A stretch of 64,000 nucleotides of DNA from an uncultured Latescibacterota bacterium (GTDB taxonomy: Bacteria; Latescibacterota; UBA2968). Under the pieces are notes generated by a model. It searched no databases. It saw only the letters and a list, made by a program, of their open reading frames with translations, and had not been told where the DNA came from. The stretch lies in contig OY282377.1 of NCBI GenBank assembly GCA_958295785.1, forward strand, positions 5,086,896 to 5,150,895, read 5' to 3'. Positions within the stretch are counted from its first letter, which is position 1. Each line of letters starts with the position of its first letter. Below are positions 1 to 64,000 of this stretch, one piece after another. Position numbers and translations under genes: made by a program.

Positions 1-57
1 TGTTGAGGATAGGTATGATTGGGTCGTCATAGATTGTCCTCCGAATTTGTACCTGAT

Positions 58-1149
58 TAGGACTTACGCAATCACCATTGGAATATGAGGTGCTTTGAGT
101 TGTTGTCTCAAGAAGTCAGCCACCCCCCGGTATTTGACTTGATAAATGGTTTGTCCTGTTTGATAGGCCACTTGCTCGAGTCGAATCCAAACTAACATCG
201 CACACCCAATATGATTTCGTACAATGCGTGCCAACCGACATTGACACTTTTCAAGCCCGGTTACCTGTTTGACTTCGCGGTGAAATTGCTCAATTTTCCA
301 TCTTTGGTGACACACCTGTTGTACCACTGAAGAATCGTTTTGAGCATGGTCGTTGGTTACGACATACGCCGTGCGTCTGGCAGAAGACGCCACCCGGAAT
401 AATTTCACTTTGTGGTCTTTGGGAAACCCTCTGATTTTAATGGACTTGCCTTGTTTGCGATCCGCTTGAGTCCAAGTTAAGCTATCTACGCGCTGGTAGG
501 GGATTGTGCCTGCCGAATCGTCCACGCGCCGGTTCGTCTTGAGGGGACAATAATAGGTTTTTTGCATCTGCTCTATGTGTAGCATGACCGTTTTGGTCGC
601 ATACCAACTGTCCATCAAGACCCCGGTAAAAGGAAGGTCCTTCTGATAGACCAACCCAGAGAGCATGTCCTTGAGATGATCCAATTTGGTTTTGCCATCG
701 CCTTGCGGGTCATAAATCCGATCGTCAATCAGCCAGAACCGATCCTGTTGCGGATTGACATAGACACATGTGACCACCCCAATGCCGTTGATGACGCCTT
801 GGGCGTTGCCGCTATATTGACGACGCACTAACGCGATCTTGCGCGCGTGTCGCTTGTCTAAAACCGTGTCATCAAAGATCACATAGCCTTTAGGCGTCAG
901 CGCGATGTGGTCTTTGACGTGTTCCCACACCAAGCGGGGTGGGATACGCGCACCGGCGAGATAGCGGTTGATCATATCATGACTGAACCCTTCGCTATGG
1001 TCGGCGAAATGGGTCAGCGTATAGTTGAGGGGACTGCTAAGCAGATACTGACAGTAATCCAAACGCGTCGGGTGGCGCATTGACACCTCCTCAAAGTGAT
1101 AAATTTTACGGAATTGCACCCTTTTTTAACTCAGCATGCGTAAGTCCTA
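58..1149 (-). mobile_element. IS701-like insertion sequence, copy A (1092 bp)
   Basis: The ends are perfect 13-bp inverted repeats, TAGGACTTACGCA at 58-70 and its complement at 1137-1149. A 5-bp target duplication, CTGAT, flanks them. One transposase gene fills the element. Two more copies of exactly 1092 bp lie at 36646-37737 and 46934-48025. This copy looks intact and interrupts parA. The family name rests on the transposase type; the 5-bp duplication is not the 4-bp duplication usually quoted for IS701. Confidence 0.93.
64..1080 (-). CDS. IS701/IS4-like DDE transposase, copy A
   Basis: 338-aa RNase H-fold transposase. The catalytic acidic residues visible are in VIFDDTVLDK (first D), VLMDSWYATK (second D) and WKIEQFHREVKQ (the E in the YREK-like helix). 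The chosen start is the ATG at 1080, preceded by GAGGAGGTGTCA; an upstream in-frame start 13 codons earlier lacks such a site. The stop lies next to the left inverted repeat. It is nearly identical to the copy at 47003-48019, so transposition is recent. It should catalyse cut-and-paste movement of its own element. Confidence 0.92.
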   Translation of the reverse strand: MRHPTRLDYCQYLLSSPLNYTLTHFADHSEGFSHDMINRYLAGARIPPRLVWEHVKDHIALTPKGYVIFDDTVLDKRHARKIALVRRQYSGNAQGVINGIGVVTCVYVNPQQDRFWLIDDRIYDPQGDGKTKLDHLKDMLSGLVYQKDLPFTGVLMDSWYATKTVMLHIEQMQKTYYCPLKTNRRVDDSAGTIPYQRVDSLTWTQADRKQGKSIKIRGFPKDHKVKLFRVASSARRTAYVVTNDHAQNDSSVVQQVCHQRWKIEQFHREVKQVTGLEKCQCRLARIVRNHIGCAMLVWIRLEQVAYQTGQTIYQVKYRGVADFLRQQLKAPHIPMVIA

Positions 1150-1583
1150 CTGATGACTCAGAATGCCTTGCATGCCAGCGACTATTACGTTGTGACTGCT
1201 ATCCCGGACCATTTGTCCACTATCGGGTTAAATATCCTGAAGCAAAAAATAGGTAGGATAGGTAAAGATATTTCAGCCGCTCAGACATTGGCGGGGTCAA
1301 GTGGTGCTCACACAGTATCTAACCTTGGAGCTATCGTATTCGTCAAGGTTCGGATTGGTGGGAGCCTGATAACGACTACGCACGAAACGACTATGAACTC
1401 TATAGCTTTGGAACAGTTCGCAAAGGACAAGGTGGTTACGCAATACACAACGGAATTGATTGGATACAGTGAGGCAGCCGAGAACCGAGTTCCAGTTTGG
1501 GAGCACGACTCGGACAATGCCCGGCGAGCGGCGCGCAAGAATGAGTATCCCGAAATAACACGAGAATTGATTGATAAGCTAAG

Positions 1584-2174
1584 GTGAACGCCATAAACAT
1601 GACAAAACGCATATCCCAATATCCAACGGATGCTATGTTCAAAGGTCTGAAGACCTTGCTCACGTCACTACCTTCTGAGGAAGAGAAGCGTGAACTTATT
1701 CAGACATTGAGTGAAGCCCAGAGTTTTTTGGAGGAACTTCGGCAGTTAGTAGAAACTGTTCCAACGACAGAGTCAAGCCGGGAGTTGTCAGAAGGCTTAT
1801 CGCGCCTCAACATCTTAGCGGAGCGGGCATATTCGGATGCTGGCCTCCGCCGACTTCTGGGCTTAAGGGGATCTGTGGCTTCCAATACTAAGAGAGTTGT
1901 TAGTCCTGAAGATGCTGAGTCACGCGCTCGAGGATTAGAGCAAAAGCTTATTGATTTGAAGACTTCGGATGTGGCGGACTTACTCAAGCGATCTGGCGAA
2001 CCTCTGTCGGTTTTGACTAAGTTGGCAACTTTACTCGGAATGCGAACTCGGAGTAAGGAACGCAAGGCCGACTTGATCAAGCGGATAACAACTCATATTG
2101 ATAACCAACGAGGATACAGCCTACTGAGGAATGGAAAATCGAGTTTAGTTGCTGATAACCTCGATAAAATCTAG
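1584..2174 (+). CDS. ParA-partner protein of unknown function, 196 aa
   Basis: Starts at a GTG overlapping the parA stop codon, or at the ATG at 1599, which implies translational coupling. The protein is helical and charged. The first 90 residues contain repeated Leu/Glu-rich helices (SLPSEEEKRELIQTLSEAQ). The C-terminal third has a SAP-like helix-extended-helix pattern (LGMRTRSKERKADLIKRI) that could bind nucleic acid. I do not recognise the family. A gene of this size directly after parA commonly encodes the adaptor or DNA-binding partner; that role is inference. Its last 98 bp recur at 7248 beside an intact tRNA-Gln, which suggests the ancestral order parA, this gene, tRNA-Gln. Confidence 0.7.
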   Translation: MNAINMTKRISQYPTDAMFKGLKTLLTSLPSEEEKRELIQTLSEAQSFLEELRQLVETVPTTESSRELSEGLSRLNILAERAYSDAGLRRLLGLRGSVASNTKRVVSPEDAESRARGLEQKLIDLKTSDVADLLKRSGEPLSVLTKLATLLGMRTRSKERKADLIKRITTHIDNQRGYSLLRNGKSSLVADNLDKI

Positions 2175-2234
2175 CAACTGGATATGTGACAATTCGTCGA
2201 TACGCTGAATTGCCCCTTCGTCTAATGGCAAGAC
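2077..2234 (+). repeat. 158-bp duplicated segment, copy 1
   Basis: Holds the 3' end of the 196-aa gene, the spacer and the first ~24 nt of tRNA-Gln. It is matched at 7248-7405 with a single visible difference (CTCGATAAAA versus CTCAATAAAA). In this copy the tRNA is cut off and joined to parA sequence. Confidence 0.9.
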
Positions 2235-2235
2235 A
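2211..2235 (+). pseudogene. truncated tRNA-Gln (5' portion)
   Basis: Identical to the acceptor 5' strand and D-arm of the tRNA-Gln at 7382. After GCAAGACA the sequence switches to codons from the middle of parA. GCAAGACA is shared by both parents, so the joint has 8 bp of microhomology. There is no anticodon arm, so it cannot function. Confidence 0.85.
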
Positions 2236-2525
2236 AATATTGGAACAATCAAGAATTTGTACGATCGCTTTACGGGAGGCCAAACGCTTGATGTCAGAAG
2301 ATTCATTTGGAACGATGCCGTCGTCATAGGACATTACCCAATCTCTGGACTCGATCTGATTCCCTGCGATATAGATCTGCTTGGCGAGGATCTCGGTGGT
2401 GGACAAATCGTCGGCACGTTCCCAACAATGGAGGCACTCCGAAGAGACTCGCAACGCTATCTGAGAGAAAGATCCTTTCTAAAAAGGGTAATAGAAGATG
2501 TTGAGGATAATAGGTATGATTGGGT
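2228..2525 (+). pseudogene. parA internal fragment
   Basis: Matches 3378-3634 of the parA copy starting at 3205 with one visible base difference. It then continues through RERSFLKRVIEDVED up to YDWV, where the sequence changes to the leader of the small membrane-protein gene. It carries the uninterrupted sequence CTTTCTAAAAAGGG, which is the empty site for the composite element at 3635-5278. An extra AAT triplet is present just before the final RYDWV. There is no start, P-loop or C-terminus. Confidence 0.85.
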
Positions 2526-2570
2526 ATTTGTATATCATGTCCTTGTATTTGAGAATAGAGGGAGGGTTCT

Positions 2571-2942
2571 GTGGATTTGGAAGAGAGTCGTGATCGTGTG
2601 GATTCCAACTGGAACATTTGGTCGCGTGTGATTTTTTACAACGTGTTCATTGTTTTAGCGATTTATATTTTTGTGGTGAAGGGTTGGCTCAATTTGTTAG
2701 ATGGGATTCACGGGTTGGGCGATTTGGCTGGGTTGTTGTTGTTGTTGGTATTTATTTACACTTCTTGGAGAGAGGCAATCATGCTATTTTATGATGCTTG
2801 GGCAAAACGGGAGCGTATGTTAGGGTTTGAGAAGGGTCGTGAGGAGGGTCGTGAGGAAATGCGTCAAAAGATTGAGGAAGTGTTTGCGGATGATAAAGAC
2901 GCTTTGGAGAAGGTGAATCGTTTGTTGGCGGAAAGAAGGTAG
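2571..2942 (+). CDS. small two-helix membrane protein with GREE repeats, copy 1
   Basis: 123 aa starting at GTG, with GGGAGGG about 5 nt upstream. Two hydrophobic segments (residues ~22-40 and ~52-68) are followed by a charged cytoplasmic tail [23 protein letters not shown] ending in NRLLAERR, probably coiled. The family is not recognised. The tail resembles the EQG/REEG tails of Rpn-like nuclease families, but no nuclease core is present. Copies lie at 5367 and, 5'-truncated, at 6950. They differ in the number of 12-bp GREE units: two here, three and five in the others. The 3' side runs into a glnS remnant. Confidence 0.65.
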
Positions 2943-2947
2943 GTTTA

Positions 2948-3085
2948 AGTGCGGAAGTTGGGCGCGTAGTTCAGTTTGAGCGGCTGGGCTATTTCTGCGT
3001 GGATGCGGATTCATCGGACAAAAAGCTCGTGTTGAACCGCACGATCACCCTGCGCGACACATGGGCGCGGATGAACAAAAAGTAG
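2948..3085 (+). pseudogene. glnS: glutaminyl-tRNA synthetase, 3' end fragment
   Basis: A 45-codon open stretch without a start encodes [16 protein letters not shown], then [14 protein letters not shown], and ends at TAG 3083. This is the conserved C-terminus of bacterial GlnRS. No other part of the gene is in the window. Its presence just upstream of parA, in a locus that also contains tRNA-Gln, suggests the ancestral order glnS, parA, 196-aa gene, tRNA-Gln. It is joined on the left to the tail of the membrane-protein gene. Confidence 0.85.
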
Positions 3086-3204
3086 GTTGCCTATGAACGG
3101 GTAAAAATATATATTTACTCCCAGAGTACACGCCAAAAGGTCAATAGACACACAGGCATATTTGGATATTCACGTTAATTTTCATACCTGTAAAAGGGGC
3201 TGTC

Positions 3205-3634
3205 ATGCCCAAGGTCATTTCGTTCATCAACTACAAAGGAGGCGTTGGAAAAACCACAACAGCATATCATGTGTCGAGTTCACTAGCCCAACATTACCGC
3301 CAAAGCGTCCTGATGATAGATATTGACCCACAGACCAACTTGACGTTCCTTTGTGGCAGTATTAAACAATGGGAGCGTCGCAAGACAAATATTGGAACAA
3401 TCAAGAATTTGTACGATCGCTTTACGGGAGGCCAAACGCTTGATGTCAGAAGATTCATTTGGAACGATGCCGTCGTTATAGGACATTACCCAATCTCTGG
3501 ACTCGATCTGATTCCCTGCGATATAGATCTGCTTGGCGAGGATCTCGGTGGTGGACAAATCGTCGGCACGTTCCCAACAATGGAGGCACTCCGAAGAGAC
3601 TCGCAACGCTATCTGAGAGAAAGATCCTTTCTAA
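3205..3634 (+). pseudogene. parA-type ATPase, N-terminal part, interrupted
   Basis: Starts MPKVISFINYKGGVGKTT, the deviant Walker A of ParA, followed by MIDIDPQTNLT (Walker A'). The gene is cut after RERSFL by a 1644-bp element flanked by the 3-bp duplication TAA (3632-3634 and 5279-5281). Its next 13 codons resume at 5282-5321 (RVIEDVEDRYDWV) and then run into the membrane-protein leader instead of the C-terminus. A full-length family member has about 250-280 residues; about 143 are present here before the break. Upstream, 3086-3204 is a plausible promoter region with no other gene. Confidence 0.88.
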
Positions 3635-3746
3635 GAGTCCCTAACAAAAAGGGTTGCCCTGGATTTGTGAGAGGCCGGCTTTGAGGCGTTCCTGCGAGTG
3701 TTCACGCCTCTGTTTCAGATGCTTGATTTCTTTTTTTTAGGGCTTC
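3635..3746 (+). repeat. 112-bp MITE, copy 1 (IS5-derived)
   Basis: The left half matches the transposase-start end of the IS5 element at 44820-45745 (GAGTCCCTAACAAAAAG, then GGATTTGTGAGAGGCCG). The right half matches its other end (GAGGCGTTCCTG, TGTTTCAGATGCTTGATTTC, TTAGGGCTTC). It is therefore an internal-deletion derivative. Copy 2 is at 5046-5157 and is the same length. Confidence 0.88.
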
Positions 3747-4092
3747 TTAGCACTGGCTTACGGCGTTTTGGCACAGGCTCTGCAACGCCACTGTCTGGAT
3801 CGCGGATTGTCGCGGATTGTCGCGGATTAGGGGATTGCGCGGATTACCCCCCCCACCCTGCCTCCGCTCTGTCCTCTCTGTCTGCTCCATTGGCTGTCCT
3901 GCGCTTCCCAATATTTGTCCCTCTAGGGTTGTCTTTCGCCTTGTATCTTGCCTTTTCGGGCGGGCACGGGGGCACCGCCCCTACGTTTTTATGTTCGCAT
4001 CTTTGTCCAACAAAGTCTTGTCAAAAATGGCGTGATTGTATCATTTTTTTGTTCCCCATTTTTTGTTCCTCAATTTTTTCGAGGTGGCGTTT
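3747..4092. other. non-coding stretch inside the composite element
   Basis: About 346 bases without a convincing gene. It holds three short direct repeats of GATTGTCGCGGATT type at 3797-3832, a pyrimidine-rich stretch, and one copy of the dispersed palindrome at 3955-3985. GAGGTGGC at 4081 is the ribosome site for the next gene. Confidence 0.6.
3955..3985. repeat. dispersed GC-rich palindrome, copy 1
   Basis: TTCGGGCGGGCACGGGGGCA followed by CCGCCCCTACG. It is one of eleven intergenic copies in the window; the core can form a GGGGGC/GCCCC-type hairpin. Confidence 0.8.
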
Positions 4093-5046
4093 ATGGCCGA
4101 ATACGATACGATATCCAAACACCTGATTCAAACCTACCCGGACGATTTCATCCGCTTCACACTCGGACGCGCTGACATCGAGGTGCTCGAGGTGCTCGAG
4201 ACCGAGCAACCCACTGTGGAATCCCGGCGCGCCGATAGCCTGATTCTCGTGCGTATTGAAGGCGAGGATGCGTTGATTCATTGCGAATTTCAAACCGCGG
4301 ACAGCACGGACACTCCGATGTCGCGTCGCATGGCCGGCTATATTGGTCGCGCCATAGAACGCTATGGCCTGCCGATCTTTTCCTTTGTGATCTACCTGCG
4401 TCCCGGTGCTGGACGACGCGATAAGGGATACTACATCCAAGAACTGCCCGGCCACCGCGTTGTTGTGGAATATCAGGTGATTCGTCTGAGTGAGATCGAT
4501 GGTCAAGCGATTATTGAGGGGGGTCATCCGGGCTTGCTTCCGTTTGCGCCCTTGATGAAACCTCCGTCTGGGGTGTCTGCGGATGCGTGGTTGCGTCAAT
4601 GTCTTCATGCGACGGAAGCCTTGCCCTTGGACGCTTCAACCAAGGTTGACATGATGGCGGGTATGGCTATTTTAGGTGGGATATCGTATGAATTGTCCAC
4701 CGTTAGGCGTATTATTTCTCAGGAGGGTTCTATGGATGCGATTATGCGTGAATCATCGTTTGCCCAATACCTTACCCAACAAGGTATTGACCGCGGCATT
4801 GAACAGGGCATTGAACAGGGCATTGAACAGGGGATGCGTCGCGGCAGGGAGGAAGGGATTAGAGAAAGCACCATTGAAGATATTCTCGATGTGTTGGAGG
4901 TTCGCTTTGATGCAGACGCGCCCGGTCAGTTCGCTGGTCGCATTCGGGCCATTGACGATTTGCAACAACTCAAGCAGTTGCTTCGTGAGGCGGTGCAAGT
5001 GGACAATCTCGATGCTTTTCAGCATGCGTTGGACGCAGAGGCTTAG
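4093..5046 (+). CDS. Rpn/YhgA-like PD-(D/E)XK nuclease family protein
   Basis: 317 aa; the ATG at 4093 follows GAGGTGGC. The N-terminal half carries the PD-(D/E)XK-like core: ADSLILVRIEGEDALIHCEF followed by QT, with E-x-Q as the catalytic-type motif. The C-terminal part has the tandem QGIEQGIEQGIEQG run and a REEG tail typical of this transposase/nuclease-like family. The last base of the stop codon is the first base of MITE copy 2. Known family roles include recombination-promoting nuclease activity; a specific role here is unknown. As cargo of an IS5-type cassette it is probably mobile. Confidence 0.75.
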   Translation: MAEYDTISKHLIQTYPDDFIRFTLGRADIEVLEVLETEQPTVESRRADSLILVRIEGEDALIHCEFQTADSTDTPMSRRMAGYIGRAIERYGLPIFSFVIYLRPGAGRRDKGYYIQELPGHRVVVEYQVIRLSEIDGQAIIEGGHPGLLPFAPLMKPPSGVSADAWLRQCLHATEALPLDASTKVDMMAGMAILGGISYELSTVRRIISQEGSMDAIMRESSFAQYLTQQGIDRGIEQGIEQGIEQGMRRGREEGIRESTIEDILDVLEVRFDADAPGQFAGRIRAIDDLQQLKQLLREAVQVDNLDAFQHALDAEA

Positions 5047-5157
5047 AGTCCCTAACAAAAAGGGTTGCCCTGGATTTGTGAGAGGCCGCCTTTGAGGCGT
5101 TCCTGCGAGTGTTCACTCCTCTGTTTCAGATGCTTGATTTCTTTTTCTTAGGGCTTC
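5046..5157 (+). repeat. 112-bp MITE, copy 2 (IS5-derived)
   Basis: Near-identical to copy 1 at 3635-3746. The left flank is TTA (5043-5045) and the right flank is TAA (5158-5160). A further ~118 bp follows to the cassette end at 5278, with no gene. Confidence 0.88.
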
Positions 5158-5366
5158 TAAGCGTTCCCATCAAAGTGACCTGTCCGCAGATAACGCAGAT
5201 GATCGCAGATAGGTTGTTGTCGCAGAGGCCCCAAGGTGTTGAGTAGCAAGGGGGTTGCAACCATTTTGTTAGGGCCTCTAAAAAGGGTAATAGAAGATGT
5301 TGAGGATAGGTATGATTGGGTATTTGTATATCATGTCCTTGTATTTGAGAATAGAGGGAGGGTTCT

Positions 5367-5750
5367 GTGGATTTGGAAGAGAGTCGTGATCGTGTGGATT
5401 CCAACTGGAACATTTGGTCGCGTGTGATTTTTTACAACGTGTTCATTGTTTTAGCGATTTATATTTTTGTGGTGAAGGGTTGGCTCAATTTGTTAGATGG
5501 GATTCACGGGTTGGGTGATTTGGCTGGGTTGGTGTTGTTGTTGGTATTTATTTACACTTCTTGGAGAGAGGCAATCATGCTATTTTATGATGCTTGGGCA
5601 AAACGGGAGCGTATGTTAGGGCTTGAGAAGGGTCGTGAGGAGGGTCGTGAGGAGGGTCGTGAGGAAATGCGTCAAAAGATTGAGGAAGTGTTTGCGGATG
5701 ATAAAGACGCTTTGGAGAAGGTGAATCGTTTGTTGGCGGAAAGAAGGTAG
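5367..5750 (+). CDS. small two-helix membrane protein with GREE repeats, copy 2
   Basis: 127 aa, starting at GTG like copy 1 and differing from it by a few residues (for example LVLLLV for LLLLLV). It has one extra GREE unit in the tail, three in total. Two predicted transmembrane helices are followed by a charged coiled tail. The 83 bases upstream, including the parA-derived RYDWV stretch, are shared with copy 1, so the gene was duplicated with its leader. Directly downstream (5759) an IS630 element begins. Function unknown. Confidence 0.65.
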   Translation: MDLEESRDRVDSNWNIWSRVIFYNVFIVLAIYIFVVKGWLNLLDGIHGLGDLAGLVLLLVFIYTSWREAIMLFYDAWAKRERMLGLEKGREEGREEGREEMRQKIEEVFADDKDALEKVNRLLAERR

Positions 5751-5758
5751 GTTTAATA

Positions 5759-6947
5759 CTCTGTAAATTAAGTTATTTTAAGTTTTGAATTGTCTGGATA
5801 AACGCGTTGATAATGGGCATTCATCTTGTCTCTCGCCTTGGGCAAAGTGAACTGCCAATTCAAGGGGATGCCCTTGGCCTCCCGCTCCTAAAAGAAGGCC
5901 AAAACTTCTCGGCGCAGTTCCGCCTGCGTCGCGATGCGCCTATTCAAACATCCTCGCGCCAGAGCCGAAAATTCGATCTCGATCATGTTGAGCCAACTCG
6001 CCGCCTTGGGAGTAAAGAAGAACTCAAACTTCTGCGCGAGGGCAAACGCCTCATCGGCCGGCAAGTAACGATAGAAGGCATGGCGGGTATGCGTATTGAG
6101 ATTGTCTTGCACCAAGCGGATTTTCTCCGCCTGTGGCCAATGCTGTGTCAGGGCCTGACAAAAGTGGGTGTATTCCTTCATCGTGCGCCGAGGATAGATT
6201 TCGGCAAGCCGTTTGCCGGTTAAAGGCTCAATGGCGGCCAACAGCGCACGCGAGCCGTGTTTGGTATAGGCATCATGTTCTTTGGTCACTTGGCCTGTTG
6301 TCAGGGGCAAGGGATCAAGGACTTGTCCGATGAGAAAACAAGGACGTTCATCAAAGCAGACCCCAGGAACATTGGGATCATAAGGTTGGTCATACAGCCA
6401 AAGCAAGGCTTCCATGCGTGCGAGAAAGGACGCATCCACTTTACGGATGCACCAGGTTTTCTTCAAGTGGGGCTTCAATTCGTTTTTTTAGAATCGTCTT
6501 GACATGCGTGTGTGAGAGATGCTCACAAGAGCCCAATGCCACGCAGTGATCCGCCAAGAGGCGCAACGTCCATCTGCCATGGCCTGCCGGGGGGGTTGAA
6601 CAGGCCAAGGCGGTGATTTGGGCCCGTTGCTTGCCGGTCATCTCCACCGGGCGTCCTGGCCGCGGGGCATCTTTGAGGCTGTCCAAGCCGAGGGTGCGGT
6701 ATTTCTTTGCCCAATGACTCAGGGTCTGCCCGGTCATGCCGAGGGTTTGAGCCACTTGGGTGTAGGTTTTGCCTCGGTCAAGTTCAAGCAAGCCCAAAGC
6801 GCGTTTGTAGATTCGGGCTTTTTGGTCTCCTTTGGTGATCAAGGCGGTCAAAGTGTCTCGGTCTGTGGGGGTGAGTTGGACGTGTTGTTTGGGCATCAGA
6901 ACGCCTCCTTGAAACAATTGAAATAACAAATTATTTAATTTACAGAG
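5759..6947 (-). mobile_element. IS630-family insertion sequence (1189 bp)
   Basis: Terminal inverted repeats start CTCTGTAAATTAA at 5759 and end with the complement at 6947 (18 of the outer 20 bases match). TA flanks both ends, as expected for IS630/Tc1-mariner. The left flank is the end of membrane-gene copy 2, but the right flank is the middle of another copy of that gene. The two flanks therefore do not derive from one simple insertion. It carries one frameshifted transposase. Confidence 0.92.
5888..6896 (-). CDS. IS630-family transposase in two frames
   Basis: The first frame (start ATG 6896 after AAGGAGG) encodes helix-turn-helix domains (QVAQTLGMTGQTLSHWAKKY). The second frame carries the DDE core: CFDERPC, LVQDNLNTH and SWLNMIEIEF. 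The switch is at a run of seven A residues on the coding strand (6482-6488). Losing one A, or +1 slippage there, gives LKNELKPHLKKTWC and joins the frames. It may be programmed slippage, as seen in some IS families, or simple decay; the rest of both frames is open. Works in cis on the surrounding element. Confidence 0.85.
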
Positions 6948-6949
6948 TA

Positions 6950-7173
6950 TTTACACTTCTTGGAGAGAGGCAATCATGCTATTTTATGATGCTTGGGCAA
7001 AACGGGAGCGTATGTTAGGGCTTGAGAAGGGTCGTGAGGAGGGTCGTGAGGAGGGTCGTGAGGAGGGTCGTGAGGAGGGTCGTGAGGAAATGCGTCAAAA
7101 GATTGAGGAAGTGTTTGCGGATGATAAAGACGCTTTGGAGAAGGTGAATCGTTTGTTGGCGGAAAGAAGGTAG
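6950..7173 (+). pseudogene. small membrane protein, copy 3, 5'-truncated
   Basis: Begins in the second transmembrane segment ([16 protein letters not shown]) right after the IS630 end and runs to the normal stop. Its tail has five GREE units against two and three in the other copies. An internal ATG at 6976 could give a 65-aa soluble tail. The 76 bases after it are unique, and then the tail of the 196-aa gene resumes at 7248. Confidence 0.8.
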
Positions 7174-7247
7174 GTTTAAGTGGGGAAGTGGTTGTGGGGG
7201 ATAAGGAGGTATGTTATGAATATATAGTATAGAGATGGATAAATCCT

Positions 7248-7405
7248 TCAAGCGGATAACAACTCATATTGATAACCAACGAGGATACAGCCTACTGAGG
7301 AATGGAAAATCGAGTTTAGTTGCTGATAACCTCAATAAAATCTAGCAACTGGATATGTGACAATTCGTCGATACGCTGAATTGCCCCTTCGTCTAATGGC
7401 AAGAC
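7248..7405 (+). repeat. 158-bp duplicated segment, copy 2
   Basis: Carries the last ~32 codons of the 196-aa ParA-partner gene (no start here), its downstream spacer and the 5' part of the intact tRNA-Gln. Partner of 2077-2234. Confidence 0.9.
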
Positions 7406-7455
7406 ACTGGATTTTGGTTCCAGGTATCGGGGTTCGAATCCCTGAGGGGCAACCA
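7382..7455 (+). tRNA. tRNA-Gln (anticodon TTG), CCA encoded
   Basis: Acceptor stem TGCCCCT/AGGGGCA, anticodon arm CTGGA-TTTTGGT-TCCAG giving TTG, T-arm GGGGTTCGAATCCC, then discriminator A and CCA at 7453-7455. The cloverleaf is complete. A strong hairpin terminator follows immediately. It lies in the same locus as a glnS remnant. Confidence 0.96.
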
Positions 7456-7456
7456 A

Positions 7457-7500
7457 AAAAGAAAGTGCCTGTGCGGTTGTATGCACGGGCACTTTCTTTT
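7457..7500 (+). terminator. rho-independent terminator after tRNA-Gln
   Basis: An 18-bp stem, AAAAGAAAGTGCCTGTGC with its complement (one G-T wobble), an 8-nt loop, and TTTT on the 3' side. Confidence 0.9.
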
Positions 7501-7610
7501 ATTCCCATTTTTCTGCCACAAAAGGCACGGAAATCACAACAGGGGAAATCGAAATGGCATTTTTTCGGTTATCTGAATACTGCGTAACGTCAGAAAAAAA
7601 AAATTAGAAT

Positions 7611-7813
7611 ACACGACAAAAGCGCGAATAGACGCACAGGCATAGCCTACAACGCAGCGCAGCAAGTAATCCCGCTACCACCCCCAAAGGCGAGAAACGA
7701 ATCGTAGGGGCGTGGCCCCTGTGCTCGCCCAAATGTACGGAACGGGGTACAACCGCGTAGCAGTTCATCAACAGATTGCTTCGCTGATTCGCAGATGTGC
7801 GTTTTGTCGTGTA
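7611..7813. repeat. 203-bp MITE-like element
   Basis: Ends TACACGACAAAA at 7611 and the inverted TTTTGTCGTGTA at 7802-7813. It contains no gene. Part of its interior (CGCACAGGCATAGCC type) resembles 3124-3155 and, on the other strand, 17511-17555, so fragments of the family are scattered. One dispersed palindrome copy lies inside at 7703-7730. Confidence 0.6.
7703..7730. repeat. dispersed GC-rich palindrome, copy 2
   Basis: CGTAGGGGCGTGGCCCCTGT followed by GCTCGCCC; same core as the other ten copies, inverted relative to copy 1. Confidence 0.8.
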
Positions 7814-7827
7814 CAGCAAAAAAGCAT

Positions 7828-7859
7828 AAGGGGTTGCGAGCTAAAACTCACAACCCCTT
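7828..7859 (-). terminator. hairpin terminator of tRNA-Pro
   Basis: AAGGGGTTG and CAACCCCTT flank a 14-nt loop. On the minus strand it lies just 3' of tRNA-Pro and is followed by a T-rich run. Confidence 0.8.
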
Positions 7860-7866
7860 GTTTTAT

Positions 7867-7943
7867 TGGTCGGGACGGAGGGATTTGAACCCCCGGCCCC
7901 CTGCTCCCAAAGCAGGTGCTCTACCGGACTGAGCCACGCCCCG
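7867..7943 (-). tRNA. tRNA-Pro (anticodon TGG), CCA encoded
   Basis: Reading the minus strand: acceptor CGGGGCG paired with CGTCCCG, anticodon arm CTGCT-TTGGGAG-CAG region giving TGG, T-arm GGGGTTCAAATCCC, discriminator A, and CCA at 7869-7867. A terminator hairpin follows. Confidence 0.95.
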
Positions 7944-8007
7944 TTTCTAATGTCTAAAAGTACGGGATTCGAGAAATATTGTCAACAGCAAAGAATGGTG
8001 GTTGCGT

Positions 8008-8946
8008 CTATCGCGTCCCCGCCATGATCGCCTCGGCGAGTTGCATGGTCTTGATCGCTTCGTCCAAATTCGCCGCGGGAAGCGCGATGGGGCGGTCGGA
8101 TTTGATGCAGTCGATGAAAAATCGGTTCTGTTCCTTCGTGCCCGATCCCTTTCCACGCAATGCCTGCTTCTCGCCATCGCAAAAAACCTGCCCGCCGGAT
8201 ACGCCTTCCATATACGCCGAAATCTCGTGCCCGTGGATCTCGTAGCGTTCCAACCGGGCATTGGTCGTATAATTGTGAATGAGTTGGGCTACAACGCCAT
8301 TGTCAAACGCGACGAGAGCCGCGTGGACATCGCGATAACCCGACATGGATCGGCGCACCACACTGTGGACCTCCGACACCTCTGCGCCTGCTAAAAAGCG
8401 GATGGTATCAATGGCGTGAATCGGCGTCTCAAAAAGCATCTGATCCATCAGCACCTCGGCAAATTTGCCCGAATTGCCCAACTCGGTGATGCTCTTGTGA
8501 AACTCGCCCACCAGTTGCGTTATGGGGCCGCGGTCCAACACCAGATCGCGCGCTTCAACGACAATTGGATGAAATCGCCGATTCCACCCCACCATCGCTT
8601 TCGCGGCTGTTTTGTCCGATGCGGCTTTTAACCCCTCGGTCTCGCGCGTGCTCAAGCCGGGTGGCTTCTCCAAAAAGGTATGGACGCCCGCCTCCAAACA
8701 CGGCAATGCGAGCGCGGCATTCAAATGCGCGGGCGGCGCGACAAAAATCGCGTCGAGTGCTTCGCCATCGAGCAATTCGGACACGTCGCCGCATTGCCCT
8801 TCAATGCCGTATTGTTCGCAGACAGGCGCGCGAATTTCCGCAATGGGATCGCAAACCGCCGCGAGATGCACGTCTTCAAATTCGCTCAAAATTTGGATGT
8901 GCCCCCGGCCTCGGCTGCCACATCCGACAACACCAACGCGCAACAT
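8008..8946 (-). CDS. Gfo/Idh/MocA-family oxidoreductase
   Basis: 312 aa; ATG at 8946 with AAGGAGGAG upstream. The N-terminal Rossmann fold shows GVVGCGSRGRGH, and EKPPGL is the family's EKP motif. The C-terminal half is the alpha/beta dimer/substrate domain. Such enzymes use NAD(P) to oxidise or reduce sugars, inositols or related polyols; the substrate cannot be read from sequence. It is the last gene of a tight four-gene minus-strand operon (gaps of 20, 11 and 10 bp) with two more Gfo-type genes and an aldo/keto reductase. This suggests one carbohydrate pathway. Confidence 0.9.
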   Translation of the reverse strand: MLRVGVVGCGSRGRGHIQILSEFEDVHLAAVCDPIAEIRAPVCEQYGIEGQCGDVSELLDGEALDAIFVAPPAHLNAALALPCLEAGVHTFLEKPPGLSTRETEGLKAASDKTAAKAMVGWNRRFHPIVVEARDLVLDRGPITQLVGEFHKSITELGNSGKFAEVLMDQMLFETPIHAIDTIRFLAGAEVSEVHSVVRRSMSGYRDVHAALVAFDNGVVAQLIHNYTTNARLERYEIHGHEISAYMEGVSGGQVFCDGEKQALRGKGSGTKEQNRFFIDCIKSDRPIALPAANLDEAIKTMQLAEAIMAGTR

Positions 8947-8956
8947 TTTCTCCTCC

Positions 8957-9973
8957 TTATCCCGTCCATTCGGCTGGATCGATGTCCATCCACTTGGGGT
9001 CGAACTCGCCCCATTTATTGGGTGCCGTGTCGATTTCGTATTTTGCAAACACCCGATCTATGGCCCGCTTGGTCTCTTCATCCAATGTCCATCCCAGCGC
9101 GCCCATGTTGTCTTCGACTTCCTCCGGCTTGCGTGCGCCCACCAGCGCCGTGCTCACCGCCGGTTGCGACAACACCCAGTTCAGCGCGACATGCGGCAGG
9201 TTTTTGCCCAGGCCCGCGGCGAGTTCTTTGAGTTCATTGACCGCCCGAATATTGCGCTGAAACACGCCTGGCTCAAACAGGCGCAAGGTCGTATTGCTGC
9301 CGCCTTTGCGCCGCCAGTCGTTGTCTTCAAAAACCGTGTCTTCTGTGAACGCGCCCGCGAGCAGGCCATAGGCCAACGACCCATACGTCATCACCCCCAC
9401 ATTGTTTGCCCGTGCGTAGGGGAATGTCCATTTGATGTGCCGGCGGTCGAACAAATTGCAGCCGTATTGCAACACATCCACGCGCCGCGCATCCATGCAC
9501 CGCGCAATTTCCGGAGGCGTAAAATTCGACAGCCCTACAAACCGCGCTTTCCCGGCTTCGACGAGTTCGTCCAACGCGCCCATCGTTTCTTCAAAAGGCG
9601 TGTCGCGGTCGGGCCAATGCACGAGATACACATCCACGCAATCCGTATTCAGCATTTCCAAACTCTGCTCAATCGCCCGGTGGACCCTCTCTTTGCTGCT
9701 GTCCCGGCCGCGTTCGTACCCCATGCCAAATTTTGTAACCAAAATGACGTCTTTGCGCCTGGGCCCCAAGGCACGCGCGAGCAAGCGTTCAGACGCGCCC
9801 CTGCCGTATCCCTGCGCCGTATCAAAACAATTGATGCCCAGATCAATCGCGCGATTGACCGCGGCGACGACCTCGGCATCGTCAAAAGAGCCATACCCGC
9901 CGCCCAATTCCCAGCATCCAAACCCAATGGCCGAAACCTTCAAGCCGGTCTGTCCAAACTCGCGGTATTCCAC
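8957..9973 (-). CDS. aldo/keto reductase
   Basis: 338 aa from a GTG start preceded by GGAGGG. It has the (beta/alpha)8 AKR fold with the catalytic tetrad visible: D and Y in FDTAQGYG, K in LVTKFGMG and H in YLVHWPD. The C-terminus resembles the MocA/YajO-type NADPH-dependent group (LNWVLSQPAVSTALVGAR). It should reduce an aldehyde or keto-sugar. It lies 11 bp downstream of one Gfo gene and 10 bp upstream of another. Confidence 0.92.
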   Translation of the reverse strand: MEYREFGQTGLKVSAIGFGCWELGGGYGSFDDAEVVAAVNRAIDLGINCFDTAQGYGRGASERLLARALGPRRKDVILVTKFGMGYERGRDSSKERVHRAIEQSLEMLNTDCVDVYLVHWPDRDTPFEETMGALDELVEAGKARFVGLSNFTPPEIARCMDARRVDVLQYGCNLFDRRHIKWTFPYARANNVGVMTYGSLAYGLLAGAFTEDTVFEDNDWRRKGGSNTTLRLFEPGVFQRNIRAVNELKELAAGLGKNLPHVALNWVLSQPAVSTALVGARKPEEVEDNMGALGWTLDEETKRAIDRVFAKYEIDTAPNKWGEFDPKWMDIDPAEWTG

Positions 9974-9984
9974 AATACCCTCCT

Positions 9985-11061
9985 CTATTCGCGTTCAAAT
10001 TTCGGTTGTCTGGGCGCGAAATCTCGCGCCATGCGATACGGGCAGTCTTTCAGCGGCAGATCGACCCGTGCGCCGCCTTTGTGATGCGATTCGACAAAGG
10101 CAAAGATCAGTTCTTGATTGGCGCGCGCCAGGCGCACGCCGCACCGCGTTGGCTCGCCCGTGTCGAGTGCGTGAACCAAGTCTTCGATGAGGCGCACGGT
10201 TGAACTCTCCTGTTCCACTTTTGGGAACTCACCCCATCCCAACACATTGCGCCCTCGGTGATCCCGAGCAACGACCTCGCGCACCTGCCAGTCTTCGCCG
10301 TTTTGCAAACTCGTGACAGTTCCCGCGTCGCCCACGGCTTCGACTTCCAGACCGCGCCCGGAATTGAGGGCATAAGCCGTCACCCCATTTTTGAATTGGA
10401 TGATGCCGTGCCCCACCGGATCGGCCTTCAAGATGTGACCTGCTATCGCGTCTGCGCCCTGCGAGAGATGCGCCTGCACCCACGCCGCGGGATGGTCGCT
10501 GTTGAGGCGCATGAGCAAATCAAAACTGTGGCTGGCGGAATTGAACAGCGAACCCGTCTGGTGGATGATCAGCGACTTCAACTGCCCGATGCGCCCGCTG
10601 TCGATCACCGCTTTCATCTGGTCGTATCCCGGATCCCACCGCCGATTGGTGCCCAAGTTGAAAAACACCCCATTGCGCTCGCACGCATCGACCATGGCAT
10701 CGGCATCTGCCATGGACGCTGCCATGGCTTTTTCCGCGTAAATCGCCTTTGCCCCCTGCTCTGCGGCATAGACTGCGATTTCTGCGCGCTGCTCGGGTTG
10801 CGTTGCCACGCTCACGATATCGGGTTTTTCAATGTTGATAAGTGCCCGATAATCGGTGTATTGCCGCGCTTTTGGAACGCCATACCGCTCGCCTGTGCGC
10901 GCCAGTACGTCTTCGCGCAAATCCGAACACGCGATCAAGTCTGTGCGGTCGCACGCCTCGTATCCCGCCGCGTGGGAATACGCCCGATTGTGCGCCACCT
11001 CATTGTCGATAAACGCGCCCATCCGACTGCATCCAATCAGTGCTGCACGGTATGTTTTCAT
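9985..11061 (-). CDS. Gfo/Idh/MocA-family oxidoreductase
   Basis: 358 aa; ATG at 11061 with GGGAGAAGACC upstream. Rossmann motif ALIGCSRMGAFIDNE and the EKP-type motif IYAEKAMA. It is more similar to the gene at 11082 (shared IDNE/IDDE, EKAMA.SMA.AD and a C-terminal HHKGGARVDLPL-like ending) than to that at 8008, so these two are likely paralogues. NAD(P)-dependent; substrate unknown. It begins 20 bp after the upstream gene ends. Confidence 0.9.
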   Translation of the reverse strand: MKTYRAALIGCSRMGAFIDNEVAHNRAYSHAAGYEACDRTDLIACSDLREDVLARTGERYGVPKARQYTDYRALINIEKPDIVSVATQPEQRAEIAVYAAEQGAKAIYAEKAMAASMADADAMVDACERNGVFFNLGTNRRWDPGYDQMKAVIDSGRIGQLKSLIIHQTGSLFNSASHSFDLLMRLNSDHPAAWVQAHLSQGADAIAGHILKADPVGHGIIQFKNGVTAYALNSGRGLEVEAVGDAGTVTSLQNGEDWQVREVVARDHRGRNVLGWGEFPKVEQESSTVRLIEDLVHALDTGEPTRCGVRLARANQELIFAFVESHHKGGARVDLPLKDCPYRMARDFAPRQPKFERE

Positions 11062-11081
11062 GGTCTTCTCCCAATAACGAC

Positions 11082-12164
11082 CTAAATGTGAAAGATGTAC
11101 AAATCCCGTTCTTCCAATGGCAGGTTGATCCAAGAACTTCCCTGCCGGTGGCTTTCCGCCACGGCAATACACGCCTCGGTGATGCGATGCGCGACTTCGA
11201 CATGTCCCAGGGTTGGACGCCCCTGCTCATGTGCGTCTATCAAATCCTCGAGACACGACACCACATGGCTTTTTTGTCCAACGGGCGCGACCGTTGCATC
11301 GTCCCATCCCTGACGCTTGCCCACCATCGCGCCGGCTTTTCTGAGCTTGATGCCAGCGCCGTTGTTGATCGACCGAATGCACCCCGTTGTCCCGATTACC
11401 TCAAATTCCCATCCCGCGGCCGGCACAGACCAGGCTTCCACGCCATTTTCAAATCGCAACTGATACGTCGCCCTGGGATCAAAGGCAATGTGATTGTTCT
11501 CTATCGCAAAATCTCGGGGTGCCAATTCACCGCGCACCGCTTCGATTTTTGGGTCGCCGAGCAAAAACGAGAGCGTATCTATGGCGTGGATATGCCCGTG
11601 CATCAGGGATGAGGCCGCGTAGTGAATGGCGGCTTGTGGTTCGCCAATTTCACCCTCGGCGATAGCGCGCCGCACCGCGTGATAACTCGTGTTAAATCGC
11701 CGCAAAACACCCGTATTAAACACCGTGCCATTTGCTTTCACCGCTTTCAAAATTTCATCTGCCCGCGCCATTGAACTCGCCATGGCCTTCTCCACATACA
11801 ACATGGGCACGCCAGCTTGGGCCAGGCTCACGCTTAAATCCGCATGGGAATCGCCCCTGAAATTGGCGTCTGGTGCTTTGTTGGCGGGCTTAAACAACCC
11901 CGATGCCGTGGTACACACCGCCACCAGATCGAGCGATTCGCGCTTCACCATCTCCCGATAATTTTCGTAAATGGCCCCCACGCCCCATCGCTTTGAAAAA
12001 GCAACGCGCTTGTCTGCCTGCAAATCGGCGCCGGCAACCAGTTCGAGTTGATCCATAGCCGCACAGCACGCCGCAATGGAATACGGCTGTGTCGCATGCC
12101 CTTCATCGTCGATGGTGCTGCCCATGCGCCCCAGTCCAACAATGCCCACGCGGTAAGTTCTCAA
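11082..12164 (-). CDS. Gfo/Idh/MocA-family oxidoreductase, first gene of operon
   Basis: 360 aa. I choose the TTG at 12164 because AGGAGG lies 6 nt upstream; a GTG six codons earlier would place that site inside the gene. Rossmann motif VGIVGLGRMGSTIDDEG, then YVEKAMASSMARAD as the EKP-region helix. C-terminal ending GSSWINLPLEERD. It opens the four-gene operon; the promoter should lie in 12165-12340, where no other gene sits. Confidence 0.9.
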   Translation of the reverse strand: MRTYRVGIVGLGRMGSTIDDEGHATQPYSIAACCAAMDQLELVAGADLQADKRVAFSKRWGVGAIYENYREMVKRESLDLVAVCTTASGLFKPANKAPDANFRGDSHADLSVSLAQAGVPMLYVEKAMASSMARADEILKAVKANGTVFNTGVLRRFNTSYHAVRRAIAEGEIGEPQAAIHYAASSLMHGHIHAIDTLSFLLGDPKIEAVRGELAPRDFAIENNHIAFDPRATYQLRFENGVEAWSVPAAGWEFEVIGTTGCIRSINNGAGIKLRKAGAMVGKRQGWDDATVAPVGQKSHVVSCLEDLIDAHEQGRPTLGHVEVAHRITEACIAVAESHRQGSSWINLPLEERDLYIFHI

Positions 12165-12346
12165 AACGCACCTCCTGTTCACAATCCCATTTTTCAGATG
12201 ACCGCTCGTAGTATGCTATGACCCCGCGGATAATACAATCACAATTTCAACGCCCGCCGTACGTCTGACATTTGCAACATCATCGAAGTTTTGGCATATT
12301 GGCCGCCGCCAAACGTATTGGAGAGATCCCCGAGGAGATCGGCAAA

Positions 12347-12610
12347 ATGAAACTGTACAAACTGCCCTTTGTCATGCACGAGCCCGGCGCGGAAACCGAA
12401 GACAAATTCATGGCCGAGATACCCGCCCTTCCCGGATGCAGGGCATGGGGGGACACGGCTGCCCAAACTCTGGAAAACCTCCAAAGCGTCGCCGCCGCCT
12501 TCATCGAATCCCATGCAGACATGGGAGACGACCTGCCGTTGGAAGTTGAAGCGGCATCGGTTGAAATCGCGAAAAATTTTGTTCTCAATGAGGTTTTGGT
12601 TACGGTTTGA
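12347..12610 (+). CDS. hicB: HicB-family antitoxin
   Basis: 87 aa; ATG 12347 with GAGGAGATCGGC upstream. It contains the HicB-type partial RNase H fold: FMAEIPALPGCRAWGDTAAQ and TLENLQ...FIESHADMGDDLP. There is no C-terminal DNA-binding domain of the longer HicB forms. It overlaps the next gene by 4 nt. Known role: it neutralises the HicA mRNA interferase and usually represses the operon. Here the antitoxin comes first, the reverse of the classical hicAB order. Confidence 0.85.
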   Translation: MKLYKLPFVMHEPGAETEDKFMAEIPALPGCRAWGDTAAQTLENLQSVAAAFIESHADMGDDLPLEVEAASVEIAKNFVLNEVLVTV

Positions 12611-12813
12611 ACTGCCGAACACTCACACGTAGGCGAGGGCGTCTGGGTTGCGAATTTGATCGCCAAGGCAGAGGCGACCATGAAATCTGGATCAATGCCA
12701 ATACGCACGCCAGAACGACGATTCCCAACTGGGGCAACCGAGACTTGAAAACGGGAACTATCAGAGCCATCCTGCGGGATTTGGGTATATCCAGAGATGC
12801 GTTCTTTGGCTAA
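12607..12813 (+). CDS. hicA: HicA-family mRNA interferase toxin
   Basis: 68 aa from a TTG overlapping the hicB stop. The dsRBD-like core with catalytic His is visible: GCEFDRQGRGDHEIWINANT, followed by TIPNWGNRDLKTGTIRAILR. The N-terminus (NCRTLTRRRGR) fits the family poorly and is slightly short. A small deletion or a wrong start is possible, so activity is uncertain. A hairpin terminator follows at 12836. Confidence 0.75.
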   Translation: MNCRTLTRRRGRLGCEFDRQGRGDHEIWINANTHARTTIPNWGNRDLKTGTIRAILRDLGISRDAFFG

Positions 12814-12835
12814 TCGGCGAATGGGCAAAAAATGA

Positions 12836-12870
12836 AAGGGATCGGTAAAATGCTATCGATCCCTTTTTTT
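12836..12870. terminator. bidirectional terminator between hicA and the flippase gene
   Basis: AAAGGGATCG and CGATCCCTTT flank a 9-nt loop, with T7 on the plus side. It serves hicA on the plus strand and ends beside the flippase stop on the minus strand. Confidence 0.85.
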
Positions 12871-14320
12871 ATTCCCCTCTAAAGTCGCGCCAGAATCGCA
12901 TCACAAACGCCCATGCGAACAGGCGAATGGCGACCGCGTAGGCGATGGCCCCGGCCAAGCCCCCGAGCAACAGGGTCTCGACGGTTCCCAAGTCGGTCGA
13001 TGAACGCACAGCGCACAGCGTGACCGCGACCGAGATCGTCGTCAGCAAGGGGCGGATGTATGATTTGAGGTAGTCGATCATCCGCAGGTGGATCAGATGG
13101 TTGACCAGCAGTTGCGTAACAACGAGAAACAACACCGCGATCCCCGAGATCGCAGCGGCCACGCCCTCGATGCCGTAGCGCACGCCCCAAAAGAGCGCGG
13201 GGATGAAAACGATCAGATTTGCAAGCGTCCACCTGAACGACCAGTTGGCCTTGCCTTTGGCGAGAAAAATCGATCCCACAACCGTGCCCACGGCTTTGAG
13301 CATGCCCGCCACAATCAACAGCCTGAGCGGATTGAGCGCAGGCAACATGGCTTCGCCCTTGACGAGCAACAAAATTTCTCGCGCATAAACAAAACCGCCT
13401 GCGAGCACGGGCCAGGCCACCAGGGCAATCACGGCAATGGCGCGTGTATATCCCCGTCGCAACGTGCGATCATTTTCCTGCACCACGGAAAAAGCAGGGA
13501 AGATCACGCGCATTAAAATCATGCCCCCGTGGCTCAACGGCATCATCGTGTATTGATAGACAAAGGAGTACAATGCCGTTGCCACCGGGCCCAGATAAAC
13601 CGGAATAAAATAGCCCTTGTCCAAGTTGTTATTGACATAATTCACGATATTGGCGCCGGCGACATTCAAACCAAATCCCAAAATGTCTCGAAGCATCCGC
13701 CACTGAAACGACAGCGCGGGCAGCCACGCGACTGAACCCCACAAACAGGCCAGCAGCGCGAACTCCCTGACAACGGCATTCCAAATCGCGCTTTCAATGC
13801 CATACCCACAGGCGAGCATGCCCAGCCCAACGCCTGCGGCGATGAGCACCGCGATCACCTCGCCAAATGCAATGGCGCGAAAATTGAGCTCGCGCGCCAG
13901 ACGTGCGCGCATCACGCCCGAAACAGAAGCCGCGGGAATGATCAGGGCCAGCGGTTGGAGTGCGCTTGCAAATGCGTGGGCGTCAACATCCACGGCCCAG
14001 CGTGCAATCCATTGTCCCAGATCGGATGCCTGAAAAAACAGCATCAGATACAGCGCGCAGCCAGACGCGAGGCAAGTCCAAAACGCCGCGCTAAAATGGG
14101 CATTTCGCGCTTTGCGGTGTTTGACCAGCGCGTCATTGAGGCCCAGCGCGCTGAACAAGGGCAACAAAACCACAATCCGCAACGCCCATGTGAAATAGCC
14201 CATGTCTTCCAGATTGAGCATCCGATAAAAGATCAGGGTCACGATGAGTTGGATGCCCAACCCGCCACCGGTCCAAAACGCGCCGCGCACCGCGCGCGTC
14301 GCCAGCGATTGATCGCCCAC
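12869..14320 (-). CDS. polysaccharide flippase of the Wzx/MATE-MVF type
   Basis: 483 aa from a GTG preceded by GGAGGGATGT. About 12-14 hydrophobic helices run the whole length. The opening SLATRAVRGAFWTGGGLGIQ and YFTWALRIV is typical of the lipopolysaccharide/teichuronic-acid exporter group (WzxC/TuaB-like). It should flip undecaprenyl-linked glycans across the inner membrane. It stands alone here; the sugar-nucleotide and glycosyltransferase genes at 23901-26976 could belong to the same envelope pathway, but this is inference. Confidence 0.85.
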   Translation of the reverse strand: MGDQSLATRAVRGAFWTGGGLGIQLIVTLIFYRMLNLEDMGYFTWALRIVVLLPLFSALGLNDALVKHRKARNAHFSAAFWTCLASGCALYLMLFFQASDLGQWIARWAVDVDAHAFASALQPLALIIPAASVSGVMRARLARELNFRAIAFGEVIAVLIAAGVGLGMLACGYGIESAIWNAVVREFALLACLWGSVAWLPALSFQWRMLRDILGFGLNVAGANIVNYVNNNLDKGYFIPVYLGPVATALYSFVYQYTMMPLSHGGMILMRVIFPAFSVVQENDRTLRRGYTRAIAVIALVAWPVLAGGFVYAREILLLVKGEAMLPALNPLRLLIVAGMLKAVGTVVGSIFLAKGKANWSFRWTLANLIVFIPALFWGVRYGIEGVAAAISGIAVLFLVVTQLLVNHLIHLRMIDYLKSYIRPLLTTISVAVTLCAVRSSTDLGTVETLLLGGLAGAIAYAVAIRLFAWAFVMRFWRDFRGE

Positions 14321-14420
14321 ACATCCCTCCTCGCGCTGCCCTCCAAACGACCATGCACAACCCCCTCGGGTTAGGGGGGCTATGCGTAACGCCAGTTATT
14401 CAGTAAGGGCATTGGGATTA

Positions 14421-14724
14421 TCACAGACATGCGTCCAAGATGCTCAAAACCTCATTTAGGACGAAGTCAGGGGCTTTTTCGACAAACTTCACCTGTCGGC
14501 TTGCGTAATCAACGGACTTAAGACGACTCATTGGGGACGGCAACATGAAAGGGAATATTCCTTCGCGTGTTGGTTATGGGACACATCATGGCAAGTCCAG
14601 TATGGCGGTTGAACAGGGTGTTGCTGACCACCCATGCCGGGCGACGCCCTTGTTGCTCGCGTCCCGCCTGCGGATCAAAGGTTAGAATTGCGAAATCCCC
14701 TTTCTCTGGAACATATCTGGTCAT
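14421..14724 (-). pseudogene. mazF: MazF-family toxin, disrupted by an internal deletion
   Basis: The start is normal: GDFAILTFDPQAGREQQGRR and PAWVVSNTLFNRHTGLAMMCPIT are the MazF/PemK core. The frame stops after VPNESS. In another frame KSVDYASRQVKFVEKAPDFV follows at once and runs to a stop at 14421. The missing piece corresponds to the family's short V-M-x-D-Q segment, so roughly 25-30 nt plus the frame were lost. The ATG directly abuts the mazE stop. The toxin should be dead while the antitoxin remains. Confidence 0.85.
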
Positions 14725-14973
14725 CTACCACACTTCCTTTCCCATGGGTGGTCCCCAGTCTATCTCCTCGGATTGGTACCCTTCCGGCATTTGGGATACC
14801 CATGTCTTCAAGTCATAGTGCCCGCGCATGCTGGTCACGGGTTCGACGATAATCCGCCCTTTTTGGACCGAGACATTCACCTCGTCGCCCACGTTAATTT
14901 GGGCTTCTTCCAGAATGGCTTTTGCAAATTGAAGTCCCTGACCGTTTTCCCATTTCTGCACCTTCGTCAACAT
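14725..14973 (-). CDS. mazE: MazE/AbrB-family antitoxin
   Basis: 82 aa. The N-terminal swapped-hairpin AbrB domain is TKVQKWENGQGLQFAKAILE and GDEVNVSVQKGRIIVEPV, followed by an acidic tail that would bind the toxin. The usual W-G-N-S-x-G-L-R-I-P motif reads W-E-N-G-Q-G-L-Q-F-A, an altered DNA-binding loop. It is immediately followed by the broken mazF. Confidence 0.88.
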   Translation of the reverse strand: MLTKVQKWENGQGLQFAKAILEEAQINVGDEVNVSVQKGRIIVEPVTSMRGHYDLKTWVSQMPEGYQSEEIDWGPPMGKEVW

Positions 14974-15106
14974 CGCCTATCTCCTATGTTTGGCATCCGT
15001 GCGACCATCCGCGTTATCCTCCAATGGTCCACCCTCACCTGCGGACTCCTTAAATTGCGAAAAAACAAACGTGCGTAAGCAAATTTTTGAAAACCGCGCA
15101 TTCATC

Positions 15107-17062
15107 CTACCACGAATGCATGTGATGCCCGCGGCCCGGGAACCAGATTTGATCCACGAGGTACGAGGCGAACACGGCGAGGCCATAGCCTATGAGCATG
15201 CCCACGAAAAAGGGCTGGCTACGCCGATAAAGCGACGCGCCGCCGATGCGGAGAATAATGGCTTTCGCGCTCCACGCAATAAAAATGGACATGGTCGAGT
15301 GCATCGCGTGCCCCACTGGCACGATCATTCCGATCTGGTGCAGGGGCCACCACGTAAAGCGATAGCGCAAAAAGCTGATCGCGCTAAAAATGAGCACGCC
15401 CGCGCCGAGGAACACGTAGCGTTCGGGTTTGTATTCGGGCACTTCTTTGATGGCTTTGACCAAAGCGTCATACACGCGCGGCGGATAGCGCGTAAAGGGA
15501 AAATCGTTAAAATTGTACGCGCCGTGCGTATAGCTCAAAAACAGCGTCAGCACCACTGTGCCGCCGATCCCCACGACCAGCGTGGTGAGCACGGTCATCA
15601 ACAACCGCCCTTTTTGCTGCTTGATCATCTCTCCCAACTTGGCGATGTGAACCAGCGGCACCATAAACATCGCTTTGCTTTGGCAGCGCAGCGCGGAAAA
15701 CAAGGTGATGGACGTGCGCGCACCCGCCGAATAATCCGCCGGGTGAAAAAACAAACCCGCAAAGCCCGCCTCGTTGATCGGCATGCTCATATACACCACG
15801 CCGGTTTCGGCAATCACGCGGGCAAGGCCCACGTACGCGATGAACAAGCCCGCGGTCAGCAGGCACACAAATTTCCATTCCAAGCCCATTGTACGCAGCC
15901 ACAACATCAGGAACAACGCGCTGATGCCAAGGGACAAAACCGCCGCGCGATGCGACATCAACTCGCCCGAATCGTCCACTTGATCATCGCCCCACAGCGC
16001 CTTGCGAAACACATCTTTCAAATGCAGACGTGCGGTCCAAAACGTCCAAAAGACCAAGGCGATAAACGCGCCCGCACTTTGCAGGCCCGCCACCGCGTCG
16101 CCGGGCCCTGTTTTGGCGGACAAGGTGAAGCCAATGCGCCGAAAAAACGCGATTTCATTGAGATACAAGAGGTGAAAGACCAGAATGGAAAACAACACAT
16201 CCACATTGGCAAAATACGCAAAGCCAATGGTGAAAAAATTCACGCCCGTGTGCTGTGGCGGATAAAACCGGGCAAAATAAAACCACTGTTGCCCGAGCCA
16301 AATAATGGGAATGCCGGGGTTGAAATAGGACAGAATATTCCACGCCTTGACAAAAAAAATCAGGCCGCACCCGATCCAGAACAGCCGATTGTGCAAAATG
16401 CCCGCCCGCTTTGGCGCGTCCGCAGCCGAAGCCAGCGCGACCGGCGGGCCGAGCACGGGATAGGCCACGCGCTCGTGCTCGGCCCATTGTTTTCGCAAAA
16501 TGCTCGCCAGCGCGATAGAGGCCAGAACAATGGCGGCGATGACACTCAGCCACCAAAACAAGGGCACGACCCACACATCCCAAGGAATGGATTGCCCCGC
16601 TGGCAGGCCCTCGTAGAGCCATTGCATGGCGCGGCCCTCATTGCTCGGCACCAGCCAATCGGGCAAGTGCGGATGGACAAATTCCGACCATTGGTTTTCA
16701 GGGGTCGCCAGATAATGCGGCACAGAAATCATGCCCAAAAAAAAGCTCGTCAAACCGTAAGCGGGAATGGCCGCGGCCAACAGGCCCATGGCCAAGACCA
16801 CCAGCAACTCGGTTTGACGAAGCGCGCAGCGGGGGGTTATCCAGCGCAACACTTGATTCAGCAGCACCACCAGCACATACGTACACAAAAGCACCATTGG
16901 GAAATGGCTGATGTTCATGCGCGATGTGTGGGCGAGGTACTCGGCATGCGTGTTCCAAAACGCGATCCACAGCACGACCATTAGTCCAAAGAGAACCGCC
17001 CTGAGCGTTAGGCCCTCGCGCGTTGCGATAGATGTTGTGGGTGATGTTTGAACTTCAGCCAT
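15107..17062 (-). CDS. DUF6785-like polytopic membrane protein
   Basis: 651 aa with roughly 14 hydrophobic helices and no signal peptide. Conserved-looking stretches include FFTIGFAYFANVDVLFSI, ARVIAETGVVYMS and RYRFTWWPLHQIGM near the C-terminus. I associate this architecture with the DUF6784/DUF6785 group common in Planctomycetes and Latescibacteria-like genomes and distantly like oligopeptide transporters. A transport role is inference. It is monocistronic, with a repeat element (17070-17510) immediately upstream that may lie between the gene and its promoter. Confidence 0.7.
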   Translation of the reverse strand: MAEVQTSPTTSIATREGLTLRAVLFGLMVVLWIAFWNTHAEYLAHTSRMNISHFPMVLLCTYVLVVLLNQVLRWITPRCALRQTELLVVLAMGLLAAAIPAYGLTSFFLGMISVPHYLATPENQWSEFVHPHLPDWLVPSNEGRAMQWLYEGLPAGQSIPWDVWVVPLFWWLSVIAAIVLASIALASILRKQWAEHERVAYPVLGPPVALASAADAPKRAGILHNRLFWIGCGLIFFVKAWNILSYFNPGIPIIWLGQQWFYFARFYPPQHTGVNFFTIGFAYFANVDVLFSILVFHLLYLNEIAFFRRIGFTLSAKTGPGDAVAGLQSAGAFIALVFWTFWTARLHLKDVFRKALWGDDQVDDSGELMSHRAAVLSLGISALFLMLWLRTMGLEWKFVCLLTAGLFIAYVGLARVIAETGVVYMSMPINEAGFAGLFFHPADYSAGARTSITLFSALRCQSKAMFMVPLVHIAKLGEMIKQQKGRLLMTVLTTLVVGIGGTVVLTLFLSYTHGAYNFNDFPFTRYPPRVYDALVKAIKEVPEYKPERYVFLGAGVLIFSAISFLRYRFTWWPLHQIGMIVPVGHAMHSTMSIFIAWSAKAIILRIGGASLYRRSQPFFVGMLIGYGLAVFASYLVDQIWFPGRGHHMHSW

Positions 17063-17069
17063 AAGCTAT

Positions 17070-17510
17070 CTGGGGAATAGACGTTCCGTAGAGATCATGC
17101 GTTGCTTGTCTCAAGCGTTTGGTTCTCAAGCGTCGTTTGTTGCCTTTGATGCGTTGGCTACGCCTGTGCCTACGGCGTGCGGCGACCGACTTTTTTTCAA
17201 CAACAAAAAAAAGTAGGCGAGCGGGGTACAACTGCCTTAGCAGTTCAAAAATGCCGCTCTCATGCGCCGAGAGGCTTGCACAGCGCAAATCGCTTTTGTA
17301 ACAGAACGACATGCGTTGGCCTGCGAGGTGGGTTGCAAAATGAATGTGGGTTGCGAGATGGACTTGCGCGCTGTGCGCGATGGCATGATCTGATGGTCTT
17401 TTGGGATGGCCTGGTTGCCATGGCTTCTTTGAATGACGGCGTAAGGTCAAGGGGATCGCTTGCTGGCAACATAGCGCATCACATGAGGGCAACAGCTATT
17501 CAATTTGGTA
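17070..17510. repeat. 454-bp-type MITE-like repeat, copy a (left end lost)
   Basis: The right end CAATTTGGTA is followed by TTA (17511-17513). The left ~40 bases with the TACCAATTTG terminus are missing. The internal poly-T/poly-A hairpin reads CGACTTTTTTT / AAAAAAAAGTAGG, partly mispaired compared with copies b-d. No gene. Confidence 0.85.
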
Positions 17511-17573
17511 TTACTTGCTTCGCTGCGTTGTAAGCTGTGCCTGTGCGTTGATGAACTGTACCCCGTCCATCTA

Positions 17574-17602
17574 TTCGGGCGGGCACGGGGGCCGCGCCTC
17601 TA
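17574..17602. repeat. dispersed GC-rich palindrome, copy 3
   Basis: TTCGGGCGGGCACGGGGGCC then GCGCCTCTA. The 235 bases from 17511 to 17745 hold this copy, copy 4 and a stretch resembling the 203-bp element at 7611, with no gene. Confidence 0.75.
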
Positions 17603-17654
17603 CATGCCTTTCATCCGCGTTCATCTGCGTTCTTATGTGGTTGCATTTGGCCTT

Positions 17655-17682
17655 TTCGGGCACGGGGGCACCGCCCTACGTT
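17655..17682. repeat. dispersed GC-rich palindrome, copy 4
   Basis: TTCGGGCACGGGGGCACCGC then CCTACG; lacks the first GCGGG-type unit present in copy 3. Confidence 0.75.
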
Positions 17683-17745
17683 CCTAATCCCTCGCCACTC
17701 GCCTTTTTTGTGTGTTTGCGCTTTTTGTGGCTCATCGCCTCTTCC

Positions 17746-18519
17746 CTATCCAAAAATCGCTTTTGCAAACGCCAGATTTTTCTCGCCCGATGCGATGGGA
17801 TCGTTCCCCGCAGGCGTTTCAAATATCAACCAGCCCTCGTAGCCGATCTTTGCTATCGCGTCTCGACACGCGGGAAAATCCACGTCGCCTTCGCCCAAGT
17901 CAGAACGCTGCGTATCTTTCAGGTGGATCAGCTTGGTGTGTTCGGGCAAAGCGACGAGCATATCGACCGAGTCTTGCCCGTAGATCAGCGCGTTGGCCGT
18001 GTCTTGATACACGCCGACCATCTCAGAGCCCACGCCATCGCAAATTGTTCGCAACAACCCCGGCGTAAAGCTGGTCTCTAGGGCAACTTTGATGCCCAAG
18101 TCTTCGGCGATGGGCGCGCACCGCTTTAAGTCTTCGATCAGCAGGTCGGCATGTTTGCGCGACATGTCGATGTTTTCTGGATCAAAATACGGGAGCAAAA
18201 TGCCGACGCCGCCCATGCCCGCGCACGCCCGAATCGCCTTTTGCACGAGTGCCACCACGCGGTCGCGCACGGCGGCGTTTTCCTCATTTCCCTTGTATTC
18301 CCGAAACAGGGCAAAACTGATCGAACACGCGGTCGCGCCTGTCGCCTGAACCCATTGCCCGATCTCCGCTTTGCCCGCCGCGGTCAAAAGCCAGTCCAAC
18401 CGGTCTTCCTCTCGCAGCACAATTTCCACGCCGTCAAACCCAATGGCGCCCGCCGCGCCAAAGGCGTCTTTCCCCCAATCCATCCTCAAACTCGTGTTGC
18501 GAATCCCATAGAGATACAT
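17746..18519 (-). CDS. sugar phosphate isomerase/epimerase (xylose-isomerase-like TIM barrel)
   Basis: 257 aa; ATG 18519 after AAAGGAGTTACA. AP-endonuclease-2/xylose-isomerase-like barrel. The metal ligands expected from the family fit E in VALETSFTPG, D and N in GVYQDTANAL, H in LIHLKDT and E in LIFETPAG. Such enzymes epimerise ketoses or keto-polyols. It is the last gene of the minus-strand cluster, 15 bp after the creatininase gene. Confidence 0.85.
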   Translation of the reverse strand: MYLYGIRNTSLRMDWGKDAFGAAGAIGFDGVEIVLREEDRLDWLLTAAGKAEIGQWVQATGATACSISFALFREYKGNEENAAVRDRVVALVQKAIRACAGMGGVGILLPYFDPENIDMSRKHADLLIEDLKRCAPIAEDLGIKVALETSFTPGLLRTICDGVGSEMVGVYQDTANALIYGQDSVDMLVALPEHTKLIHLKDTQRSDLGEGDVDFPACRDAIAKIGYEGWLIFETPAGNDPIASGEKNLAFAKAIFG

Positions 18520-18534
18520 TGTAACTCCTTTCGG

Positions 18535-19350
18535 TTAAAGACAGTGAGACCCAAATTCTCGGTATTCGCGCACGGGCAGGGTGTGATATTCGCGCACCAA
18601 TTTTTCCAAGCGTTCACAGGCCAGTTGAAAAATGCGTTGGCCCTTTTCCGCGCTGGCGGCAAACGCATCGCCCATAATGCCCGTGCCTTTTTGCGTGTCG
18701 CACCGCCGCTCGGCAAATTCTGCAAATGACAGGTCGCCGCCAAAGGGGCGCGTGCCGGTCGTATCGCTGTCTATGCGGGATTGATCGACCATGGGTTCGC
18801 GCAGGTAAAGCTGTACGGCGGTCTCCCATTCCCCTGCGTGGCCCACGCCTTCGTTTGTCGCGCTCCACGCCCGCAGTTCTTTTTCCACCATGTCCCACCA
18901 ACTGAAGGACAGGGTAAAGATGTTCTCCTCGGCCACTTGCCATGAAACCGCGCGGCAGGGCGCGACATTGCCCCCGTGTCCGTTGACGGAGATGATCCGT
19001 TTGAACCCGTTGGCGTAAATGCTGCGAAAAACATCTGCCAGCAAATTTTGAAAGGTCTCCAAGCGCAAATTGATCGTGCCGGGAAATCCCATGTTGTAAT
19101 GCGTGAAGCCCGACCACACCGGCGGCGCGACGATCACGGGAAAATCATCCACGCGCTGCGCCACGGTCGCGGCCATATAGAACGGCGCGGAAATATCCAC
19201 ATCCATCGGACAATGCGGCCCGTGTTGCTCCACAGACCCCACCGGCACAATGACCACGGCATCGCGCTCTAAGGCGTCCAAAAACTCGTGCCGCCACATT
19301 TCCTGCCACATCACCTTTTTGTTCGTTCCGTCGTAAGAGATTTGATACAT
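18535..19350 (-). CDS. creatininase-family amidohydrolase
   Basis: 271 aa; ATG 19350 has AAAGGAG 5 nt upstream. Motifs: PVGSVEQHGPHCPMDVD with metal-binding E, H and D, SVNGHGGN, and VGHAGEWET. These match creatinine amidohydrolase and relatives that open cyclic amides or lactams (mycofactocin MftE, FAPy deformylase). The true substrate cannot be assigned. In a cluster with a heparinase and an isomerase it may remove an amide-linked group, which is speculative. Confidence 0.88.
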   Translation of the reverse strand: MYQISYDGTNKKVMWQEMWRHEFLDALERDAVVIVPVGSVEQHGPHCPMDVDISAPFYMAATVAQRVDDFPVIVAPPVWSGFTHYNMGFPGTINLRLETFQNLLADVFRSIYANGFKRIISVNGHGGNVAPCRAVSWQVAEENIFTLSFSWWDMVEKELRAWSATNEGVGHAGEWETAVQLYLREPMVDQSRIDSDTTGTRPFGGDLSFAEFAERRCDTQKGTGIMGDAFAASAEKGQRIFQLACERLEKLVREYHTLPVREYREFGSHCL

Positions 19351-19441
19351 GATCACTCCTTTCAGAAATCCATGCCAAGTAGTTGTCCGTGAATTTTTAA
19401 TTAAAAGACACAGCTTATGAGTGGAGCGAAGTTAGGGGAGC

Positions 19442-19468
19442 AGGTCCCGATAATCTTAAAACAGCCTC
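19442..19468. repeat. half of a 75-bp MITE
   Basis: AGGTCCCGATAATCTTAAAA then CAGCCTC, followed by TAA. It matches the right half of the complete element at 44742-44816. It lies in the 161-bp gap between the creatininase and heparinase genes. Confidence 0.6.
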
Positions 19469-19511
19469 TAAGTTTCGCTCAGCACGCGCAAGTACAGCGT
19501 CAGTAATCCGC

Positions 19512-21287
19512 TCACGCCATCTCAAATCGCAAACAGAGGTCTTGCGACAGGTGTTCGGGCGTGAAGATGATGCGCGTGACCACCTCGTCTGTGCGCCCTT
19601 CTTTGGATTCCTCCTCAAACCGCTTGACCGAGAACGCCCCCGGCGTATCCACAGCCGAAAGTGCGATGCCCCTGTCTTTGGGGCCGATTTGAACAGCGCG
19701 ACCGTCTTGGCTGATCGTTGCGGATTCAAACGTGATAAATCCCTCTTCGAGCGTTTGGGGTGGATGGTCAAACACATAGTGATCCGTCAGGGTCAGCACA
19801 TTTGCATTGAGCGCGAACGTGCGCGTCAGGCTTTTCACGGTGCCTTTGGGATAGGCCATGGTCATATCGACAACCGCCCGTTTTTCGCCCTCGCCATTCA
19901 GATTTTCAACGGTCAGCGCGCCGCAATATTCGCCGCCGGGCTGTTGCAACTGCCCGTTGATTATGGGCACGGAATGCCCGAGCGCGTTGCAAAACAAAAT
20001 GTCGTAGCGATTGGGACCAAAGGTTTTCTGGCTGTACACAGGGCCTCCGGGATCCGTCAACCAAAGCGCGTCCCCGCGATGCACGATAAAACTGCCGATA
20101 TCGTTGTGATTGTGCGGCACGCCGTTGTTGCCGGCCAAACACATCAGCGTCAACTGATCGTCCCCAGGCGTGCCCCGCAACTTGGCCTGCCCCAAATCGG
20201 GCAAGACATAATCCCGATCATCTGCTTCTGCCGTCACCTCAAAACCGGAATACATCGCCAAGCTGTGCATATCGCGCACCTTCAAGGCGTTGTCCGAATG
20301 CGTGTCGCACAGGGCGTAGAGTTCGGGCAGGTCAAAAAACGCATTGATGATCATGACCGACCGCGCGCCGGTGTAGCCGTGGCTCGAATCGGCAAAGGTC
20401 GAGCGCAACGCGCGATGAATATGCGCGGCGAGCGGATAGCGGCATATCCGATGAATTTTGCCGGTCTCGTCCGCCATCAAATTCAATTCGCCATCGGTCT
20501 TCAAATAGAGCGCGTGGACAACGGACAAAAAATGCCCAAAACCGTATTCCCAATATCCCGGCCCTTCTTCGCACCCGCCGTCGTCTGTGAACCCGTCCAG
20601 CGCGTAGGTCAAATTGATAATCGCCGCATGGGTCATGTGGGCGAGTGCCGTGGGGTCTTGGATTTGATAGAGGGCCGTGCGGATGATCTCGCCGTTGCAA
20701 ACGTGATTCCAATTCATCCGCGCAGTTTTCCAGAAATCCAAATGCTTGTAATTCCAGAACGGCTCAAAAATGCGTTCCTCGATCTTTTGGGAAACGCGCT
20801 GCACCACTTCCGCTTCGAGTTGATCGCCCAAGATGTGCAAAATTTCTGCAAATGCGGCGCCCAACGCAGCTGATCCCAAATCGATGGCGCGGCCTTCGTG
20901 GGCGGCCATAACCCAAGTGTGATCGTCGCAATACGCCCAGAGCAAATCCTGCAAATAATCCACATCGGCATTGGGATGCGAAAGCCACAGCGCCATCGCT
21001 GCCCGCTCCAATTCGCGCCTGCGGTTGCCCGCCGCGGTCTGCGGCAAAATGCGGTCGCCAACGCGCTGATAATTGCGATAGGCCGACCGCTTCAACACGG
21101 GAATATCTCGCGAGGGATCCAAATGCGCGTTCAAGTCATCCCACACCCCATTCTTTTTTGCCAGTTCCCTCGCCCGTGCTATCGCCGCTGCATCTTTGAG
21201 ATACGGCGCGGGGGATCGACCTGCATTGCGCTCGTAAATTTCCGCGAGGTCCGACATCGCGACATCGCGCAACAACATTTTGACCAT
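19512..21287 (-). CDS. heparinase II/III-family polysaccharide lyase
   Basis: 591 aa; ATG 21287 after GAGGTGAAAT. The N-terminal two-thirds form an alpha/alpha toroid (MNWNHVCNGEIIRTALY, FTDDGGCEEGPGYWEYGFGH). The C-terminal part is the beta-sandwich with the family signature HNHNDIGSFIVHRGD and DPGGPVYS. It should cleave uronic-acid-containing or sulfated glycans by beta-elimination. No signal peptide is evident at this start, so it may act on imported oligosaccharides. It lies 71 bp from the aldolase gene, with a dispersed palindrome between. Confidence 0.88.
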   Translation of the reverse strand: MVKMLLRDVAMSDLAEIYERNAGRSPAPYLKDAAAIARARELAKKNGVWDDLNAHLDPSRDIPVLKRSAYRNYQRVGDRILPQTAAGNRRRELERAAMALWLSHPNADVDYLQDLLWAYCDDHTWVMAAHEGRAIDLGSAALGAAFAEILHILGDQLEAEVVQRVSQKIEERIFEPFWNYKHLDFWKTARMNWNHVCNGEIIRTALYQIQDPTALAHMTHAAIINLTYALDGFTDDGGCEEGPGYWEYGFGHFLSVVHALYLKTDGELNLMADETGKIHRICRYPLAAHIHRALRSTFADSSHGYTGARSVMIINAFFDLPELYALCDTHSDNALKVRDMHSLAMYSGFEVTAEADDRDYVLPDLGQAKLRGTPGDDQLTLMCLAGNNGVPHNHNDIGSFIVHRGDALWLTDPGGPVYSQKTFGPNRYDILFCNALGHSVPIINGQLQQPGGEYCGALTVENLNGEGEKRAVVDMTMAYPKGTVKSLTRTFALNANVLTLTDHYVFDHPPQTLEEGFITFESATISQDGRAVQIGPKDRGIALSAVDTPGAFSVKRFEEESKEGRTDEVVTRIIFTPEHLSQDLCLRFEMA

Positions 21288-21304
21288 ATTTCACCTCTTT
21301 GTGA

Positions 21305-21332
21305 CGGGCGGGCACAGGGCGCCGCCCCTACG
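21305..21332. repeat. dispersed GC-rich palindrome, copy 5
   Basis: CGGGCGGGCACAGGGCGCCG then CCCCTACG, in the gap between two genes of one cluster. Confidence 0.75.
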
Positions 21333-21358
21333 GACATTAGCTGGATTTTTGTCGCAAC

Positions 21359-22255
21359 TCACACGGGCATTTGTCTGCCCGAAATTGCGCGGCCGATTTT
21401 GGCGTGTTCCTCGCCGCCGCCCGAGATAATTCGCACGCCCCAATCCATGAGAAACCGGATATTCTCTTCGGTGCTTTTCGAGGGGTCTTTCCACGAGCAG
21501 AGAAAATGAATCCCATTGTCATCGCACGCATCTTTCACAATGGTTCTGGCGCGCTCCATCGCGGGCGGATACGGCGGGTCGTGGGCATCGGCAAATCCGT
21601 AGGACATGCCCATATCCCCAGGCCCCCATTCGGCGAATGCCAAGCCCGGCACTTTGCATATAAATTCGGCATTGGCAACGCACTCGCGATCCTCAATTTT
21701 GAGGCCGAGCATCAGTTCGCCCTCTGGATTGAGGGGCCAGGGATCGGCCTTCTGCGTGTAGTCCGGGCCGCTGAGTCCCCATACACTCGCGGCGTATCCC
21801 TGACCGCCCGCGCCGCGCTGTCCTTGAACCAGTCCGCTGTCCAGCCCAATGGTCTGGAAGGGATAGCGGCACTCTTCGACAAAGGCCCTGACCGCATCGG
21901 CTTGGCGTGCATGGGTGTGCAAAATGCCGTGTACGCCCGCGCTCAAGACGTGCCTGATCTGCCACGCATTGGCGCGCACTTCATGCACCGTGCGGCAGTT
22001 GGACGGCAGCGTTGCGATCACGGTCGGCGTGCGGTGGCCCGAATGGGTGGGGCCGCCATCGCCCAGCCCATGCATAAATGCGCGAAGGCCAACCACGTCA
22101 AACGGATTGTGTTCGTAATCCACCATCAGAAAATCCGCCCACGTCTTGGCCTGCGCTTTGCCGTTCTGGTATGTGAGCGGGCCGGCCCCTGTGTAATAGA
22201 GGTATTCGCCCTGCTCGAGAAGTTCGATACATCTGTTGATTCGTTTGGTTGCCAT
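21359..22255 (-). CDS. HpcH/HpaI aldolase/citrate lyase-family protein
   Basis: 298 aa; ATG 22255 after GGAGGCAAC. Barrel with GILHTHARQADAVRAFVEEC, the GQRGAGGQGY segment and LKIEDRECVANAEFICKVPG, then EWGPGDMGMSYG, the metal-binding E/D region of class II pyruvate aldolases. It should cleave a 2-keto-3-deoxy-type acid. The neighbouring heparinase makes catabolism of uronic-acid sugars plausible, but the substrate is not proven. It starts 9 bp after the dioxygenase gene. Confidence 0.85.
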   Translation of the reverse strand: MATKRINRCIELLEQGEYLYYTGAGPLTYQNGKAQAKTWADFLMVDYEHNPFDVVGLRAFMHGLGDGGPTHSGHRTPTVIATLPSNCRTVHEVRANAWQIRHVLSAGVHGILHTHARQADAVRAFVEECRYPFQTIGLDSGLVQGQRGAGGQGYAASVWGLSGPDYTQKADPWPLNPEGELMLGLKIEDRECVANAEFICKVPGLAFAEWGPGDMGMSYGFADAHDPPYPPAMERARTIVKDACDDNGIHFLCSWKDPSKSTEENIRFLMDWGVRIISGGGEEHAKIGRAISGRQMPV

Positions 22256-22264
22256 TGTTGCCTC

Positions 22265-23242
22265 CTAATTGGTGGGGTGGTTAGACGGGCTGATCTCTGA
22301 CCTATTGCCTCTTCCATCCATCAGCCACAAGCGCATATAGTGGCGTCTTTGTTCGGCTTGGGGATGATCTTCAAAAGCCGTGCGATTGTGCAAAATCCAT
22401 CGGTTATTGGTGAACAACATCTGCCCTGGCGCGAGGTCAAATTCCACGCACATCTCCGGTTGCTTCAGCGTTGCTTCGACAGTTTGGAGGGCGCGGGTTT
22501 GTTCGTGCGTCAATGGCACGCCCGCCTCCCGATGTCCCACGCGAATATAATAATGCAAATAGCGCGTGGTCAATGTCTGTCCATCCCACACAAAAATGGG
22601 TGCCCTTTTCACAGACGCTTCGCCGGGGCGGAACTGTCCGCGTCTGTCAAAACAGAAAGGCGCGTAAAGCGCGTTGAGCGCATCGGGCATCTTTGCGAGC
22701 AAGCGATTGTGCAAGGCACAGGCACTGATCAACTGGCTGCGCCCACCCGACCGTGCGGTCTTGACGCACAGCAAGCCCACCAACTCGGGCACTTGCGCGC
22801 CAAACGCTCCGTCTGTGTGAAACGAACTTTCGGCATTGGTCACGGAGAAACGCGCCCCGGTTTTCACATCGCGCCCGGTGTCTCGCACATCGTAGAGCAG
22901 CGTGCCTTCGATATTCTGTTCAAAAGGCACGCCCAAACACTGCCCGATCAGCCAATACAAACCTCGCGCTTCTTCAAGTGTATAGTCTTCCAAAGGCAAA
23001 CGCGCAACAATGGCAAACCCGCGCCCGGTGTGCAATGCCTCCCAAACGGGCGTCAGACACGGCGCGCAGGCCGACCTGATGGCATCGGAAACGCGGAGAT
23101 CGGCGATCTCGCCCGAGTGTGCTCGCACCCCGCGATCCAGCGCGGACAAACAGCTTTCGGAAAGGGGATAATACCACTTGGAAGACGCATCTATCGTTTC
23201 GGCAGTCCACGAGCGGTCATCTGTCAATATTTTGTTTAACAT
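22265..23242 (-). CDS. TauD/TfdA-like Fe(II)/2-oxoglutarate dioxygenase
   Basis: 325 aa. Jelly-roll dioxygenase: iron-binding H-x-D in SSFHTDGAFG, and the distal H in LHNRTAFEDH with Arg in RRHYMRLWL for 2-oxoglutarate. FDLAPGQMLFTNNRWILHNR matches the TauD/gamma-butyrobetaine-hydroxylase group. It should hydroxylate an organic acid, sulfonate or betaine. It is first in the five-gene minus-strand cluster; a 454-bp-type repeat lies immediately upstream and may separate it from its promoter. Confidence 0.88.
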   Translation of the reverse strand: MLNKILTDDRSWTAETIDASSKWYYPLSESCLSALDRGVRAHSGEIADLRVSDAIRSACAPCLTPVWEALHTGRGFAIVARLPLEDYTLEEARGLYWLIGQCLGVPFEQNIEGTLLYDVRDTGRDVKTGARFSVTNAESSFHTDGAFGAQVPELVGLLCVKTARSGGRSQLISACALHNRLLAKMPDALNALYAPFCFDRRGQFRPGEASVKRAPIFVWDGQTLTTRYLHYYIRVGHREAGVPLTHEQTRALQTVEATLKQPEMCVEFDLAPGQMLFTNNRWILHNRTAFEDHPQAEQRRHYMRLWLMDGRGNRSEISPSNHPTN

Positions 23243-23262
23243 GGGGAAATTCTCAGTGGTTA

Positions 23263-23710
23263 TACCAATTTGCTTTCAAGTTGTCCGTATCCCGCATCCC
23301 ATCAGGGAGGAGTGAGGAATGGGGAACAGACGTTCCGTAGAGATCATGCGTTGCTCGTCTCAAGCGTTTGGCTCTACAGCATCGTTTGTTGCCTTTGATG
23401 CGTTGGCTACGCCTGTGCCTACGGCGTGCGGCGACTTCCTTTTTTTTTACAGCAAAAAAAAGGAAGCAAAAAATGCCGCTCTCATGCGCTGAGAGGCTTG
23501 CACAGCGCAAAGTGCTTTTGTAGGAGCACGACATGCACTGGCCTGCAAAGTGGGTTGCAAAATAGAGGTTGGTTGCGAGACGGCCTTGCGCGCTGTGCGC
23601 GATGGCTTTATCTGGTGATATTTTGGGATGGCATTTTGCCATGGCTTCTTTGAATGACGGCGTAAGGTCAAGGGGGTCGCTTGCTGGCAACATGTCGCAT
23701 CACATCAAGC
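23263..23710. repeat. 454-bp-type MITE-like repeat, copy b (right end lost)
   Basis: Left end TACCAATTT preceded by TTA. The right terminus is replaced after GTCGCATCACATC. The internal hairpin is TTCCTTTTTTTT / AAAAAAAAGGAA. 23711-23900 between this and galU holds only leader sequence. Confidence 0.85.
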
Positions 23711-23900
23711 GGTCAGCAGAACAAGTTCACAGCGGCGGTTGGACGAGGTGCTAATCGCTGAAAGCCAAAAGCTGATCGCCGATTTTCTCGCACCTAACAT
23801 TTTGCCTTGCGTTTTGCGAGGCGCTCCTGTTATTTTTAGGGTTATTCTAAGCGACAAATCGCGTCCTGTCAAGCGTTTGGCATTCAGCGGAGAACGCGCT

Positions 23901-24809
23901 ATGAACATTGAAAAAGTCGTCATTCCGGTCGCTGGTTTGGGCACCAGCCTGTTGCCGGCCACCAAATCTCAGCCCAAAGAAATGCTGCCCGTGGGGCGCA
24001 AACCCATCGTTCAGTACGTGGTTGAAGAAGTTGTTGAACAAGGGCTAAAGAAAATCCTCTTTGTCACGGGCAAAGACAAACGCACCATTGAAGACCATTT
24101 TGACCGCGATCCGGAATTGGAAAATTACCTGTCGGAAAGTGACCACAAAAATTTGTTCGACGAACTCGACTACGAAAAAGAAGGCGTCAAATTTTTTTAC
24201 ACCCGGCAAATCATCCCCGCCGGTCACATCGCCCCTGCGGGCATTGGCGATGCCATTGGCAGGGCTGAGGACTTTGTCGGCGGAGACCCATTTGTGGTCG
24301 CGTTTGGCGACACCATCATCAAATCGGGCAACCACGCGGGTCTGGTGAGGCGCATGATCAAATCGCACATCGACTATCGGGCGAGTTGCACCATCGCGGT
24401 TATCGAAGTGCCCAAGGGAGAAGAAAATCAGTATGGCATTGTCAAGCCCAAGAGCGATTCGCCCCAAGACGATTTTGAAATTGACCACATCGTGGAAAAA
24501 CCCGCGCCGGAAAACGCGCCGAGCAACCTGGCCGTGGCCGCGCGCTACATCTTCAATCCCGACATTTTCACCGCGCTCAAACGCACGTCCCCCAGTTACA
24601 GGGGCAAAATTGAACTTACAGACGCCATCGCCACGCTCATCAAAATGGGGCATGTTGTTCGCTGTATCAAATTGTACCCGGAAGAATCGCGCTACGACAT
24701 CGGCAATTTTGAATCGTATTTCAAATCCTTCATCGACTTTGCCCTCTTTGATCAACGCTATGGCTACCGCATCCGCCAGTACTTGCAAAAGCGGCTGAGA
24801 CAATTCTAA
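23901..24809 (+). CDS. galU: UTP-glucose-1-phosphate uridylyltransferase-like protein
   Basis: 302 aa; ATG 23901 with GGAGA upstream. It has the GalU pattern: VIPVAGLGTSLLPATKSQPK then EMLPVGRKPIVQYVVEE, FVTGKDKRTIEDHFD, and the PIV...EKP segment. The nucleotide-binding signature normally reads G-L-G-T-R; here Arg is Ser, which could weaken catalysis or mark a changed role. If active it makes UDP-glucose or a related sugar nucleotide. The stop shares a base with the next start (TAATG). Confidence 0.85.
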   Translation: MNIEKVVIPVAGLGTSLLPATKSQPKEMLPVGRKPIVQYVVEEVVEQGLKKILFVTGKDKRTIEDHFDRDPELENYLSESDHKNLFDELDYEKEGVKFFYTRQIIPAGHIAPAGIGDAIGRAEDFVGGDPFVVAFGDTIIKSGNHAGLVRRMIKSHIDYRASCTIAVIEVPKGEENQYGIVKPKSDSPQDDFEIDHIVEKPAPENAPSNLAVAARYIFNPDIFTALKRTSPSYRGKIELTDAIATLIKMGHVVRCIKLYPEESRYDIGNFESYFKSFIDFALFDQRYGYRIRQYLQKRLRQF

Positions 24810-25870
24810 TGACCCATGCGTTTCTCTCCACTGCGCCGGGGCGCTGTGGCATTATCGGCAATCCCACCGACATGTACGGCGGCAGCGTCCTCTCGTGTTC
24901 CACGCAAGAACGCGCTGCCGTCCTCATTGAGCCCTCCGAGGTGCTCAAGTTTGAAGTTGCCGGGCAACACTTTGAAGTGCATCGTCCCGAAGACCTCTAT
25001 CCCGATGGGGGGTATTTTGACGTTGCCAAAGCCATCATTGACTTTCTCGACTTGGGCAGCGCGAAATTTTCCCTGCGCTGGGCATGCGACGTGCCCTTTG
25101 CGGCCGGACTTTCCAGTTCGTCGGCGATGAGCGTCTCCATTCTCAACGCCATTTTTGCATTTCTCAAACGCGACGAACACCCCTTTTTTCGCGCTGAAAT
25201 GGCGCGTCACATCGAACTCAACTACATGGCGTTGTGCGGGTATCAAGACGCTTATATGTGCATGTTCGGCGGCCTGAATTACATGGATTTCAACGGCAAG
25301 CAATTCTACCGCGCATTTGGCGACGAACCCTACGCGACTGTTGAACCGCTCCACAAATACGTCTCGGACTGCCCCTTTGTGTTGGCGCACACGGGCGTCC
25401 AACGCTCATCGGGAACCGTCCATTTGCCCATTCGAGAACGCTGGTTGGAGGGCGACCGAGAAGTCAGGCGGTGTTATCTCCGCATCGCCCACCTCGCGCG
25501 CTTGGGCAAACGCGCCCTCCTCGCCAAAGACTGGCAACGCCTGGGCGTGCTCATGACGGAAAACCACGACATCCAACGCGATTTGGGCGGATCGGGTCCG
25601 GACAATGATCGGCTGATCCGCGCCGCACGCGATGGTGGCGCGCTCGGCGCGAAACTCGCCGGCGCGGGCGGCGGAGGCACCATCATCGCGCTGGCAGCCG
25701 ACTTGCAACCCGTTGTCGAAGCCGTGAAACAGGCCGGTGCCAGCCGCATCCTCTATCCCAAACCCCGCCCCGGCGCAACTGTCGTTCCGCTGAAAAATAC
25801 AGCAGACCGCGAAAGGGCCAAACGCGAACTCGCCCTGCGCGGGAAACAGGCGGATATTCAATATTTCTAA
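24809..25870 (+). CDS. GHMP-family sugar kinase
   Basis: 353 aa. The GHMP motifs are clear: APGRCGIIGNPTDMYGG at the start, PFAAGLSSSSAMSVSILNA (phosphate loop) at about residues 95-113, and GAKLAGAGGGGTIIAL near 285. The layout resembles glucuronokinase or heptose-kinase-like enzymes rather than homoserine kinase. Translation is coupled to galU by a TAATG overlap. A kinase making sugar-1-phosphate followed by a uridylyltransferase would make UDP-sugars; the sugar is unknown. Confidence 0.85.
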   Translation: MTHAFLSTAPGRCGIIGNPTDMYGGSVLSCSTQERAAVLIEPSEVLKFEVAGQHFEVHRPEDLYPDGGYFDVAKAIIDFLDLGSAKFSLRWACDVPFAAGLSSSSAMSVSILNAIFAFLKRDEHPFFRAEMARHIELNYMALCGYQDAYMCMFGGLNYMDFNGKQFYRAFGDEPYATVEPLHKYVSDCPFVLAHTGVQRSSGTVHLPIRERWLEGDREVRRCYLRIAHLARLGKRALLAKDWQRLGVLMTENHDIQRDLGGSGPDNDRLIRAARDGGALGAKLAGAGGGGTIIALAADLQPVVEAVKQAGASRILYPKPRPGATVVPLKNTADRERAKRELALRGKQADIQYF

Positions 25871-25887
25871 TTCCCAATTATTCATAT

Positions 25888-26976
25888 ATGTCTTCTCAAA
25901 ACGACATTCGCATCCTCTTTCTCGCACGGCGTTATCCGCCCAGCGTGGGCGGCATAGAAACGCACTGTTACAACTTCCATCGCCGCCTCAAAAAAAAATG
26001 CGCGGTCAAACTGGTCGCGCTGGGCAAAAGCTCGCTCTTGCACCTCCTCTGGTTTGTGCCATACGCCTTTCTCATTTCTTTTTTTTTCGTCCTCTTTAGG
26101 CGCGTGGATGTTATTTATTTTTCCGACGGCGTGATCTGTTCTATCGCGCCATTTCTGCGGCCTATTACGCACGCGCGGTTTGTCGTGACCATTTACGGCT
26201 TGGAAATGACATACGCCAATCGGATCTTGAGCCGCCTGATGCGCTATGGGATCTCGGCGTGCGACAAGGTGGCTGTCATCAGCCAAAACACCAAAAAAGT
26301 CGCCATGCACGCGGGCGTGCCCCCTGAAAAAATCGCCATCATCTATCTCGGCATCGACCCGCCCGGCGTTCCCAAAGCGCGGCGCAGTGCCCTCAAAGCG
26401 CGGTTTGAAGCCCAACGCGGCATTCGATTCGGGCGCGACAAAATCCTCCTCAACTTCGGCAGGCAAGTCCCCCGAAAAGGCATCGCCCAATTTTTGGAAC
26501 GCGGTCTGCCCTTGCTCGATTCGGACATCAAACTCATCATCAGCGGCACGGGCCCCGATTCGGCGCGCATTCGCAATATTTGGAAAAAAAACGAGTTGCA
26601 AGACCGCGTGTTGCTCTGCTATCTCAGCGATGAAGAATTGGGCACAATCAGAAGAGAGGCCGATCTGTTCATTATGCCCAACGTGCCCTATCCCAACGAT
26701 GTGGAGGGCTTTGGCATCGCGCAACTCGAATGCATGCACGACGGCACCCCCGCGGTTGTCTTTGCCGTTGACGCGCTTCCCGAAAGCGTTGGCAAAGGTG
26801 GCTACCTCATTCCCCCCAACGACTACGCGGCATTCGCCGATCAAATTCACGCATTTTTTCGCCTTTCCCCCAAGGAACGCGCACAAATCAAACGCGAAGC
26901 CCGCGATTATGTTCGCTCCGAATTTACATGGGACAAGACAACCGCGGAATATCTCGATCTCTTTGTAAAGGCGTGA
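25888..26976 (+). CDS. GT4-family glycosyltransferase
   Basis: 362 aa. GT-B fold: the N-terminal domain starts ILFLARRYPPSVGGIETHCY and has a hydrophobic segment at about 50-70 (membrane association). The C-terminal domain contains NFGRQVPRKGIAQFLERG, ISGTGPD and the donor site EGFGIAQLECM with the E-x7-E arrangement. It transfers a sugar from a nucleotide donor to an acceptor, probably a lipid-linked glycan. It lies 17 bp after the GHMP kinase gene and is probably in the same operon. Confidence 0.9.
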   Translation: MSSQNDIRILFLARRYPPSVGGIETHCYNFHRRLKKKCAVKLVALGKSSLLHLLWFVPYAFLISFFFVLFRRVDVIYFSDGVICSIAPFLRPITHARFVVTIYGLEMTYANRILSRLMRYGISACDKVAVISQNTKKVAMHAGVPPEKIAIIYLGIDPPGVPKARRSALKARFEAQRGIRFGRDKILLNFGRQVPRKGIAQFLERGLPLLDSDIKLIISGTGPDSARIRNIWKKNELQDRVLLCYLSDEELGTIRREADLFIMPNVPYPNDVEGFGIAQLECMHDGTPAVVFAVDALPESVGKGGYLIPPNDYAAFADQIHAFFRLSPKERAQIKREARDYVRSEFTWDKTTAEYLDLFVKA

Positions 26977-27012
26977 GCCACTGCGAAACACGCGAAAGTA
27001 TCTCGCATTCTC

Positions 27013-27042
27013 GCGGGCGAGCACGGGGGCATCGCCCCTACG
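27013..27042. repeat. dispersed GC-rich palindrome, copy 6
   Basis: CGCGGGCGAGCACGGGGGCA then TCGCCCCTACG, between the glycosyltransferase and ThDP-enzyme genes. Confidence 0.8.
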
Positions 27043-27131
27043 ATTGCCTTTCATCCTGAAAATCCTGATTCAGACAGGGGTTGGGCGGGGACTGACCACT
27101 GACCACTGCTTCTTATCTCAAGGAACACTTT

Positions 27132-28739
27132 ATGACCGGTGCCGATATTCTCATCCAAAGCCTGAAAGTACAGGGCATTGATACCCTTACGGGCATGCCC
27201 GGCAATCAAAATATCCACATCTACGACGCGGTGTTGCGCGCAGGGGGCATTCGCCATCTGCTCATCCGCCACGAACAGGGCGCGACCCTGATTGCAAACG
27301 GCTATGCCCGCGCATCTGGGCGCGTGGGCGCGGCGCTCACGGTTCCTGGCCCTGGATCGACCAATGCCTCCACGGGCCTTGTAGATGCCCATACCGATTG
27401 CGTTCCCGTGTTGCTGATTACCGGCGGTACAGAGGTGGCGTTTGATGGCCGGGATCGCGCCAAGTGTTTTCACGGTCTTGACCAAGAATCCTTTTTCAAA
27501 CCCATCACGCGCTTTTTTGCGCGACCCAAATCCATCGCGGAAATCCCCGATGCGGTCGTAGGCGCGTTTAGAGCCCTTCGCTGCCCGCGCCCTGGCCCAG
27601 CGGTTATCGAATTGCCGACCGATATTGCCGCGGCCGAGGGCACGGCGGATATCCCTCCCCGCGTTGAAGGGGAACGCCCATGCCCGAACAGCGCGGACAT
27701 CGCGCAGGTGGCCCGCGCCCTTCGCACGGCCAAACGCCCGGTGATACTCGCGGGCAGCGCGGTCATCCACGCCAATGCCACAGACGCGCTTTGTTCACTC
27801 GCCGAGACATGCGACCTCCCGGTGATCTATACCCGTTTGGGCAAAGGGGTGATGCCAGACAGCCATCCCCTCGCGGTGGGACACTGTTCTGCCAAAGCGG
27901 GTCTAAGCGCGTTGGGCAACGCCGATTTGCTCCTCGCTGTGGGGTGTCGCTTTACGCAAATTGACACGCGCAGTTGGACACTTCCCTTGCCAGATCGCAA
28001 AATTCAACTCGACCCGGACCCGCGAGAACTCGGGCGCGAATATCCCATTGAAGCCGGCGCTTCGGGCGACCTCGCGCAATCCATTCCCCAACTGATCGAA
28101 GCCGTGGCTGATTATGCGGCAGATTGGGGCGATTTCATCGCACACGCACGCGCCGAAGCCGCGTTCAACCGCCCGCCCATGCCCATCATGAGCGTCACGC
28201 GCGACGCCCTTCCCGAAGACGCGATCATCGTCCTCGATGTCACGTCCATTGGATACCGCGCCTTTGACGAGTACCCCATTGCCCTCCCCCGCACCTTTCT
28301 CTCCCCGAGCCACTCGGTCACATTGGGCTTTGCCGTGCCCGCTGCCATTGGCGCCAAACTCGCGTGCCCGCGCCAACAGGTCGTGGCGTTTTGCGGCGAT
28401 GGCGGTTTTCAGATGACTGCCAACGAACTCGCCACCGCAGCCGAACACGGCATTGAAACCGTGTCTGTGATTTCCAACGACGGCAGCCTCTCGGCCATTC
28501 GCGGCGCGCAGGCCAAAGCCTTTGACGGGCGCGTGATCGATACCGATATGCAAACGCCGCGGCTCGCAGACCTCGCCCGATCCCTGGGCGCGCGGGGCAT
28601 CCGCGTGGATAATCCCGACCGTTTCGCGTCTGTATTCGCCGATACCCTCGGCTTGGAAGGCCCCACCGTGATCGAGATCATGATGCGCGAGCAACGCGAC
28701 TACCTCATCCGCCGCGTGCCGTGGCTGTATCCGGACTGA
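27132..28739 (+). CDS. ThDP-dependent acetolactate-synthase-like enzyme
   Basis: 535 aa; ATG 27132 after AAGGAACAC. N-terminal Pyr domain with the activating Glu in LIRHEQGATLIANGYARASG, a central domain (KRPVILAGSAV), and C-terminal PP domain with GDGGFQMTANELATA and VISNDGSLSAIR as the GDG...N thiamine-diphosphate motif. It belongs to the broad acetolactate synthase/benzoylformate decarboxylase group. The length and the lack of an adjacent regulatory subunit argue against biosynthetic IlvB. It acts on a 2-keto acid. Confidence 0.88.
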   Translation: MTGADILIQSLKVQGIDTLTGMPGNQNIHIYDAVLRAGGIRHLLIRHEQGATLIANGYARASGRVGAALTVPGPGSTNASTGLVDAHTDCVPVLLITGGTEVAFDGRDRAKCFHGLDQESFFKPITRFFARPKSIAEIPDAVVGAFRALRCPRPGPAVIELPTDIAAAEGTADIPPRVEGERPCPNSADIAQVARALRTAKRPVILAGSAVIHANATDALCSLAETCDLPVIYTRLGKGVMPDSHPLAVGHCSAKAGLSALGNADLLLAVGCRFTQIDTRSWTLPLPDRKIQLDPDPRELGREYPIEAGASGDLAQSIPQLIEAVADYAADWGDFIAHARAEAAFNRPPMPIMSVTRDALPEDAIIVLDVTSIGYRAFDEYPIALPRTFLSPSHSVTLGFAVPAAIGAKLACPRQQVVAFCGDGGFQMTANELATAAEHGIETVSVISNDGSLSAIRGAQAKAFDGRVIDTDMQTPRLADLARSLGARGIRVDNPDRFASVFADTLGLEGPTVIEIMMREQRDYLIRRVPWLYPD

Positions 28740-28792
28740 GTGTTTCATTGTCATGAGGAGGGGAGATGTTCTGCCACCTTGTCTCTTGCATT

Positions 28793-28822
28793 TTCGGGCG
28801 GGCACGAGGGCGCCGCCCCTAC
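28793..28822. repeat. dispersed GC-rich palindrome, copy 7
   Basis: TTCGGGCGGGCACGAGGGCG then CCGCCCCTAC, in the spacer before the penicillin-binding protein gene. Confidence 0.8.
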
Positions 28823-28900
28823 GTTTCTATCCTCGCGTCTTTCTTGTCGGGAGGGCTTGATTTCCTCTTTCCTTGTAGGCACAGGCTTGGCCTACAACGA

Positions 28901-28943
28901 GCGGAGCGAGGGGGGTAGGTTCCGATAATTTTAAGACAGCCTC
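28901..28943. repeat. half of a 75-bp MITE
   Basis: GGAGCGAGGGGGGTAGGTTC then CGATAATTTTAAGACAGCCTC, followed by TAA. It matches the right half of 44742-44816. Confidence 0.65.
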
Positions 28944-28985
28944 TAAGTTTGAACCAAGGATGCCGATAACCACGGATGGACATAA

Positions 28986-31214
28986 ATGAAAACGATCCAC
29001 ACATGGATATCCTCTTTTTGGAAAGCGGGCAGCAACTTCGCCACATCCAAGATGAAAGCGATCCACAGATGGGCGCGACCCCATATCCCGCGTTTCGCGC
29101 TCTACTGCGCGATTTGTGCGGCGCTGTACTTGGTCATGGCGGGGGTGATCATTTATACGCACAAAGATGGCTTGCCGTCGTTTGAGAAACTCGAAGATGT
29201 CGATCCGGCGCAGACGACCCATATTTTTTCCCAAGATGGAGTCGAGTTGAAAAAATTCTGGGTGCAACGGCGCGACCCCATTGCGTTTGACCAATTGCCC
29301 CAAACCGCGGTTGACGCCCTGATTGCCACAGAGGATCGGCGGTTCTGGCTGCATTGGGGGGTGAGCATTCCCGATATTATCCGCGTGGTGTTTCGCAATG
29401 TGTATGTGTCGGGCACCTTAAAGGGCCACGGCGCGAGCACTGTGACGCAACAACTGGCGCGCAACATTTTTTTGACCTTGGATCCAACGTGGAAACGCAA
29501 AATTCAGGAGCAGATGACCGCCGTGCTTTTGGAGCGCACCTATACCAAGCGCGAACTCGTCACGATGTATTTTAATCAAGTCTATTTTGGCAACAGTGCC
29601 TACGGCATTCAAACGGCTGCACGTCGATTTTTTGGCAAGAATACCGAAAATTTGACGCTGGAGGAAAGCGCGTTGTTGGTCGGGCTTTTAAAAGGGCCGA
29701 CCACCTATTCGCCCATTTACCGCCTTCAACGCGCGCGGGACAGGCGCGACAATGTGGTGCTGTACAATATGCGGCAGGCGGGCGCGATCACAGAGGCAGA
29801 ATATCGCGCGGCCCTGCAACGTCCCATTGTTTTGGCACAGCGCGCCGAAGAGATAGGTCAAGCGCCCTATTTTACCGAGTATATTCGCAAGTATTTGGAG
29901 CGCACTTATGGCTTGGAGGTGCTTTACGACGGCGCGACCGTGCAGACCACCTTGGACAGTCGGTTGCAGCGCGTTGCCGAAGAGGTGGTGTCGCGCAATG
30001 TGACCGGGCAACTCAAAGATCGCGTGGTTGCCAACTGGAAACGCAACCCGCCCGATTCGACATTTTTTGCCCAGATCGAGACGCGACAAGACACCTTGGC
30101 CAATCTGGTGTTGCAGGGCGCGCTGGTCGCGCTGGATCCGCACACGGGACATATCTTGGCGATGGTGGGGGGCCGGGATTTTGAGGAGAGCAAATTCAAC
30201 CGCGCAACGCAGGCCCTGCGGCAGCCGGGGTCTTCTTTTAAGCCGTTCATTTACACCGCGGCGATAGACAAGGGCTATATGCCCACTTGGAAGTTGCCGG
30301 ATACGGCGGTCTCCATCAAAATGTTCGACGGCACGTATTGGCAGCCGGAGAATTACGACCACAAATTTTTGGGCTGGATGACCATGCGCGAGGGGTTGGC
30401 CGGGTCGCGCAATGTGGTGACGACAAAGGTGTTGCAAAAGGTGGGGCCGCAAACGGCGGTGCAATACGCGCAGAAAATGGGGATCGATTCGCGCATTTTC
30501 CCGGTGTTGTCGCTGGGGATGGGCACGAGCGAGGTCAAGTTGCTAGAACTGGTGTCGGCGTATGGCACGCTGTGCAACAAAGGCATTCGCGTGACGCCCA
30601 TCTCGGTGCTGAAAATTGAGGACAAGAACGGCAATGTGCTGGAAGAGAATTTTCAGGGGCGCGAGCAAGCGGTGTTGAGCGAAGAAACAGCGGCGGTCAG
30701 CGTGGATATGATGCGGTCCGTACTCGACATGCACGCGGGCACAAATGGCGCGATGCTCAATGGCACGGGACGCAGCACACGCACGGCCTACGGGTTTCGC
30801 CGCCCCGCGGCAGGAAAGACCGGCACCACGCAGAATTACGCCGATGCGTGGTTTATCGGCTTTACCCCACAGATCGCGTGTGGGGTCTGGGTGGGATTCG
30901 ATTCCAAAGTGTCGATGGGCAGCCGAATGTCGGGCGCGGCCGTGGCCCTGCCGATTTGGGTGGAATTTATGAAACGCGCCCACGCCATCCTCAAACTCCC
31001 AGTCGAAAATTTTGCACTGCCCCCGAGCATTCCAAACGTGGAAATTTGCGGCGACACCTACCAAGTCGCGTCCATCTATTGCTCCAAACGCTACACCGAA
31101 GTGTTTAAGCCCGGCACCGAACCCCAACGCCCCTGCCCAATGCACACCGCAAACACCCCGAACTCGCCCGACCAACCCGGCAAGCCAAAGACCGAGCGAG
31201 AATACCAGTTTTGA
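28986..31214 (+). CDS. penicillin-binding protein 1A (class A)
   Basis: 742 aa. A short cytoplasmic N-terminus and one transmembrane helix (FALYCAICAALYLVMAGVII). The GT51 transglycosylase domain has ATEDRRFWLHWGV, GHGASTVTQQLARN and KRELVTMYFNQVYFG. The transpeptidase domain has the SxxK serine in PGSSFKPF, SxN in GSRNVV and AAGKTGTTQNYAD. It polymerises and cross-links peptidoglycan on the outer face of the inner membrane. The start at 28986 is the likeliest of several close ATG codons. A short related remnant is at 36237. Confidence 0.93.
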   Translation: MKTIHTWISSFWKAGSNFATSKMKAIHRWARPHIPRFALYCAICAALYLVMAGVIIYTHKDGLPSFEKLEDVDPAQTTHIFSQDGVELKKFWVQRRDPIAFDQLPQTAVDALIATEDRRFWLHWGVSIPDIIRVVFRNVYVSGTLKGHGASTVTQQLARNIFLTLDPTWKRKIQEQMTAVLLERTYTKRELVTMYFNQVYFGNSAYGIQTAARRFFGKNTENLTLEESALLVGLLKGPTTYSPIYRLQRARDRRDNVVLYNMRQAGAITEAEYRAALQRPIVLAQRAEEIGQAPYFTEYIRKYLERTYGLEVLYDGATVQTTLDSRLQRVAEEVVSRNVTGQLKDRVVANWKRNPPDSTFFAQIETRQDTLANLVLQGALVALDPHTGHILAMVGGRDFEESKFNRATQALRQPGSSFKPFIYTAAIDKGYMPTWKLPDTAVSIKMFDGTYWQPENYDHKFLGWMTMREGLAGSRNVVTTKVLQKVGPQTAVQYAQKMGIDSRIFPVLSLGMGTSEVKLLELVSAYGTLCNKGIRVTPISVLKIEDKNGNVLEENFQGREQAVLSEETAAVSVDMMRSVLDMHAGTNGAMLNGTGRSTRTAYGFRRPAAGKTGTTQNYADAWFIGFTPQIACGVWVGFDSKVSMGSRMSGAAVALPIWVEFMKRAHAILKLPVENFALPPSIPNVEICGDTYQVASIYCSKRYTEVFKPGTEPQRPCPMHTANTPNSPDQPGKPKTEREYQF

Positions 31215-31306
31215 CCCCCCGAATATGGACCTAACCCATCCATTCCTCACCATATCCACATAAATTTCTGTTGACTGATTTTTCTTTCGGTATTAGATCT
31301 TTTGAA

Positions 31307-31549
31307 ATGATGAGACGCGAAATATATTTGGACAACAATGCGACGACGCGGCCATTGCCCGAAGTGCGCGAGGCGATGATGCGCGTTTTGGGCGATGATT
31401 TTGGCAATCCGTCGAGCGCGCATTCAGCAGGCGACCGGGTACGCGAAGCAATGGTTGTAGCGCGTGAAGCCGTGGCAAAGTTGATCGGTGCCGCGCCCGA
31501 TCAAATCGTCTTTACCGGGAGTGGAACCGAGGCCAATAACACGGTCTAA
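31307..31549 (+). pseudogene. cysteine desulfurase, truncated after ~80 residues
   Basis: Starts MRREIYLDNNATTRPLPEVR (ATG 31307 or 31310) and continues GDDFGNPSSAHSAGDRVREA and IVFTGSGTEANNTV, the unmistakable NifS/IscS N-terminus. The family has about 380-400 residues; here a stop follows at once, and AAAAAAGGAGATAGC leads into the large STAND gene. The PLP-binding lysine and catalytic cysteine are absent, and no other part is in the window. The downstream gene appears to have replaced the rest. Confidence 0.9.
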
Positions 31550-31565
31550 AAAAAAGGAGATAGCA

Positions 31566-34500
31566 ATGCCATTGCCCGGCGGCCCTGCTGACAAAAGTGG
31601 AAATCGCTACGAACAGTGGTGGACGGTTTCTCAACTTATACGAATCATTGAAGGAGAGGCCGATAGTATCCGCATTGAGGATCCGACGGTCGATAAAGCT
31701 GAGTTTGTAATTACTGTTGGAGATCAGCGAGAGTTGCATCAGACAAAGCGCAGTAATCCAAGTGGCAAGTGGAGTTTGTCTGCCCTCCATGGCCTGCTCC
31801 AAACGATGTTCGATGTTGCAAAAGACAAGGCACGATTCATTTTTGTTTCGGGAAGTGATGCCCCTGAACTTAGAGAGCTAACCGAGCGGGCCAGGAATGC
31901 AAAGAATGTAGAAGAATTTGAGTCGGAATTTGTTCGTGCTCAGTCTAAAAAGAAAACTCTCCAACAACTCAAAGATATCTGGAACGCTGACACAGCCAAG
32001 GCATACACGATACTCAAACGGATCGAAGTCCGTACAATTGACGAGAGAGGAATTGAAGACCAAGTGCGGGCATCTTTGTCAGCACAGTTCCTTGCCGAAC
32101 CAAAGAACATTTGCGATGCGCTCCGTAGCTTTGCTGAAGATTCGATCCATCGAGACATCAACCGAAAGTACCTGATTTCGCATCTTCTGTCTAGTGGCTT
32201 CAAACGGCGGCAACTTGCCAAACCAAGTGACGCTCCTTTGCTCGTTGACAAAGCAACTAATCGCTATCTCAAAATTACACGCCAAAATCTGATTCGGGAC
32301 ACTCTCATTCCTCGCGCCTCAACTCGGGAACTCCTCGCCAAGATCGAGGAACATGAGAGCGGTTGCGACTGCGTCCTTACCGGCAAGGCAGGAGGCGGAA
32401 AGACGGGATGCGTCATTGAATTTGTGGAAGCTCTCCGTCAAAGCAATCGCGCTGTGCTCGCCTTTCGGTTGGATCGTATTGAGCCGGTAGCGTCAACCAA
32501 AGCCCTGGGCAAACAACTTGGACTTGAAGAATCGCCAACGCTCGTATTGGCCGCCGCGGCCGAATCACAGTCGCGTGAAGCGGTGCTCGTTATTGACCAA
32601 CTCGACGCTGTCAGCACAACTTCTGGTCGCAGTTCAAACTTTTTCGATGTGGTGGAAGACCTTTTGGACGAGGCGCGAGGTTTACTCAATGGCGTAAAAT
32701 TTCACGTTGTGGTGGTTTGCCGAGAGTTTGATTGGGAGAACGATCATCGCTTGCGCCGCCCTCTTGTAAAGGATCATGCAAAAGTCTCAGTCACTGATTT
32801 CTCTCTGGATGAAGTAAAATCAATGCTCAGAGGTAGCGGTTTCGACGACAATTTATTTGATGCCAAGCAATTGGAATTACTCCGTCTGCCGCAAAATCTC
32901 TCCCTATTTCTCGACACGAATTACGATCCCAACTCACGCCCACCGTTTTTCTCACAAAAAGACCTGTTTGATAGCTACTGGAAGGCAAAGCGGCAAGCGG
33001 TTAAGGATCGCACTAATTCCTCATCCGACGATTGGATGGATGTGATTCAGGTGCTTTGCAATAAAATGACCGAATCACAGCAACTCTCAGTATTGAGAGA
33101 GCCGCTGGACGCCTTCTCGCCCGATTACCTCAATGCGATGGCGTCAGAGGGCGTGCTCTCTTATGATGAAAACCGTTATGGCTTTGGACATGAGGCATTT
33201 TTCGACTACTGCTTTGCCCGTATCTTTGTGTCAAAAAATGAATCTTTGACAGAGTTTCTCACAAAGTCAGAGCAACACCTGTTTTACAGAGCACAAGTGC
33301 GGCAAGTTCTCATTTATCTGCGCGATGCTGATTTAGAGCGGTATTGCAAAGAACTCAGCGCGTTGCTGACGGATGACAAGATTCGCTGTCACCTAAAGGA
33401 CCTTGCTATTGCCGTGGCTGTTGAGGTTCCCAATCCCAAAGAAAACGAATGGGATGTGCTCGCGCCTTGGATCGAATCCGAGCTCCAAGCAATCAAAAGC
33501 GGTCAGCCGAATCCGGACAAATTTGCGTCTTTGGTCTGGAACCGGTTTTTCTTTTCCCAATCTTGGTTTCAGATCGCAGACCGCAAGGGCCTCATCGCCG
33601 ACTGGCTCGCTTCCGAAAATGATCATCTCGTCGATAGGGGCGTGAACTATGTTCGGCTTCATCATGAGCACTCAGGCGACAGAGTGGCTGAACTTCTGGA
33701 GCCATTTTTAGGAAAAGGTGGCGATTGGCCTCGAAGGTTTAACGAGGTCATGCAATTTGCTGATCCTTCAAACAGCCGAAGATTTTTTGATTTGTTCTTG
33801 ACGTTAATAGACAATGGCACCTTGGATGACACCGATACGAACAGCAATTTCGGGTTGGTATCGCATAGATTGGAACAGGCGCGTCCCGATTGGATTCCAG
33901 AAGTGGTCGCGCATTGGTTGCAGAGGCGAGCCTCCGTTATCCGAAATAATAAGGACGATAAAGGAGAACTCAACTGGTACAACTTCTTCAATTCCCATAA
34001 TGGTCAGGCAAATAATATCTACGACTCTGCATCTAAAACTCCTGAAGAATTTGTGCAACATGTTCTTCCAGTGGTCCTAGAAATAGTTGATGAAGCGACT
34101 GTCCATAAGAAGGAAAACACGCCGCCAAAGCGCGATGCAGTGTGGTGGCGAGTAGATTGGTTTGACAGTGAATATATCTCAATTGACCAAGCGTGTATAA
34201 ATGGACTTGCTGTGGCGGTGGAGAAACTCGCGGAACAGAAGTCAGAGCGTATTGGCGCGATTCTGGCGGACCTTCGGAGCCGAGATACTTACGTCGCAAA
34301 TTTTCTTTTGCTTCGGGCCTATACAGCCGGTGCAAAGCACTTTGCCGATGATGCTGTTTCCGAACTCTGCAACAAAACTTGGCGTTTTCAATGCGGTTAT
34401 TCCAGTAGTCCTCGCTGGGTAGCGATTCAGTTGATTAAGGCGGTTACTCCGCTTTGTTCTGAAGAGAACCGCGCAAGGCTTGAAAAAGCAATTTTAGCTC

Positions 34501-36116
34501 ATGTCCCAAATTGGGAGCGTAGTCCTCAAGGGTATAAATCGAGAGGGCAGGCTTGTTTTGAGTTGTTATCGGGCATACCGACTGAGTTCCGTAGCGAAGT
34601 TGCTAAGAAGCGTTATGCAGAGCTTGAACGAAAATTTAAAGCACCTCCATCTCCTCCGGGAGCCATAGAAGGCGGCACTGTTGTCTCTCCAATTGAAGAG
34701 TCAAAAGCGGAGAAGATGACGGATGAGCAATGGCTTAAAGCGATCAAAAGGTATGATTCGGAGATAGAACCTTTTGGGAAGGATCCCTTAAAGGGTGGTG
34801 CTCGGGAACTTGCAAGAATGTTGCAAGAATTTGTGACGAGAGAACCGGAACGATTTGCCCGTTTGAGTCTCAAGTTTCCATCAAACACGAATCCCTTTTA
34901 TATGACGTACACGCTCTTAGGTCTAAAACAAACAGAAGGATTAACCGATCTCAAACTGGATGTGTGTCGCAAGGCGTATTCAGAATCCCGTGCTGAGTAT
35001 GGAAAGGAAATTGCTGACTTGTTAGGCTCTATCGAGGAGTCGCTTCCCGACGACGCTGTACAAAGGCTTGACTGGTTAGCGACAGAACACCCCGAGCCAC
35101 AAAAGAAGTTATGGAATGAGGAAGCCACGGGCGGCACACCCTACTATGGAGGAGATGTACTTACTGCTGGTATCAACACGACACGCGGGCGTGCCGCTGA
35201 AGCGATTCGCAATCTCATTATACGAGATGCTACCTATGTTGAGCGGTTTCGCGCCACAATCGAAAAATTGAGTGGCGACAAAAGCATTGCCGTTCGTTCC
35301 TGTGCGGCCTCCGTGCTTTTATACGTCACCAATAGCGATTGGGAATTTGCTTTAGCGCAATTTGCCAAGCTCATTGAATTTCAGATCAGCCAAACTGACG
35401 GTGACCGCTTACTCGCGACTCCTTACATCGAACATTTTATCCATCATGGACTGCGCGAGCACTTTGATCGCCTTCAAGGTGTTGTCCAACGCATGTTGCG
35501 ATCAAAACTGCCCGAGATAAGTGAAATTGGTGCTCGGCTGGCCAGTCTCGCTGTTCTTTATCATCACGACGAAGCGGAAAATCTTGTGGAAGAAGCTCTC
35601 ACGGGCAATCCGTCCCAGAGACTCGGAGTCGCTAAGGTAGCATCTGCCAACATAGGCCAAGCGGATTTCCGACAATGGTCGGAACAGCAACTTCTGCGAC
35701 TTTTCAATGATAGCGATGAGAAGGTACGTCGAGAAGTTGCAATGTGTTTCCGTAGCCGTAGCTTGGAAGGGCAATCTCTGGAATCCTACGAAAATATGAT
35801 CGTCAAATTTTGCGATAGCGCGGCCTACCGAGAAAACTCGTCTTCCATACTCTACGCGCTTAAGGAATCTTCACATCGCCTGCCGGGTATCACGCATGTT
35901 GTATGCGAAAAATTTTTAGAACGGTTTAGCGACGAGGCGAGAGATATTCGCACAGGGCGAGCGGCAGATGTCCCGGACGTGGCAAAACTGATTGTTAGGA
36001 CATATCACCAACATCAAAAGGACAAGTGGGCTTCTCGGTGTCTCGACTTAATAGACCTGATGTGTCTCGAAAGAATGTCCGATATTAGTCGCAGTCTAAG
36101 CGAATACGAAAGGTGA
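31566..36116 (+). CDS. Avs-like STAND NTPase with N-terminal DUF4297/Cap4-type nuclease domain
   Basis: 1516 aa; ATG 31566 after AAGGAG. Residues ~1-130 look like a PD-(D/E)XK nuclease of the DUF4297/Cap4 type: SGNRYEQWWTVSQLIRIIEG, KAEFVITVGDQREL and HQTKRS with Q59-x-K61. A P-loop follows at G273 (TGKAGGGKTG) with Walker B near 344 (AVLVIDQLDAVS), then a long helical C-terminal half of about 1000 residues, probably HEAT/TPR-like repeats. This is the architecture of antiviral STAND proteins: a phage protein would bind the repeats, and the nuclease degrades DNA. It is more AT-rich than flanking genes and sits in a broken cysteine-desulfurase gene. Confidence 0.7.
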   Translation: MPLPGGPADKSGNRYEQWWTVSQLIRIIEGEADSIRIEDPTVDKAEFVITVGDQRELHQTKRSNPSGKWSLSALHGLLQTMFDVAKDKARFIFVSGSDAPELRELTERARNAKNVEEFESEFVRAQSKKKTLQQLKDIWNADTAKAYTILKRIEVRTIDERGIEDQVRASLSAQFLAEPKNICDALRSFAEDSIHRDINRKYLISHLLSSGFKRRQLAKPSDAPLLVDKATNRYLKITRQNLIRDTLIPRASTRELLAKIEEHESGCDCVLTGKAGGGKTGCVIEFVEALRQSNRAVLAFRLDRIEPVASTKALGKQLGLEESPTLVLAAAAESQSREAVLVIDQLDAVSTTSGRSSNFFDVVEDLLDEARGLLNGVKFHVVVVCREFDWENDHRLRRPLVKDHAKVSVTDFSLDEVKSMLRGSGFDDNLFDAKQLELLRLPQNLSLFLDTNYDPNSRPPFFSQKDLFDSYWKAKRQAVKDRTNSSSDDWMDVIQVLCNKMTESQQLSVLREPLDAFSPDYLNAMASEGVLSYDENRYGFGHEAFFDYCFARIFVSKNESLTEFLTKSEQHLFYRAQVRQVLIYLRDADLERYCKELSALLTDDKIRCHLKDLAIAVAVEVPNPKENEWDVLAPWIESELQAIKSGQPNPDKFASLVWNRFFFSQSWFQIADRKGLIADWLASENDHLVDRGVNYVRLHHEHSGDRVAELLEPFLGKGGDWPRRFNEVMQFADPSNSRRFFDLFLTLIDNGTLDDTDTNSNFGLVSHRLEQARPDWIPEVVAHWLQRRASVIRNNKDDKGELNWYNFFNSHNGQANNIYDSASKTPEEFVQHVLPVVLEIVDEATVHKKENTPPKRDAVWWRVDWFDSEYISIDQACINGLAVAVEKLAEQKSERIGAILADLRSRDTYVANFLLLRAYTAGAKHFADDAVSELCNKTWRFQCGYSSSPRWVAIQLIKAVTPLCSEENRARLEKAILAHVPNWERSPQGYKSRGQACFELLSGIPTEFRSEVAKKRYAELERKFKAPPSPPGAIEGGTVVSPIEESKAEKMTDEQWLKAIKRYDSEIEPFGKDPLKGGARELARMLQEFVTREPERFARLSLKFPSNTNPFYMTYTLLGLKQTEGLTDLKLDVCRKAYSESRAEYGKEIADLLGSIEESLPDDAVQRLDWLATEHPEPQKKLWNEEATGGTPYYGGDVLTAGINTTRGRAAEAIRNLIIRDATYVERFRATIEKLSGDKSIAVRSCAASVLLYVTNSDWEFALAQFAKLIEFQISQTDGDRLLATPYIEHFIHHGLREHFDRLQGVVQRMLRSKLPEISEIGARLASLAVLYHHDEAENLVEEALTGNPSQRLGVAKVASANIGQADFRQWSEQQLLRLFNDSDEKVRREVAMCFRSRSLEGQSLESYENMIVKFCDSAAYRENSSSILYALKESSHRLPGITHVVCEKFLERFSDEARDIRTGRAADVPDVAKLIVRTYHQHQKDKWASRCLDLIDLMCLERMSDISRSLSEYER

Positions 36117-36236
36117 CACCAAATCATTGAAGTACTGTTTTGCCCCTATCAGCCGTAAGGACAAGCCCCCGTTCCTGTCCTCATACCCGGTGGTGCAGGC
36201 TGATCGCTGATCGCTATTCCCATCGGATAAACACAC

Positions 36237-36395
36237 ATGAAAACCCTCCCCACATGGATGCAACCCTATCTTGCGCGTATCGCGTGCTATCTGCGGCGCG
36301 TTTCCGAATGGCTCGGGCAACGTGCGGCGATTCGGCCCTACCTCGCACGTATTGCGATCTACTGCGCGATTTGTAGCGAGAATACCAATTTTGAA
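36237..36395 (+). pseudogene. remnant of a PBP1A-like gene (both ends fused)
   Basis: Begins MKTLPTW, similar to the MKTIHTW start of the gene at 28986. It continues to ARIAIYCAIC, matching RFALYCAIC, and then jumps to GAGAATACCAATTTTGA, which resembles the extreme 3' end of that gene (GAGAATACCAGTTTTGA). So a second copy seems to have lost everything between. The similarity is short and read by eye. 36117-36236 contains nothing else I recognise. Confidence 0.5.
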
Positions 36396-36419
36396 CGCCA
36401 AAAGAAAAATGAGACCGCA

Positions 36420-36569
36420 ATGCCGGATGAACTGCGGCCAGAATATGATTTGAGAAACTTGCGGGTGCGAAAAGTTGGACGCGGGCGAAAGTCCTTTGGT
36501 AGATCAGTCGTCCAATTGGCAAACCAGGTATTTCCAGACGCAAAGTCTGTGAATGAAGAACGGGGTTGA
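36420..36569 (+). CDS. small antitoxin-like protein, 49 aa
   Basis: MPDELRPEYDLRNLRVRKVG then RGRKSFGRS, ending FPDAKSVNEERG. This matches a small family I know from cyanobacteria and relatives, usually annotated hypothetical or antitoxin-like and often beside BrnT/PIN-type toxins. The family normally has a longer VRLEPDVAEVFPDADSVNEAL stretch; here SVVQLANQVFPDAKSVNE is shorter, so an internal deletion is possible. No toxin gene follows; an IS begins 76 bp later. Confidence 0.5.
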   Translation: MPDELRPEYDLRNLRVRKVGRGRKSFGRSVVQLANQVFPDAKSVNEERG

Positions 36570-36645
36570 AAATCACGGCCGGATATAACCCGTCCGTTTT
36601 TAGGTTATGTCTTGTCACCTTGCACAAGCCCAAACCTTTAAGTAT

Positions 36646-37737
36646 TAGGACTTACGCAATCTCCATTGGAATATGAGGTGCTTTGAGTTGTTGTCTCAAG
36701 AAGTCAGCCAGCCCTCGGTATTTGACTTGATAAATGGTTTGTCCTGTTTGATAGGCCACCTGCGCGAGTCGAATCCAAACGAACATCGCACACCCCATAT
36801 GATTTCGTACCATGCGTGCCAACCGACATGGACCCTTTTCAAGCCCGGTCACTTGTTTGACTTCGCGGTGAAATGGCTCAATTTTCCATCGCCTGTGACA
36901 CACCTGTTGTACCCCTGAAGAATCGTTTTGAGCATGGTCGTTGGTCACGACATACGCCGTGCGTCTATCAGAAGACGCCACTCGGAATCATTTCACTTTG
37001 TGGTCTTTGGGAAACCCTCTGATTTTAATTGGCTTGCCTTGTTTGCGATCCGCTTGAGTCCAAGTTAAGCTATCTACGCGCTGGTAGGGGGTTGTGCCTG
37101 CCGAATCGTCCACGCGCCGGTTCGTCTTGAGGGGACAAGAATAGGTTTTTTGCATCTGCTCTCTGTGTAACATGACCGTTTTTGTCGCATACCAACTGTC
37201 CATCAAGACCCCGGTAAAAGGAAGGCGCTTCTGATAGACCCACACAGAGCGCATGTCCTTGAGATGATCCAATTTGGTTTTGCCATCGCCTTGCGGGTCA
37301 TAAATCCGATCGTCAATCAGCCAGAACCGATCCTCTTGCGGATGGACATAGACACATGTGACCCCCCCGATGCCGTTGATGACGCCTTGGGCGTTGCCGC
37401 TATATTGACGACGCACTCACGCGATCTTGCGTGCGTGTCGCTTGTCTAAAACCGTGTCATCAAAGATCACATCGCCTTCAGGCGTCAACGCGATGGGGGC
37501 TTTGACGTGTTCCCACACCAAGCGGGGTGGAATACGCTCACCGGCGAGATAGCGGTTGATCCTATCATGACTGAACCCTTCGCTATGGTCGGCGAAATGG
37601 GTCAGGGTATCGTTGAGGGGACTGCTAAGCAGATACTGACAGGAATCCAAACGCGTCGGTTGGCGCATTGACACCTCCTCAAAGTGATAAATTTTACGGA
37701 ATTGCACCCTTTTTTAACTCAGCATGCGTAAGTCCTA
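36646..37737 (-). mobile_element. IS701-like insertion sequence, copy B (decayed)
   Basis: Same 1092-bp length and same TAGGACTTACGCA ends as copies A and C, but with many substitutions. The flanks (AGTAT left, TTAAT right) are not a duplication. This is an older copy or one involved in a later rearrangement. Confidence 0.92.
36652..37668 (-). pseudogene. IS701-like transposase with two nonsense mutations
   Basis: Aligned codon by codon with the intact copies. Leu codon TTA has become TGA at 37417-37419 (after KIA) and again at 36985-36987 (after DHKVK). There is no frameshift across the gene. Further amino-acid changes are scattered along it. Start equivalent to the ATG at 37668. Inactive, though its ends could still be used in trans by the intact copies. 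Confidence 0.9.
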
Positions 37738-37791
37738 TTAATATTATCACGATCAAAAAAGTTCTTTACCACTGATGAGACAGAAGCGATT

Positions 37792-38955
37792 ATGATTCAG
37801 CATTTACCATATTCAGATCAACTTGATGTTGCCGCACTGAGCGGATTGTTCAGGCATACGACCAATTCGTACAAGTATCTCTTTTTTCTTTCTCTTTTGA
37901 CTTTGCTAAAGGAAAGAAACTTCGAGGTTGATAACGGCATTCTGTTGAGGGATATAGAGACTGAAATGCTGGTCACTGCATGGTATCCGCATGTCTTTTT
38001 TAAACTGTCATTTGGCACTCAGGACAAAATATCTTCAGCTTTGAGACTGATTCCAATTATTGACGACGATCAGAATTTGTTATCTAAAACGGGACGCAAG
38101 AAGTTGCGGAAGCACGTTGCTTTTTATGGCGAAAAATTGGATTACAAATTGATGCGTTATGTACCCAATCGAATTTTGCGACCATTTTTCGCTCGAGAAA
38201 CCAAGGGAATGTCGGATCATATAGTAAACCAAGCAATTTTTGAACTTGTTGCTAAACAGTTTCAAAAACGGCGTCCACTCTTCCGTTTTGACGAAGCGGT
38301 GTATAGATTAGATAGCAGATCATCTCATGAATGTATCTTTTTTCATTCAGACTGGATGGCTTATTTGAAGCAACATCTGACAATTATTGAGGGTTGGGCA
38401 CTATGGCACTGGGCAGATTATATGCAACGACGCAACCCCGGTATTCCAGCTATAACGCGGAAATTGTTTCCTCCTGATCGGAGGGAATCTCTTAATGCAC
38501 AGCGCAAATTCTGGAACACTGTCATTGATGAAACGGATATCCAATGTATTTACACAGAAAAAAAGCTGGATCGCCGTTATGAATTGGATCACTTTTTGCC
38601 CTGGAAATTTGTGGCACACAATCAGTTGTGGAATCTCATTCCCGTTGATCCCAGTGCAAACAGTTCTAAAAGTGACTGTCTCCCTTCAGAAATATACATT
38701 GACCGCTTAGCTGAAACCCAGCATGCCGCGTTGTCTATAGCTCGAGATAGTTTCAGCGATGACAAGTGGAAAAAAAAAGTTGAGCCTTATATTTCAGACC
38801 TGTATATTGATCATCCTGACGACACTCTGGATTGTGAAAAATTGAAATTTTCCTACCGCAGAACATTGAAGCCGCTGATGTCAATAGCAGAACAGCAGGG
38901 GTTTCAACGGGAATGGACTTATGGAAAGCATACGGTGGACCTGATGAAGCCGTGA
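37792..38955 (+). CDS. HNH endonuclease-domain protein
   Basis: 387 aa. The C-terminal third has an HNH-type core: CIYTEKKLDRRYELDHFLPW, then HNQLWNLIPVDPSANSSKSD, with paired acidic/His residues and Asn. The N-terminal half (LLKERNF, MLVTAWYPHVFFKLSFGTQD) is conserved-looking but unnamed to me. The last ~11 codons (YGKHTVDLMKP) come from an out-of-frame join with a McrA-type remnant starting at 38922, so the native C-terminus may be lost. Position between an IS and a CBASS operon suggests a defence nuclease. Confidence 0.7.
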   Translation: MIQHLPYSDQLDVAALSGLFRHTTNSYKYLFFLSLLTLLKERNFEVDNGILLRDIETEMLVTAWYPHVFFKLSFGTQDKISSALRLIPIIDDDQNLLSKTGRKKLRKHVAFYGEKLDYKLMRYVPNRILRPFFARETKGMSDHIVNQAIFELVAKQFQKRRPLFRFDEAVYRLDSRSSHECIFFHSDWMAYLKQHLTIIEGWALWHWADYMQRRNPGIPAITRKLFPPDRRESLNAQRKFWNTVIDETDIQCIYTEKKLDRRYELDHFLPWKFVAHNQLWNLIPVDPSANSSKSDCLPSEIYIDRLAETQHAALSIARDSFSDDKWKKKVEPYISDLYIDHPDDTLDCEKLKFSYRRTLKPLMSIAEQQGFQREWTYGKHTVDLMKP

Positions 38956-39026
38956 ATGGCTTGGCTCTCTACTTGCTCCACCACAAGCTAAGAGAGGTGT
39001 TTCAAGGAGATTACCGAGAGTTGTAA
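38922..39026 (+). pseudogene. remnant of an McrA-type (phosphorothioate-sensing) HNH enzyme
   Basis: A 35-codon frame reads WKAYGGPDEAVNGLALYLLH then HKL, then REVFQGDYREL and stop. It equals two separated parts of the better copy at 45747-46094 with about 63 codons deleted between. It overlaps the end of the HNH gene in another frame. Confidence 0.85.
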
Positions 39027-39122
39027 TCTGCCGGGTGTCCTTTACTGGAGCATTTTTTAGACAAACCTCGGGGCATGTGAGAAACCGAAGCCAATTTCAA
39101 AATGTGTTGAAAGGAAAAAACT

Positions 39123-40103
39123 ATGGCAAATGTCCAGACGTACTTTAACAAGTTTCATGATACCATCAGGAGGAGTTACGCTGACAACCGCACTCTGAGG
39201 GATAAGAGGGATTTGCTTTTGAAGGATTTGCGAGATAGTCTGCGAAGGTACTTCCAAGCCTATACAAGAACTCCGAGATGCGATATGTTTAATCAGGGAA
39301 GTTACGCGATGGGTACGGGTATTGAACCGCTTCCCAGTGAAGATTATGATATTGATGTCGGATTGGTTTTTCATATTTCAAATGTCAACTATTCACCTAT
39401 CCAAGTCAAACAGTGGGTTTATGAGGCATTGGAATCTGGGAACAGAACGGTAGAGTACAAACGTCCTTGCATAAGAGTTCAATATCATCAGGCCGGAGCG
39501 GAAGCCTATCATGTTGATTTTGCCGTCTATTCAGGAAAAGACTATAACCCGGATAATCAAACCTATCTGGCGAAAGGCTTTATAGGTTCAAAACCAGAAA
39601 ATCAAGTTTGGGAAAATTCAGAACCGAATCGACTTATAGAAGTCTTCCAACAAAAATTTCACAATCAGGAAAAACATCGCGACCAATTTAGACGAGTCAT
39701 ACGCTTTCTGAAAAGGTGGAAAGACGTTAATTTTTCTTTTCCAGGGAACGACCGTCCAACCGGAATTGCGATGACAGCGTGTGCCATGAACTGGTTTCAG
39801 GTAGGAACTGTTTATAATCCCAATGATGGAAAATGGTACTATGATGATTTAACAGCACTCAAAAATCTTACTAGATCAATTATCAACCAGTTTAATCTTT
39901 GGTCAGGTCGCATGAGTGTCCAACTACCTGTCCCGCCATCCAATGATCTGTTTGAGAAAATGAGTGACAGGCAGATGGAGAACTTCAAAAACAGGCTTGC
40001 AACACTCGTGAATCATTTAACTCAGGCGGAAGGAACTTTTGACACGGCTTCGGCCTGTCGCATTTTACAGCACATTTTCGGAGATGACTTTCCATCCCCA
40101 TAA
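39123..40103 (+). CDS. CD-NTase (cGAS/DncV-like nucleotidyltransferase), CBASS
   Basis: 326 aa; ATG 39123 after AAAGGA. The nucleotidyltransferase signature is complete: G59-S60 in NQGSYAMGTG, the D76-x-D78 pair in SEDYDIDVGLVF, and a third Asp at 132 in YHVDFAVY. The SMODS-type C-terminal helices follow. On phage infection such enzymes make a cyclic di- or trinucleotide. The product cannot be deduced. The effector gene lies 28 bp downstream. No Cap2/Cap3 or Cap6/Cap7 genes are next to it, so this is a minimal type I-like layout. Confidence 0.9.
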   Translation: MANVQTYFNKFHDTIRRSYADNRTLRDKRDLLLKDLRDSLRRYFQAYTRTPRCDMFNQGSYAMGTGIEPLPSEDYDIDVGLVFHISNVNYSPIQVKQWVYEALESGNRTVEYKRPCIRVQYHQAGAEAYHVDFAVYSGKDYNPDNQTYLAKGFIGSKPENQVWENSEPNRLIEVFQQKFHNQEKHRDQFRRVIRFLKRWKDVNFSFPGNDRPTGIAMTACAMNWFQVGTVYNPNDGKWYYDDLTALKNLTRSIINQFNLWSGRMSVQLPVPPSNDLFEKMSDRQMENFKNRLATLVNHLTQAEGTFDTASACRILQHIFGDDFPSP

Positions 40104-40131
40104 CAAACAAGACCGAAAGGAATTCAGACCT

Positions 40132-41292
40132 ATGGTTGCTAAAAAGGAATCGAAACCCAAGATTAACCGTAAAAAGGTGCCAGAGCATACTCGGCTAAAA
40201 TTATGGGTCAAGTCAGCAGGGCGTTGCGAATTTAGTGGATGTAACGAACCCGTTTGGCGCAATGACTTGACGTTGAATGACGGAAATTTTGGAGAAGTGG
40301 CTCATATTATTGCGGCAAGAGAAGATGGCCCGAGAGGTAGTGAAGATTCGGCAAATTTGCAAATCGATTTTTCCAACCTCATGCTCTTGTGTCAACGGTG
40401 CCATAAGGAGATTGACGATAACCCTGAGAAATATCCAGCAGAGTTGTTGCGCCAGTGGAAACAGGAACATGAGAACAGAATTGAGACTCAAACAAGCTAT
40501 TCAGAGGATATTCATAAATCTACGGTTGTGTTGTTCACTGTCAAAATTAAAGACCGGATTACTCCAATTAACTCTGAAGCCTACCGCAACGCAATGTCCC
40601 CCAAATATCCAGTTGGCAAAGGAATTAAAATTGACAATCAGGATTTTGACCGTCATGGTGGGGAAGCTGACTGGGCTGCTTATGCGAGAGTCATAGAGAA
40701 AAAAATCAAATCGCATTTTGAAGAAGGAATAGATGAACAAGCGATTAAACATATCTCCGTGTTTGCTATTGGGCCTATGCCACTTCTGATGTTTTTGGGT
40801 AAATGCATCGGCGACACCATTCCAGCGGATTTATACCAAGCACACAGAAATATTGACGATACGAGTCGGACTTGGTCATGGTGCGAGGAACAAGAAAAGC
40901 AGCCTTTTTACTTTGTGAACCCCATTTGCGTCAATGAAAATAGTGATAAGGTTGCAATCATATTGGCATTAAGCGATGCAATCAAAAAAAATAAATATGC
41001 TAATTTAGTCGATAAAACTTTTAGCCTTTATGAGATAACTATCGAAAATCCGTCTCCACATTTTTTGAAAAATCCTAAGCAACTAGAACGTTTCAGTAAT
41101 GAGTACAGGAAGTTACTCAATGAGGTTCAAGCTACTCACGGGCGTCGTTGCAAAGTCTTCATTTTACCCGCAGTCCCTGTATCAATTGCGGTTGAATGTG
41201 GACGGGTTATTTTGCCAACAAAGGATCCAGAGATTTTCGCGTGTGAATATTATGATCAGGGTGGTTTTAGAAAAGTTCTAAAAATAAACTGA
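40132..41292 (+). CDS. Cap5: HNH-SAVED CBASS effector
   Basis: 386 aa; ATG 40132 with GAAAGG upstream. The N-terminal HNH has C32-x4-C37 (GRCEFSGCNEP), H58 in EVAHIIAAREDG, N82 and C87-x2-C90-H91 (LLCQRCHKEID). From about residue 145 the SAVED-type fold follows: FAIGPMPLLMFLGKCIGDT, DLYQAHR and FILPAVPVSIAVECGRV. SAVED binds the cyclic nucleotide and the HNH domain then cuts double-stranded DNA. Together with the CD-NTase it forms a complete two-protein CBASS. Confidence 0.9.
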   Translation: MVAKKESKPKINRKKVPEHTRLKLWVKSAGRCEFSGCNEPVWRNDLTLNDGNFGEVAHIIAAREDGPRGSEDSANLQIDFSNLMLLCQRCHKEIDDNPEKYPAELLRQWKQEHENRIETQTSYSEDIHKSTVVLFTVKIKDRITPINSEAYRNAMSPKYPVGKGIKIDNQDFDRHGGEADWAAYARVIEKKIKSHFEEGIDEQAIKHISVFAIGPMPLLMFLGKCIGDTIPADLYQAHRNIDDTSRTWSWCEEQEKQPFYFVNPICVNENSDKVAIILALSDAIKKNKYANLVDKTFSLYEITIENPSPHFLKNPKQLERFSNEYRKLLNEVQATHGRRCKVFILPAVPVSIAVECGRVILPTKDPEIFACEYYDQGGFRKVLKIN

Positions 41293-41330
41293 CAACTTTT
41301 GATTAGGAATCGCAGAACGAGATATTTCTA

Positions 41331-42563
41331 ATGAAAAATCCACACGAATTAATTCCCGCACTGAGAGCTTGCATGGGCGATTGGATCTATTATGTAACAT
41401 TTCTACAGATGGATCAAATCGCTGACAGGATCCATCTTGCTCAAGAAATCCATTCAAGTGCAATACTTAAGGATATGATCCAGCATCAGATTACCAACAG
41501 GTCGGCTCAAATCTCGGAATACTTGTTATCACAGCCTCAGCGATTTTTCAATGCCCTCATCGTCGGGGTCTATGGCGGTGCGCCCGAATGGTATGAATTG
41601 AAAATTGGCAAAAATCCCCAGTTTGAGGCAGACGCGCTCCCGAAAGCGTTGGATGGCGTCCTCGGCTTCCTTCGGCTCAATGGGACAGAGACCCTCTTTG
41701 CAATTGATGGACAGCACCGCGTGCAAGGCATGAAACATGCCCTTGAGAAAAACGAGGAATTGAAGCGCGAAGAAGTGAGCGTCATCTTCGTCGCACATCG
41801 CAACGATCAATCCGGGATGGAGCGGACGCGCCGTCTTTTTTCTACGTTGAATCGGTATGCCAAACCCGTCAGCAAAAGCGAAATCATCGCGTTGGATGAG
41901 GACGACATCATCGCAATTACGACGCGGGAATTGGTTGAGAAACATCCGCTTTTTCAAGAGAAAATTTCACTGGCAAAAACAAAAGCGGTGGCAGTCAAAG
42001 ACAACAGGAGTTTCACAACGATCATTACCCTCTACGATGTCTTGGAAATTCTATTTAGAAAGAAGGATTGGAATAAATTTAAGAGGCAACGCCCAGAGGA
42101 TGAGATTATCGCTGAATATTATGCCCAAAGTGAACAATTCTGGAACGCGATGGCCGAACATTTTCCACCGCTAAAGAAAGTTCGCAACAGCCGCCCGGGC
42201 GATAATATCGCTGGACATTATCGCCATAGAAAGGGTGGACATCTGCTGTTTAGACCTGTCGGGCTTCTCATTGTCGCCTATGTTGTCAGGCACGCCAAGG
42301 ATTCGGGTTTGAGCGAAAGCGAAGCGATCAAACGGATCTCGAATATCTCGATGGAACTGACAGACGAACCCTGGGTAGGCTTGCTTTGGGACAACACCAA
42401 TCAGCGCATGATCACCGCATCGCCGAACCAAAAAGTGGCAAAGCAACTCCTTTTTCATCGCATCGGTGGCGACCTTCGGGAAATGAAAACGAGCGAACAA
42501 GACCTTCGGCGGGAATACGCGGGGTTGCTCAACAAAATGGAATCGGACGTGCGCTTAGACTGA
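41331..42563 (+). CDS. DndB-like DGQHR-domain protein
   Basis: 410 aa; ATG 41331, 38 bp after Cap5, with a weak ribosome site. The signature FAIDGQHRVQGMKHAL has D126-G-Q-H-R130, and RRLFSTLNRYAKPVSKSE matches the DndB group linked to DNA phosphorothioation. Same strand and spacing make it the third gene of the CBASS operon. The first ~200 nt are AT-rich like the CBASS genes while the rest is GC-richer. No dndACDE genes are in the window. A bidirectional-type hairpin at 42621 follows. Confidence 0.75.
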   Translation: MKNPHELIPALRACMGDWIYYVTFLQMDQIADRIHLAQEIHSSAILKDMIQHQITNRSAQISEYLLSQPQRFFNALIVGVYGGAPEWYELKIGKNPQFEADALPKALDGVLGFLRLNGTETLFAIDGQHRVQGMKHALEKNEELKREEVSVIFVAHRNDQSGMERTRRLFSTLNRYAKPVSKSEIIALDEDDIIAITTRELVEKHPLFQEKISLAKTKAVAVKDNRSFTTIITLYDVLEILFRKKDWNKFKRQRPEDEIIAEYYAQSEQFWNAMAEHFPPLKKVRNSRPGDNIAGHYRHRKGGHLLFRPVGLLIVAYVVRHAKDSGLSESEAIKRISNISMELTDEPWVGLLWDNTNQRMITASPNQKVAKQLLFHRIGGDLREMKTSEQDLRREYAGLLNKMESDVRLD

Positions 42564-42620
42564 AATGCGTTGCCCAACACGTCGGTGGCAGATCGAAATA
42601 TTGAAAACATTGACAATGTG

Positions 42621-42649
42621 AAAAGCCCGATGTTGTCTATCGGGCTTTT
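42621..42649. terminator. hairpin terminator between the DGQHR gene and cas6
   Basis: AAAAGCCCGAT and ATCGGGCTTTT around a 7-nt loop, symmetrical so usable from both strands. Related copies are at 49611 and 51685. Confidence 0.88.
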
Positions 42650-42730
42650 GGTTTGTGGCCGAAGGGATCGGCGATGATTTGGGAGTTCGCCGAGGATCTG
42701 CGGGATTTGATCGGGATTCGCGGATTCGCC

Positions 42731-43672
42731 TCACAGCAGCGCGTATTGTCCCATGCCAAAGCTGGTCCACTTGCCCACATGCACGGGCATGCCCAAGGCC
42801 AGCAGCAGGTGGAATCGCTCGAGGTCGCCTTCAAACGCCACATCTCCCGTAAAACCGCTTATCTGCATGCGGCGGTTCTTGCGGTTTGAATACCGTTCCC
42901 ATGTGCGCCAGGTCAAATTGTGATCCGCAGTTTGCACGCCTTTTGCATGTGCAATCCAGTCGCCGTAATTCAAATCCGGCGGCCCATCGCCGTGAAATGC
43001 GGACAGCGCAGAATACCGCCGCAACAGCGTGCGGATCAACACGGAAAAATTCAATCCCCGTTGCAACACGCGGTCCGCTTTGAGTTGTGTGGGGGTGAAA
43101 AAGGAAAGACGCACCCGTGACCCCATCGGACGAGGCATCACATCTATGGCACGCAGGCGCGGCACATCGCGTTGCAACATCTCGCTTTGCCCATCGTAAA
43201 CCGACTGCCACGATCCATCGGCATCTAGCGCCTCGCCCAAAATCAAATCGCACTTGCCGCGCCCGCGCCCAACGCCGGTTTCCCCCAAACGCTGAAACGC
43301 ATAGATAAAATACGGCACGTAATCCAACGCCTTGCCAATCAGCGTCAAACCGATGGCAAATCCATCGCCGGGCGCGTAATCGGTCTTGGTCTCCAGCGGC
43401 GGTTCGATCACATAGGGATGCGGCGCGTTCTGATAGCCGCGAAAAATGCCTTGTGCATTATCCACAGGGGTATCAAATATGTATGGATACACGCATTGCG
43501 CCCGAACCAAACACCGCGCACAATCCCCGTGTTGCACAATGCACACCGCCCGCTTAAACGCAATGCCAAAAGCCCCTCGAAATGTCGATCCCTTATACGG
43601 CGGCAGGCGCAATTGTTGCCGCGCCTGAAAGTGCAATCGCATCTGCGCGAAGTCCAAGTCGAATTTGAACAT
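42731..43672 (-). CDS. cas6: Cas6-type CRISPR RNA endonuclease (RAMP), copy A
   Basis: 313 aa; ATG 43672 after AAAGGAGATATTG. The N-terminus RLPPYKGSTFRGAFGIAFKR and the CARCLVRAQCVYPYIFDTP cysteine cluster are typical of the PF10040-like Cas6 group. The C-terminal glycine-rich loop is GMPVHVGKWTSFGMGQY. Such enzymes cut CRISPR precursor RNA. There is no CRISPR array and no other cas gene in the window, so this is a solitary cas6 or a repurposed RAMP nuclease. It is divergent from cbiX and duplicated at 51795-52736. Confidence 0.85.
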   Translation of the reverse strand: MFKFDLDFAQMRLHFQARQQLRLPPYKGSTFRGAFGIAFKRAVCIVQHGDCARCLVRAQCVYPYIFDTPVDNAQGIFRGYQNAPHPYVIEPPLETKTDYAPGDGFAIGLTLIGKALDYVPYFIYAFQRLGETGVGRGRGKCDLILGEALDADGSWQSVYDGQSEMLQRDVPRLRAIDVMPRPMGSRVRLSFFTPTQLKADRVLQRGLNFSVLIRTLLRRYSALSAFHGDGPPDLNYGDWIAHAKGVQTADHNLTWRTWERYSNRKNRRMQISGFTGDVAFEGDLERFHLLLALGMPVHVGKWTSFGMGQYALL

Positions 43673-43849
43673 CAATATCTCCTTTGGCCTTGCTGGACGG
43701 TCATGTTGCGACCCATATTAAACGCGCCGGTGTTCAAACTGTTATCCTCAACTCGCCTGAAGAAGTTGCCCTTGAAAGCATGTCGGTTCTGCGGTATCAT
43801 AAATCTGTTCAACAGCCACTCGCAGTCAGCCCTATTTCATACATTCGCT

Positions 43850-44209
43850 ATGCGTACCGCGCTCCTCATTGTCGATCACGGCTCTAGACGTGAAGAAGCC
43901 AATCAAATGCTTCACCGCGTTGCCGGCATCCTGCGCCAAAAACGCCCCCAACTCATCGTTCAAATCGCGCACATGGAACTGGCCGAACCGACGATCAGGC
44001 AGGGCATTGAGGCATGCGTGCATGAGGGCGCGACTGAAATCGTGGTTCACCCCTATATGCTCTCGCCCGGACGCCACGCCACCCAAGACATCCCGCGCAT
44101 GGCAACAGAAGCAGCGGCCGCATATCCCGCTGTCACCATCCGCGTCACCGCGCCCCTTGGCCTGCACGAGAAACTCGGCGAAGTCATTCTCCAACGCGCT
44201 GGTTTGTAA
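43850..44209 (+). CDS. cbiX: short CbiX-type sirohydrochlorin chelatase, copy A
   Basis: 119 aa; ATG 43850 without a clear ribosome site. Small single-domain CbiX form: H10 in LLIVDHGSRREEAN and H67 in VVHPYMLSPGRH are the metal-binding pair. Known role: inserts cobalt (or iron/nickel) into sirohydrochlorin for B12 or siroheme. No other cobalamin gene is nearby. It is transcribed divergently from cas6 and duplicated with it at 53371. The second copy differs by Pro to Leu in AAAAYPAVTI. Confidence 0.88.
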   Translation: MRTALLIVDHGSRREEANQMLHRVAGILRQKRPQLIVQIAHMELAEPTIRQGIEACVHEGATEIVVHPYMLSPGRHATQDIPRMATEAAAAYPAVTIRVTAPLGLHEKLGEVILQRAGL

Positions 44210-44269
44210 AAAAGTGAGAGGGAGAAGCAACCACAGATGAACGCAGATGAAAGGCTAGTGAGATTGTAA

Positions 44270-44738
44270 TACCAATTTGCTCTCAAGTTGTCCGTATCCT
44301 GCCTCCCATCAGGTATGAATGAGGAATGAGGAACAGACGTTCCGTAGAGATCATGCGTTGCTCGTCTCAAGCGTTTGGTTCTGCCCCCTCGTTTGTTGCC
44401 TTTGATGCGTTGGCTACGCCTGTGCCTACGGCGTGCGGCGACCTACTTTTTTTCAAAAGCAAAAAAAGTAGGCAAAAAATGCCGCTCTCAAACGCCGAGA
44501 GGCTGGCACAGCGCAAAACGCTTTTGTAACAGAACGACATGCGTTGGCCTGCAAGGTGGGTTGCAAGATGAATGTTCGTTGCGAGACGGCCTTGCGCGCT
44601 GTGCGTGATGGTTTTGTCTGATGGTCTTTTGGGAGGGCATTTTTTTAATGGCTTTTCTGAATGACTGGATAATGTCAAGGGAATCATTTGCGGGTCGCAT
44701 ATCGCATCACATTAGGTCAACAGAAAATCAAATTGGTA
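44270..44738. repeat. 454-bp-type MITE-like repeat, copy c (complete, 469 bp)
   Basis: Perfect 10-bp ends TACCAATTTG and CAAATTGGTA, target duplication TAA (44267-44269 and 44739-44741). The internal hairpin CCTACTTTTTTT / AAAAAAAGTAGG is fully paired. It is followed without a gap by the 75-bp MITE. Confidence 0.9.
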
Positions 44739-44741
44739 TAA

Positions 44742-44816
44742 GACGCTGTCTTAAAACGAAAGATGGCCCCTCCCCGCAACGAGGGGGGTAGGTTCCGATA
44801 ATTTTAAGACAGCCTC
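44742..44816. repeat. 75-bp MITE
   Basis: Ends GACGCTGTCTTAAAA and the inverted TTTTAAGACAGCCTC (14 of 15 match), flanked by TAA on both sides. Half copies are at 19442 and 28901. Confidence 0.85.
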
Positions 44817-44819
44817 TAA

Positions 44820-45745
44820 GAAGCCCTAACATAAAGAAATCAAGCGTCTGAAACAGATGAGTGAACAGCCGATGGACAGGAACGCCTCATGGATGTCCGC
44901 TCTCCGTTCGTCGCGCACCCGCAGTCTGCGGAACTGCCGGAGCCAGGCCAGCGTCCGCTCAACGACCCACCGGTACACGCCCAGCCCGCTACCATGCTTG
45001 CACCCCGTCGGGCGATCACCGACGAGATGTGGCGCGCACGCAGCGCCTTCCGGCACGCCTTCAAGTCATAGGCACGGTCCGCATACAGCCGTTGGGGTCT
45101 GCGACGCGGACGACCGCGCTTGCCCCTAACTGCGGGCACAGCGTCCACCCATGGCAACCATTGCGTCACATCATGCCGGTTCGCCCCGGTCACAATCGCG
45201 GCCAGAGGCAGCCCGTTGGCATCGGTGATCCCATGATGCTTACGCCCGGGCTTGCGGCGGTCTGTGGGATTGGGGCCGGGTTTTTTTTCCGCCCCCCACC
45301 GCACGCAGGGAGGCACTGTCCACACAGGCGCGAGACCCCTCCAGGCCATCGGCCTCTCGCAGTTTGGACAACAGCAGATGATGAAGCCGCTCCCACACGC
45401 CTGCGTCATGCCATGCCTTCAGACGACGCCAGCAGGTCATCCCGGAACCCCACCCCATCTCTTGGGGCAACTGATCCCACGGGATGCCGCTCTTCAGGAC
45501 GAATAGAATGCCGGTCAACGCCTTGCGGTCGTCAATGCGCTTACGGCCGGGGTAGCGGAATCGTCTCGGCTTGGGAACCGGCAAAAGGGGTTGGACCTTT
45601 TCCCAGAGCGCATCACTCACCCATGGTTTGGACATTTGTCCCTCCTCGCCCGGTTGCAGATGCCGGGCATGGACGTTGTAAGGGTTGGGCTGAGAAGAAA
45701 AGCGGCCTCTCACAAATCCATGTCAACGCTTTTTGTTAGGGACTC
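44820..45745 (-). mobile_element. IS5-family insertion sequence (926 bp)
   Basis: Ends GAAGCCCTAACA and TGTTAGGGACTC (10 of 12 match as inverted repeats), flanked by TAA at 44817-44819 and 45746-45748. It carries a decayed transposase. The 112-bp MITEs at 3635 and 5046 are internal-deletion relatives. Confidence 0.9.
44826..45635 (-). pseudogene. IS5-family (IS427-like) transposase, frameshifted
   Basis: Start ATG 45635 after GAGGAGGGACAA. Frame 1 (MSKPWVSDALWEKVQPLLP) ends soon after SRACVDSASLRAV. At a run of eight A (45284-45291) the second frame takes over with KKPGPNPTDRRKPGRKHH and LYADRAYD. Near 45010 a further frame change is needed to reach VYRWVVERTLAWLRQFRRLR, which holds the catalytic Glu. 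The A8 site may be programmed slippage, as in many IS427 elements, but the second change looks like damage. Confidence 0.82.
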
Positions 45746-45746
45746 T

Positions 45747-46094
45747 AAATGCGCGATCTGTGATTTTGATGTGAAATTGGGCCTCAATCCCATCGCGTTA
45801 GAAGCCGCGCATATCAAATGGAAAGCATACGGTGGACCTGATGAAGAAGTCAATGGATTGGCTCTCTGCGTGTTACACCACAAGTTATTTGACCGCGGGG
45901 CTTTCACGTTGTCCAAGCAGTTAGAAATACTGGTATCGGATAATGCACACGGTTCAGTAGGCTTTCAAGAATGGCTGATGCGGTTCCATGGCAAAAGAAT
46001 CAATTTCCCGCAAAGGCAGTCGTATTATCCACAGGGAGCTTTCATTGGCTGGCACGTCAAAGAGGTTTTTCAAGGGGATTATCGAGAGTTGTAA
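45747..46094 (+). pseudogene. C-terminal fragment of an McrA-type phosphorothioate-dependent restriction enzyme
   Basis: Open frame from the IS5 edge: KCAICDFDVKLGLNPIALEA then AHIKWKAYGGPDEEVNGLAL and CVLHHKLFDRGAFTL, an HNH zinc-finger nuclease core. It ends with the typical GWHVKEVFQGDYREL tail. Family members (ScoMcrA/SprMcrA-like) also have an N-terminal sulfur-binding domain, which is missing here. A second, shorter remnant is at 38922. With the DndB-like gene it hints at past interplay with DNA phosphorothioation. Confidence 0.85.
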
Positions 46095-46933
46095 TCCATC
46101 TATCCAGTTGATCGGACACTTGAAAACCAAAAGAGGAATCGCCAGCTAACGGTTGTCCGAAAATTTTGAGGTTGCTCAACCAATACCAAGGCTATCTTCA
46201 TTTCTGTTGTTCGGCAATTTCAGCAACAGGACGGATTGGCGAATTAGAAGTCACAAAACGATATAACTCGCCAAAGGAGGTGTATATGGTTCATTGGATT
46301 TCCAGCCCGCATCCTATTTCCGACATTCGAGACTGGAGCAAAGCCAATCGTCTCGAACTTCAACCAGATTTTCAAAGACGCGCAGTGTGGTCTGCGTCTG
46401 CCCGCATCATGTTGATGGATACTATCCTGCGTCGTATCCCAATGCCCAAGATTTTTTTGGCTAATACTGTTCGTGACGGTTCTACGTATCGCGTCGTTAT
46501 TGACGGTCAACAGCGTATTTCAGCAATTCTCGATTTTCTTCGAGATGGCTTCGCGTTAAATCATCCGTTCACGGGAAAAAACAAAGGCAAAACGTTTTCA
46601 GAATTAGACCCCGAAACACAGGACAGTTTTTTGAGCTACCAAATTGATTTTAATGAGGCAGTAAAACCGACAGACGAGCAAGTGCGTAAAGTATATGCTC
46701 GCGTAAATAAGTACACCGTGCCGCTTACAAAACAAGAACTGAGACGAGCCGATTTTCCCGGCGACTTTCTCAAGGTCTCGGAAGAACTCGCCGTGAACGA
46801 CTATTTTGACGAAATAGGTATTTTCACGCCAGCTACGCGACGTAAATACGGCGATGTCGAGTACGTATCAGAATTATTAGCAGCTATGATTGGTGGCATA
46901 CAAAACAAAAAAACATCTCTCGACGATTTCTAT

Positions 46934-48025
46934 TAGGACTTACGCATGCTAAGTTAAAAAAGGGTGCAATTCCGTAAAATTTATCACTTTGAGGAGGTGT
47001 CAATGCGCCAACCGACGCGTTTGGATTACTGTCAGTATCTGCTTAGCAGTCCCCTCAACTATACCCTGACCCATTTCGCCGACCATAGCGAAGGGTTCAG
47101 TCATGATATGATCAACCGCTATCTCGCTGGTGATCGTATCCCACCCCGCTTGGTGTGGGAACACGTCAAAGACCACATCGCGCTGACGCCCAAAGGCTAT
47201 GTGATCTTTGATGACACGGTTTTAGACAAGCGACACGCGCGCAAGATCGCGTTAGTGCGTCGTCAATATAGCGGCAACGCCCAAGGCGTCATCAATGGCA
47301 TTGGGGTGGTCACATGTGTCTCTGTCCATCCGCAACAGGATCGGTTCTGGCTGATTGACTATCGGATTTATGATCCGCAAGGCGATGGCAAAACCAAATT
47401 GGATCATCTCAAGGACATGCTCTCTGGGTTGGTCTATCAGAAGGACCTTCCTTTTACCGGGGTCTTGATGGACAGTTGGTATGCGACCAAAACGGTCATG
47501 CTACACATAGAGCAGATGCAAAAAACCTATTATTGTCCTCTCAAGACAAACCGGCGCGTGGACGATTCGGCAGGCACAATCCCCTACCAGCGCGTAGATA
47601 GCTTAACTTGGACGAAAGCGCAACGCAAACAAGGCAAGTCCATTAAAATCAGAGGGTTTCCCAAAGACCACAAAGTGAAATTATTCCGGGTGGCGTCTTC
47701 TGCCAGACGCACGGCGTATGTCGTAACCAACGACCATGCTCAAAACGATTCTTCAGTGGTACAACAGGTGTGTCACCAAAGATGGAAAATTGAGCAATTT
47801 CACCGCGAAGTCAAACAAGTGACCGGGCTTGAAAAGTGTCAATGTCGATTGGCACGCATTGTACGAAATCATATTGGGTGTGCGATGTTAGTTTGGATTC
47901 GACTTGAGCAAGTGGCCTATCAAACAGGACAAACCATTTATCAAGTCAAATACCGGGGGGTGGCTGACTTCTTGAGACAACAACTCAAAGCACCTGATAT
48001 TCCAATGGTGATTGCGTAAGTCCTA
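46934..48025 (+). mobile_element. IS701-like insertion sequence, copy C (1092 bp)
   Basis: Identical end sequences to copy A; target duplication TCTAT at 46929-46933 and 48026-48030. It inserted in the sense direction within the DUF262 gene. Confidence 0.95.
47003..48019 (+). CDS. IS701/IS4-like DDE transposase, copy C
   Basis: 338 aa; ATG 47003 follows GAGGAGGTGTCA. It differs from copy A by only a few residues (for example SVHPQQD for YVNPQQD, TKAQRKQ for TQADRKQ). The three acidic catalytic positions (VIFDDT, VLMDSWYA, WKIEQFHRE) are intact. Probably active, and the likely source of recent mobility of this family in the window. Confidence 0.93.
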   Translation: MRQPTRLDYCQYLLSSPLNYTLTHFADHSEGFSHDMINRYLAGDRIPPRLVWEHVKDHIALTPKGYVIFDDTVLDKRHARKIALVRRQYSGNAQGVINGIGVVTCVSVHPQQDRFWLIDYRIYDPQGDGKTKLDHLKDMLSGLVYQKDLPFTGVLMDSWYATKTVMLHIEQMQKTYYCPLKTNRRVDDSAGTIPYQRVDSLTWTKAQRKQGKSIKIRGFPKDHKVKLFRVASSARRTAYVVTNDHAQNDSSVVQQVCHQRWKIEQFHREVKQVTGLEKCQCRLARIVRNHIGCAMLVWIRLEQVAYQTGQTIYQVKYRGVADFLRQQLKAPDIPMVIA

Positions 48026-48658
48026 TCTATATCAAATATTCAAACTGGAATGCTGGTGACAAAAAAGAAGTTGAGACAAGATTTCTCAGCGTCTTGCAAG
48101 AGTTGAGGGTTCTATTCTCGGATGGCGACATTGAGATTTCGAGAAGCAGGTTTCGGCAGAAAGCGGACTTTTACACTTTGTTTTTCGTGATAGACGAGTT
48201 CGTAGCGCAAGGGCTAACCGTTAAACATAAGGATATAAAGCCTTTACAAGAGGACTTGATGATTTTGCATCAGACTATCCGTCCAGAGTCCGATGTGGAA
48301 ATTTGTAGCGAGTACGCGATCAAATGCGTATCGCAAGCAAACTCTGCATCGAGCCGCCGATGGCGCCATCGTTTTCTCAAGTCGATATTGGTAGGAACTT
48401 ATGTCGGTAAATCACGGGCGCATGTTGACCCTCAAATATTCGAAGGACGCGCTCAGGCGATCTATAGATTGCAGGAGGGGCGTAGCGAGGGTGACGTATA
48501 TTGTCCAGCTTGCGCTAAAGAAATTTCCGGAGATTTTACCGACTGCTTATTGGCATGGCCCCAATCTGCGACCGTGAATCAAATCGCTAATGCAGATTGG
48601 ATACACCGTTCATGCGTTGAGAATCGAGATGACTGGCTAATTTTGGAGCGTCCTAACG

Positions 48659-49528
48659 ATGAGTAGCCAACTCTATTTTGATCCGGAGCATTTACGCCGA
48701 GGTAACTTTTTCAACTTGAAAAGCGAAATTCGGACTGAAGAGGGATATCCCTACGAGATTGAAGACTGGATTGGCCGGGGGGGAAACGCAACGGTATTCA
48801 GCGGCCGACAGCGCAGCACAGGTGAAGAATGTGCAATTAAATTCCTTATGAATACGGGATGGAGAAATACCAAACGGTTCCTGCGAGAAGTAAAGTTGCT
48901 CAAATCGATGTCCGGAGATCACATTACGCGATATCATGGCACTGGTCGAGTTACCGTCAGGCATCACAAGGGTTCAAGAGATAATCAGTTGCCCTTCGTG
49001 ATAATGGAATTGGCTGATAGCAATTTGCAGGACGTGATGCGCGAGGAAGGGCCGATGAGTTACGAGCGATATGCCGGCCAATTTCGCGGTCTTGCAGGTG
49101 CGTTGGCCTCCTTGCATGAGCGGGCAGTGCATCGGGATATTAAACCAGAAAATATTTTGGTTGCAGGCGAACGATGGCTCCTAAGCGATTATGGGCTTTG
49201 TACTTTTGTCAATCCGGATGAAGAAGATTTGACGCCCGAAGGGCAGAATGTTGGGCCGAAATTTTGGCTTTCTCCAGAAGCTCACAATCGACGACTGGGG
49301 TGCAATGATGAAATTAGCGCGGCATCTGATGTGTTTCAAATGGGTGCCATTTTTTGGTACGTGGTGACCGGCCGCCAGCCTGTTGGCATTGTTACAGAAG
49401 ACGACTGGCTAGGAGGCCCCGAGAAACTTTTTTGTTTGCTACATCGTTCGCTCTATCATGACTTTGAGAAACGACCACAGAATGGAATCGAGTTTTTAAC
49501 AGATTTGGCGGATGCACTGAGTCAGTAG
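48659..49528 (+). CDS. eukaryotic-like Ser/Thr protein kinase paired with DUF262
   Basis: 289 aa; its ATG overlaps the DUF262 stop by 8 nt (translational coupling). All kinase landmarks are present: glycine loop IGRGGNATVFSG (38-49), K61 in ECAIKFL, E77 in FLREVK, catalytic loop VHRDIKPEN with D160, a DYG instead of DFG at 177-179, SPE at 205-207 and D224 in ASDVFQMG. There is no transmembrane helix or extracellular sensor domain, so the kinase is soluble and compact. The natural partner or substrate is likely the upstream DUF262 protein. A hairpin terminator lies at 49611. Confidence 0.9.
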   Translation: MSSQLYFDPEHLRRGNFFNLKSEIRTEEGYPYEIEDWIGRGGNATVFSGRQRSTGEECAIKFLMNTGWRNTKRFLREVKLLKSMSGDHITRYHGTGRVTVRHHKGSRDNQLPFVIMELADSNLQDVMREEGPMSYERYAGQFRGLAGALASLHERAVHRDIKPENILVAGERWLLSDYGLCTFVNPDEEDLTPEGQNVGPKFWLSPEAHNRRLGCNDEISAASDVFQMGAIFWYVVTGRQPVGIVTEDDWLGGPEKLFCLLHRSLYHDFEKRPQNGIEFLTDLADALSQ

Positions 49529-49610
49529 GTAGCGTTTATCCAACCCATTTTTTTAACCCAGACAAATTTTTGCCTAATCTCAAAGATCGTGAATACTCAA
49601 GCAAATGAAT

Positions 49611-49636
49611 AAGCCCGGTGACGTCTATCGGGCTTT
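49611..49636. terminator. hairpin terminator after the kinase gene
   Basis: AAGCCCG and CGGGCTTTT around a longer loop. The 20 bases after it (GGTTTGTGGTCGAAGGGAT) match the flanks of the terminators at 42621 and 51685, so a short piece of the cas6-module spacer is present here too. Confidence 0.75.
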
Positions 49637-49787
49637 TGGTTTGTGGTCGAAGGGATTGGAGATGATATTGCTTGTCCACGGGCATCCTACGATGTTTGTT
49701 GCGTTTTGCAAAGGCGCGTGCGACATTGCCGCGACTATCGAATGCGACAGGTGCTGACAGCGCGAGCGCGTTGAACGAGGAATAAAT

Positions 49788-51008
49788 ATGTTATTTCACA
49801 GACTGAAGTTTTCGGGGCTTTTGTCCTTTGGGCCAGAGGGGATCGACTTGCCGATGCAACCGCTGAATGTCCTGATCGGCCCAAACGGTTCGGGCAAATC
49901 CAATTTGCTCGAGGCGATCTCGTTGTTCCACGCTGCGCCGCGCAGCATCTTGGAACCCATCTCGCGCATGGGCGGCATGCGCGAGTGGCTGTGGAAAGGC
50001 CCTGATGCGCCGAATGCGATCACCATGGAGGCGATGGTCGACTTCCCATTGGGCGGCATGTTGCGGCATGCATTGACCCTGTCTGACTTTATCGGTCACC
50101 TCAAGGTGGTTGACGAACGCGTCGAACCCACCGAAGCGCGTGCTGACGAGTGGTTATCCTACTATCGCCCTCCTCAAGACAAGCGCGTGGCATTAAAAAT
50201 GGATACAGAGATTCCAAAATTAGAGATTCCAGGGGTGGCACAGTTAGAATCGGAGAAGCACGGGGTCAACGTGCGCCCGGGTGCTGTTGAGTTCGCGGAC
50301 TGGTTTCAACCGGAAGAATCCCTACTCGCCCATGTTGCCGCTCCGAACTATTGGGCACTTTGGTATCTGAAGCGGCAGTACACGCGCATTCGTCTTTACC
50401 GGAACTGGTCGTTCGGGCCTGGCGCGAATTTACGCCAACCATGCAATGCACACGCCCGCAGCGATTTTCTGGATGAGGGCGCGGAGAACTTGCCGCTCGT
50501 GTTATCCCAGTTGCACGGAATGCACAAGAGAAAGCTCCTAAGCGCGTTGGGCAAGCTATTCGATGGGATTGTCGATGTGCAATGTCCCGTGACGGGCGGC
50601 ACAGTGGCGTTGTTTTTGGAAGAAGAAGGTGACCGTTCAATTCCCGCCACCCGTCTCTCGGATGGGACGCTGCGTTACTTGAGTCTGTTGGCGGTCTTGT
50701 TGCATCCCGAGCCGCCGCCTTTGATCTGTATCGAAGAGCCGGAATTGGGGCTACACCCCGATTTGCTACCCACCTTGAGCGACTTGATGTGCGAAGCGTC
50801 AAAGCGCAGTCAAGTGATCGTTACGACGCATTCCGATGTGCTTGTAGATACGCTGACAGACAAGCCTGAGAGCGTTGTGATCTGCGAAAAGCACGATGGA
50901 CAGACCGAGATGCGACGTCTCGAAAAGAACGATCTGGCGAAGTGGCTGGAGAAATACAGACTCGGCGATCTTTGGACTTCGGGTGAGTTGGGAGGCAATC
51001 GGTGGTAA
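49788..51008 (+). CDS. AAA/ABC-type ATPase of the AAA15/AAA21 group (PARIS AriA-like)
   Basis: 406 aa; ATG 49788 after GAGGAATAAAT. Walker A GPNGSGKS at 31-38, then an insertion-rich middle, an ABC-like signature RLSDGTLRYLSLLAVL, Walker B ICIEEPELGLHP and the switch His in VIVTTHSDVL. This is the RecF/OLD-like ATPase form used in defence pairs with TOPRIM partners (OLD, PARIS). The next gene overlaps by 7 nt. Function inferred: ATP-loaded sensor that holds or releases the DUF4276 effector. Confidence 0.85.
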   Translation: MLFHRLKFSGLLSFGPEGIDLPMQPLNVLIGPNGSGKSNLLEAISLFHAAPRSILEPISRMGGMREWLWKGPDAPNAITMEAMVDFPLGGMLRHALTLSDFIGHLKVVDERVEPTEARADEWLSYYRPPQDKRVALKMDTEIPKLEIPGVAQLESEKHGVNVRPGAVEFADWFQPEESLLAHVAAPNYWALWYLKRQYTRIRLYRNWSFGPGANLRQPCNAHARSDFLDEGAENLPLVLSQLHGMHKRKLLSALGKLFDGIVDVQCPVTGGTVALFLEEEGDRSIPATRLSDGTLRYLSLLAVLLHPEPPPLICIEEPELGLHPDLLPTLSDLMCEASKRSQVIVTTHSDVLVDTLTDKPESVVICEKHDGQTEMRRLEKNDLAKWLEKYRLGDLWTSGELGGNRW

Positions 51009-51598
51009 GAGCAACGCTATACATTGAGGGCGGTGGCAAGGGACGAGACCTCAGAGCGCGTTTCCGCGAGGGCTGGAACAAATTTTTCAAATCCGCTGGC
51101 CTTGATGGCAAGACGAAGCTCGTGTGGGGCGGGTCGCGAGAACGGACTTTCCACCTCTTTGACAAGGCCATCTCGGAAGGTCGCCCTGGCGTGGTTCCGC
51201 TCCTGCTCGTCGATAGCGAGGATCCTGTTGCAGCGGGACATACAGTGTGGCAGCACTTGTCCGCCAGCGACGGTTGGCAGCAGCCTTCCAACGCAGGCGA
51301 CGATCAGGCATTTCTGATGGTTCAATTCATGGAGACTTGGTTCTTGGCCGATGGCGATGCGTTGCGAAGGTACTTCGGCACGCGGTTTAGGCAAAACGCA
51401 CTCAGGAAATGGCCCGACTTAGAGGCCGTGCCCAAGCCGGTAGTCCTCAATGCGCTCGCACGCGCTACCGCCCCATGCACCAAACGCTATTCCAAGGGCA
51501 AGGTCTCATTCGAATTGCTGGGGCAAATTGACCCCGCTCGCGTGGAAGCCGCATGTCCGCATGCCGAGGCACTTTTGAATCGGTTGCGGAAGTTGTGA
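51002..51598 (+). CDS. DUF4276 TOPRIM-like protein (putative effector)
   Basis: 198 aa from a GTG overlapping the ATPase stop. TOPRIM-type acidic residues: E9 in LYIEGGGKG and D71-x-E73-D74 in LLLVDSEDPVA. MVQFMETWFLAD is the usual DUF4276 helix. In PARIS the partner of the ATPase (AriB, DUF4435) is a TOPRIM nuclease; DUF4276 is a comparable fold, so nuclease activity is a reasoned guess. The 25 bases after the stop lead straight into the copy-B cas6 module. Confidence 0.85.
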   Translation: MVRATLYIEGGGKGRDLRARFREGWNKFFKSAGLDGKTKLVWGGSRERTFHLFDKAISEGRPGVVPLLLVDSEDPVAAGHTVWQHLSASDGWQQPSNAGDDQAFLMVQFMETWFLADGDALRRYFGTRFRQNALRKWPDLEAVPKPVVLNALARATAPCTKRYSKGKVSFELLGQIDPARVEAACPHAEALLNRLRKL

Positions 51599-51684
51599 TG
51601 GACTGGCGAAGAGTTCATTCACAATACGCGGGGTTGCTCAACCCATCGGTGGCAGATCGAAATATTGAAAACATTGACAATGCG

Positions 51685-51713
51685 AAAAGCCCGATGTTGT
51701 CTATCGGGCTTTT
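51685..51713. terminator. hairpin terminator, copy B
   Basis: AAAAGCCCGAT and ATCGGGCTTTT, as at 42621. Lies between the DUF4276 gene and cas6 copy B. Confidence 0.85.
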
Positions 51714-51794
51714 GGTTTGTGGCCGAAGGGATCGGCGATGATTTGGGAGTTCGCCGAGGATCTGCGGGATTTGATCGGGATTCGCGGATTCGCC

Positions 51795-52736
51795 TCACAG
51801 CAGCGCGTATTGTCCCATGCCAAAGCTGGTCCACTTGCCCACATGCACGGGCATGCCCAAGGCCAGCAGCAGGTGGAATCGCTCGAGGTCGCCTTCAAAC
51901 GCCACATCTCCCGTAAAACCGCTTATCTGCATGCGGCGGTTCTTGCGGTTTGAATACCGTTCCCATGTGCGCCAGGTCAAATTGTGATCCGCAGTTTGCA
52001 CGCCTTTTGCATGTGCAATCCAGTCGCCGTAATTCAAATCCGGCGGCCCATCGCCGTGAAATGCGGACAGCGCAGAATACCGCCGCAACAGCGTGCGGAT
52101 CAACACGGAAAAATTCAATCCCCGTTGCAACACGCGGTCCGCTTTGAGTTGTGTGGGGGTGAAAAAGGAAAGACGCACCCGTGACCCCATCGGACGAGGC
52201 ATCACATCTATGGCACGCAGGCGCGGCACATCGCGTTGCAACATCTCGCTTTGCCCATCGTAAACCGACTGCCACGATCCATCGGCATCTAGCGCCTCGC
52301 CCAAAATCAAATCGCACTTGCCGCGCCCGCGCCCAACGCCGGTTTCCCCCAAACGCTGAAACGCATAGATAAAATACGGCACGTAATCCAACGCCTTGCC
52401 AATCAGCGTCAAACCGATGGCAAATCCATCGCCGGGCGCGTAATCGGTCTTGGTCTCCAACGGCGGTTCGATCACATAGGGATGCGGCGCGTTCTGATAG
52501 CCGCGAAAAATGCCTTGTGCATTATCCACAGGGGTATCAAATATGTATGGATACACGCATTGCGCCCGAACCAAACACCGCGCACAATCCCCGTGTTGCA
52601 CAATGCACACCGCCCGCTTAAACGCAATGCCAAAAGCCCCTCGAAATGTCGATCCCTTATACGGCGGCAGGCGCAATTGCTGCCGCGCCTGAAAGTGCAA
52701 TCTCATCTGCGCGAAGTCCAAGTCGAATTTGAACAT
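51795..52736 (-). CDS. cas6: Cas6-type CRISPR RNA endonuclease (RAMP), copy B
   Basis: 313 aa, reading the same as copy A; the few base differences (for example near 52458, 52680 and 52703) look silent. Same ATG with AAAGGAGATATTG, same CARCLVRAQC cluster and GKWTSFGMGQY loop. With the reading frame fully kept, either the duplication is very recent or both copies are under selection. A MITE sits 48 bp upstream, in the spacer shared with cbiX, and separates the two divergent genes in this copy. Confidence 0.85.
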   Translation of the reverse strand: MFKFDLDFAQMRLHFQARQQLRLPPYKGSTFRGAFGIAFKRAVCIVQHGDCARCLVRAQCVYPYIFDTPVDNAQGIFRGYQNAPHPYVIEPPLETKTDYAPGDGFAIGLTLIGKALDYVPYFIYAFQRLGETGVGRGRGKCDLILGEALDADGSWQSVYDGQSEMLQRDVPRLRAIDVMPRPMGSRVRLSFFTPTQLKADRVLQRGLNFSVLIRTLLRRYSALSAFHGDGPPDLNYGDWIAHAKGVQTADHNLTWRTWERYSNRKNRRMQISGFTGDVAFEGDLERFHLLLALGMPVHVGKWTSFGMGQYALL

Positions 52737-52784
52737 CAATATCTCCTTTGGCCTTGCTGGACGGTCATGTTGCGACCCATATTA

Positions 52785-53238
52785 TACTAAATTGATTTTC
52801 AGTTGTCCGTATCCTGCCTCCCATCAGGGAGGGATGAGGAATGAGGAATGGCGAACAGACTTAAGTAAAGCGTTTGGTTCTGCCTCCACGTTGGTTGCCT
52901 TTGATGCGTTGGCTACGCCTGTGCCTACGGCGTGCGGCGACTTCCTTTTTTTCAACAGCAAAAAAAAGGAAGCAAAAAATGCCGCTCTCATGCGCCGAGA
53001 GGCTGGCACAGCGCAAATCGCTTTTGTAACAGAACGCCATGCGCTGGCCTGCAAGGTGGGTTGCAAGATGAATGTTCGTTGCGAGACGGCCTTGCGCGCT
53101 GTGCGCGATGGCATGATCTGATGGTCTTTTGGGATGGCCTGGTTGCAATGGCTTCTCTGAATGCCTGCGGAACGTCAAGGGAATCATTTGCGGGTCGCAT
53201 ATCGCATCACATTAGGACAACAGCTATTCAATTTGGTA
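52785..53238. repeat. 454-bp MITE-like repeat, copy d (with empty site in copy A module)
   Basis: Flanked by TTA (52782-52784 and 53239-53241). The corresponding uninterrupted site is CATATTAAACGCGCC in the copy A module near 43718. The ends are slightly degenerate (TACTAAATTG and CAATTTGGTA). The internal hairpin is CTTCCTTTTTTT / AAAAAAAGGAAG. Confidence 0.93.
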
Positions 53239-53370
53239 TTAGACGCGCCGGTGTTCAACTTGTTATCCCCAACTCGCCTGAAGAAGTTGCCCTTGAAAGC
53301 ATGTCGGTTCTGCGGTATCATAAATCTGTTCAACAGCCACTCGCAGTCAGCCCTATTTCATACATTCGCT

Positions 53371-53730
53371 ATGCGTACCGCGCTCCTCATTGTCGATCAC
53401 GGCTCTAGACGTGAAGAAGCCAATCAAATGCTTCACCGCGTTGCCGGCATCCTGCGCCAAAAACGCCCCCAACTCATCGTTCAAATCGCGCACATGGAAC
53501 TGGCCGAACCGACGATCAGGCAGGGCATTGAGGCATGCGTGCATGAGGGCGCGACTGAAATCGTGGTTCACCCCTATATGCTCTCGCCCGGACGCCACGC
53601 CACCCAAGACATCCCGCGCATGGCAACAGAAGCAGCGGCAGCATATCTCGCTGTCACCATCCGCGTCACCGCGCCCCTTGGCCTGCACGAGAAACTCGGC
53701 GAAGTCATTCTCCAACGCGCTGGTTTGTAA
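53371..53730 (+). CDS. cbiX: short CbiX-type sirohydrochlorin chelatase, copy B
   Basis: 119 aa; differs from copy A by one visible residue (AAAAYLAVTI). H10 and H67 metal ligands are retained. The 130 bases upstream of the ATG match copy A, but the MITE now separates this leader from cas6. Having two copies of a cofactor gene beside two copies of a RAMP gene is unusual. Co-duplication as a passenger is the simplest reading. Confidence 0.88.
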   Translation: MRTALLIVDHGSRREEANQMLHRVAGILRQKRPQLIVQIAHMELAEPTIRQGIEACVHEGATEIVVHPYMLSPGRHATQDIPRMATEAAAAYLAVTIRVTAPLGLHEKLGEVILQRAGL

Positions 53731-53776
53731 AAAAGTGAGAGGGAGAAGCAACCACTTGCGTCTTGTATCTTGCCTT

Positions 53777-53805
53777 TTCGGGCGAGCACGGGGGCATCGC
53801 CCCTA
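53777..53805. repeat. dispersed GC-rich palindrome, copy 8
   Basis: TTCGGGCGAGCACGGGGGCA then TCGCCCCTA, at the right edge of the defence island. Confidence 0.8.
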
Positions 53806-53823
53806 CATTCTCTTTCCTTTCAC

Positions 53824-54564
53824 CTACATAAACATCCCGCCATCGACCATGAGGGTTTGGCCGGTGACCATGCCCGCGTTGTCGATCAAAGAATGGGCCA
53901 CTTCTGCGACATCTTCCGGCGTTGCCACGCGGCCCAAGGGGGTTGCGTCGCCGTATTTCTCAACGTGATCCCGGTGGTCATCCACCCATCGCGTGAGCAC
54001 GACGCCCGGCGCGATGCCATTGACGCGCACTTCGGGGGCGAGCACGCGGGCGAGGGATTTGGTCACGCTGATGCCCGCGGCTTTGGATGCTGCATAGGCA
54101 ATAGAACTGCCCATGCCCGTTATCCCGGCCACAGACGTGATATTTACAATACACCCATTGCTGGCCTTTAACGCGGGGGCAGCGGCTCGCGAGCACCGAA
54201 ACAAACCCACCACATTCACATCCATAATCTCAAACCAGTGCGCGTCTTTCAGCCCCTCCAAATCCTCGAGATCGACAAAGTGCGTCATCCCCGCGTTGTT
54301 GATCAACACGTCAATGCGCCCAAAGCGATCTGTGGTTGCCCGCATCATCGCCCGCACGGCGGCATCGTCTGTCACGTTCGCCCGATAAACCAGTGCTTCG
54401 CGTCCCAAAGCCGCCACCTCCTTTTGGGTCGCCTCGGCATCGTTTTTTGACCGCGAATAATTGATCACCACATGGGCGCCTTCTTTTGCCAGCCTGAGCG
54501 CGCACGCTCGGCCAATACCCGTGCCGCCGCCGGTAATCACGGCGACTTTGTCTGTCAACATCAT
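53824..54564 (-). CDS. short-chain dehydrogenase/reductase
   Basis: 246 aa. Classical SDR: cofactor motif VITGGGTGIGRACALRLA, NNAG in VLINNAGMTH, and catalytic S-Y-K in ITSVAGITG, IAYAASKAA. C-terminus VTGQTLMVDGGMFM as in FabG-like enzymes. N-Y-S-R-S after the second strand suggests NADP preference. Oxidises or reduces an alcohol or ketone, possibly a sugar acid given the next gene. Followed upstream (9 bp) by the enolase-superfamily gene in the same direction, probably one operon. Confidence 0.9.
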   Translation of the reverse strand: MMLTDKVAVITGGGTGIGRACALRLAKEGAHVVINYSRSKNDAEATQKEVAALGREALVYRANVTDDAAVRAMMRATTDRFGRIDVLINNAGMTHFVDLEDLEGLKDAHWFEIMDVNVVGLFRCSRAAAPALKASNGCIVNITSVAGITGMGSSIAYAASKAAGISVTKSLARVLAPEVRVNGIAPGVVLTRWVDDHRDHVEKYGDATPLGRVATPEDVAEVAHSLIDNAGMVTGQTLMVDGGMFM

Positions 54565-54573
54565 GTTCTCCTT

Positions 54574-55713
54574 TTACAATGTGCCAATCCGCGTCTTTCT
54601 AAAAAATTCCCAATCCCATTCGGCGCCCCATCCGGGCTGACTGGGTGGCGCGATAAAGCCATCCTCGGGCAAGGGGGGATTTTGCAGGCCAATTTCTCGA
54701 CCGCGCACATCCCGTGAGCCGCCGGGGAAAAATTCGTAATAACTCGTGTTCGACAGGGCGCAGGCCAGATGGGCATGCACCAGCCCAAACAACCCGCCCG
54801 GGCCATTGAGTTCAATTGTCGCGCCGTGCATCTCTGCCAAATGCGCCAGTTTCAAAATCCCCGTCGTTCCCACCCGCGCATTGGCGCGCAGGGCATCGGT
54901 CGCGCCTGAAATAAGCCATTGCGCGCTTAGATCCACATCGTGCATCAGGGTCTCGGGGGCTAAGATGGGGATGTTCAACGCGGCGCACAAACGCTGCAAA
55001 TTTTTTTGATCGCGGTCCGGCAACGGCTCTTCAAACCATCCAAATTGCAACTCCTCCAGCACGTTGCCCACCCGAATCGCGTCGCGCAACCCGTAATCGC
55101 ATCCCGCGGCATCATGCAAAATATCGACATCGGCACCCACGGCATCGCGCACAGCGCGAAAACACGCGATATTTTCATCTGCTGTGCCGCTGAAATGATC
55201 CTTGACAGCGACAAATCCGCGTGCCACCGCTTTTTTGGCATCGGCTACGGCGTCGTCTTTTGAGCCACTTTTGAAATTGTAATACGCCGGGCAATCGCGC
55301 CGCGCGCGACCAATTAGGGCGCAAACGGGCAATCCCGCAACCTTGCCGATGATATCCCACAGACAATTGTCAAACGCGCCAAACCAACCGGGGCGCGTGA
55401 ACATGCCGCGCGTTGCTCGGTGCAATTTTTGAACGAGGCGTTCCCTATCAAACGGATCTTCGCCAATCGTTAGCAACCGCAGTTGTGCCAAGTCTTCTGC
55501 CCGCATCGTCGAATAACGCGCATCGCCCACCGTGCATACCCCTTCCACACCCTCGTCGGTTTTCACATGCAAAACGTGTACGTGCTCGGTTGACGGCCCT
55601 GTTCCGCGCCGCGTCCATCGCTTGCGCGCCCCCTGACCGGCCTGTTCCATCCGAAATCGCCCGGTATTGGCGGGCAATTCAAACACTGAAATCGCAATCG
55701 CTCGAATTTTCAC
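54574..55713 (-). CDS. mandelate racemase/muconate lactonizing enzyme-family dehydratase
   Basis: 379 aa. I choose the GTG at 55713: AGGAG lies 6 nt before it, whereas the ATG at 55719 would leave no spacing. Enolase-superfamily barrel: K-x-K-like FVAVKDHFSG, metal ligands D in DILHDAAGCDYG, E in FGWFEEPLPD and E in PILAPETLMHD, then the H-containing C-terminal strand. Likely a sugar-acid dehydratase. It sits between the SDR and endonuclease III genes with gaps of 9 and 16 bp. Confidence 0.87.
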   Translation of the reverse strand: MKIRAIAISVFELPANTGRFRMEQAGQGARKRWTRRGTGPSTEHVHVLHVKTDEGVEGVCTVGDARYSTMRAEDLAQLRLLTIGEDPFDRERLVQKLHRATRGMFTRPGWFGAFDNCLWDIIGKVAGLPVCALIGRARRDCPAYYNFKSGSKDDAVADAKKAVARGFVAVKDHFSGTADENIACFRAVRDAVGADVDILHDAAGCDYGLRDAIRVGNVLEELQFGWFEEPLPDRDQKNLQRLCAALNIPILAPETLMHDVDLSAQWLISGATDALRANARVGTTGILKLAHLAEMHGATIELNGPGGLFGLVHAHLACALSNTSYYEFFPGGSRDVRGREIGLQNPPLPEDGFIAPPSQPGWGAEWDWEFFRKTRIGTL

Positions 55714-55729
55714 GCCCATCTCCTGTTGT

Positions 55730-56404
55730 TCAAAACAAACTCCTGCGCCCATACACGTTGCAAATGGGGCATTGATGTGGATCGTGCCCTCTTGCCGGGC
55801 AATATTCGCGTCCAAAAAAGATGATTTGCAAATGCAGTTGATTCCAAATTTGGGAGGGAAAAATGCGTTTCAAATCGCGCTCGGTCTGCACCACATTTTT
55901 GCCACTGGACAACCCCCATCGGTAGGCGAGGCGGTGAATATGCGTATCCACGGGAAATGCCGGCACGCCAAAGGCCTGGGCCATCACCACAGACGCGGTC
56001 TTGTGCCCCACGCCGGGCAATGCTTCGAGGGCTTCATAAGACTGGGGCACAAGACCGCAGTGCTCGTCCAACAAAATGCGGGACAAATCCCAAATCGCCC
56101 GAGCTTTTCGAGGCGCCAATCCGCACGGACGGATCACGTCTTCAATTTCTTCAACCGATAGATCGACCATTTTTTGTGGCGTGTCTGCTTTTGCAAACAG
56201 AACTGGCGTCACCTGATTGACGCGCACATCTGTACACTGCGCTGACAACAGCACGGCGATCAGCAGAGTATAAGGACTTTCGTGTTGCAACGACCCTTCG
56301 GGGTTGGGATACAATTCATTCAAAACTCGGACAATCCCCTCGGCCTTTTCGGCTTTTGTCAAACGCTTTCCCAAGTTTATCCTCCAATTCAAGGGTTTGG
56401 ACAT
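55730..56404 (-). CDS. nth: endonuclease III-like DNA glycosylase
   Basis: 224 aa; ATG 56404. HhH-GPD fold: catalytic Lys in LLSAQCTDVRVNQVT region, hairpin LPGVGHKTASVVMAQAFG with K, and catalytic Asp in PVDTHIHRLAYR. It excises oxidised pyrimidines and nicks the abasic site. The C-terminal cluster CPARGHDPHQCPIC shows only three cysteines with C-x9-C-x2-C spacing rather than the four of E. coli Nth, so the Fe-S cluster may be absent or altered. Confidence 0.88.
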   Translation of the reverse strand: MSKPLNWRINLGKRLTKAEKAEGIVRVLNELYPNPEGSLQHESPYTLLIAVLLSAQCTDVRVNQVTPVLFAKADTPQKMVDLSVEEIEDVIRPCGLAPRKARAIWDLSRILLDEHCGLVPQSYEALEALPGVGHKTASVVMAQAFGVPAFPVDTHIHRLAYRWGLSSGKNVVQTERDLKRIFPSQIWNQLHLQIIFFGREYCPARGHDPHQCPICNVYGRRSLF

Positions 56405-56504
56405 TTTTTTACAAACGGCACGAGCGGGGTACAACTGGCGATAGCCAGAAAAGACGCGAGACGTAAAAGGTGAGGTGGAAGTTAGCCACAAAAGGCGAGT
56501 GTGT

Positions 56505-56532
56505 GTAGGGGCGATGCCCCCGTGCTCGCCCA
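56505..56532. repeat. dispersed GC-rich palindrome, copy 9
   Basis: GTAGGGGCGATGCCCCCGTG then CTCGCCC, upstream of nth. Confidence 0.8.
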
Positions 56533-56569
56533 AAGATACAAGAGGTGAGGCTGTTTTCATTGAAAATCA

Positions 56570-56598
56570 AAAAGCGGCATGGAATACATGCCGCTTTT
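56570..56598 (-). terminator. hairpin terminator after the TPR gene
   Basis: AAAAGCGGCATG and CATGCCGCTTTT with a 5-nt loop; 12-bp perfect stem. Follows the minus-strand gene ending at 56639. Confidence 0.88.
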
Positions 56599-56638
56599 GA
56601 GTTGTACATCGGGATAGAATCGCCGCGAGGGGCGGACA

Positions 56639-57835
56639 TTATTGGGCCTCTTCTTCTCCACCGCCCATTGGATTGAGGATGCGATCAATTTGGTCTTCGC
56701 AATATTTTTTGTATTGGCGATGCCCAATCCCTTTTTTGTAGTGTGCGATGGCTTTTTCTTTTTGCCCCAGTTCGCGGTAACAATCGCCCAAAATAACATT
56801 GGCGGGCACTTTCCATCGGGATGAAGATACGGCCTTCTTGGCGTAGTTAATGGCATTTTGATATTGCTTGAGTTCAAAATAGGGCACAGCTATGCGATAG
56901 TTCGCCTCGGCAGTATTCTTAATGCGTAGCGATTTTCGGTACGCAGCAATAGAATTTTTATGCTGTTTGGCATCTGAATAGGCTTTGCCCAATGCCGTGT
57001 GGACCGTTGCATTTTGGGGATCGACCTGCGCGGCTTTTGAAAGCACGGAAATCGCTTTGCTATTTTGCTTCATGCTCTGATAGACCGCGGCCAGTTTCAA
57101 CCGGGACGTCGTATCTTTTGCATCGGCTTTGATGGCATTTAAGTACGCACTGGCCGCGCTTCTGTTTTTGCCGGTCGCCTTGAAGATATCGCCCAAAACG
57201 CGATGGGCTTTGCCGTGGGCTGGCTTGAGATCAATGGCGATTTCGAGTGCTTCACGCGCGGCATTGATGCTGCGTGCATTTTTATGCGCCAACCCCAAAT
57301 TGTAAAATACGCCCGCGTCTGAAGGATCGACTTGCGTGGCACTTTCGTATTGTGCTGCCGCGGCCTTGTAATTGCGCCGCGTGAACAAATTGTTGCCCTC
57401 TCTGATATAGGCTGCCTTCAACATATTCTGCGTTTTGCCGTTTTCAAAATTGGGATCAATCGCCAGCACCTTTTTCAAACTGGCCTGCGCGCCTGTGTTG
57501 TCTTTGGTCTGCAATTGCAAGTGGCCCAGTTCAAAATAAGCAGCGGCGTAATCCGCCTTAATGGAGGTCGCCATCTTGAAGGCTTCGATGGCATCTTTGT
57601 AATTTCGCAATTTTTGATAGGTCTTGCCCATCGCGCGATAGGCTTGCGCGTTTTTGCCATCGCTTTTGACGGCCTCTTCAAAGGCGGTGAGTGCTTCTTG
57701 ATAGCGTCGCTTTTTGAATAACTCCTGGCCAGCATTATACTTTTCAGCCGATTCTGGACTCACACCTTGTGCAAGGGCAGAACCAGCCGCCAGCACAGAC
57801 AATGAAAGCATCGCAAGAAGGAAACGCATTCGCAT
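56639..57835 (-). CDS. secreted TPR-repeat protein
   Basis: 398 aa; ATG 57835 after AGGAGATTTTCCC. Signal peptide MRMRFLLAMLSLSVLAAGSA then LAQ. After it come about nine tetratricopeptide repeats (for example GQELFKKRRYQEALTAFEEA, MGKTYQKLRNYKDAIEAFKM, LGHLQLQTKDNTGAQASLKK). It ends in a Gly/Glu-rich tail. TPR arrays scaffold protein complexes; the place just downstream of the Ton genes suggests a periplasmic part of that machinery, which is inference. Confidence 0.85.
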   Translation of the reverse strand: MRMRFLLAMLSLSVLAAGSALAQGVSPESAEKYNAGQELFKKRRYQEALTAFEEAVKSDGKNAQAYRAMGKTYQKLRNYKDAIEAFKMATSIKADYAAAYFELGHLQLQTKDNTGAQASLKKVLAIDPNFENGKTQNMLKAAYIREGNNLFTRRNYKAAAAQYESATQVDPSDAGVFYNLGLAHKNARSINAAREALEIAIDLKPAHGKAHRVLGDIFKATGKNRSAASAYLNAIKADAKDTTSRLKLAAVYQSMKQNSKAISVLSKAAQVDPQNATVHTALGKAYSDAKQHKNSIAAYRKSLRIKNTAEANYRIAVPYFELKQYQNAINYAKKAVSSSRWKVPANVILGDCYRELGQKEKAIAHYKKGIGHRQYKKYCEDQIDRILNPMGGGEEEAQ

Positions 57836-57932
57836 GGGAAAATCTCCTGTATTTTGAACGTTTCAAGGGCTTAAAACTCGGATGGCCTATATATTGTACA
57901 ATTTCGGCCTGTGTGTCAAGCATTGTATTGAT

Positions 57933-57972
57933 GCAAAAAGGCCATTGCCCACCCTGCGCAATGGCCTTTTGC
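57933..57972. terminator. hairpin terminator after tonB
   Basis: GCAAAAAGGCCATTG and CAATGGCCTTTTGC around an 11-nt loop, between the tonB stop and the TPR gene. Confidence 0.88.
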
Positions 57973-57988
57973 AATACAGACCGCCGCC

Positions 57989-58633
57989 TCAATTTAGCCG
58001 GAAAGAAATCGGCTGTGTCATCCAAACGGAAACCGGCTTGTCATTTTGCTGGGCGGGCTTGAACTTGAATTTCAAAATGGCATCAATCGCTGCTTGCCGG
58101 AAAATTTCTTGGCCTCTGAGCACGGTCACATTGCTGACCCGACCGGCCTTATCGACCAAAAATTTCAAGAACACTTTGCCCGTCAACCCGGCTTTGCGGG
58201 CGATTTCGGGATAGACCGGGGATACGGAATGCACGAGTTCCGGTTTTTGCTCCACCATATAAAACTCGAGAATTTCTTCTTCCTCTTCCGATCCGGGGGG
58301 TGGCGGGGGGGGCAAATCGACCATTGCATCGTCAAAATCGAGATCGGTGCTTTCAATGGTCACATCGTCGGGCACATCATCGCTCTCCGTTTCAATGGGC
58401 ACAGCGGGCCGCGGCGGTGGCGGCGGGCGTTTGATCTGCTGAGTTTCCGGAATATCCACCGTTTCAATGATGATCTGTTTCTTCTGGCGATTGCTCGCAG
58501 ATGCCTCAAAGGATGGAAAAATCACAGCTACAGCCGTGTGCAGAACAAATGTGATCGCCGTGCAAATTCCAAAAACCTTATTGTAAGTGCGGCGCAAATC
58601 GGCCTCGGGTGCTTTTTTTCGAATCATGGCCAT
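57989..58633 (-). CDS. tonB: TonB-family energy transducer
   Basis: 214 aa. Short cytoplasmic part, one membrane anchor (VFGICTAITFVLHTAVAVIF), a Pro-rich periplasmic stretch (IKRPPPPPRPAVPIE, LPPPPPPGSEEEEE) and the C-terminal TonB domain: VSPVYPEIARKAGLTGKVFL, ending KFKPAQQNDKPVSVW. It carries proton-motive energy from ExbBD to outer-membrane receptors. It is the last gene of the exbB-exbD-exbD-tonB operon, 3 bp after the second exbD. Confidence 0.92.
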   Translation of the reverse strand: MAMIRKKAPEADLRRTYNKVFGICTAITFVLHTAVAVIFPSFEASASNRQKKQIIIETVDIPETQQIKRPPPPPRPAVPIETESDDVPDDVTIESTDLDFDDAMVDLPPPPPPGSEEEEEILEFYMVEQKPELVHSVSPVYPEIARKAGLTGKVFLKFLVDKAGRVSNVTVLRGQEIFRQAAIDAILKFKFKPAQQNDKPVSVWMTQPISFRLN

Positions 58634-58636
58634 GGC

Positions 58637-59044
58637 TTACCCCTCTCGGTTGGTCGCAAAGTTGATACGCAGGGCATCGGCCTTTCGCAATTCTTCCATC
58701 ACACTGCTGATCAATCCATAAGGCGCGCGGTAGTCACATTTGAGCGACACGACCATGCGGGGGTCTTTGACGCGGCGGTCGTAGAAAATCCCGGCCACCT
58801 GATCGAGATCGGCCAGCTTGTCGTCAATGTAGATCTTGCGGTCGGCAGAAACCCACAAATAGTTGATGTGACGGCGTTTCTTGAGCTCTTCAATTTTCTC
58901 GGCCTTGGGCATAATAATGCCCGACACGCGGAAGCGAACAAAAACCGTGGATACCATAAAAAAGATGAGCAACAGAAAAGTAATATCGGCCATTGACCCG
59001 GTGGGGATGCTCTGAGCAACGTTGCCTTTTTTTCTAAAATTCAT
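58637..59044 (-). CDS. exbD: ExbD/TolR-family protein (second)
   Basis: 135 aa. N-terminal tail then one helix, with the proton-channel Asp in TGSMADITFLLLIFFMVSTVF, followed by the periplasmic domain (YLWVSADRKIYIDDKLADLD, VVSLKCDYRAPYGLISSVME). Pairs with ExbB to power TonB. Two different exbD genes in one operon is common where ExbD heterodimers form. Starts 15 bp after the first exbD. Confidence 0.92.
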   Translation of the reverse strand: MNFRKKGNVAQSIPTGSMADITFLLLIFFMVSTVFVRFRVSGIIMPKAEKIEELKKRRHINYLWVSADRKIYIDDKLADLDQVAGIFYDRRVKDPRMVVSLKCDYRAPYGLISSVMEELRKADALRINFATNREG

Positions 59045-59059
59045 AACGACCTCCCGAAC

Positions 59060-59464
59060 TCACTCACTGGGCGAGGCGAGCGAAATTTTATCTGCGCCTG
59101 ACAACTTCACCTCGTCGAGCACGTCGATGAATTTCTCATAAGGCGTTTCTTCGTCGGCCTTTAATGAGATGATCAGCTTATCGTTTTGCGCCAATCGCTG
59201 CTCGATATCTGCCCGAAGCTGATTCAGCGGTATGTTTTGTTCCAGATTGATGAGAATCTCCCCATTGACATTGACCCAGAGGTTGCAAATGTTCTTCTTT
59301 TGGATTTTCTTAGATTCGCCCGGCGGCGGCAAGTGCATGCCGATGCCCTTGTCTTGGTTCATCGTGGTGGTCACCAAAAAAAACACGAGCAACAGAAACA
59401 CGATATCTGCCATAGACCCGGTGGGGATTTCAGGTGAGGATTTTTCGCGTCGCTGAAGGGCCAT
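59060..59464 (-). CDS. exbD: ExbD/TolR-family protein (first)
   Basis: 134 aa. Same architecture as its neighbour: TGSMADIVFLLLVFFLVTTT with the key Asp, then INLEQNIPLNQLRADIEQRL and LIISLKADEETPYEKFIDVL in the periplasmic domain. The ATG comes 3 bp after the exbB stop. It has the MHLPPPGE stretch just after the membrane helix that is usual in this subfamily. Confidence 0.92.
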   Translation of the reverse strand: MALQRREKSSPEIPTGSMADIVFLLLVFFLVTTTMNQDKGIGMHLPPPGESKKIQKKNICNLWVNVNGEILINLEQNIPLNQLRADIEQRLAQNDKLIISLKADEETPYEKFIDVLDEVKLSGADKISLASPSE

Positions 59465-59467
59465 GGT

Positions 59468-60088
59468 TTATTCCTCCTTGCCGTAGCCATACTGAATCAG
59501 GTCATCGACAAACTGATTGGAGCTTTCTTGGAGGTCGATAATGATCTTGTCAATTTTTGACAGGAAGAAGTTGTATGCGGCCTGCACAGGAATCGCAACC
59601 ACCAGCCCGGAAGCCGTTGTAATCAGAGCTTCGGAAATACCGCCGGCCACGACGCTGGGATCGACATCGCCAGCAGCGGCGATATCGTTAAAAGCTCGGA
59701 TCATACCCGACACGGTGCCCAGAAAACCGACGAGAGGTGCGAGGTTTGCAACCGTTGACAGCCACACGAGCCCGCGCTCGAGAAAAGCCATTTCAATCGC
59801 ACCGGATTCCTCAATTGACTTTTCCACATTCTCAATGCCGCGGTCCAACCGCAACAGCCCAGCGTGCAACACCGTAGCGACCGGGCCGCGGGTATTGGAA
59901 CACAGTTCAGCAGCACCTTCTGGCCCATCTTGCTTGAGGGCACTCTGAAGGTCCACCATAAATTCTTTGGCATTGATATGCGCCTTAAACAGGGTGTAAA
60001 AACGCTCGACAATCACCACGATGCCAAAAAACAACATCACCAACAGCGGATACATAAAGTTTCCGCCTTGAAAAAAAAGATCAACCAT
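59468..60088 (-). CDS. exbB: ExbB/TolQ/MotA-family proton channel protein
   Basis: 206 aa. Three membrane helices: MYPLLVMLFFGIVVIVERFY, LSTVANLAPLVGFLGTVSGM and ISEALITTASGLVVAIPVQA. The conserved polar Thr residues of helices 2 and 3 are present. Forms the pentameric inner-membrane channel around ExbD. First of the Ton motor genes; 58 bp separate it from the upstream TPR gene, so both may share a promoter above 61343. Confidence 0.93.
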   Translation of the reverse strand: MVDLFFQGGNFMYPLLVMLFFGIVVIVERFYTLFKAHINAKEFMVDLQSALKQDGPEGAAELCSNTRGPVATVLHAGLLRLDRGIENVEKSIEESGAIEMAFLERGLVWLSTVANLAPLVGFLGTVSGMIRAFNDIAAAGDVDPSVVAGGISEALITTASGLVVAIPVQAAYNFFLSKIDKIIIDLQESSNQFVDDLIQYGYGKEE

Positions 60089-60146
60089 GCCACATCTCCC
60101 GAGTTAGGGGTATAGTGAGAAAGAATGGATTACAAAATCAGTCCGC

Positions 60147-61343
60147 TTACCGCTTGCCCTCCGTTTTCACCTCCTCCTTTTTTTGTTTGCTCTTTTCAAA
60201 AAACTCCCGACGCTTCTTTTCTTCTTCGGTCAGGGGCGGGTCGAGTGTTTGAATCATCGCGTTGGCATTGTTCTTCCACTGCGGGTCTTTTTCCGCCCTT
60301 CTATACCATGTCAACGCATTGATAGAATCCTGTTTTGCACTTGAGTTTTTCCACCTGTCAAAATAGTGATCGCCCTTCATATAGGGGTATTTGCCATTTT
60401 TTGGGTCTTGTTTTAGCCCCTGATTGACCCACTTGAGGCTGCCTGTCAAATCGGCGAGTTCTTCGATCACGTCCAAATTGTCGGGCTGGCTTTTGTACAA
60501 TTTTTCAAGCCGACCGACGAGCCAATTCTTGGGTTTGCCCACCTTCTTGCCCGTTTCGATGGTCTTTTCCAAAAAGAAAATGCTTGAGTTATCGTTCTGA
60601 TACAATTTTTCGTAGGCATTGAAGGCGGGATCATCATCGCTCCTTTTTTGGTACATACCCGCCAATTTTTCCAGCGTGGCGTAATCGTCGGGGTTTATCT
60701 CCAGCACCTTTTCCATTTCGGCCAGGGCCTCGTCCTCGCCGCCTGTTTTCAGATGCAATTCGCCGATCATCTCCAGCACTTCGGGATCATCGGGCTTCAG
60801 TTCTCCCCATTTTTTGGCGTAATCCAATGCCGTTTCATAGTCCTTAATTTCGACATTCAAGCCGACCAATGCGTGGTAACATTGAACTTGTTCCTCTAGT
60901 TCGAGGTTGAATGTCAGCAAGGCTTCATAGCACCCAATGGCTTTTTCGGGCTGTTCCTGAATGACATAGATATTGGCCAATGCGAGGTACACGCCTTTGG
61001 TGTACTTGCTTTTGGGGTCGAGTTCAATGGCTTTTTGATACCATGTAATGGCATCCTCATACTTTTCGATTTGATTGTACAACTTGCCCAAACGCCGAGC
61101 CGTGGTCGCCCTTTTTGGATTGTAGCCCCATGATTTCAGCAACTGCGTTTCGGCATCTTCGTATTGCCCGCTCTTGAGATATCGATCCCCCCAGCCCAAA
61201 TGCCGATTGCCCATACTGATAGAATCGGCCTTTGTCATCTCGGTTTTCTCTTCTTCGGCAAAACAAAGTGACGCCGTGCCAAAAACAAAAAAGCCGCACA
61301 GCAAGGCCAAAAAGCCAGGTCGGAATTTCAGATTCAAAATCAT
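60147..61343 (-). CDS. secreted TPR-repeat protein
   Basis: 398 aa; the ATG at 61343 has GGGAG 4 nt before it, so it is preferred over one three codons upstream. Signal peptide ILNLKFRPGFLALLCGFFVF then GTASLCFAEE. Multiple TPR units follow (LGKLYNQIEKYEDAITWYQK, LANIYVIQEQPEKAIGCYEA), and the end is a Lys/Glu-rich tail. Leading the exbB-exbD-exbD-tonB operon, it probably helps assemble the Ton machinery or the cargo it serves; this is inference. Confidence 0.85.
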   Translation of the reverse strand: MILNLKFRPGFLALLCGFFVFGTASLCFAEEEKTEMTKADSISMGNRHLGWGDRYLKSGQYEDAETQLLKSWGYNPKRATTARRLGKLYNQIEKYEDAITWYQKAIELDPKSKYTKGVYLALANIYVIQEQPEKAIGCYEALLTFNLELEEQVQCYHALVGLNVEIKDYETALDYAKKWGELKPDDPEVLEMIGELHLKTGGEDEALAEMEKVLEINPDDYATLEKLAGMYQKRSDDDPAFNAYEKLYQNDNSSIFFLEKTIETGKKVGKPKNWLVGRLEKLYKSQPDNLDVIEELADLTGSLKWVNQGLKQDPKNGKYPYMKGDHYFDRWKNSSAKQDSINALTWYRRAEKDPQWKNNANAMIQTLDPPLTEEEKKRREFFEKSKQKKEEVKTEGKR

Positions 61344-61692
61344 TGCTCCCAATCTCCATACTGTGTGGGGTAAAAAACAATACGCGGTATCGGGGTCGTT
61401 TTACAATCCCTTACAAAAGGGCTACATTATTCGCGGTTTTAAGGATGCAAAATCTAACGAATGAAAAAACCCCTGTCAAGCCAAAATCCGCCTCATAACT
61501 GTTATTATTAAACGAGACGCGCATCAGCAGAGTTCCCGGTAATCCAATGTTGCAACAAGTGGTGTATGAGAGCGGTCGGGTTTTCGGCCTTACAATCTGA
61601 GACGCTGAACACAGATTGCACAAAAAAATATAATCCGAAAAGACAGGTGTCAACCCCTTTTCATCGGGCGAGGTGAACCAAACGCCATGCTA
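61344..61692. other. intergenic region
   Basis: About 350 bases with no gene I can support. It should hold the minus-strand promoter of the TPR/exb operon. The plus-strand promoter of the predicted RNA begins at 61693. Confidence 0.6.
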
Positions 61693-61721
61693 TTGACAGA
61701 ACAAAAGAGAAGCGGTATATT
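61693..61721 (+). promoter_or_regulatory. consensus sigma-70 promoter
   Basis: TTGACA (61693-61698), a 17-bp spacer, and TATATT (61716-61721). Transcription should begin near 61728. This is the best match to the housekeeping promoter consensus I noticed in the window. Confidence 0.75.
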
Positions 61722-61727
61722 GAACAA

Positions 61728-61900
61728 AGCTAACGCGCACGATGATGTTGGAGTGTGATATGCACCAGAGATTGCACACAGATTATTGCCGTAAAAAACG
61801 GCGGATTACGCTTCCGCCATGCCCCAAAGCGGAGTGTGTGACCCCGTGCGTGCCATCCGACTAAGCCCCTTGATGCGTCTGTGTCAAGGGGCTTTCTGTA
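61728..61900 (+). ncRNA. predicted structured non-coding RNA upstream of guaB
   Basis: A roughly 170-nt transcript unit with a strong promoter and a perfect 11-bp terminator stem (AAGCCCCTTGA / TCAAGGGGCTT, 61863-61894). No coding frame stands out. Possible pairings: CGCGCACG (61733-61740) with CGTGCGTG (61845-61852); GTTGGA (61747-61752) with TCCGAC (61857-61862), which would form a pseudoknot with the first; and two mutually exclusive hairpins, GCCGT/ACGGC at 61788-61802 and GGCGGA/TCCGCC at 61800-61818. It could be a 6S-like RNA, another small RNA or a guaB leader. Confidence 0.6.
61863..61900 (+). terminator. terminator of the predicted RNA
   Basis: An 11-bp perfect stem with a 10-nt loop, followed by TCTGTATTT. 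Confidence 0.85.
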
Positions 61901-61922
61901 TTTGACAAAGGCGAGAAACGAA

Positions 61923-61952
61923 TCGCAGGGGCGCGGCCCCTGTGCCCGCCCG
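61923..61952. repeat. dispersed GC-rich palindrome, copy 10
   Basis: TCGCAGGGGCGCGGCCCCTG then TGCCCGCCCG, between the RNA terminator and guaB. Confidence 0.8.
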
Positions 61953-61984
61953 AAGTGAAAGCAACCACAGATGAACACCGATAA

Positions 61985-63538
<1,554 letters not shown>

Positions 63539-63580
63539 AAGGCTGGACTTCCCCTACAAAAAAGATGCGAGGATAGAAAC

Positions 63581-63609
63581 GTAGGGGCGGTGCCCCCGCG
63601 CCCGCCCGA
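63581..63609. repeat. dispersed GC-rich palindrome, copy 11
   Basis: GTAGGGGCGGTGCCCCCGCG then CCCGCCCGA, just after guaB. Confidence 0.8.
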
Positions 63610-63684
63610 AAATGCAAGATACAAGGGGAAGAACATCTCCCTCGCAACGGAGAGGGATCCCAGCGCCTACCACACCGAACGTTT

Positions 63685-64000
63685 ATGACCGGAACCTGGA
63701 TCAACATCGCAACCGTGCTCGTCGGCTGTTGTTTGGGGCTTCTTTTGGGCAAGCGATTTCCCGACCGCATCCGCGAAACCCTGATGAAAGGGCTGGGTTT
63801 ATTCACCCTGATTGTCGGCTTGCAGATGGCCTTTGAGACCGACCGCGTGATCGTCACCTTGGTCAGCGTGGTCATCGGCGGCATCACGGGTGAGTTGCTC
63901 GCTATTCACGCGCGACTCGACCGCTTGGGCAATGCCCTGCAAGCGCGTTTTGGCGCGTCTTCAAACAACCGCTTCAGCGAGGGATTTGTCACCACCAGCC
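63685..64000 (+). CDS. DUF554-family membrane protein (partial)
   Basis: Runs off the window after 105 codons. ATG 63685. The N-terminal sequence MTGTWINIATVLVGCCLGLL then LGKRFPDRIRETLMKGLGLF is the DUF554 (YdfK/YqgA-like) start, with at least two hydrophobic segments visible and a third beginning. An integral inner-membrane protein of unknown, possibly transport-related, function. Confidence 0.85.
   Translation, partial: MTGTWINIATVLVGCCLGLLLGKRFPDRIRETLMKGLGLFTLIVGLQMAFETDRVIVTLVSVVIGGITGELLAIHARLDRLGNALQARFGASSNNRFSEGFVTTS

Follow-up and report, generated by a model that had tools for sequence, protein, structure and literature searches.

A duplicated cas6 gene outside any CRISPR locus of a Latescibacterota genome probably encodes the displaced Cas6 of its type III systems

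A cas6 gene that stands apart from CRISPR arrays and other cas genes raises the question of whether its product still processes CRISPR RNA or has turned to another substrate. We analysed a window of 64 kb, meaning the whole stretch of DNA under study, which spans positions 5,086,896–5,150,895 of one Latescibacterota contig of 5,660,449 bases (5.66 Mb) and holds two copies of such a gene (Table 1). The window Cas6 is very probably the pre-crRNA endoribonuclease of the type III systems of this genome, displaced from its operon, duplicated and acting in trans. The grounds for this reading are gene content, operon position in relatives, repeat identity, protein constraint and predicted fold. From these we infer cleavage, the cut site, the action in trans and the complex that is loaded.

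Table 1. Positions in the window of the two cas6 copies, their divergent neighbours, the duplicated segment and the inserted repeat.
Feature	Position	Strand	Remarks
cas6 copy A	42731..43672	-	313 aa, ATG start; PF10040 and PADLOC Cas6; AlphaFold model
cas6 copy B	51795..52736	-	same protein as copy A
cbiX copy A (sirohydrochlorin chelatase family)	43850..44209	+	divergent neighbour; PF01903
cbiX copy B	53371..53730	+	99% identity
Duplicated segment, copy A	42569..44234	.	uninterrupted; blastn of the window against itself
Duplicated segment, copy B	51633..53755	.	dispersed repeat interrupts it between cas6 and cbiX
Dispersed repeat (~454 bp) in copy B	52785..53236	.	TATTA on both sides; single TATTA in copy A

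The surroundings of the gene were searched for CRISPR components. Whole-genome profile searches for Cas1 and RAMPs gave no match inside the 64-kb window, and ten cas profiles found nothing in the four pieces covering it. No cas gene was detected there with 36 ORFs from the genome's own cas loci (cas3, cas5, cas7 and cas8 included); their only three window matches, of 22–28 aa, were all to dispersed repeat, at places that also pair with one another when the window is compared with itself. K-mer spacing revealed no CRISPR array in the window, and the 37-nt repeat of this genome was absent from it even in degenerate form, with up to 11 mismatches of 37. In this genome, the window cas6 is not adjacent to type III genes or to an array. 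An earlier note on this DNA had reported two intact Cas6 copies and no array or other cas gene in the 64 kb. The intact copies are borne out by PF10040, PADLOC, the open reading frames and the identical proteins; the absence holds for the window and is untrue of the genome. Promoter and terminator scans gave counts at chance level.

A defence island spans window positions 31488–51598, with cas6 copy A inside it and copy B at its edge. It includes a PDC-M54A-like protein of 1542 aa (31488–36116), a CBASS-like pair made up of a CD-NTase-like protein (39123–40103) and a SAVED-HNH effector (40129–41292), a DndB-like protein (41331–42563), an NsnA-like protein (46166–46936), a PD-T4-6-like kinase (48659–49528) and a HEC-01A/B-like pair (49788–51598). 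At 2077–7406, the window also carries a nest of direct repeats, with alignments of 105–483 bp that are 89–99.6% alike.

The window protein matched PF10040 with 67.9 bits against a cut-off of 25, which places it in the Cas6-domain family, and the PADLOC Cas6 model PDLC01477 over residues 6–313 (E 4e-100). It missed the cut-off of the TIGR01877 cas6 equivalog (24.8 vs 58.65 bits). We therefore class it as Cas6 on the strength of PF10040, PADLOC and fold, and not as a member of TIGR01877. The two window copies were the only matches in the genome to PF10040, TIGR01877 or a 40-sequence subfamily profile. They were also the only matches of 14 Cas6 queries (tblastn, E ≤ 1e-3), and no cas6 remnants appeared in the other genome regions read. 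Copy A starts with the ATG at 43672, which fits the coordinates of the earlier note, with AAAGGAG directly 5′.

Solved Cas6 proteins have a tandem ferredoxin-like fold, and a glycine-rich loop close to the C terminus is a Cas6 motif. The AlphaFold model of the window Cas6 had a pLDDT of 89.7, and the first 32 rows of the Foldseek search with it were all Cas6 or Cas6-RT-Cas1. VIA-align gave Z scores of 21.8 to 6dd5_A and 20.2 to 6fjw, which shows the fold of solved Cas6. The glycine-rich C-terminal loop is present as HVGKWTSFGMGQY, and H298, G300, K301, F305, G306 and G308 are invariant in 40/40 relatives. Y26, K27, H85, H227, H298 and K301, likewise invariant in all 40, are candidate catalytic residues as judged from sequence. 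The protein has four cysteines (C44, C51, C54 and C60), which could, at a guess, bind a metal.

Cas1 and RAMP matches pointed to four regions of the genome. The type III-A operon at 26.6–37.7 kb contains PrimPol, cas1, cas10, csm2, csm3, csm4, csm5 and CARF-HEPN, has no cas6, and leads into an array in which the 37-nt repeat ATTTGGAAGTACTACCCGCCTACTGGGGTATTGAAAC recurs in about 60 units. The type III-D operon at 47–60 kb, with a CARF gene, cas2, cas10, csm3-like genes, a csx10-type cas5, csx19 and Csx1, also has no cas6. None of the 20 proteins scanned at the two loci matched any Cas6 model, and two of them had no match at all. The earlier note had conceded that its view of a solitary enzyme would fall if a type I or III operon lacking its own cas6 existed elsewhere in the genome; there are two, III-A and III-D. 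The genome also has a type I-B locus near 2.22 Mb and a type I-E locus near 4.1 Mb, with their own Cas6b and Cas6e, respectively, and each with its own repeat.

Across the rest of the genome, where the earlier note had suggested looking, there are three arrays of the one 37-nt repeat, with about 180 copies. They lie near 38–42.5 kb, near 1.446 Mb and at 3.992–3.998 Mb. The repeat core has 180 genome matches, of which 175 fall in the three array regions read (61, 42 and 72). The arrays at 1.446–1.449 Mb and 3.992–3.998 Mb stand apart from the type III operons, and a cas1 fragment match lies at 3,998,344, near the latter. Among the 168 spacers read in the three arrays, 163 were distinct. The repeat can form a UACCC/GGGUA stem with an AUUGAAAC tag at its foot. 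This stem is weak (−7.3 kcal/mol, z −0.66, 50 of 200 shuffles equally good) and was not used as support; its pairs are invariant among the repeats of the clade, so covariation cannot support it either.

The place of this gene in relatives was examined in 64 Latescibacterota genomes (Cas6 threshold E ≤ 1e-10). This Cas6 was found in 14 of them and RAMPs in nine: both in 8, Cas6 only in 6, RAMPs only in 1 and neither in 49. In three sister genomes, the Cas6 is 77–81% identical to the window protein and stands at the head of a type III locus. The gene order is cas6-cas10-csm2-csm3-csm4-csm5-CARF-array in G032 and the same in G030, where cas2 follows the array. In G038, a III-D operon comes after cas6, then further RAMPs and an array at 6,021,095. 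The arrays of all three bear ATCAGGAAGGATTACCCGACTACTGGGGTATTGAAAC, with one mismatch to the repeat of the present genome over the last 25 bases. Since the III-A and III-D operons here lack cas6 and the sister operons are headed by this Cas6, the window gene is best read as the Cas6 of a type III operon that has moved away.

At least four copies of the repeat core occur in 4/64 genomes (G000, G030, G032 and G038), all with a Cas6 of 77–100% identity. Type III genes and the cognate repeat co-occur with this Cas6 in the genome. Such a Cas6 is present in just one of the remaining 60, where it sits at the edge of a contig. The Fisher tests on the 64 genomes (p about 6e-6 and, for this repeat association, 8e-6) ignore kinship and are indicative only. 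The orthologue in G031 lies 290 bases from a contig end, too close to show its context. The repeat was matched twice in G034 and three times in G037, both without a Cas6 that passes the threshold. Different repeats, ending GGGGATTGAAAC, accompany a clade of Cas6 proteins of about 48–50% identity (G033, the second copy of G030, G046 and G050); in G033 and G030 its gene order is cas6-PrimPol-cas1-cas2. The one genome with RAMPs and without this Cas6 (G041) is a draft. Of the six with the reverse pattern (G002, G004, G007, G010, G031 and G055), three (G004, G007 and G010) show a cas1 or cas10 match that shares a contig with one of the genome's Cas6 genes, and the Cas6 match in G055 spans just half the protein.

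A scan of 84,980 genomes, one per species, turned up 322 relatives; the analysis went on with the best 80, sisters included. Among these best 80 of 322, all 24 loci whose flanks reached at least 7.5 kb on each side had a cas gene nearby, as did 35 of the 56 cut by contig ends. The quoted counts come from one round of profile building with controls (21/80 loci without a match; 20/80 with repeated rounds) and supersede single queries, which had found a cas gene or array at 52/80. No match was obtained in 12 of 13 control pieces, and the thirteenth (L064, from sister G031) holds a seemingly real cas1 and cas2. The 20–21 loci without a cas match all run into a contig end less than 7.5 kb away, on one side or both, and so give no evidence of solitary genes. 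Since every full-flank locus had a cas gene, the subfamily is a CRISPR gene, mostly of type III. The window copies are therefore exceptional in place, not in kind.

At the DNA level, the sister loci resemble this one over the gene itself and at most 14 bases upstream, including the ribosome-binding site; beyond these 14 bases, no similarity was found save for a dispersed repeat. The gene is 5.1 Mb along the contig from the III-A operon, or about 0.56 Mb if the contig is circular. At that operon, PrimPol-cas1 (L016:6596–9690, contig 26.6–29.7 kb) occupies the place that cas6 has in G030. The pair is 78–83% identical to that of G033 and G030; in these two genomes, the gene ahead of it is a different cas6, with a different repeat. 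This placement points to an exchange of adaptation modules. We infer that such an exchange took cas6 off the operon head while a copy was retained elsewhere. The relocation, the duplication and the PrimPol-cas1 exchange are local detail.

The dispersed element of about 454 bp in segment copy B separates cas6 from its former upstream region. Further window copies of it lie at 44286–44746, 23259–23705 and 17071–17513. By eye, the element has imperfect terminal inverted repeats, TACYAAATTGA...TCAATTTGGTA. The divergent partner of cas6, which the earlier note had called a chelatase gene, was identified as CbiX (PF01903, 107 bits). Of the 14 other family genomes searched, 13 had cbiX, once each. 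Five of these 13 also have this Cas6, and there cbiX is on another contig or 2.4 Mb off. At the three sister cbiX loci whose ORFs were read, it is flanked by sulfatase-like and transporter-like ORFs (names read from the ORF sequences). The cas6-cbiX divergence is thus not conserved in relatives and links the two genes in this genome only.

Other explanations were weighed against these data. It is unlikely that the 37-nt arrays are processed otherwise, by the I-B Cas6b, Cas6e, RNase E or another host nuclease, with the window copies as leftovers on their way out. The genome does encode Cas6b and Cas6e, cutting of the 37-nt repeat by the I-B Cas6b is conceivable in principle, and Cas6-independent type III processing is described in PMC8616872 and PMC3575380. 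However, the I-B and I-E repeats have no stem in common with the 37-nt repeat in predicted folds. Both window copies are intact, the three differences between them, few as they are, are all synonymous (0 non-synonymous), and every H, Y, K, R and C position without variation across 40 relatives is retained in the protein. The dN/dS of cas6 against four sisters is 0.09–0.15, a range similar to that of csm3 (0.16) and csm4 (0.15) against G030. A duplicated stand-alone Cas6 might also have gained its own regulation or a second substrate, so that the defence island, and not the cas operons, would set the supply of crRNA for the two type III complexes and the three arrays; we hold this to be quite improbable. 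A single gene, made to look double by an error of assembly, is very improbable. The sequence may be a metagenome assembly, like the sister records, and the segment copies are 99% alike, but a comparison of the two shows 7 substitutions in 1152 bases, 6 in 519 and the 454-bp insertion, and their flanks are unlike. An artefact would be compatible with the main conclusion and leave it untouched.

The chance that this Cas6 has been taken over to cleave a different structured RNA, for instance the 454-bp repeat hairpin or an RNA linked to cbiX, appears slight indeed. The 64 kb without a CRISPR neighbour and the 454-bp repeat near both cas6 copies speak for the idea, and the earlier note had proposed the poly-T/poly-A hairpin of that repeat as the substrate. 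This proposal fails. At least 40 copies of the family were scored across the genome (316 candidates), so its adjacency to cas6 is uninformative, and the ATTGAAAC and GGGTATTG motifs are absent from all four window copies. The cbiX link is confined to this genome, and the orthologues are type III operon genes. A recruited non-CRISPR RNase was rejected, as neither cbiX nor the 454-bp repeat offers it a conserved non-CRISPR neighbour or substrate. Of the two roles that the earlier note had offered for the nuclease, service to a distant array in trans is well supported and recruitment for other RNA is not.

For the displaced type III Cas6, the following course is proposed. A cas6 at the head of an operon would have been displaced into the defence island, and a later segmental duplication would have produced the two copies. 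Cas6 would be made from its own ribosome-binding site and then diffuse. In transcripts of the three arrays, it would bind the 37-nt repeat at its short UACCC/GGGUA stem and cut at the stem base, which would leave the 8-nt AUUGAAAC 5′ tag. The resulting crRNAs may load the III-A complex, the III-D complex or both. This genome offers a clean natural example in which the enzyme that processes type III RNA is uncoupled from its operon, and close relatives show the other order. It opens no new RNase class; the puzzle resolves after a genome-wide search, and a 'solitary' cas6 in a genome window needs to be read against the whole genome.

Trans-acting Cas6 for type III and detached cas6 genes are already described, and the arrangement is of an ordinary, known kind. 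Our literature search found no published account of this Latescibacterota case, which is no proof that it is unpublished. According to PMC3575380, cas6 sometimes stands as a lone gene apart from other cas cassettes, and the processing of one type III array needed none of the three Cas6 proteins tested there. The review PMC8616872 reports Cas6-independent processing of type III arrays by RNase E in Synechocystis and states that no cas6 homologues have been described for III-D. The case outlined in PMC12669027 is a type III effector operon without cas6 that is served by a Cas6 from elsewhere in the genome; there, Cas6 comes from another CRISPR-cas locus, whereas the window Cas6 is in no CRISPR locus. 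The closest solved structure is the Cas6 domain of the Marinomonas Cas6-RT-Cas1 (6dd5; complex 7kft), with Z 21.8, rmsd 2.9 over 252 residues and a profile E of 2e-4. That domain is fused to RT-Cas1, whereas the window Cas6 has no RT and is 19% identical over the aligned residues. The nearest likeness is to the Cas6 of the sister type III operons (OX638329.1, JAGWBW010000116.1 and JAJEAX010000071.1), which is a 77–81% identical protein and has the 37-nt repeat core TACCCG-CTACTGGGGTATTGAAAC in common, with one base different. In those records Cas6 comes first in the operon, whereas the window Cas6 is remote and duplicated.

Follow-up and report, generated by a model that had tools for sequence, protein, structure and literature searches.

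Our analysis of the region preceding guaB in an uncultured Latescibacterota bacterium suggests that this gene is controlled by a translation-coupled leader-peptide transcription attenuator working like that of pyrL-pyrBI, a reading to which we assign a probability of about 0.6 from comparative sequence evidence. The region combines the four elements expected of such a device, namely a promoter, a short open reading frame (ORF), an intrinsic terminator and a biosynthetic gene in the same direction; the promoter and terminator are present in all genomes of the order that were sampled, and the ORF in most genera. The stop codon of the ORF overlaps the terminator, the arrangement is conserved, and most relatives have no good second promoter. 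The relevant features of the window, the whole 64,000-nucleotide stretch of DNA that was analysed, are as follows.

61693-61721, + strand: sigma-70-type promoter, TTGACA-N17-TATATT, 11 of 12 consensus positions, kept throughout the order
near 61727, + strand: predicted transcription start
61750-61753, + strand: Shine-Dalgarno sequence GGAG of the leader ORF, present in 11 of 11 genus members
61760-61864, + strand: leader ORF, 34 codons plus TAA, putative translation MHQRLHTDYCRKKRRITLPPCPKAECVTPCVPSD
61834-61840, + strand: GTGTGTG tract shortly 5′ of the terminator, recurring in 5 of 9 genera; speculative site of GTP-dependent pausing
61863-61894, + strand: intrinsic terminator stem-loop, its first two bases belonging to the TAA; U-rich tail to about 61899
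62054-63538, + strand: guaB, IMP dehydrogenase (PF00478, CBS domains), presumed regulated gene

The leader open reading frame and its terminator

The initial annotation had described a near-perfect sigma-70 promoter and a textbook terminator bracketing an RNA ahead of guaB, and all three points are borne out: the promoter match is conserved across the order, the terminator has a stem of 14 pairs, a loop of 4 nt and a U-rich tail and recurs before guaB across the order, and the downstream gene encodes IMP dehydrogenase. The terminator sequence occurs only once in the window's genome, a single contig of 5.66 Mb. The sequence just 3′ of the U-tract (TGTATCC or TGTATTC; 61895-61905 in the window) is also conserved in most of the order, and its conservation there and at the equivalent positions of relatives exceeds what an ordinary terminator needs.

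Overlooked in that sequence-only annotation was the ORF, which occupies most of the interval between promoter and terminator. Its ATG at 61760 opens a 34-codon frame, and its TAA (61862-61864) shares two bases with the foot of the terminator stem. Alignment in relatives, proposed initially as a check, recovered a copy of the stretch at 74-77% identity in all ten same-genus genomes examined, and promoter and terminator recur order-wide. The ORF is shared by these ten genomes (for example, MHQRFYTYCCRKKRRITPPPGLRAECVTVPAS), with conserved Shine-Dalgarno sequence, start and stop position; within the genus it varies in length by multiples of three, and in 11 of 11 members 1-6 nt separate the stop from the downstream CCCC of the stem. 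The within-genus pN/pS of the ORF, 0.49, is not significant and that of frame +1 is similar, which weighs against the attenuator.

Across representatives, an ATG-initiated ORF of at least 25 codons ending at the terminator was found in 10 of 12, as compared with 2.18 expected from dinucleotide-shuffled leaders, and when a Shine-Dalgarno sequence was required the count was 9 of 12 against 0.32 expected from the same shuffles. With one representative per genus, the corresponding probabilities were P = 1.9e-4 and, with the Shine-Dalgarno requirement, P = 3e-8. Amino-acid scores between genera exceeded those obtained when nucleotide changes were placed at random (p = 0.001 for G013-G014 and 0.0005 for G001-G013), values that are optimistic because the alignments were built on the peptides. 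Cysteine makes up 8.3% of the leader peptides and 3.5% of shuffled ORFs, lysine is enriched over shuffled ORFs as well, and 5 of 9 representative peptides contain consecutive proline codons (P = 0.02 against shuffles). Taken as sequence evidence, these results indicate that the leader ORF is probably real, and it is presumably translated.

The placement of the stop codon bears directly on termination. For 14 gene-terminator pairs within the window, the distance from stop to stem ranges from 2 to 87 nt and is at least 13 nt in 13 of them, as compared with about 0-2 nt for the leader ORF in most relatives. In E. coli, the ribosome almost completely represses a terminator that follows a stop codon by a few base pairs, an effect lost once the distance exceeds about 27 nt (PMC4824070). 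Geometrically, stops placed at -8 to +18 nt relative to the stem would let a ribosome translating the leader overlap the terminator.

Conservation of the leader in the order and beyond

The order was sampled through 21 genomes, 20 of them obtained by a guaB search and one (G014) located on a contig end. Every one of the 21 has a TTGACA-N17-TANNNT promoter, a leader of 118-180 nt and a near-identical terminator, CCCCTTGA...TCAAGGGG or a close variant, followed by guaB. Other genera and families also retain the arrangement of divergent TPR gene, leader and guaB. A short ORF whose stop falls between -8 and +18 nt relative to the stem is present in most genera, much more often than in shuffled leaders; examples are MVKHPLIVCCFCRKRWPAPLLNPGDGCVTKSVGF (G013), MHCFLVSHGLPFRKRRPTPLHNPMVGCAKKACLVL (G014), MKTKTPSPPPIVWGRPPANLRRVCTGCGEDL (G012) and MRNRSLAVKDRSSPPSLTCARRRRPAL (G017), together with MVIISSCYHGFNIRRLAPPIMGPGQVCVPAFMTP (G019) and MATKLPNRDFASHAGGLSCCYQNPGEAGYGLTQTP (G020), whose stops fall inside the 5′ arm of the stem. 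Several observations weigh against the attenuator: the peptide sequence diverges strongly between genera, the leaders of G012 and G011 are without a clear Shine-Dalgarno sequence or ATG (the G011 ORF has only a GTG start), and in genus g6 the stop lies 10-18 nt 5′ of the stem.

Outside the order, G021, which represents a genus in a further family of the class, shows the arrangement in looser form, combining a promoter and a GTGTGTGTG tract with a hairpin of another kind. Seven sampled guaB loci of family f4 have neither promoter nor terminator of the order type. When the same arrangement was sought in 80 guaB loci from many phyla, it was present only in a record from the same genus; at one other locus (L097) a short ORF weakly overlaps a hairpin. 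Three of these loci (L043, L047 and L074, from one acidobacterium and two deltaproteobacteria) have hairpins resembling intrinsic terminators about 50 nt before guaB, with no short ORF ending there, and it is possible that they represent guaB attenuators of another kind or the ends of upstream genes. A promoter-terminator pattern considered phylum-wide was rejected, its matches being mostly due to chance.

The gap between terminator and guaB is 51-97 nt in most relatives, and the best promoter match within it is 8 of 12. Because this gap is short and usually lacks a good promoter, guaB should need read-through of the terminator. Weighing against this, the gap widens to 160-265 nt in the window's genome and in three from genus g6, which leaves space for a further promoter. 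The guaA gene of the window's genome has no similar leader and no promoter- or terminator-like site; it follows another same-direction gene, with 66 nt between them.

Repeated sequences are found nearby and elsewhere in the window. A REP-like palindromic repeat, GGGGCGNNGCCCCNGYGCCCGCC, occurs at 61928-61950 and at eight further places, and a one-base-longer pattern has 167 exact copies genome-wide, with none for a reversed control. One copy lies within an extra 90 nt between terminator and guaB that is absent from genus-mates. Two 1152-nt copies (42569-43720 and 51633-52784), 99.4% identical and each with a 314-codon minus-strand ORF, look like a recent duplication or a mobile element, and three copies of about 1.1 kb (58-1149, 36646-37740 and 46931-48025) share 94-98% identity, one being inverted.

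Alternative readings of the leader

The ORF might instead be an independent small-protein gene with its own promoter and terminator, guaB having a promoter of its own that escaped recognition. The ORF does possess a promoter, a Shine-Dalgarno sequence and a terminator, and it is conserved in the genus. Between genera, however, the peptide is almost wholly changed while the promoter, the terminator and the guaB-proximal position are constant; a stop codon abutting the stem would impair termination of such a gene (PMC4824070), the peptide has no Pfam or NCBIfam match, and there is little room for a guaB promoter. We regard this explanation as unlikely.

A riboswitch or protein-binding leader, for example a guanine-nucleotide sensor, could also control the terminator without translation. 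Its location before guaB is suggestive, and the initial annotation had envisaged both a leader for GMP synthesis and mutually exclusive, possibly pseudoknotted pairings. The first idea stands in so far as the element precedes guaB order-wide with little room for another promoter, but where a folded aptamer might have been expected, the sequence looks like a translated ORF reaching the terminator. Similarly, mutually exclusive pairings do exist, as in most members of the genus either of two UUACAC copies can pair with GUGUGUAA, and the leader alone, without the terminator, folds more stably than dinucleotide shuffles (z = -2.97); the pseudoknot was not upheld and covariation support is almost absent. 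In the genus alignment the covariation term is only -0.24 kcal/mol, with double changes at 2 of 45 pairs. A covariance model of the genus leader without terminator gave 101.6 bits on the window sequence, which is in its training set, but did not exceed 6.2 bits in any of eleven further loci, of which ten represent seven other genera of the order and the last is that of G021. On the basis of RNAalifold and this model a conserved aptamer was rejected, and the structure conservation with covariation across relatives expected of a riboswitch of unknown class was not found. No consistent antiterminator partner for the 5′ arm of the terminator was detected, and no riboswitch model in Rfam matches the stretch or the related loci. 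A sensor of this type therefore seems improbable.

The leader could, alternatively, be a trans-acting small RNA or a 6S-like RNA running from the strong promoter to the terminator. A discrete transcript bracketed in this way would be consistent with such a role, as would the stable fold of 61693-61900 (z = -4.84 against dinucleotide shuffles with the terminator included). The Rfam search suggested initially, for 6S RNA and purine-related riboswitches, returned no match in the stretch or in ten related loci, with no 6S RNA (RF00013) appearing even at E <= 10, and a search of the whole genome gave no 6S match, so that the proposal of 6S RNA is unsupported. The proposal of a novel structured small RNA fares little better: because the leader structure is not conserved outside the genus, a structured small RNA, like a metabolite-binding leader, is disfavoured. 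The recurrence of ORFs in these leaders argues against this explanation as well, and we consider it quite improbable, while noting that a released leader RNA could possibly act in trans in addition.

A classical Yanofsky-type attenuator, in which stalling at Arg, Cys or Pro codons switches antiterminator and terminator, would fit the short ORF, its enriched cysteine and frequent Pro-Pro, and the mutually exclusive pairings of the genus, but is very improbable given the absence of a conserved antiterminator and of any codon run for the pathway product (GMP) in the leader peptides, the lack of a link between Arg, Cys or Pro and guaB, and the variation of the regulatory codons between genera. A version relying on cysteine codons, considered because cysteine is enriched in the peptides, was set aside, there being no obvious connection between cysteine and GMP synthesis.

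Proposed mechanism and related systems

We propose that the guaB leader is a translation-coupled attenuator operating as follows. RNA polymerase would start at the strong promoter and transcribe a leader of about 135 nt, while a ribosome loads at the GGAG-ATG and translates about 30 codons. With no ribosome present, or one that has fallen behind, the terminator would fold in vivo, releasing a leader RNA some 170 nt long. A closely following ribosome at the stop codon would cover the 5′ arm of the stem, preventing hairpin formation and allowing read-through into guaB. The signal could be anything that alters the relative speed of ribosome and polymerase, and candidates include a ribosome held back at Pro-Pro codons, a polymerase slowed in the G-rich tract when GTP is short, and general translation capacity. 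Polyproline upstream of the pyrL terminator is known to raise termination when EF-P is missing (PMC5021804). In a more specific version, a GTP-sensing counterpart of pyrBI, low GTP would cause polymerase to pause in GTGTGTG shortly ahead of the terminator, the ribosome would reach the stop and keep the terminator from folding, and guaB would be transcribed. Pausing of this kind is speculation, and we hold the GTP-sensing version as a tentative and rather doubtful extension.

Known examples of leader-peptide attenuation come mainly from amino-acid genes and, among nucleotide genes, from pyrBI. In the growth-rate attenuator of E. coli ampC the leader is a minimal start-stop unit, in contrast to the ORF of about 30 codons before guaB; in both, a ribosome beside the terminator would raise read-through under active translation. 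The closest likeness is to the UTP-sensitive, coupling-dependent pyrL-pyrBI system of E. coli, in which a nucleotide-synthesis gene is likewise preceded by a leader ORF and by an intrinsic terminator whose folding a closely following ribosome prevents (PMC4824070, PMC5021804). The two differ in that pyrL, a 135-bp leader gene, runs through its terminator (PMC4824070) whereas the guaB leader stops at the stem, and in that pyrL-pyrBI senses UTP whereas the guaB leader has another target and its nucleotide sensing is hypothetical. Amino-acid leader-peptide attenuators (trp, his and Mycobacterium ilvB1; PMC13236596) share the order of promoter, short ORF, terminator and biosynthetic gene. Unlike them, the guaB leader has no conserved antiterminator and no product-related codon run, and a ribosome at its stop should oppose termination rather than favour it. 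Another small transcript adjoining guaB, the Yfr1 RNA of marine cyanobacteria, is 54-57 nt long, lies at the opposite end of guaB in the interval to trxA, and has no ORF at a terminator (PMC1242208). We found no report of a leader peptide or attenuator for guaB or IMP dehydrogenase in the open literature, a body that leaves most subscription papers outside its coverage, and guaB goes unmentioned in the main text of a wide survey of attenuators in bacteria (PMC2965389).

If confirmed, the attenuator would tie guanine nucleotide supply directly to transcription-translation coupling in a little-studied, mostly uncultured phylum. Should the GTP-sensing version be true, polymerase itself would sense GTP, without aptamer or repressor. 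The leaders of the order would also lend themselves to comparison, as the peptide drifts among them while the geometry of stop and terminator stays.
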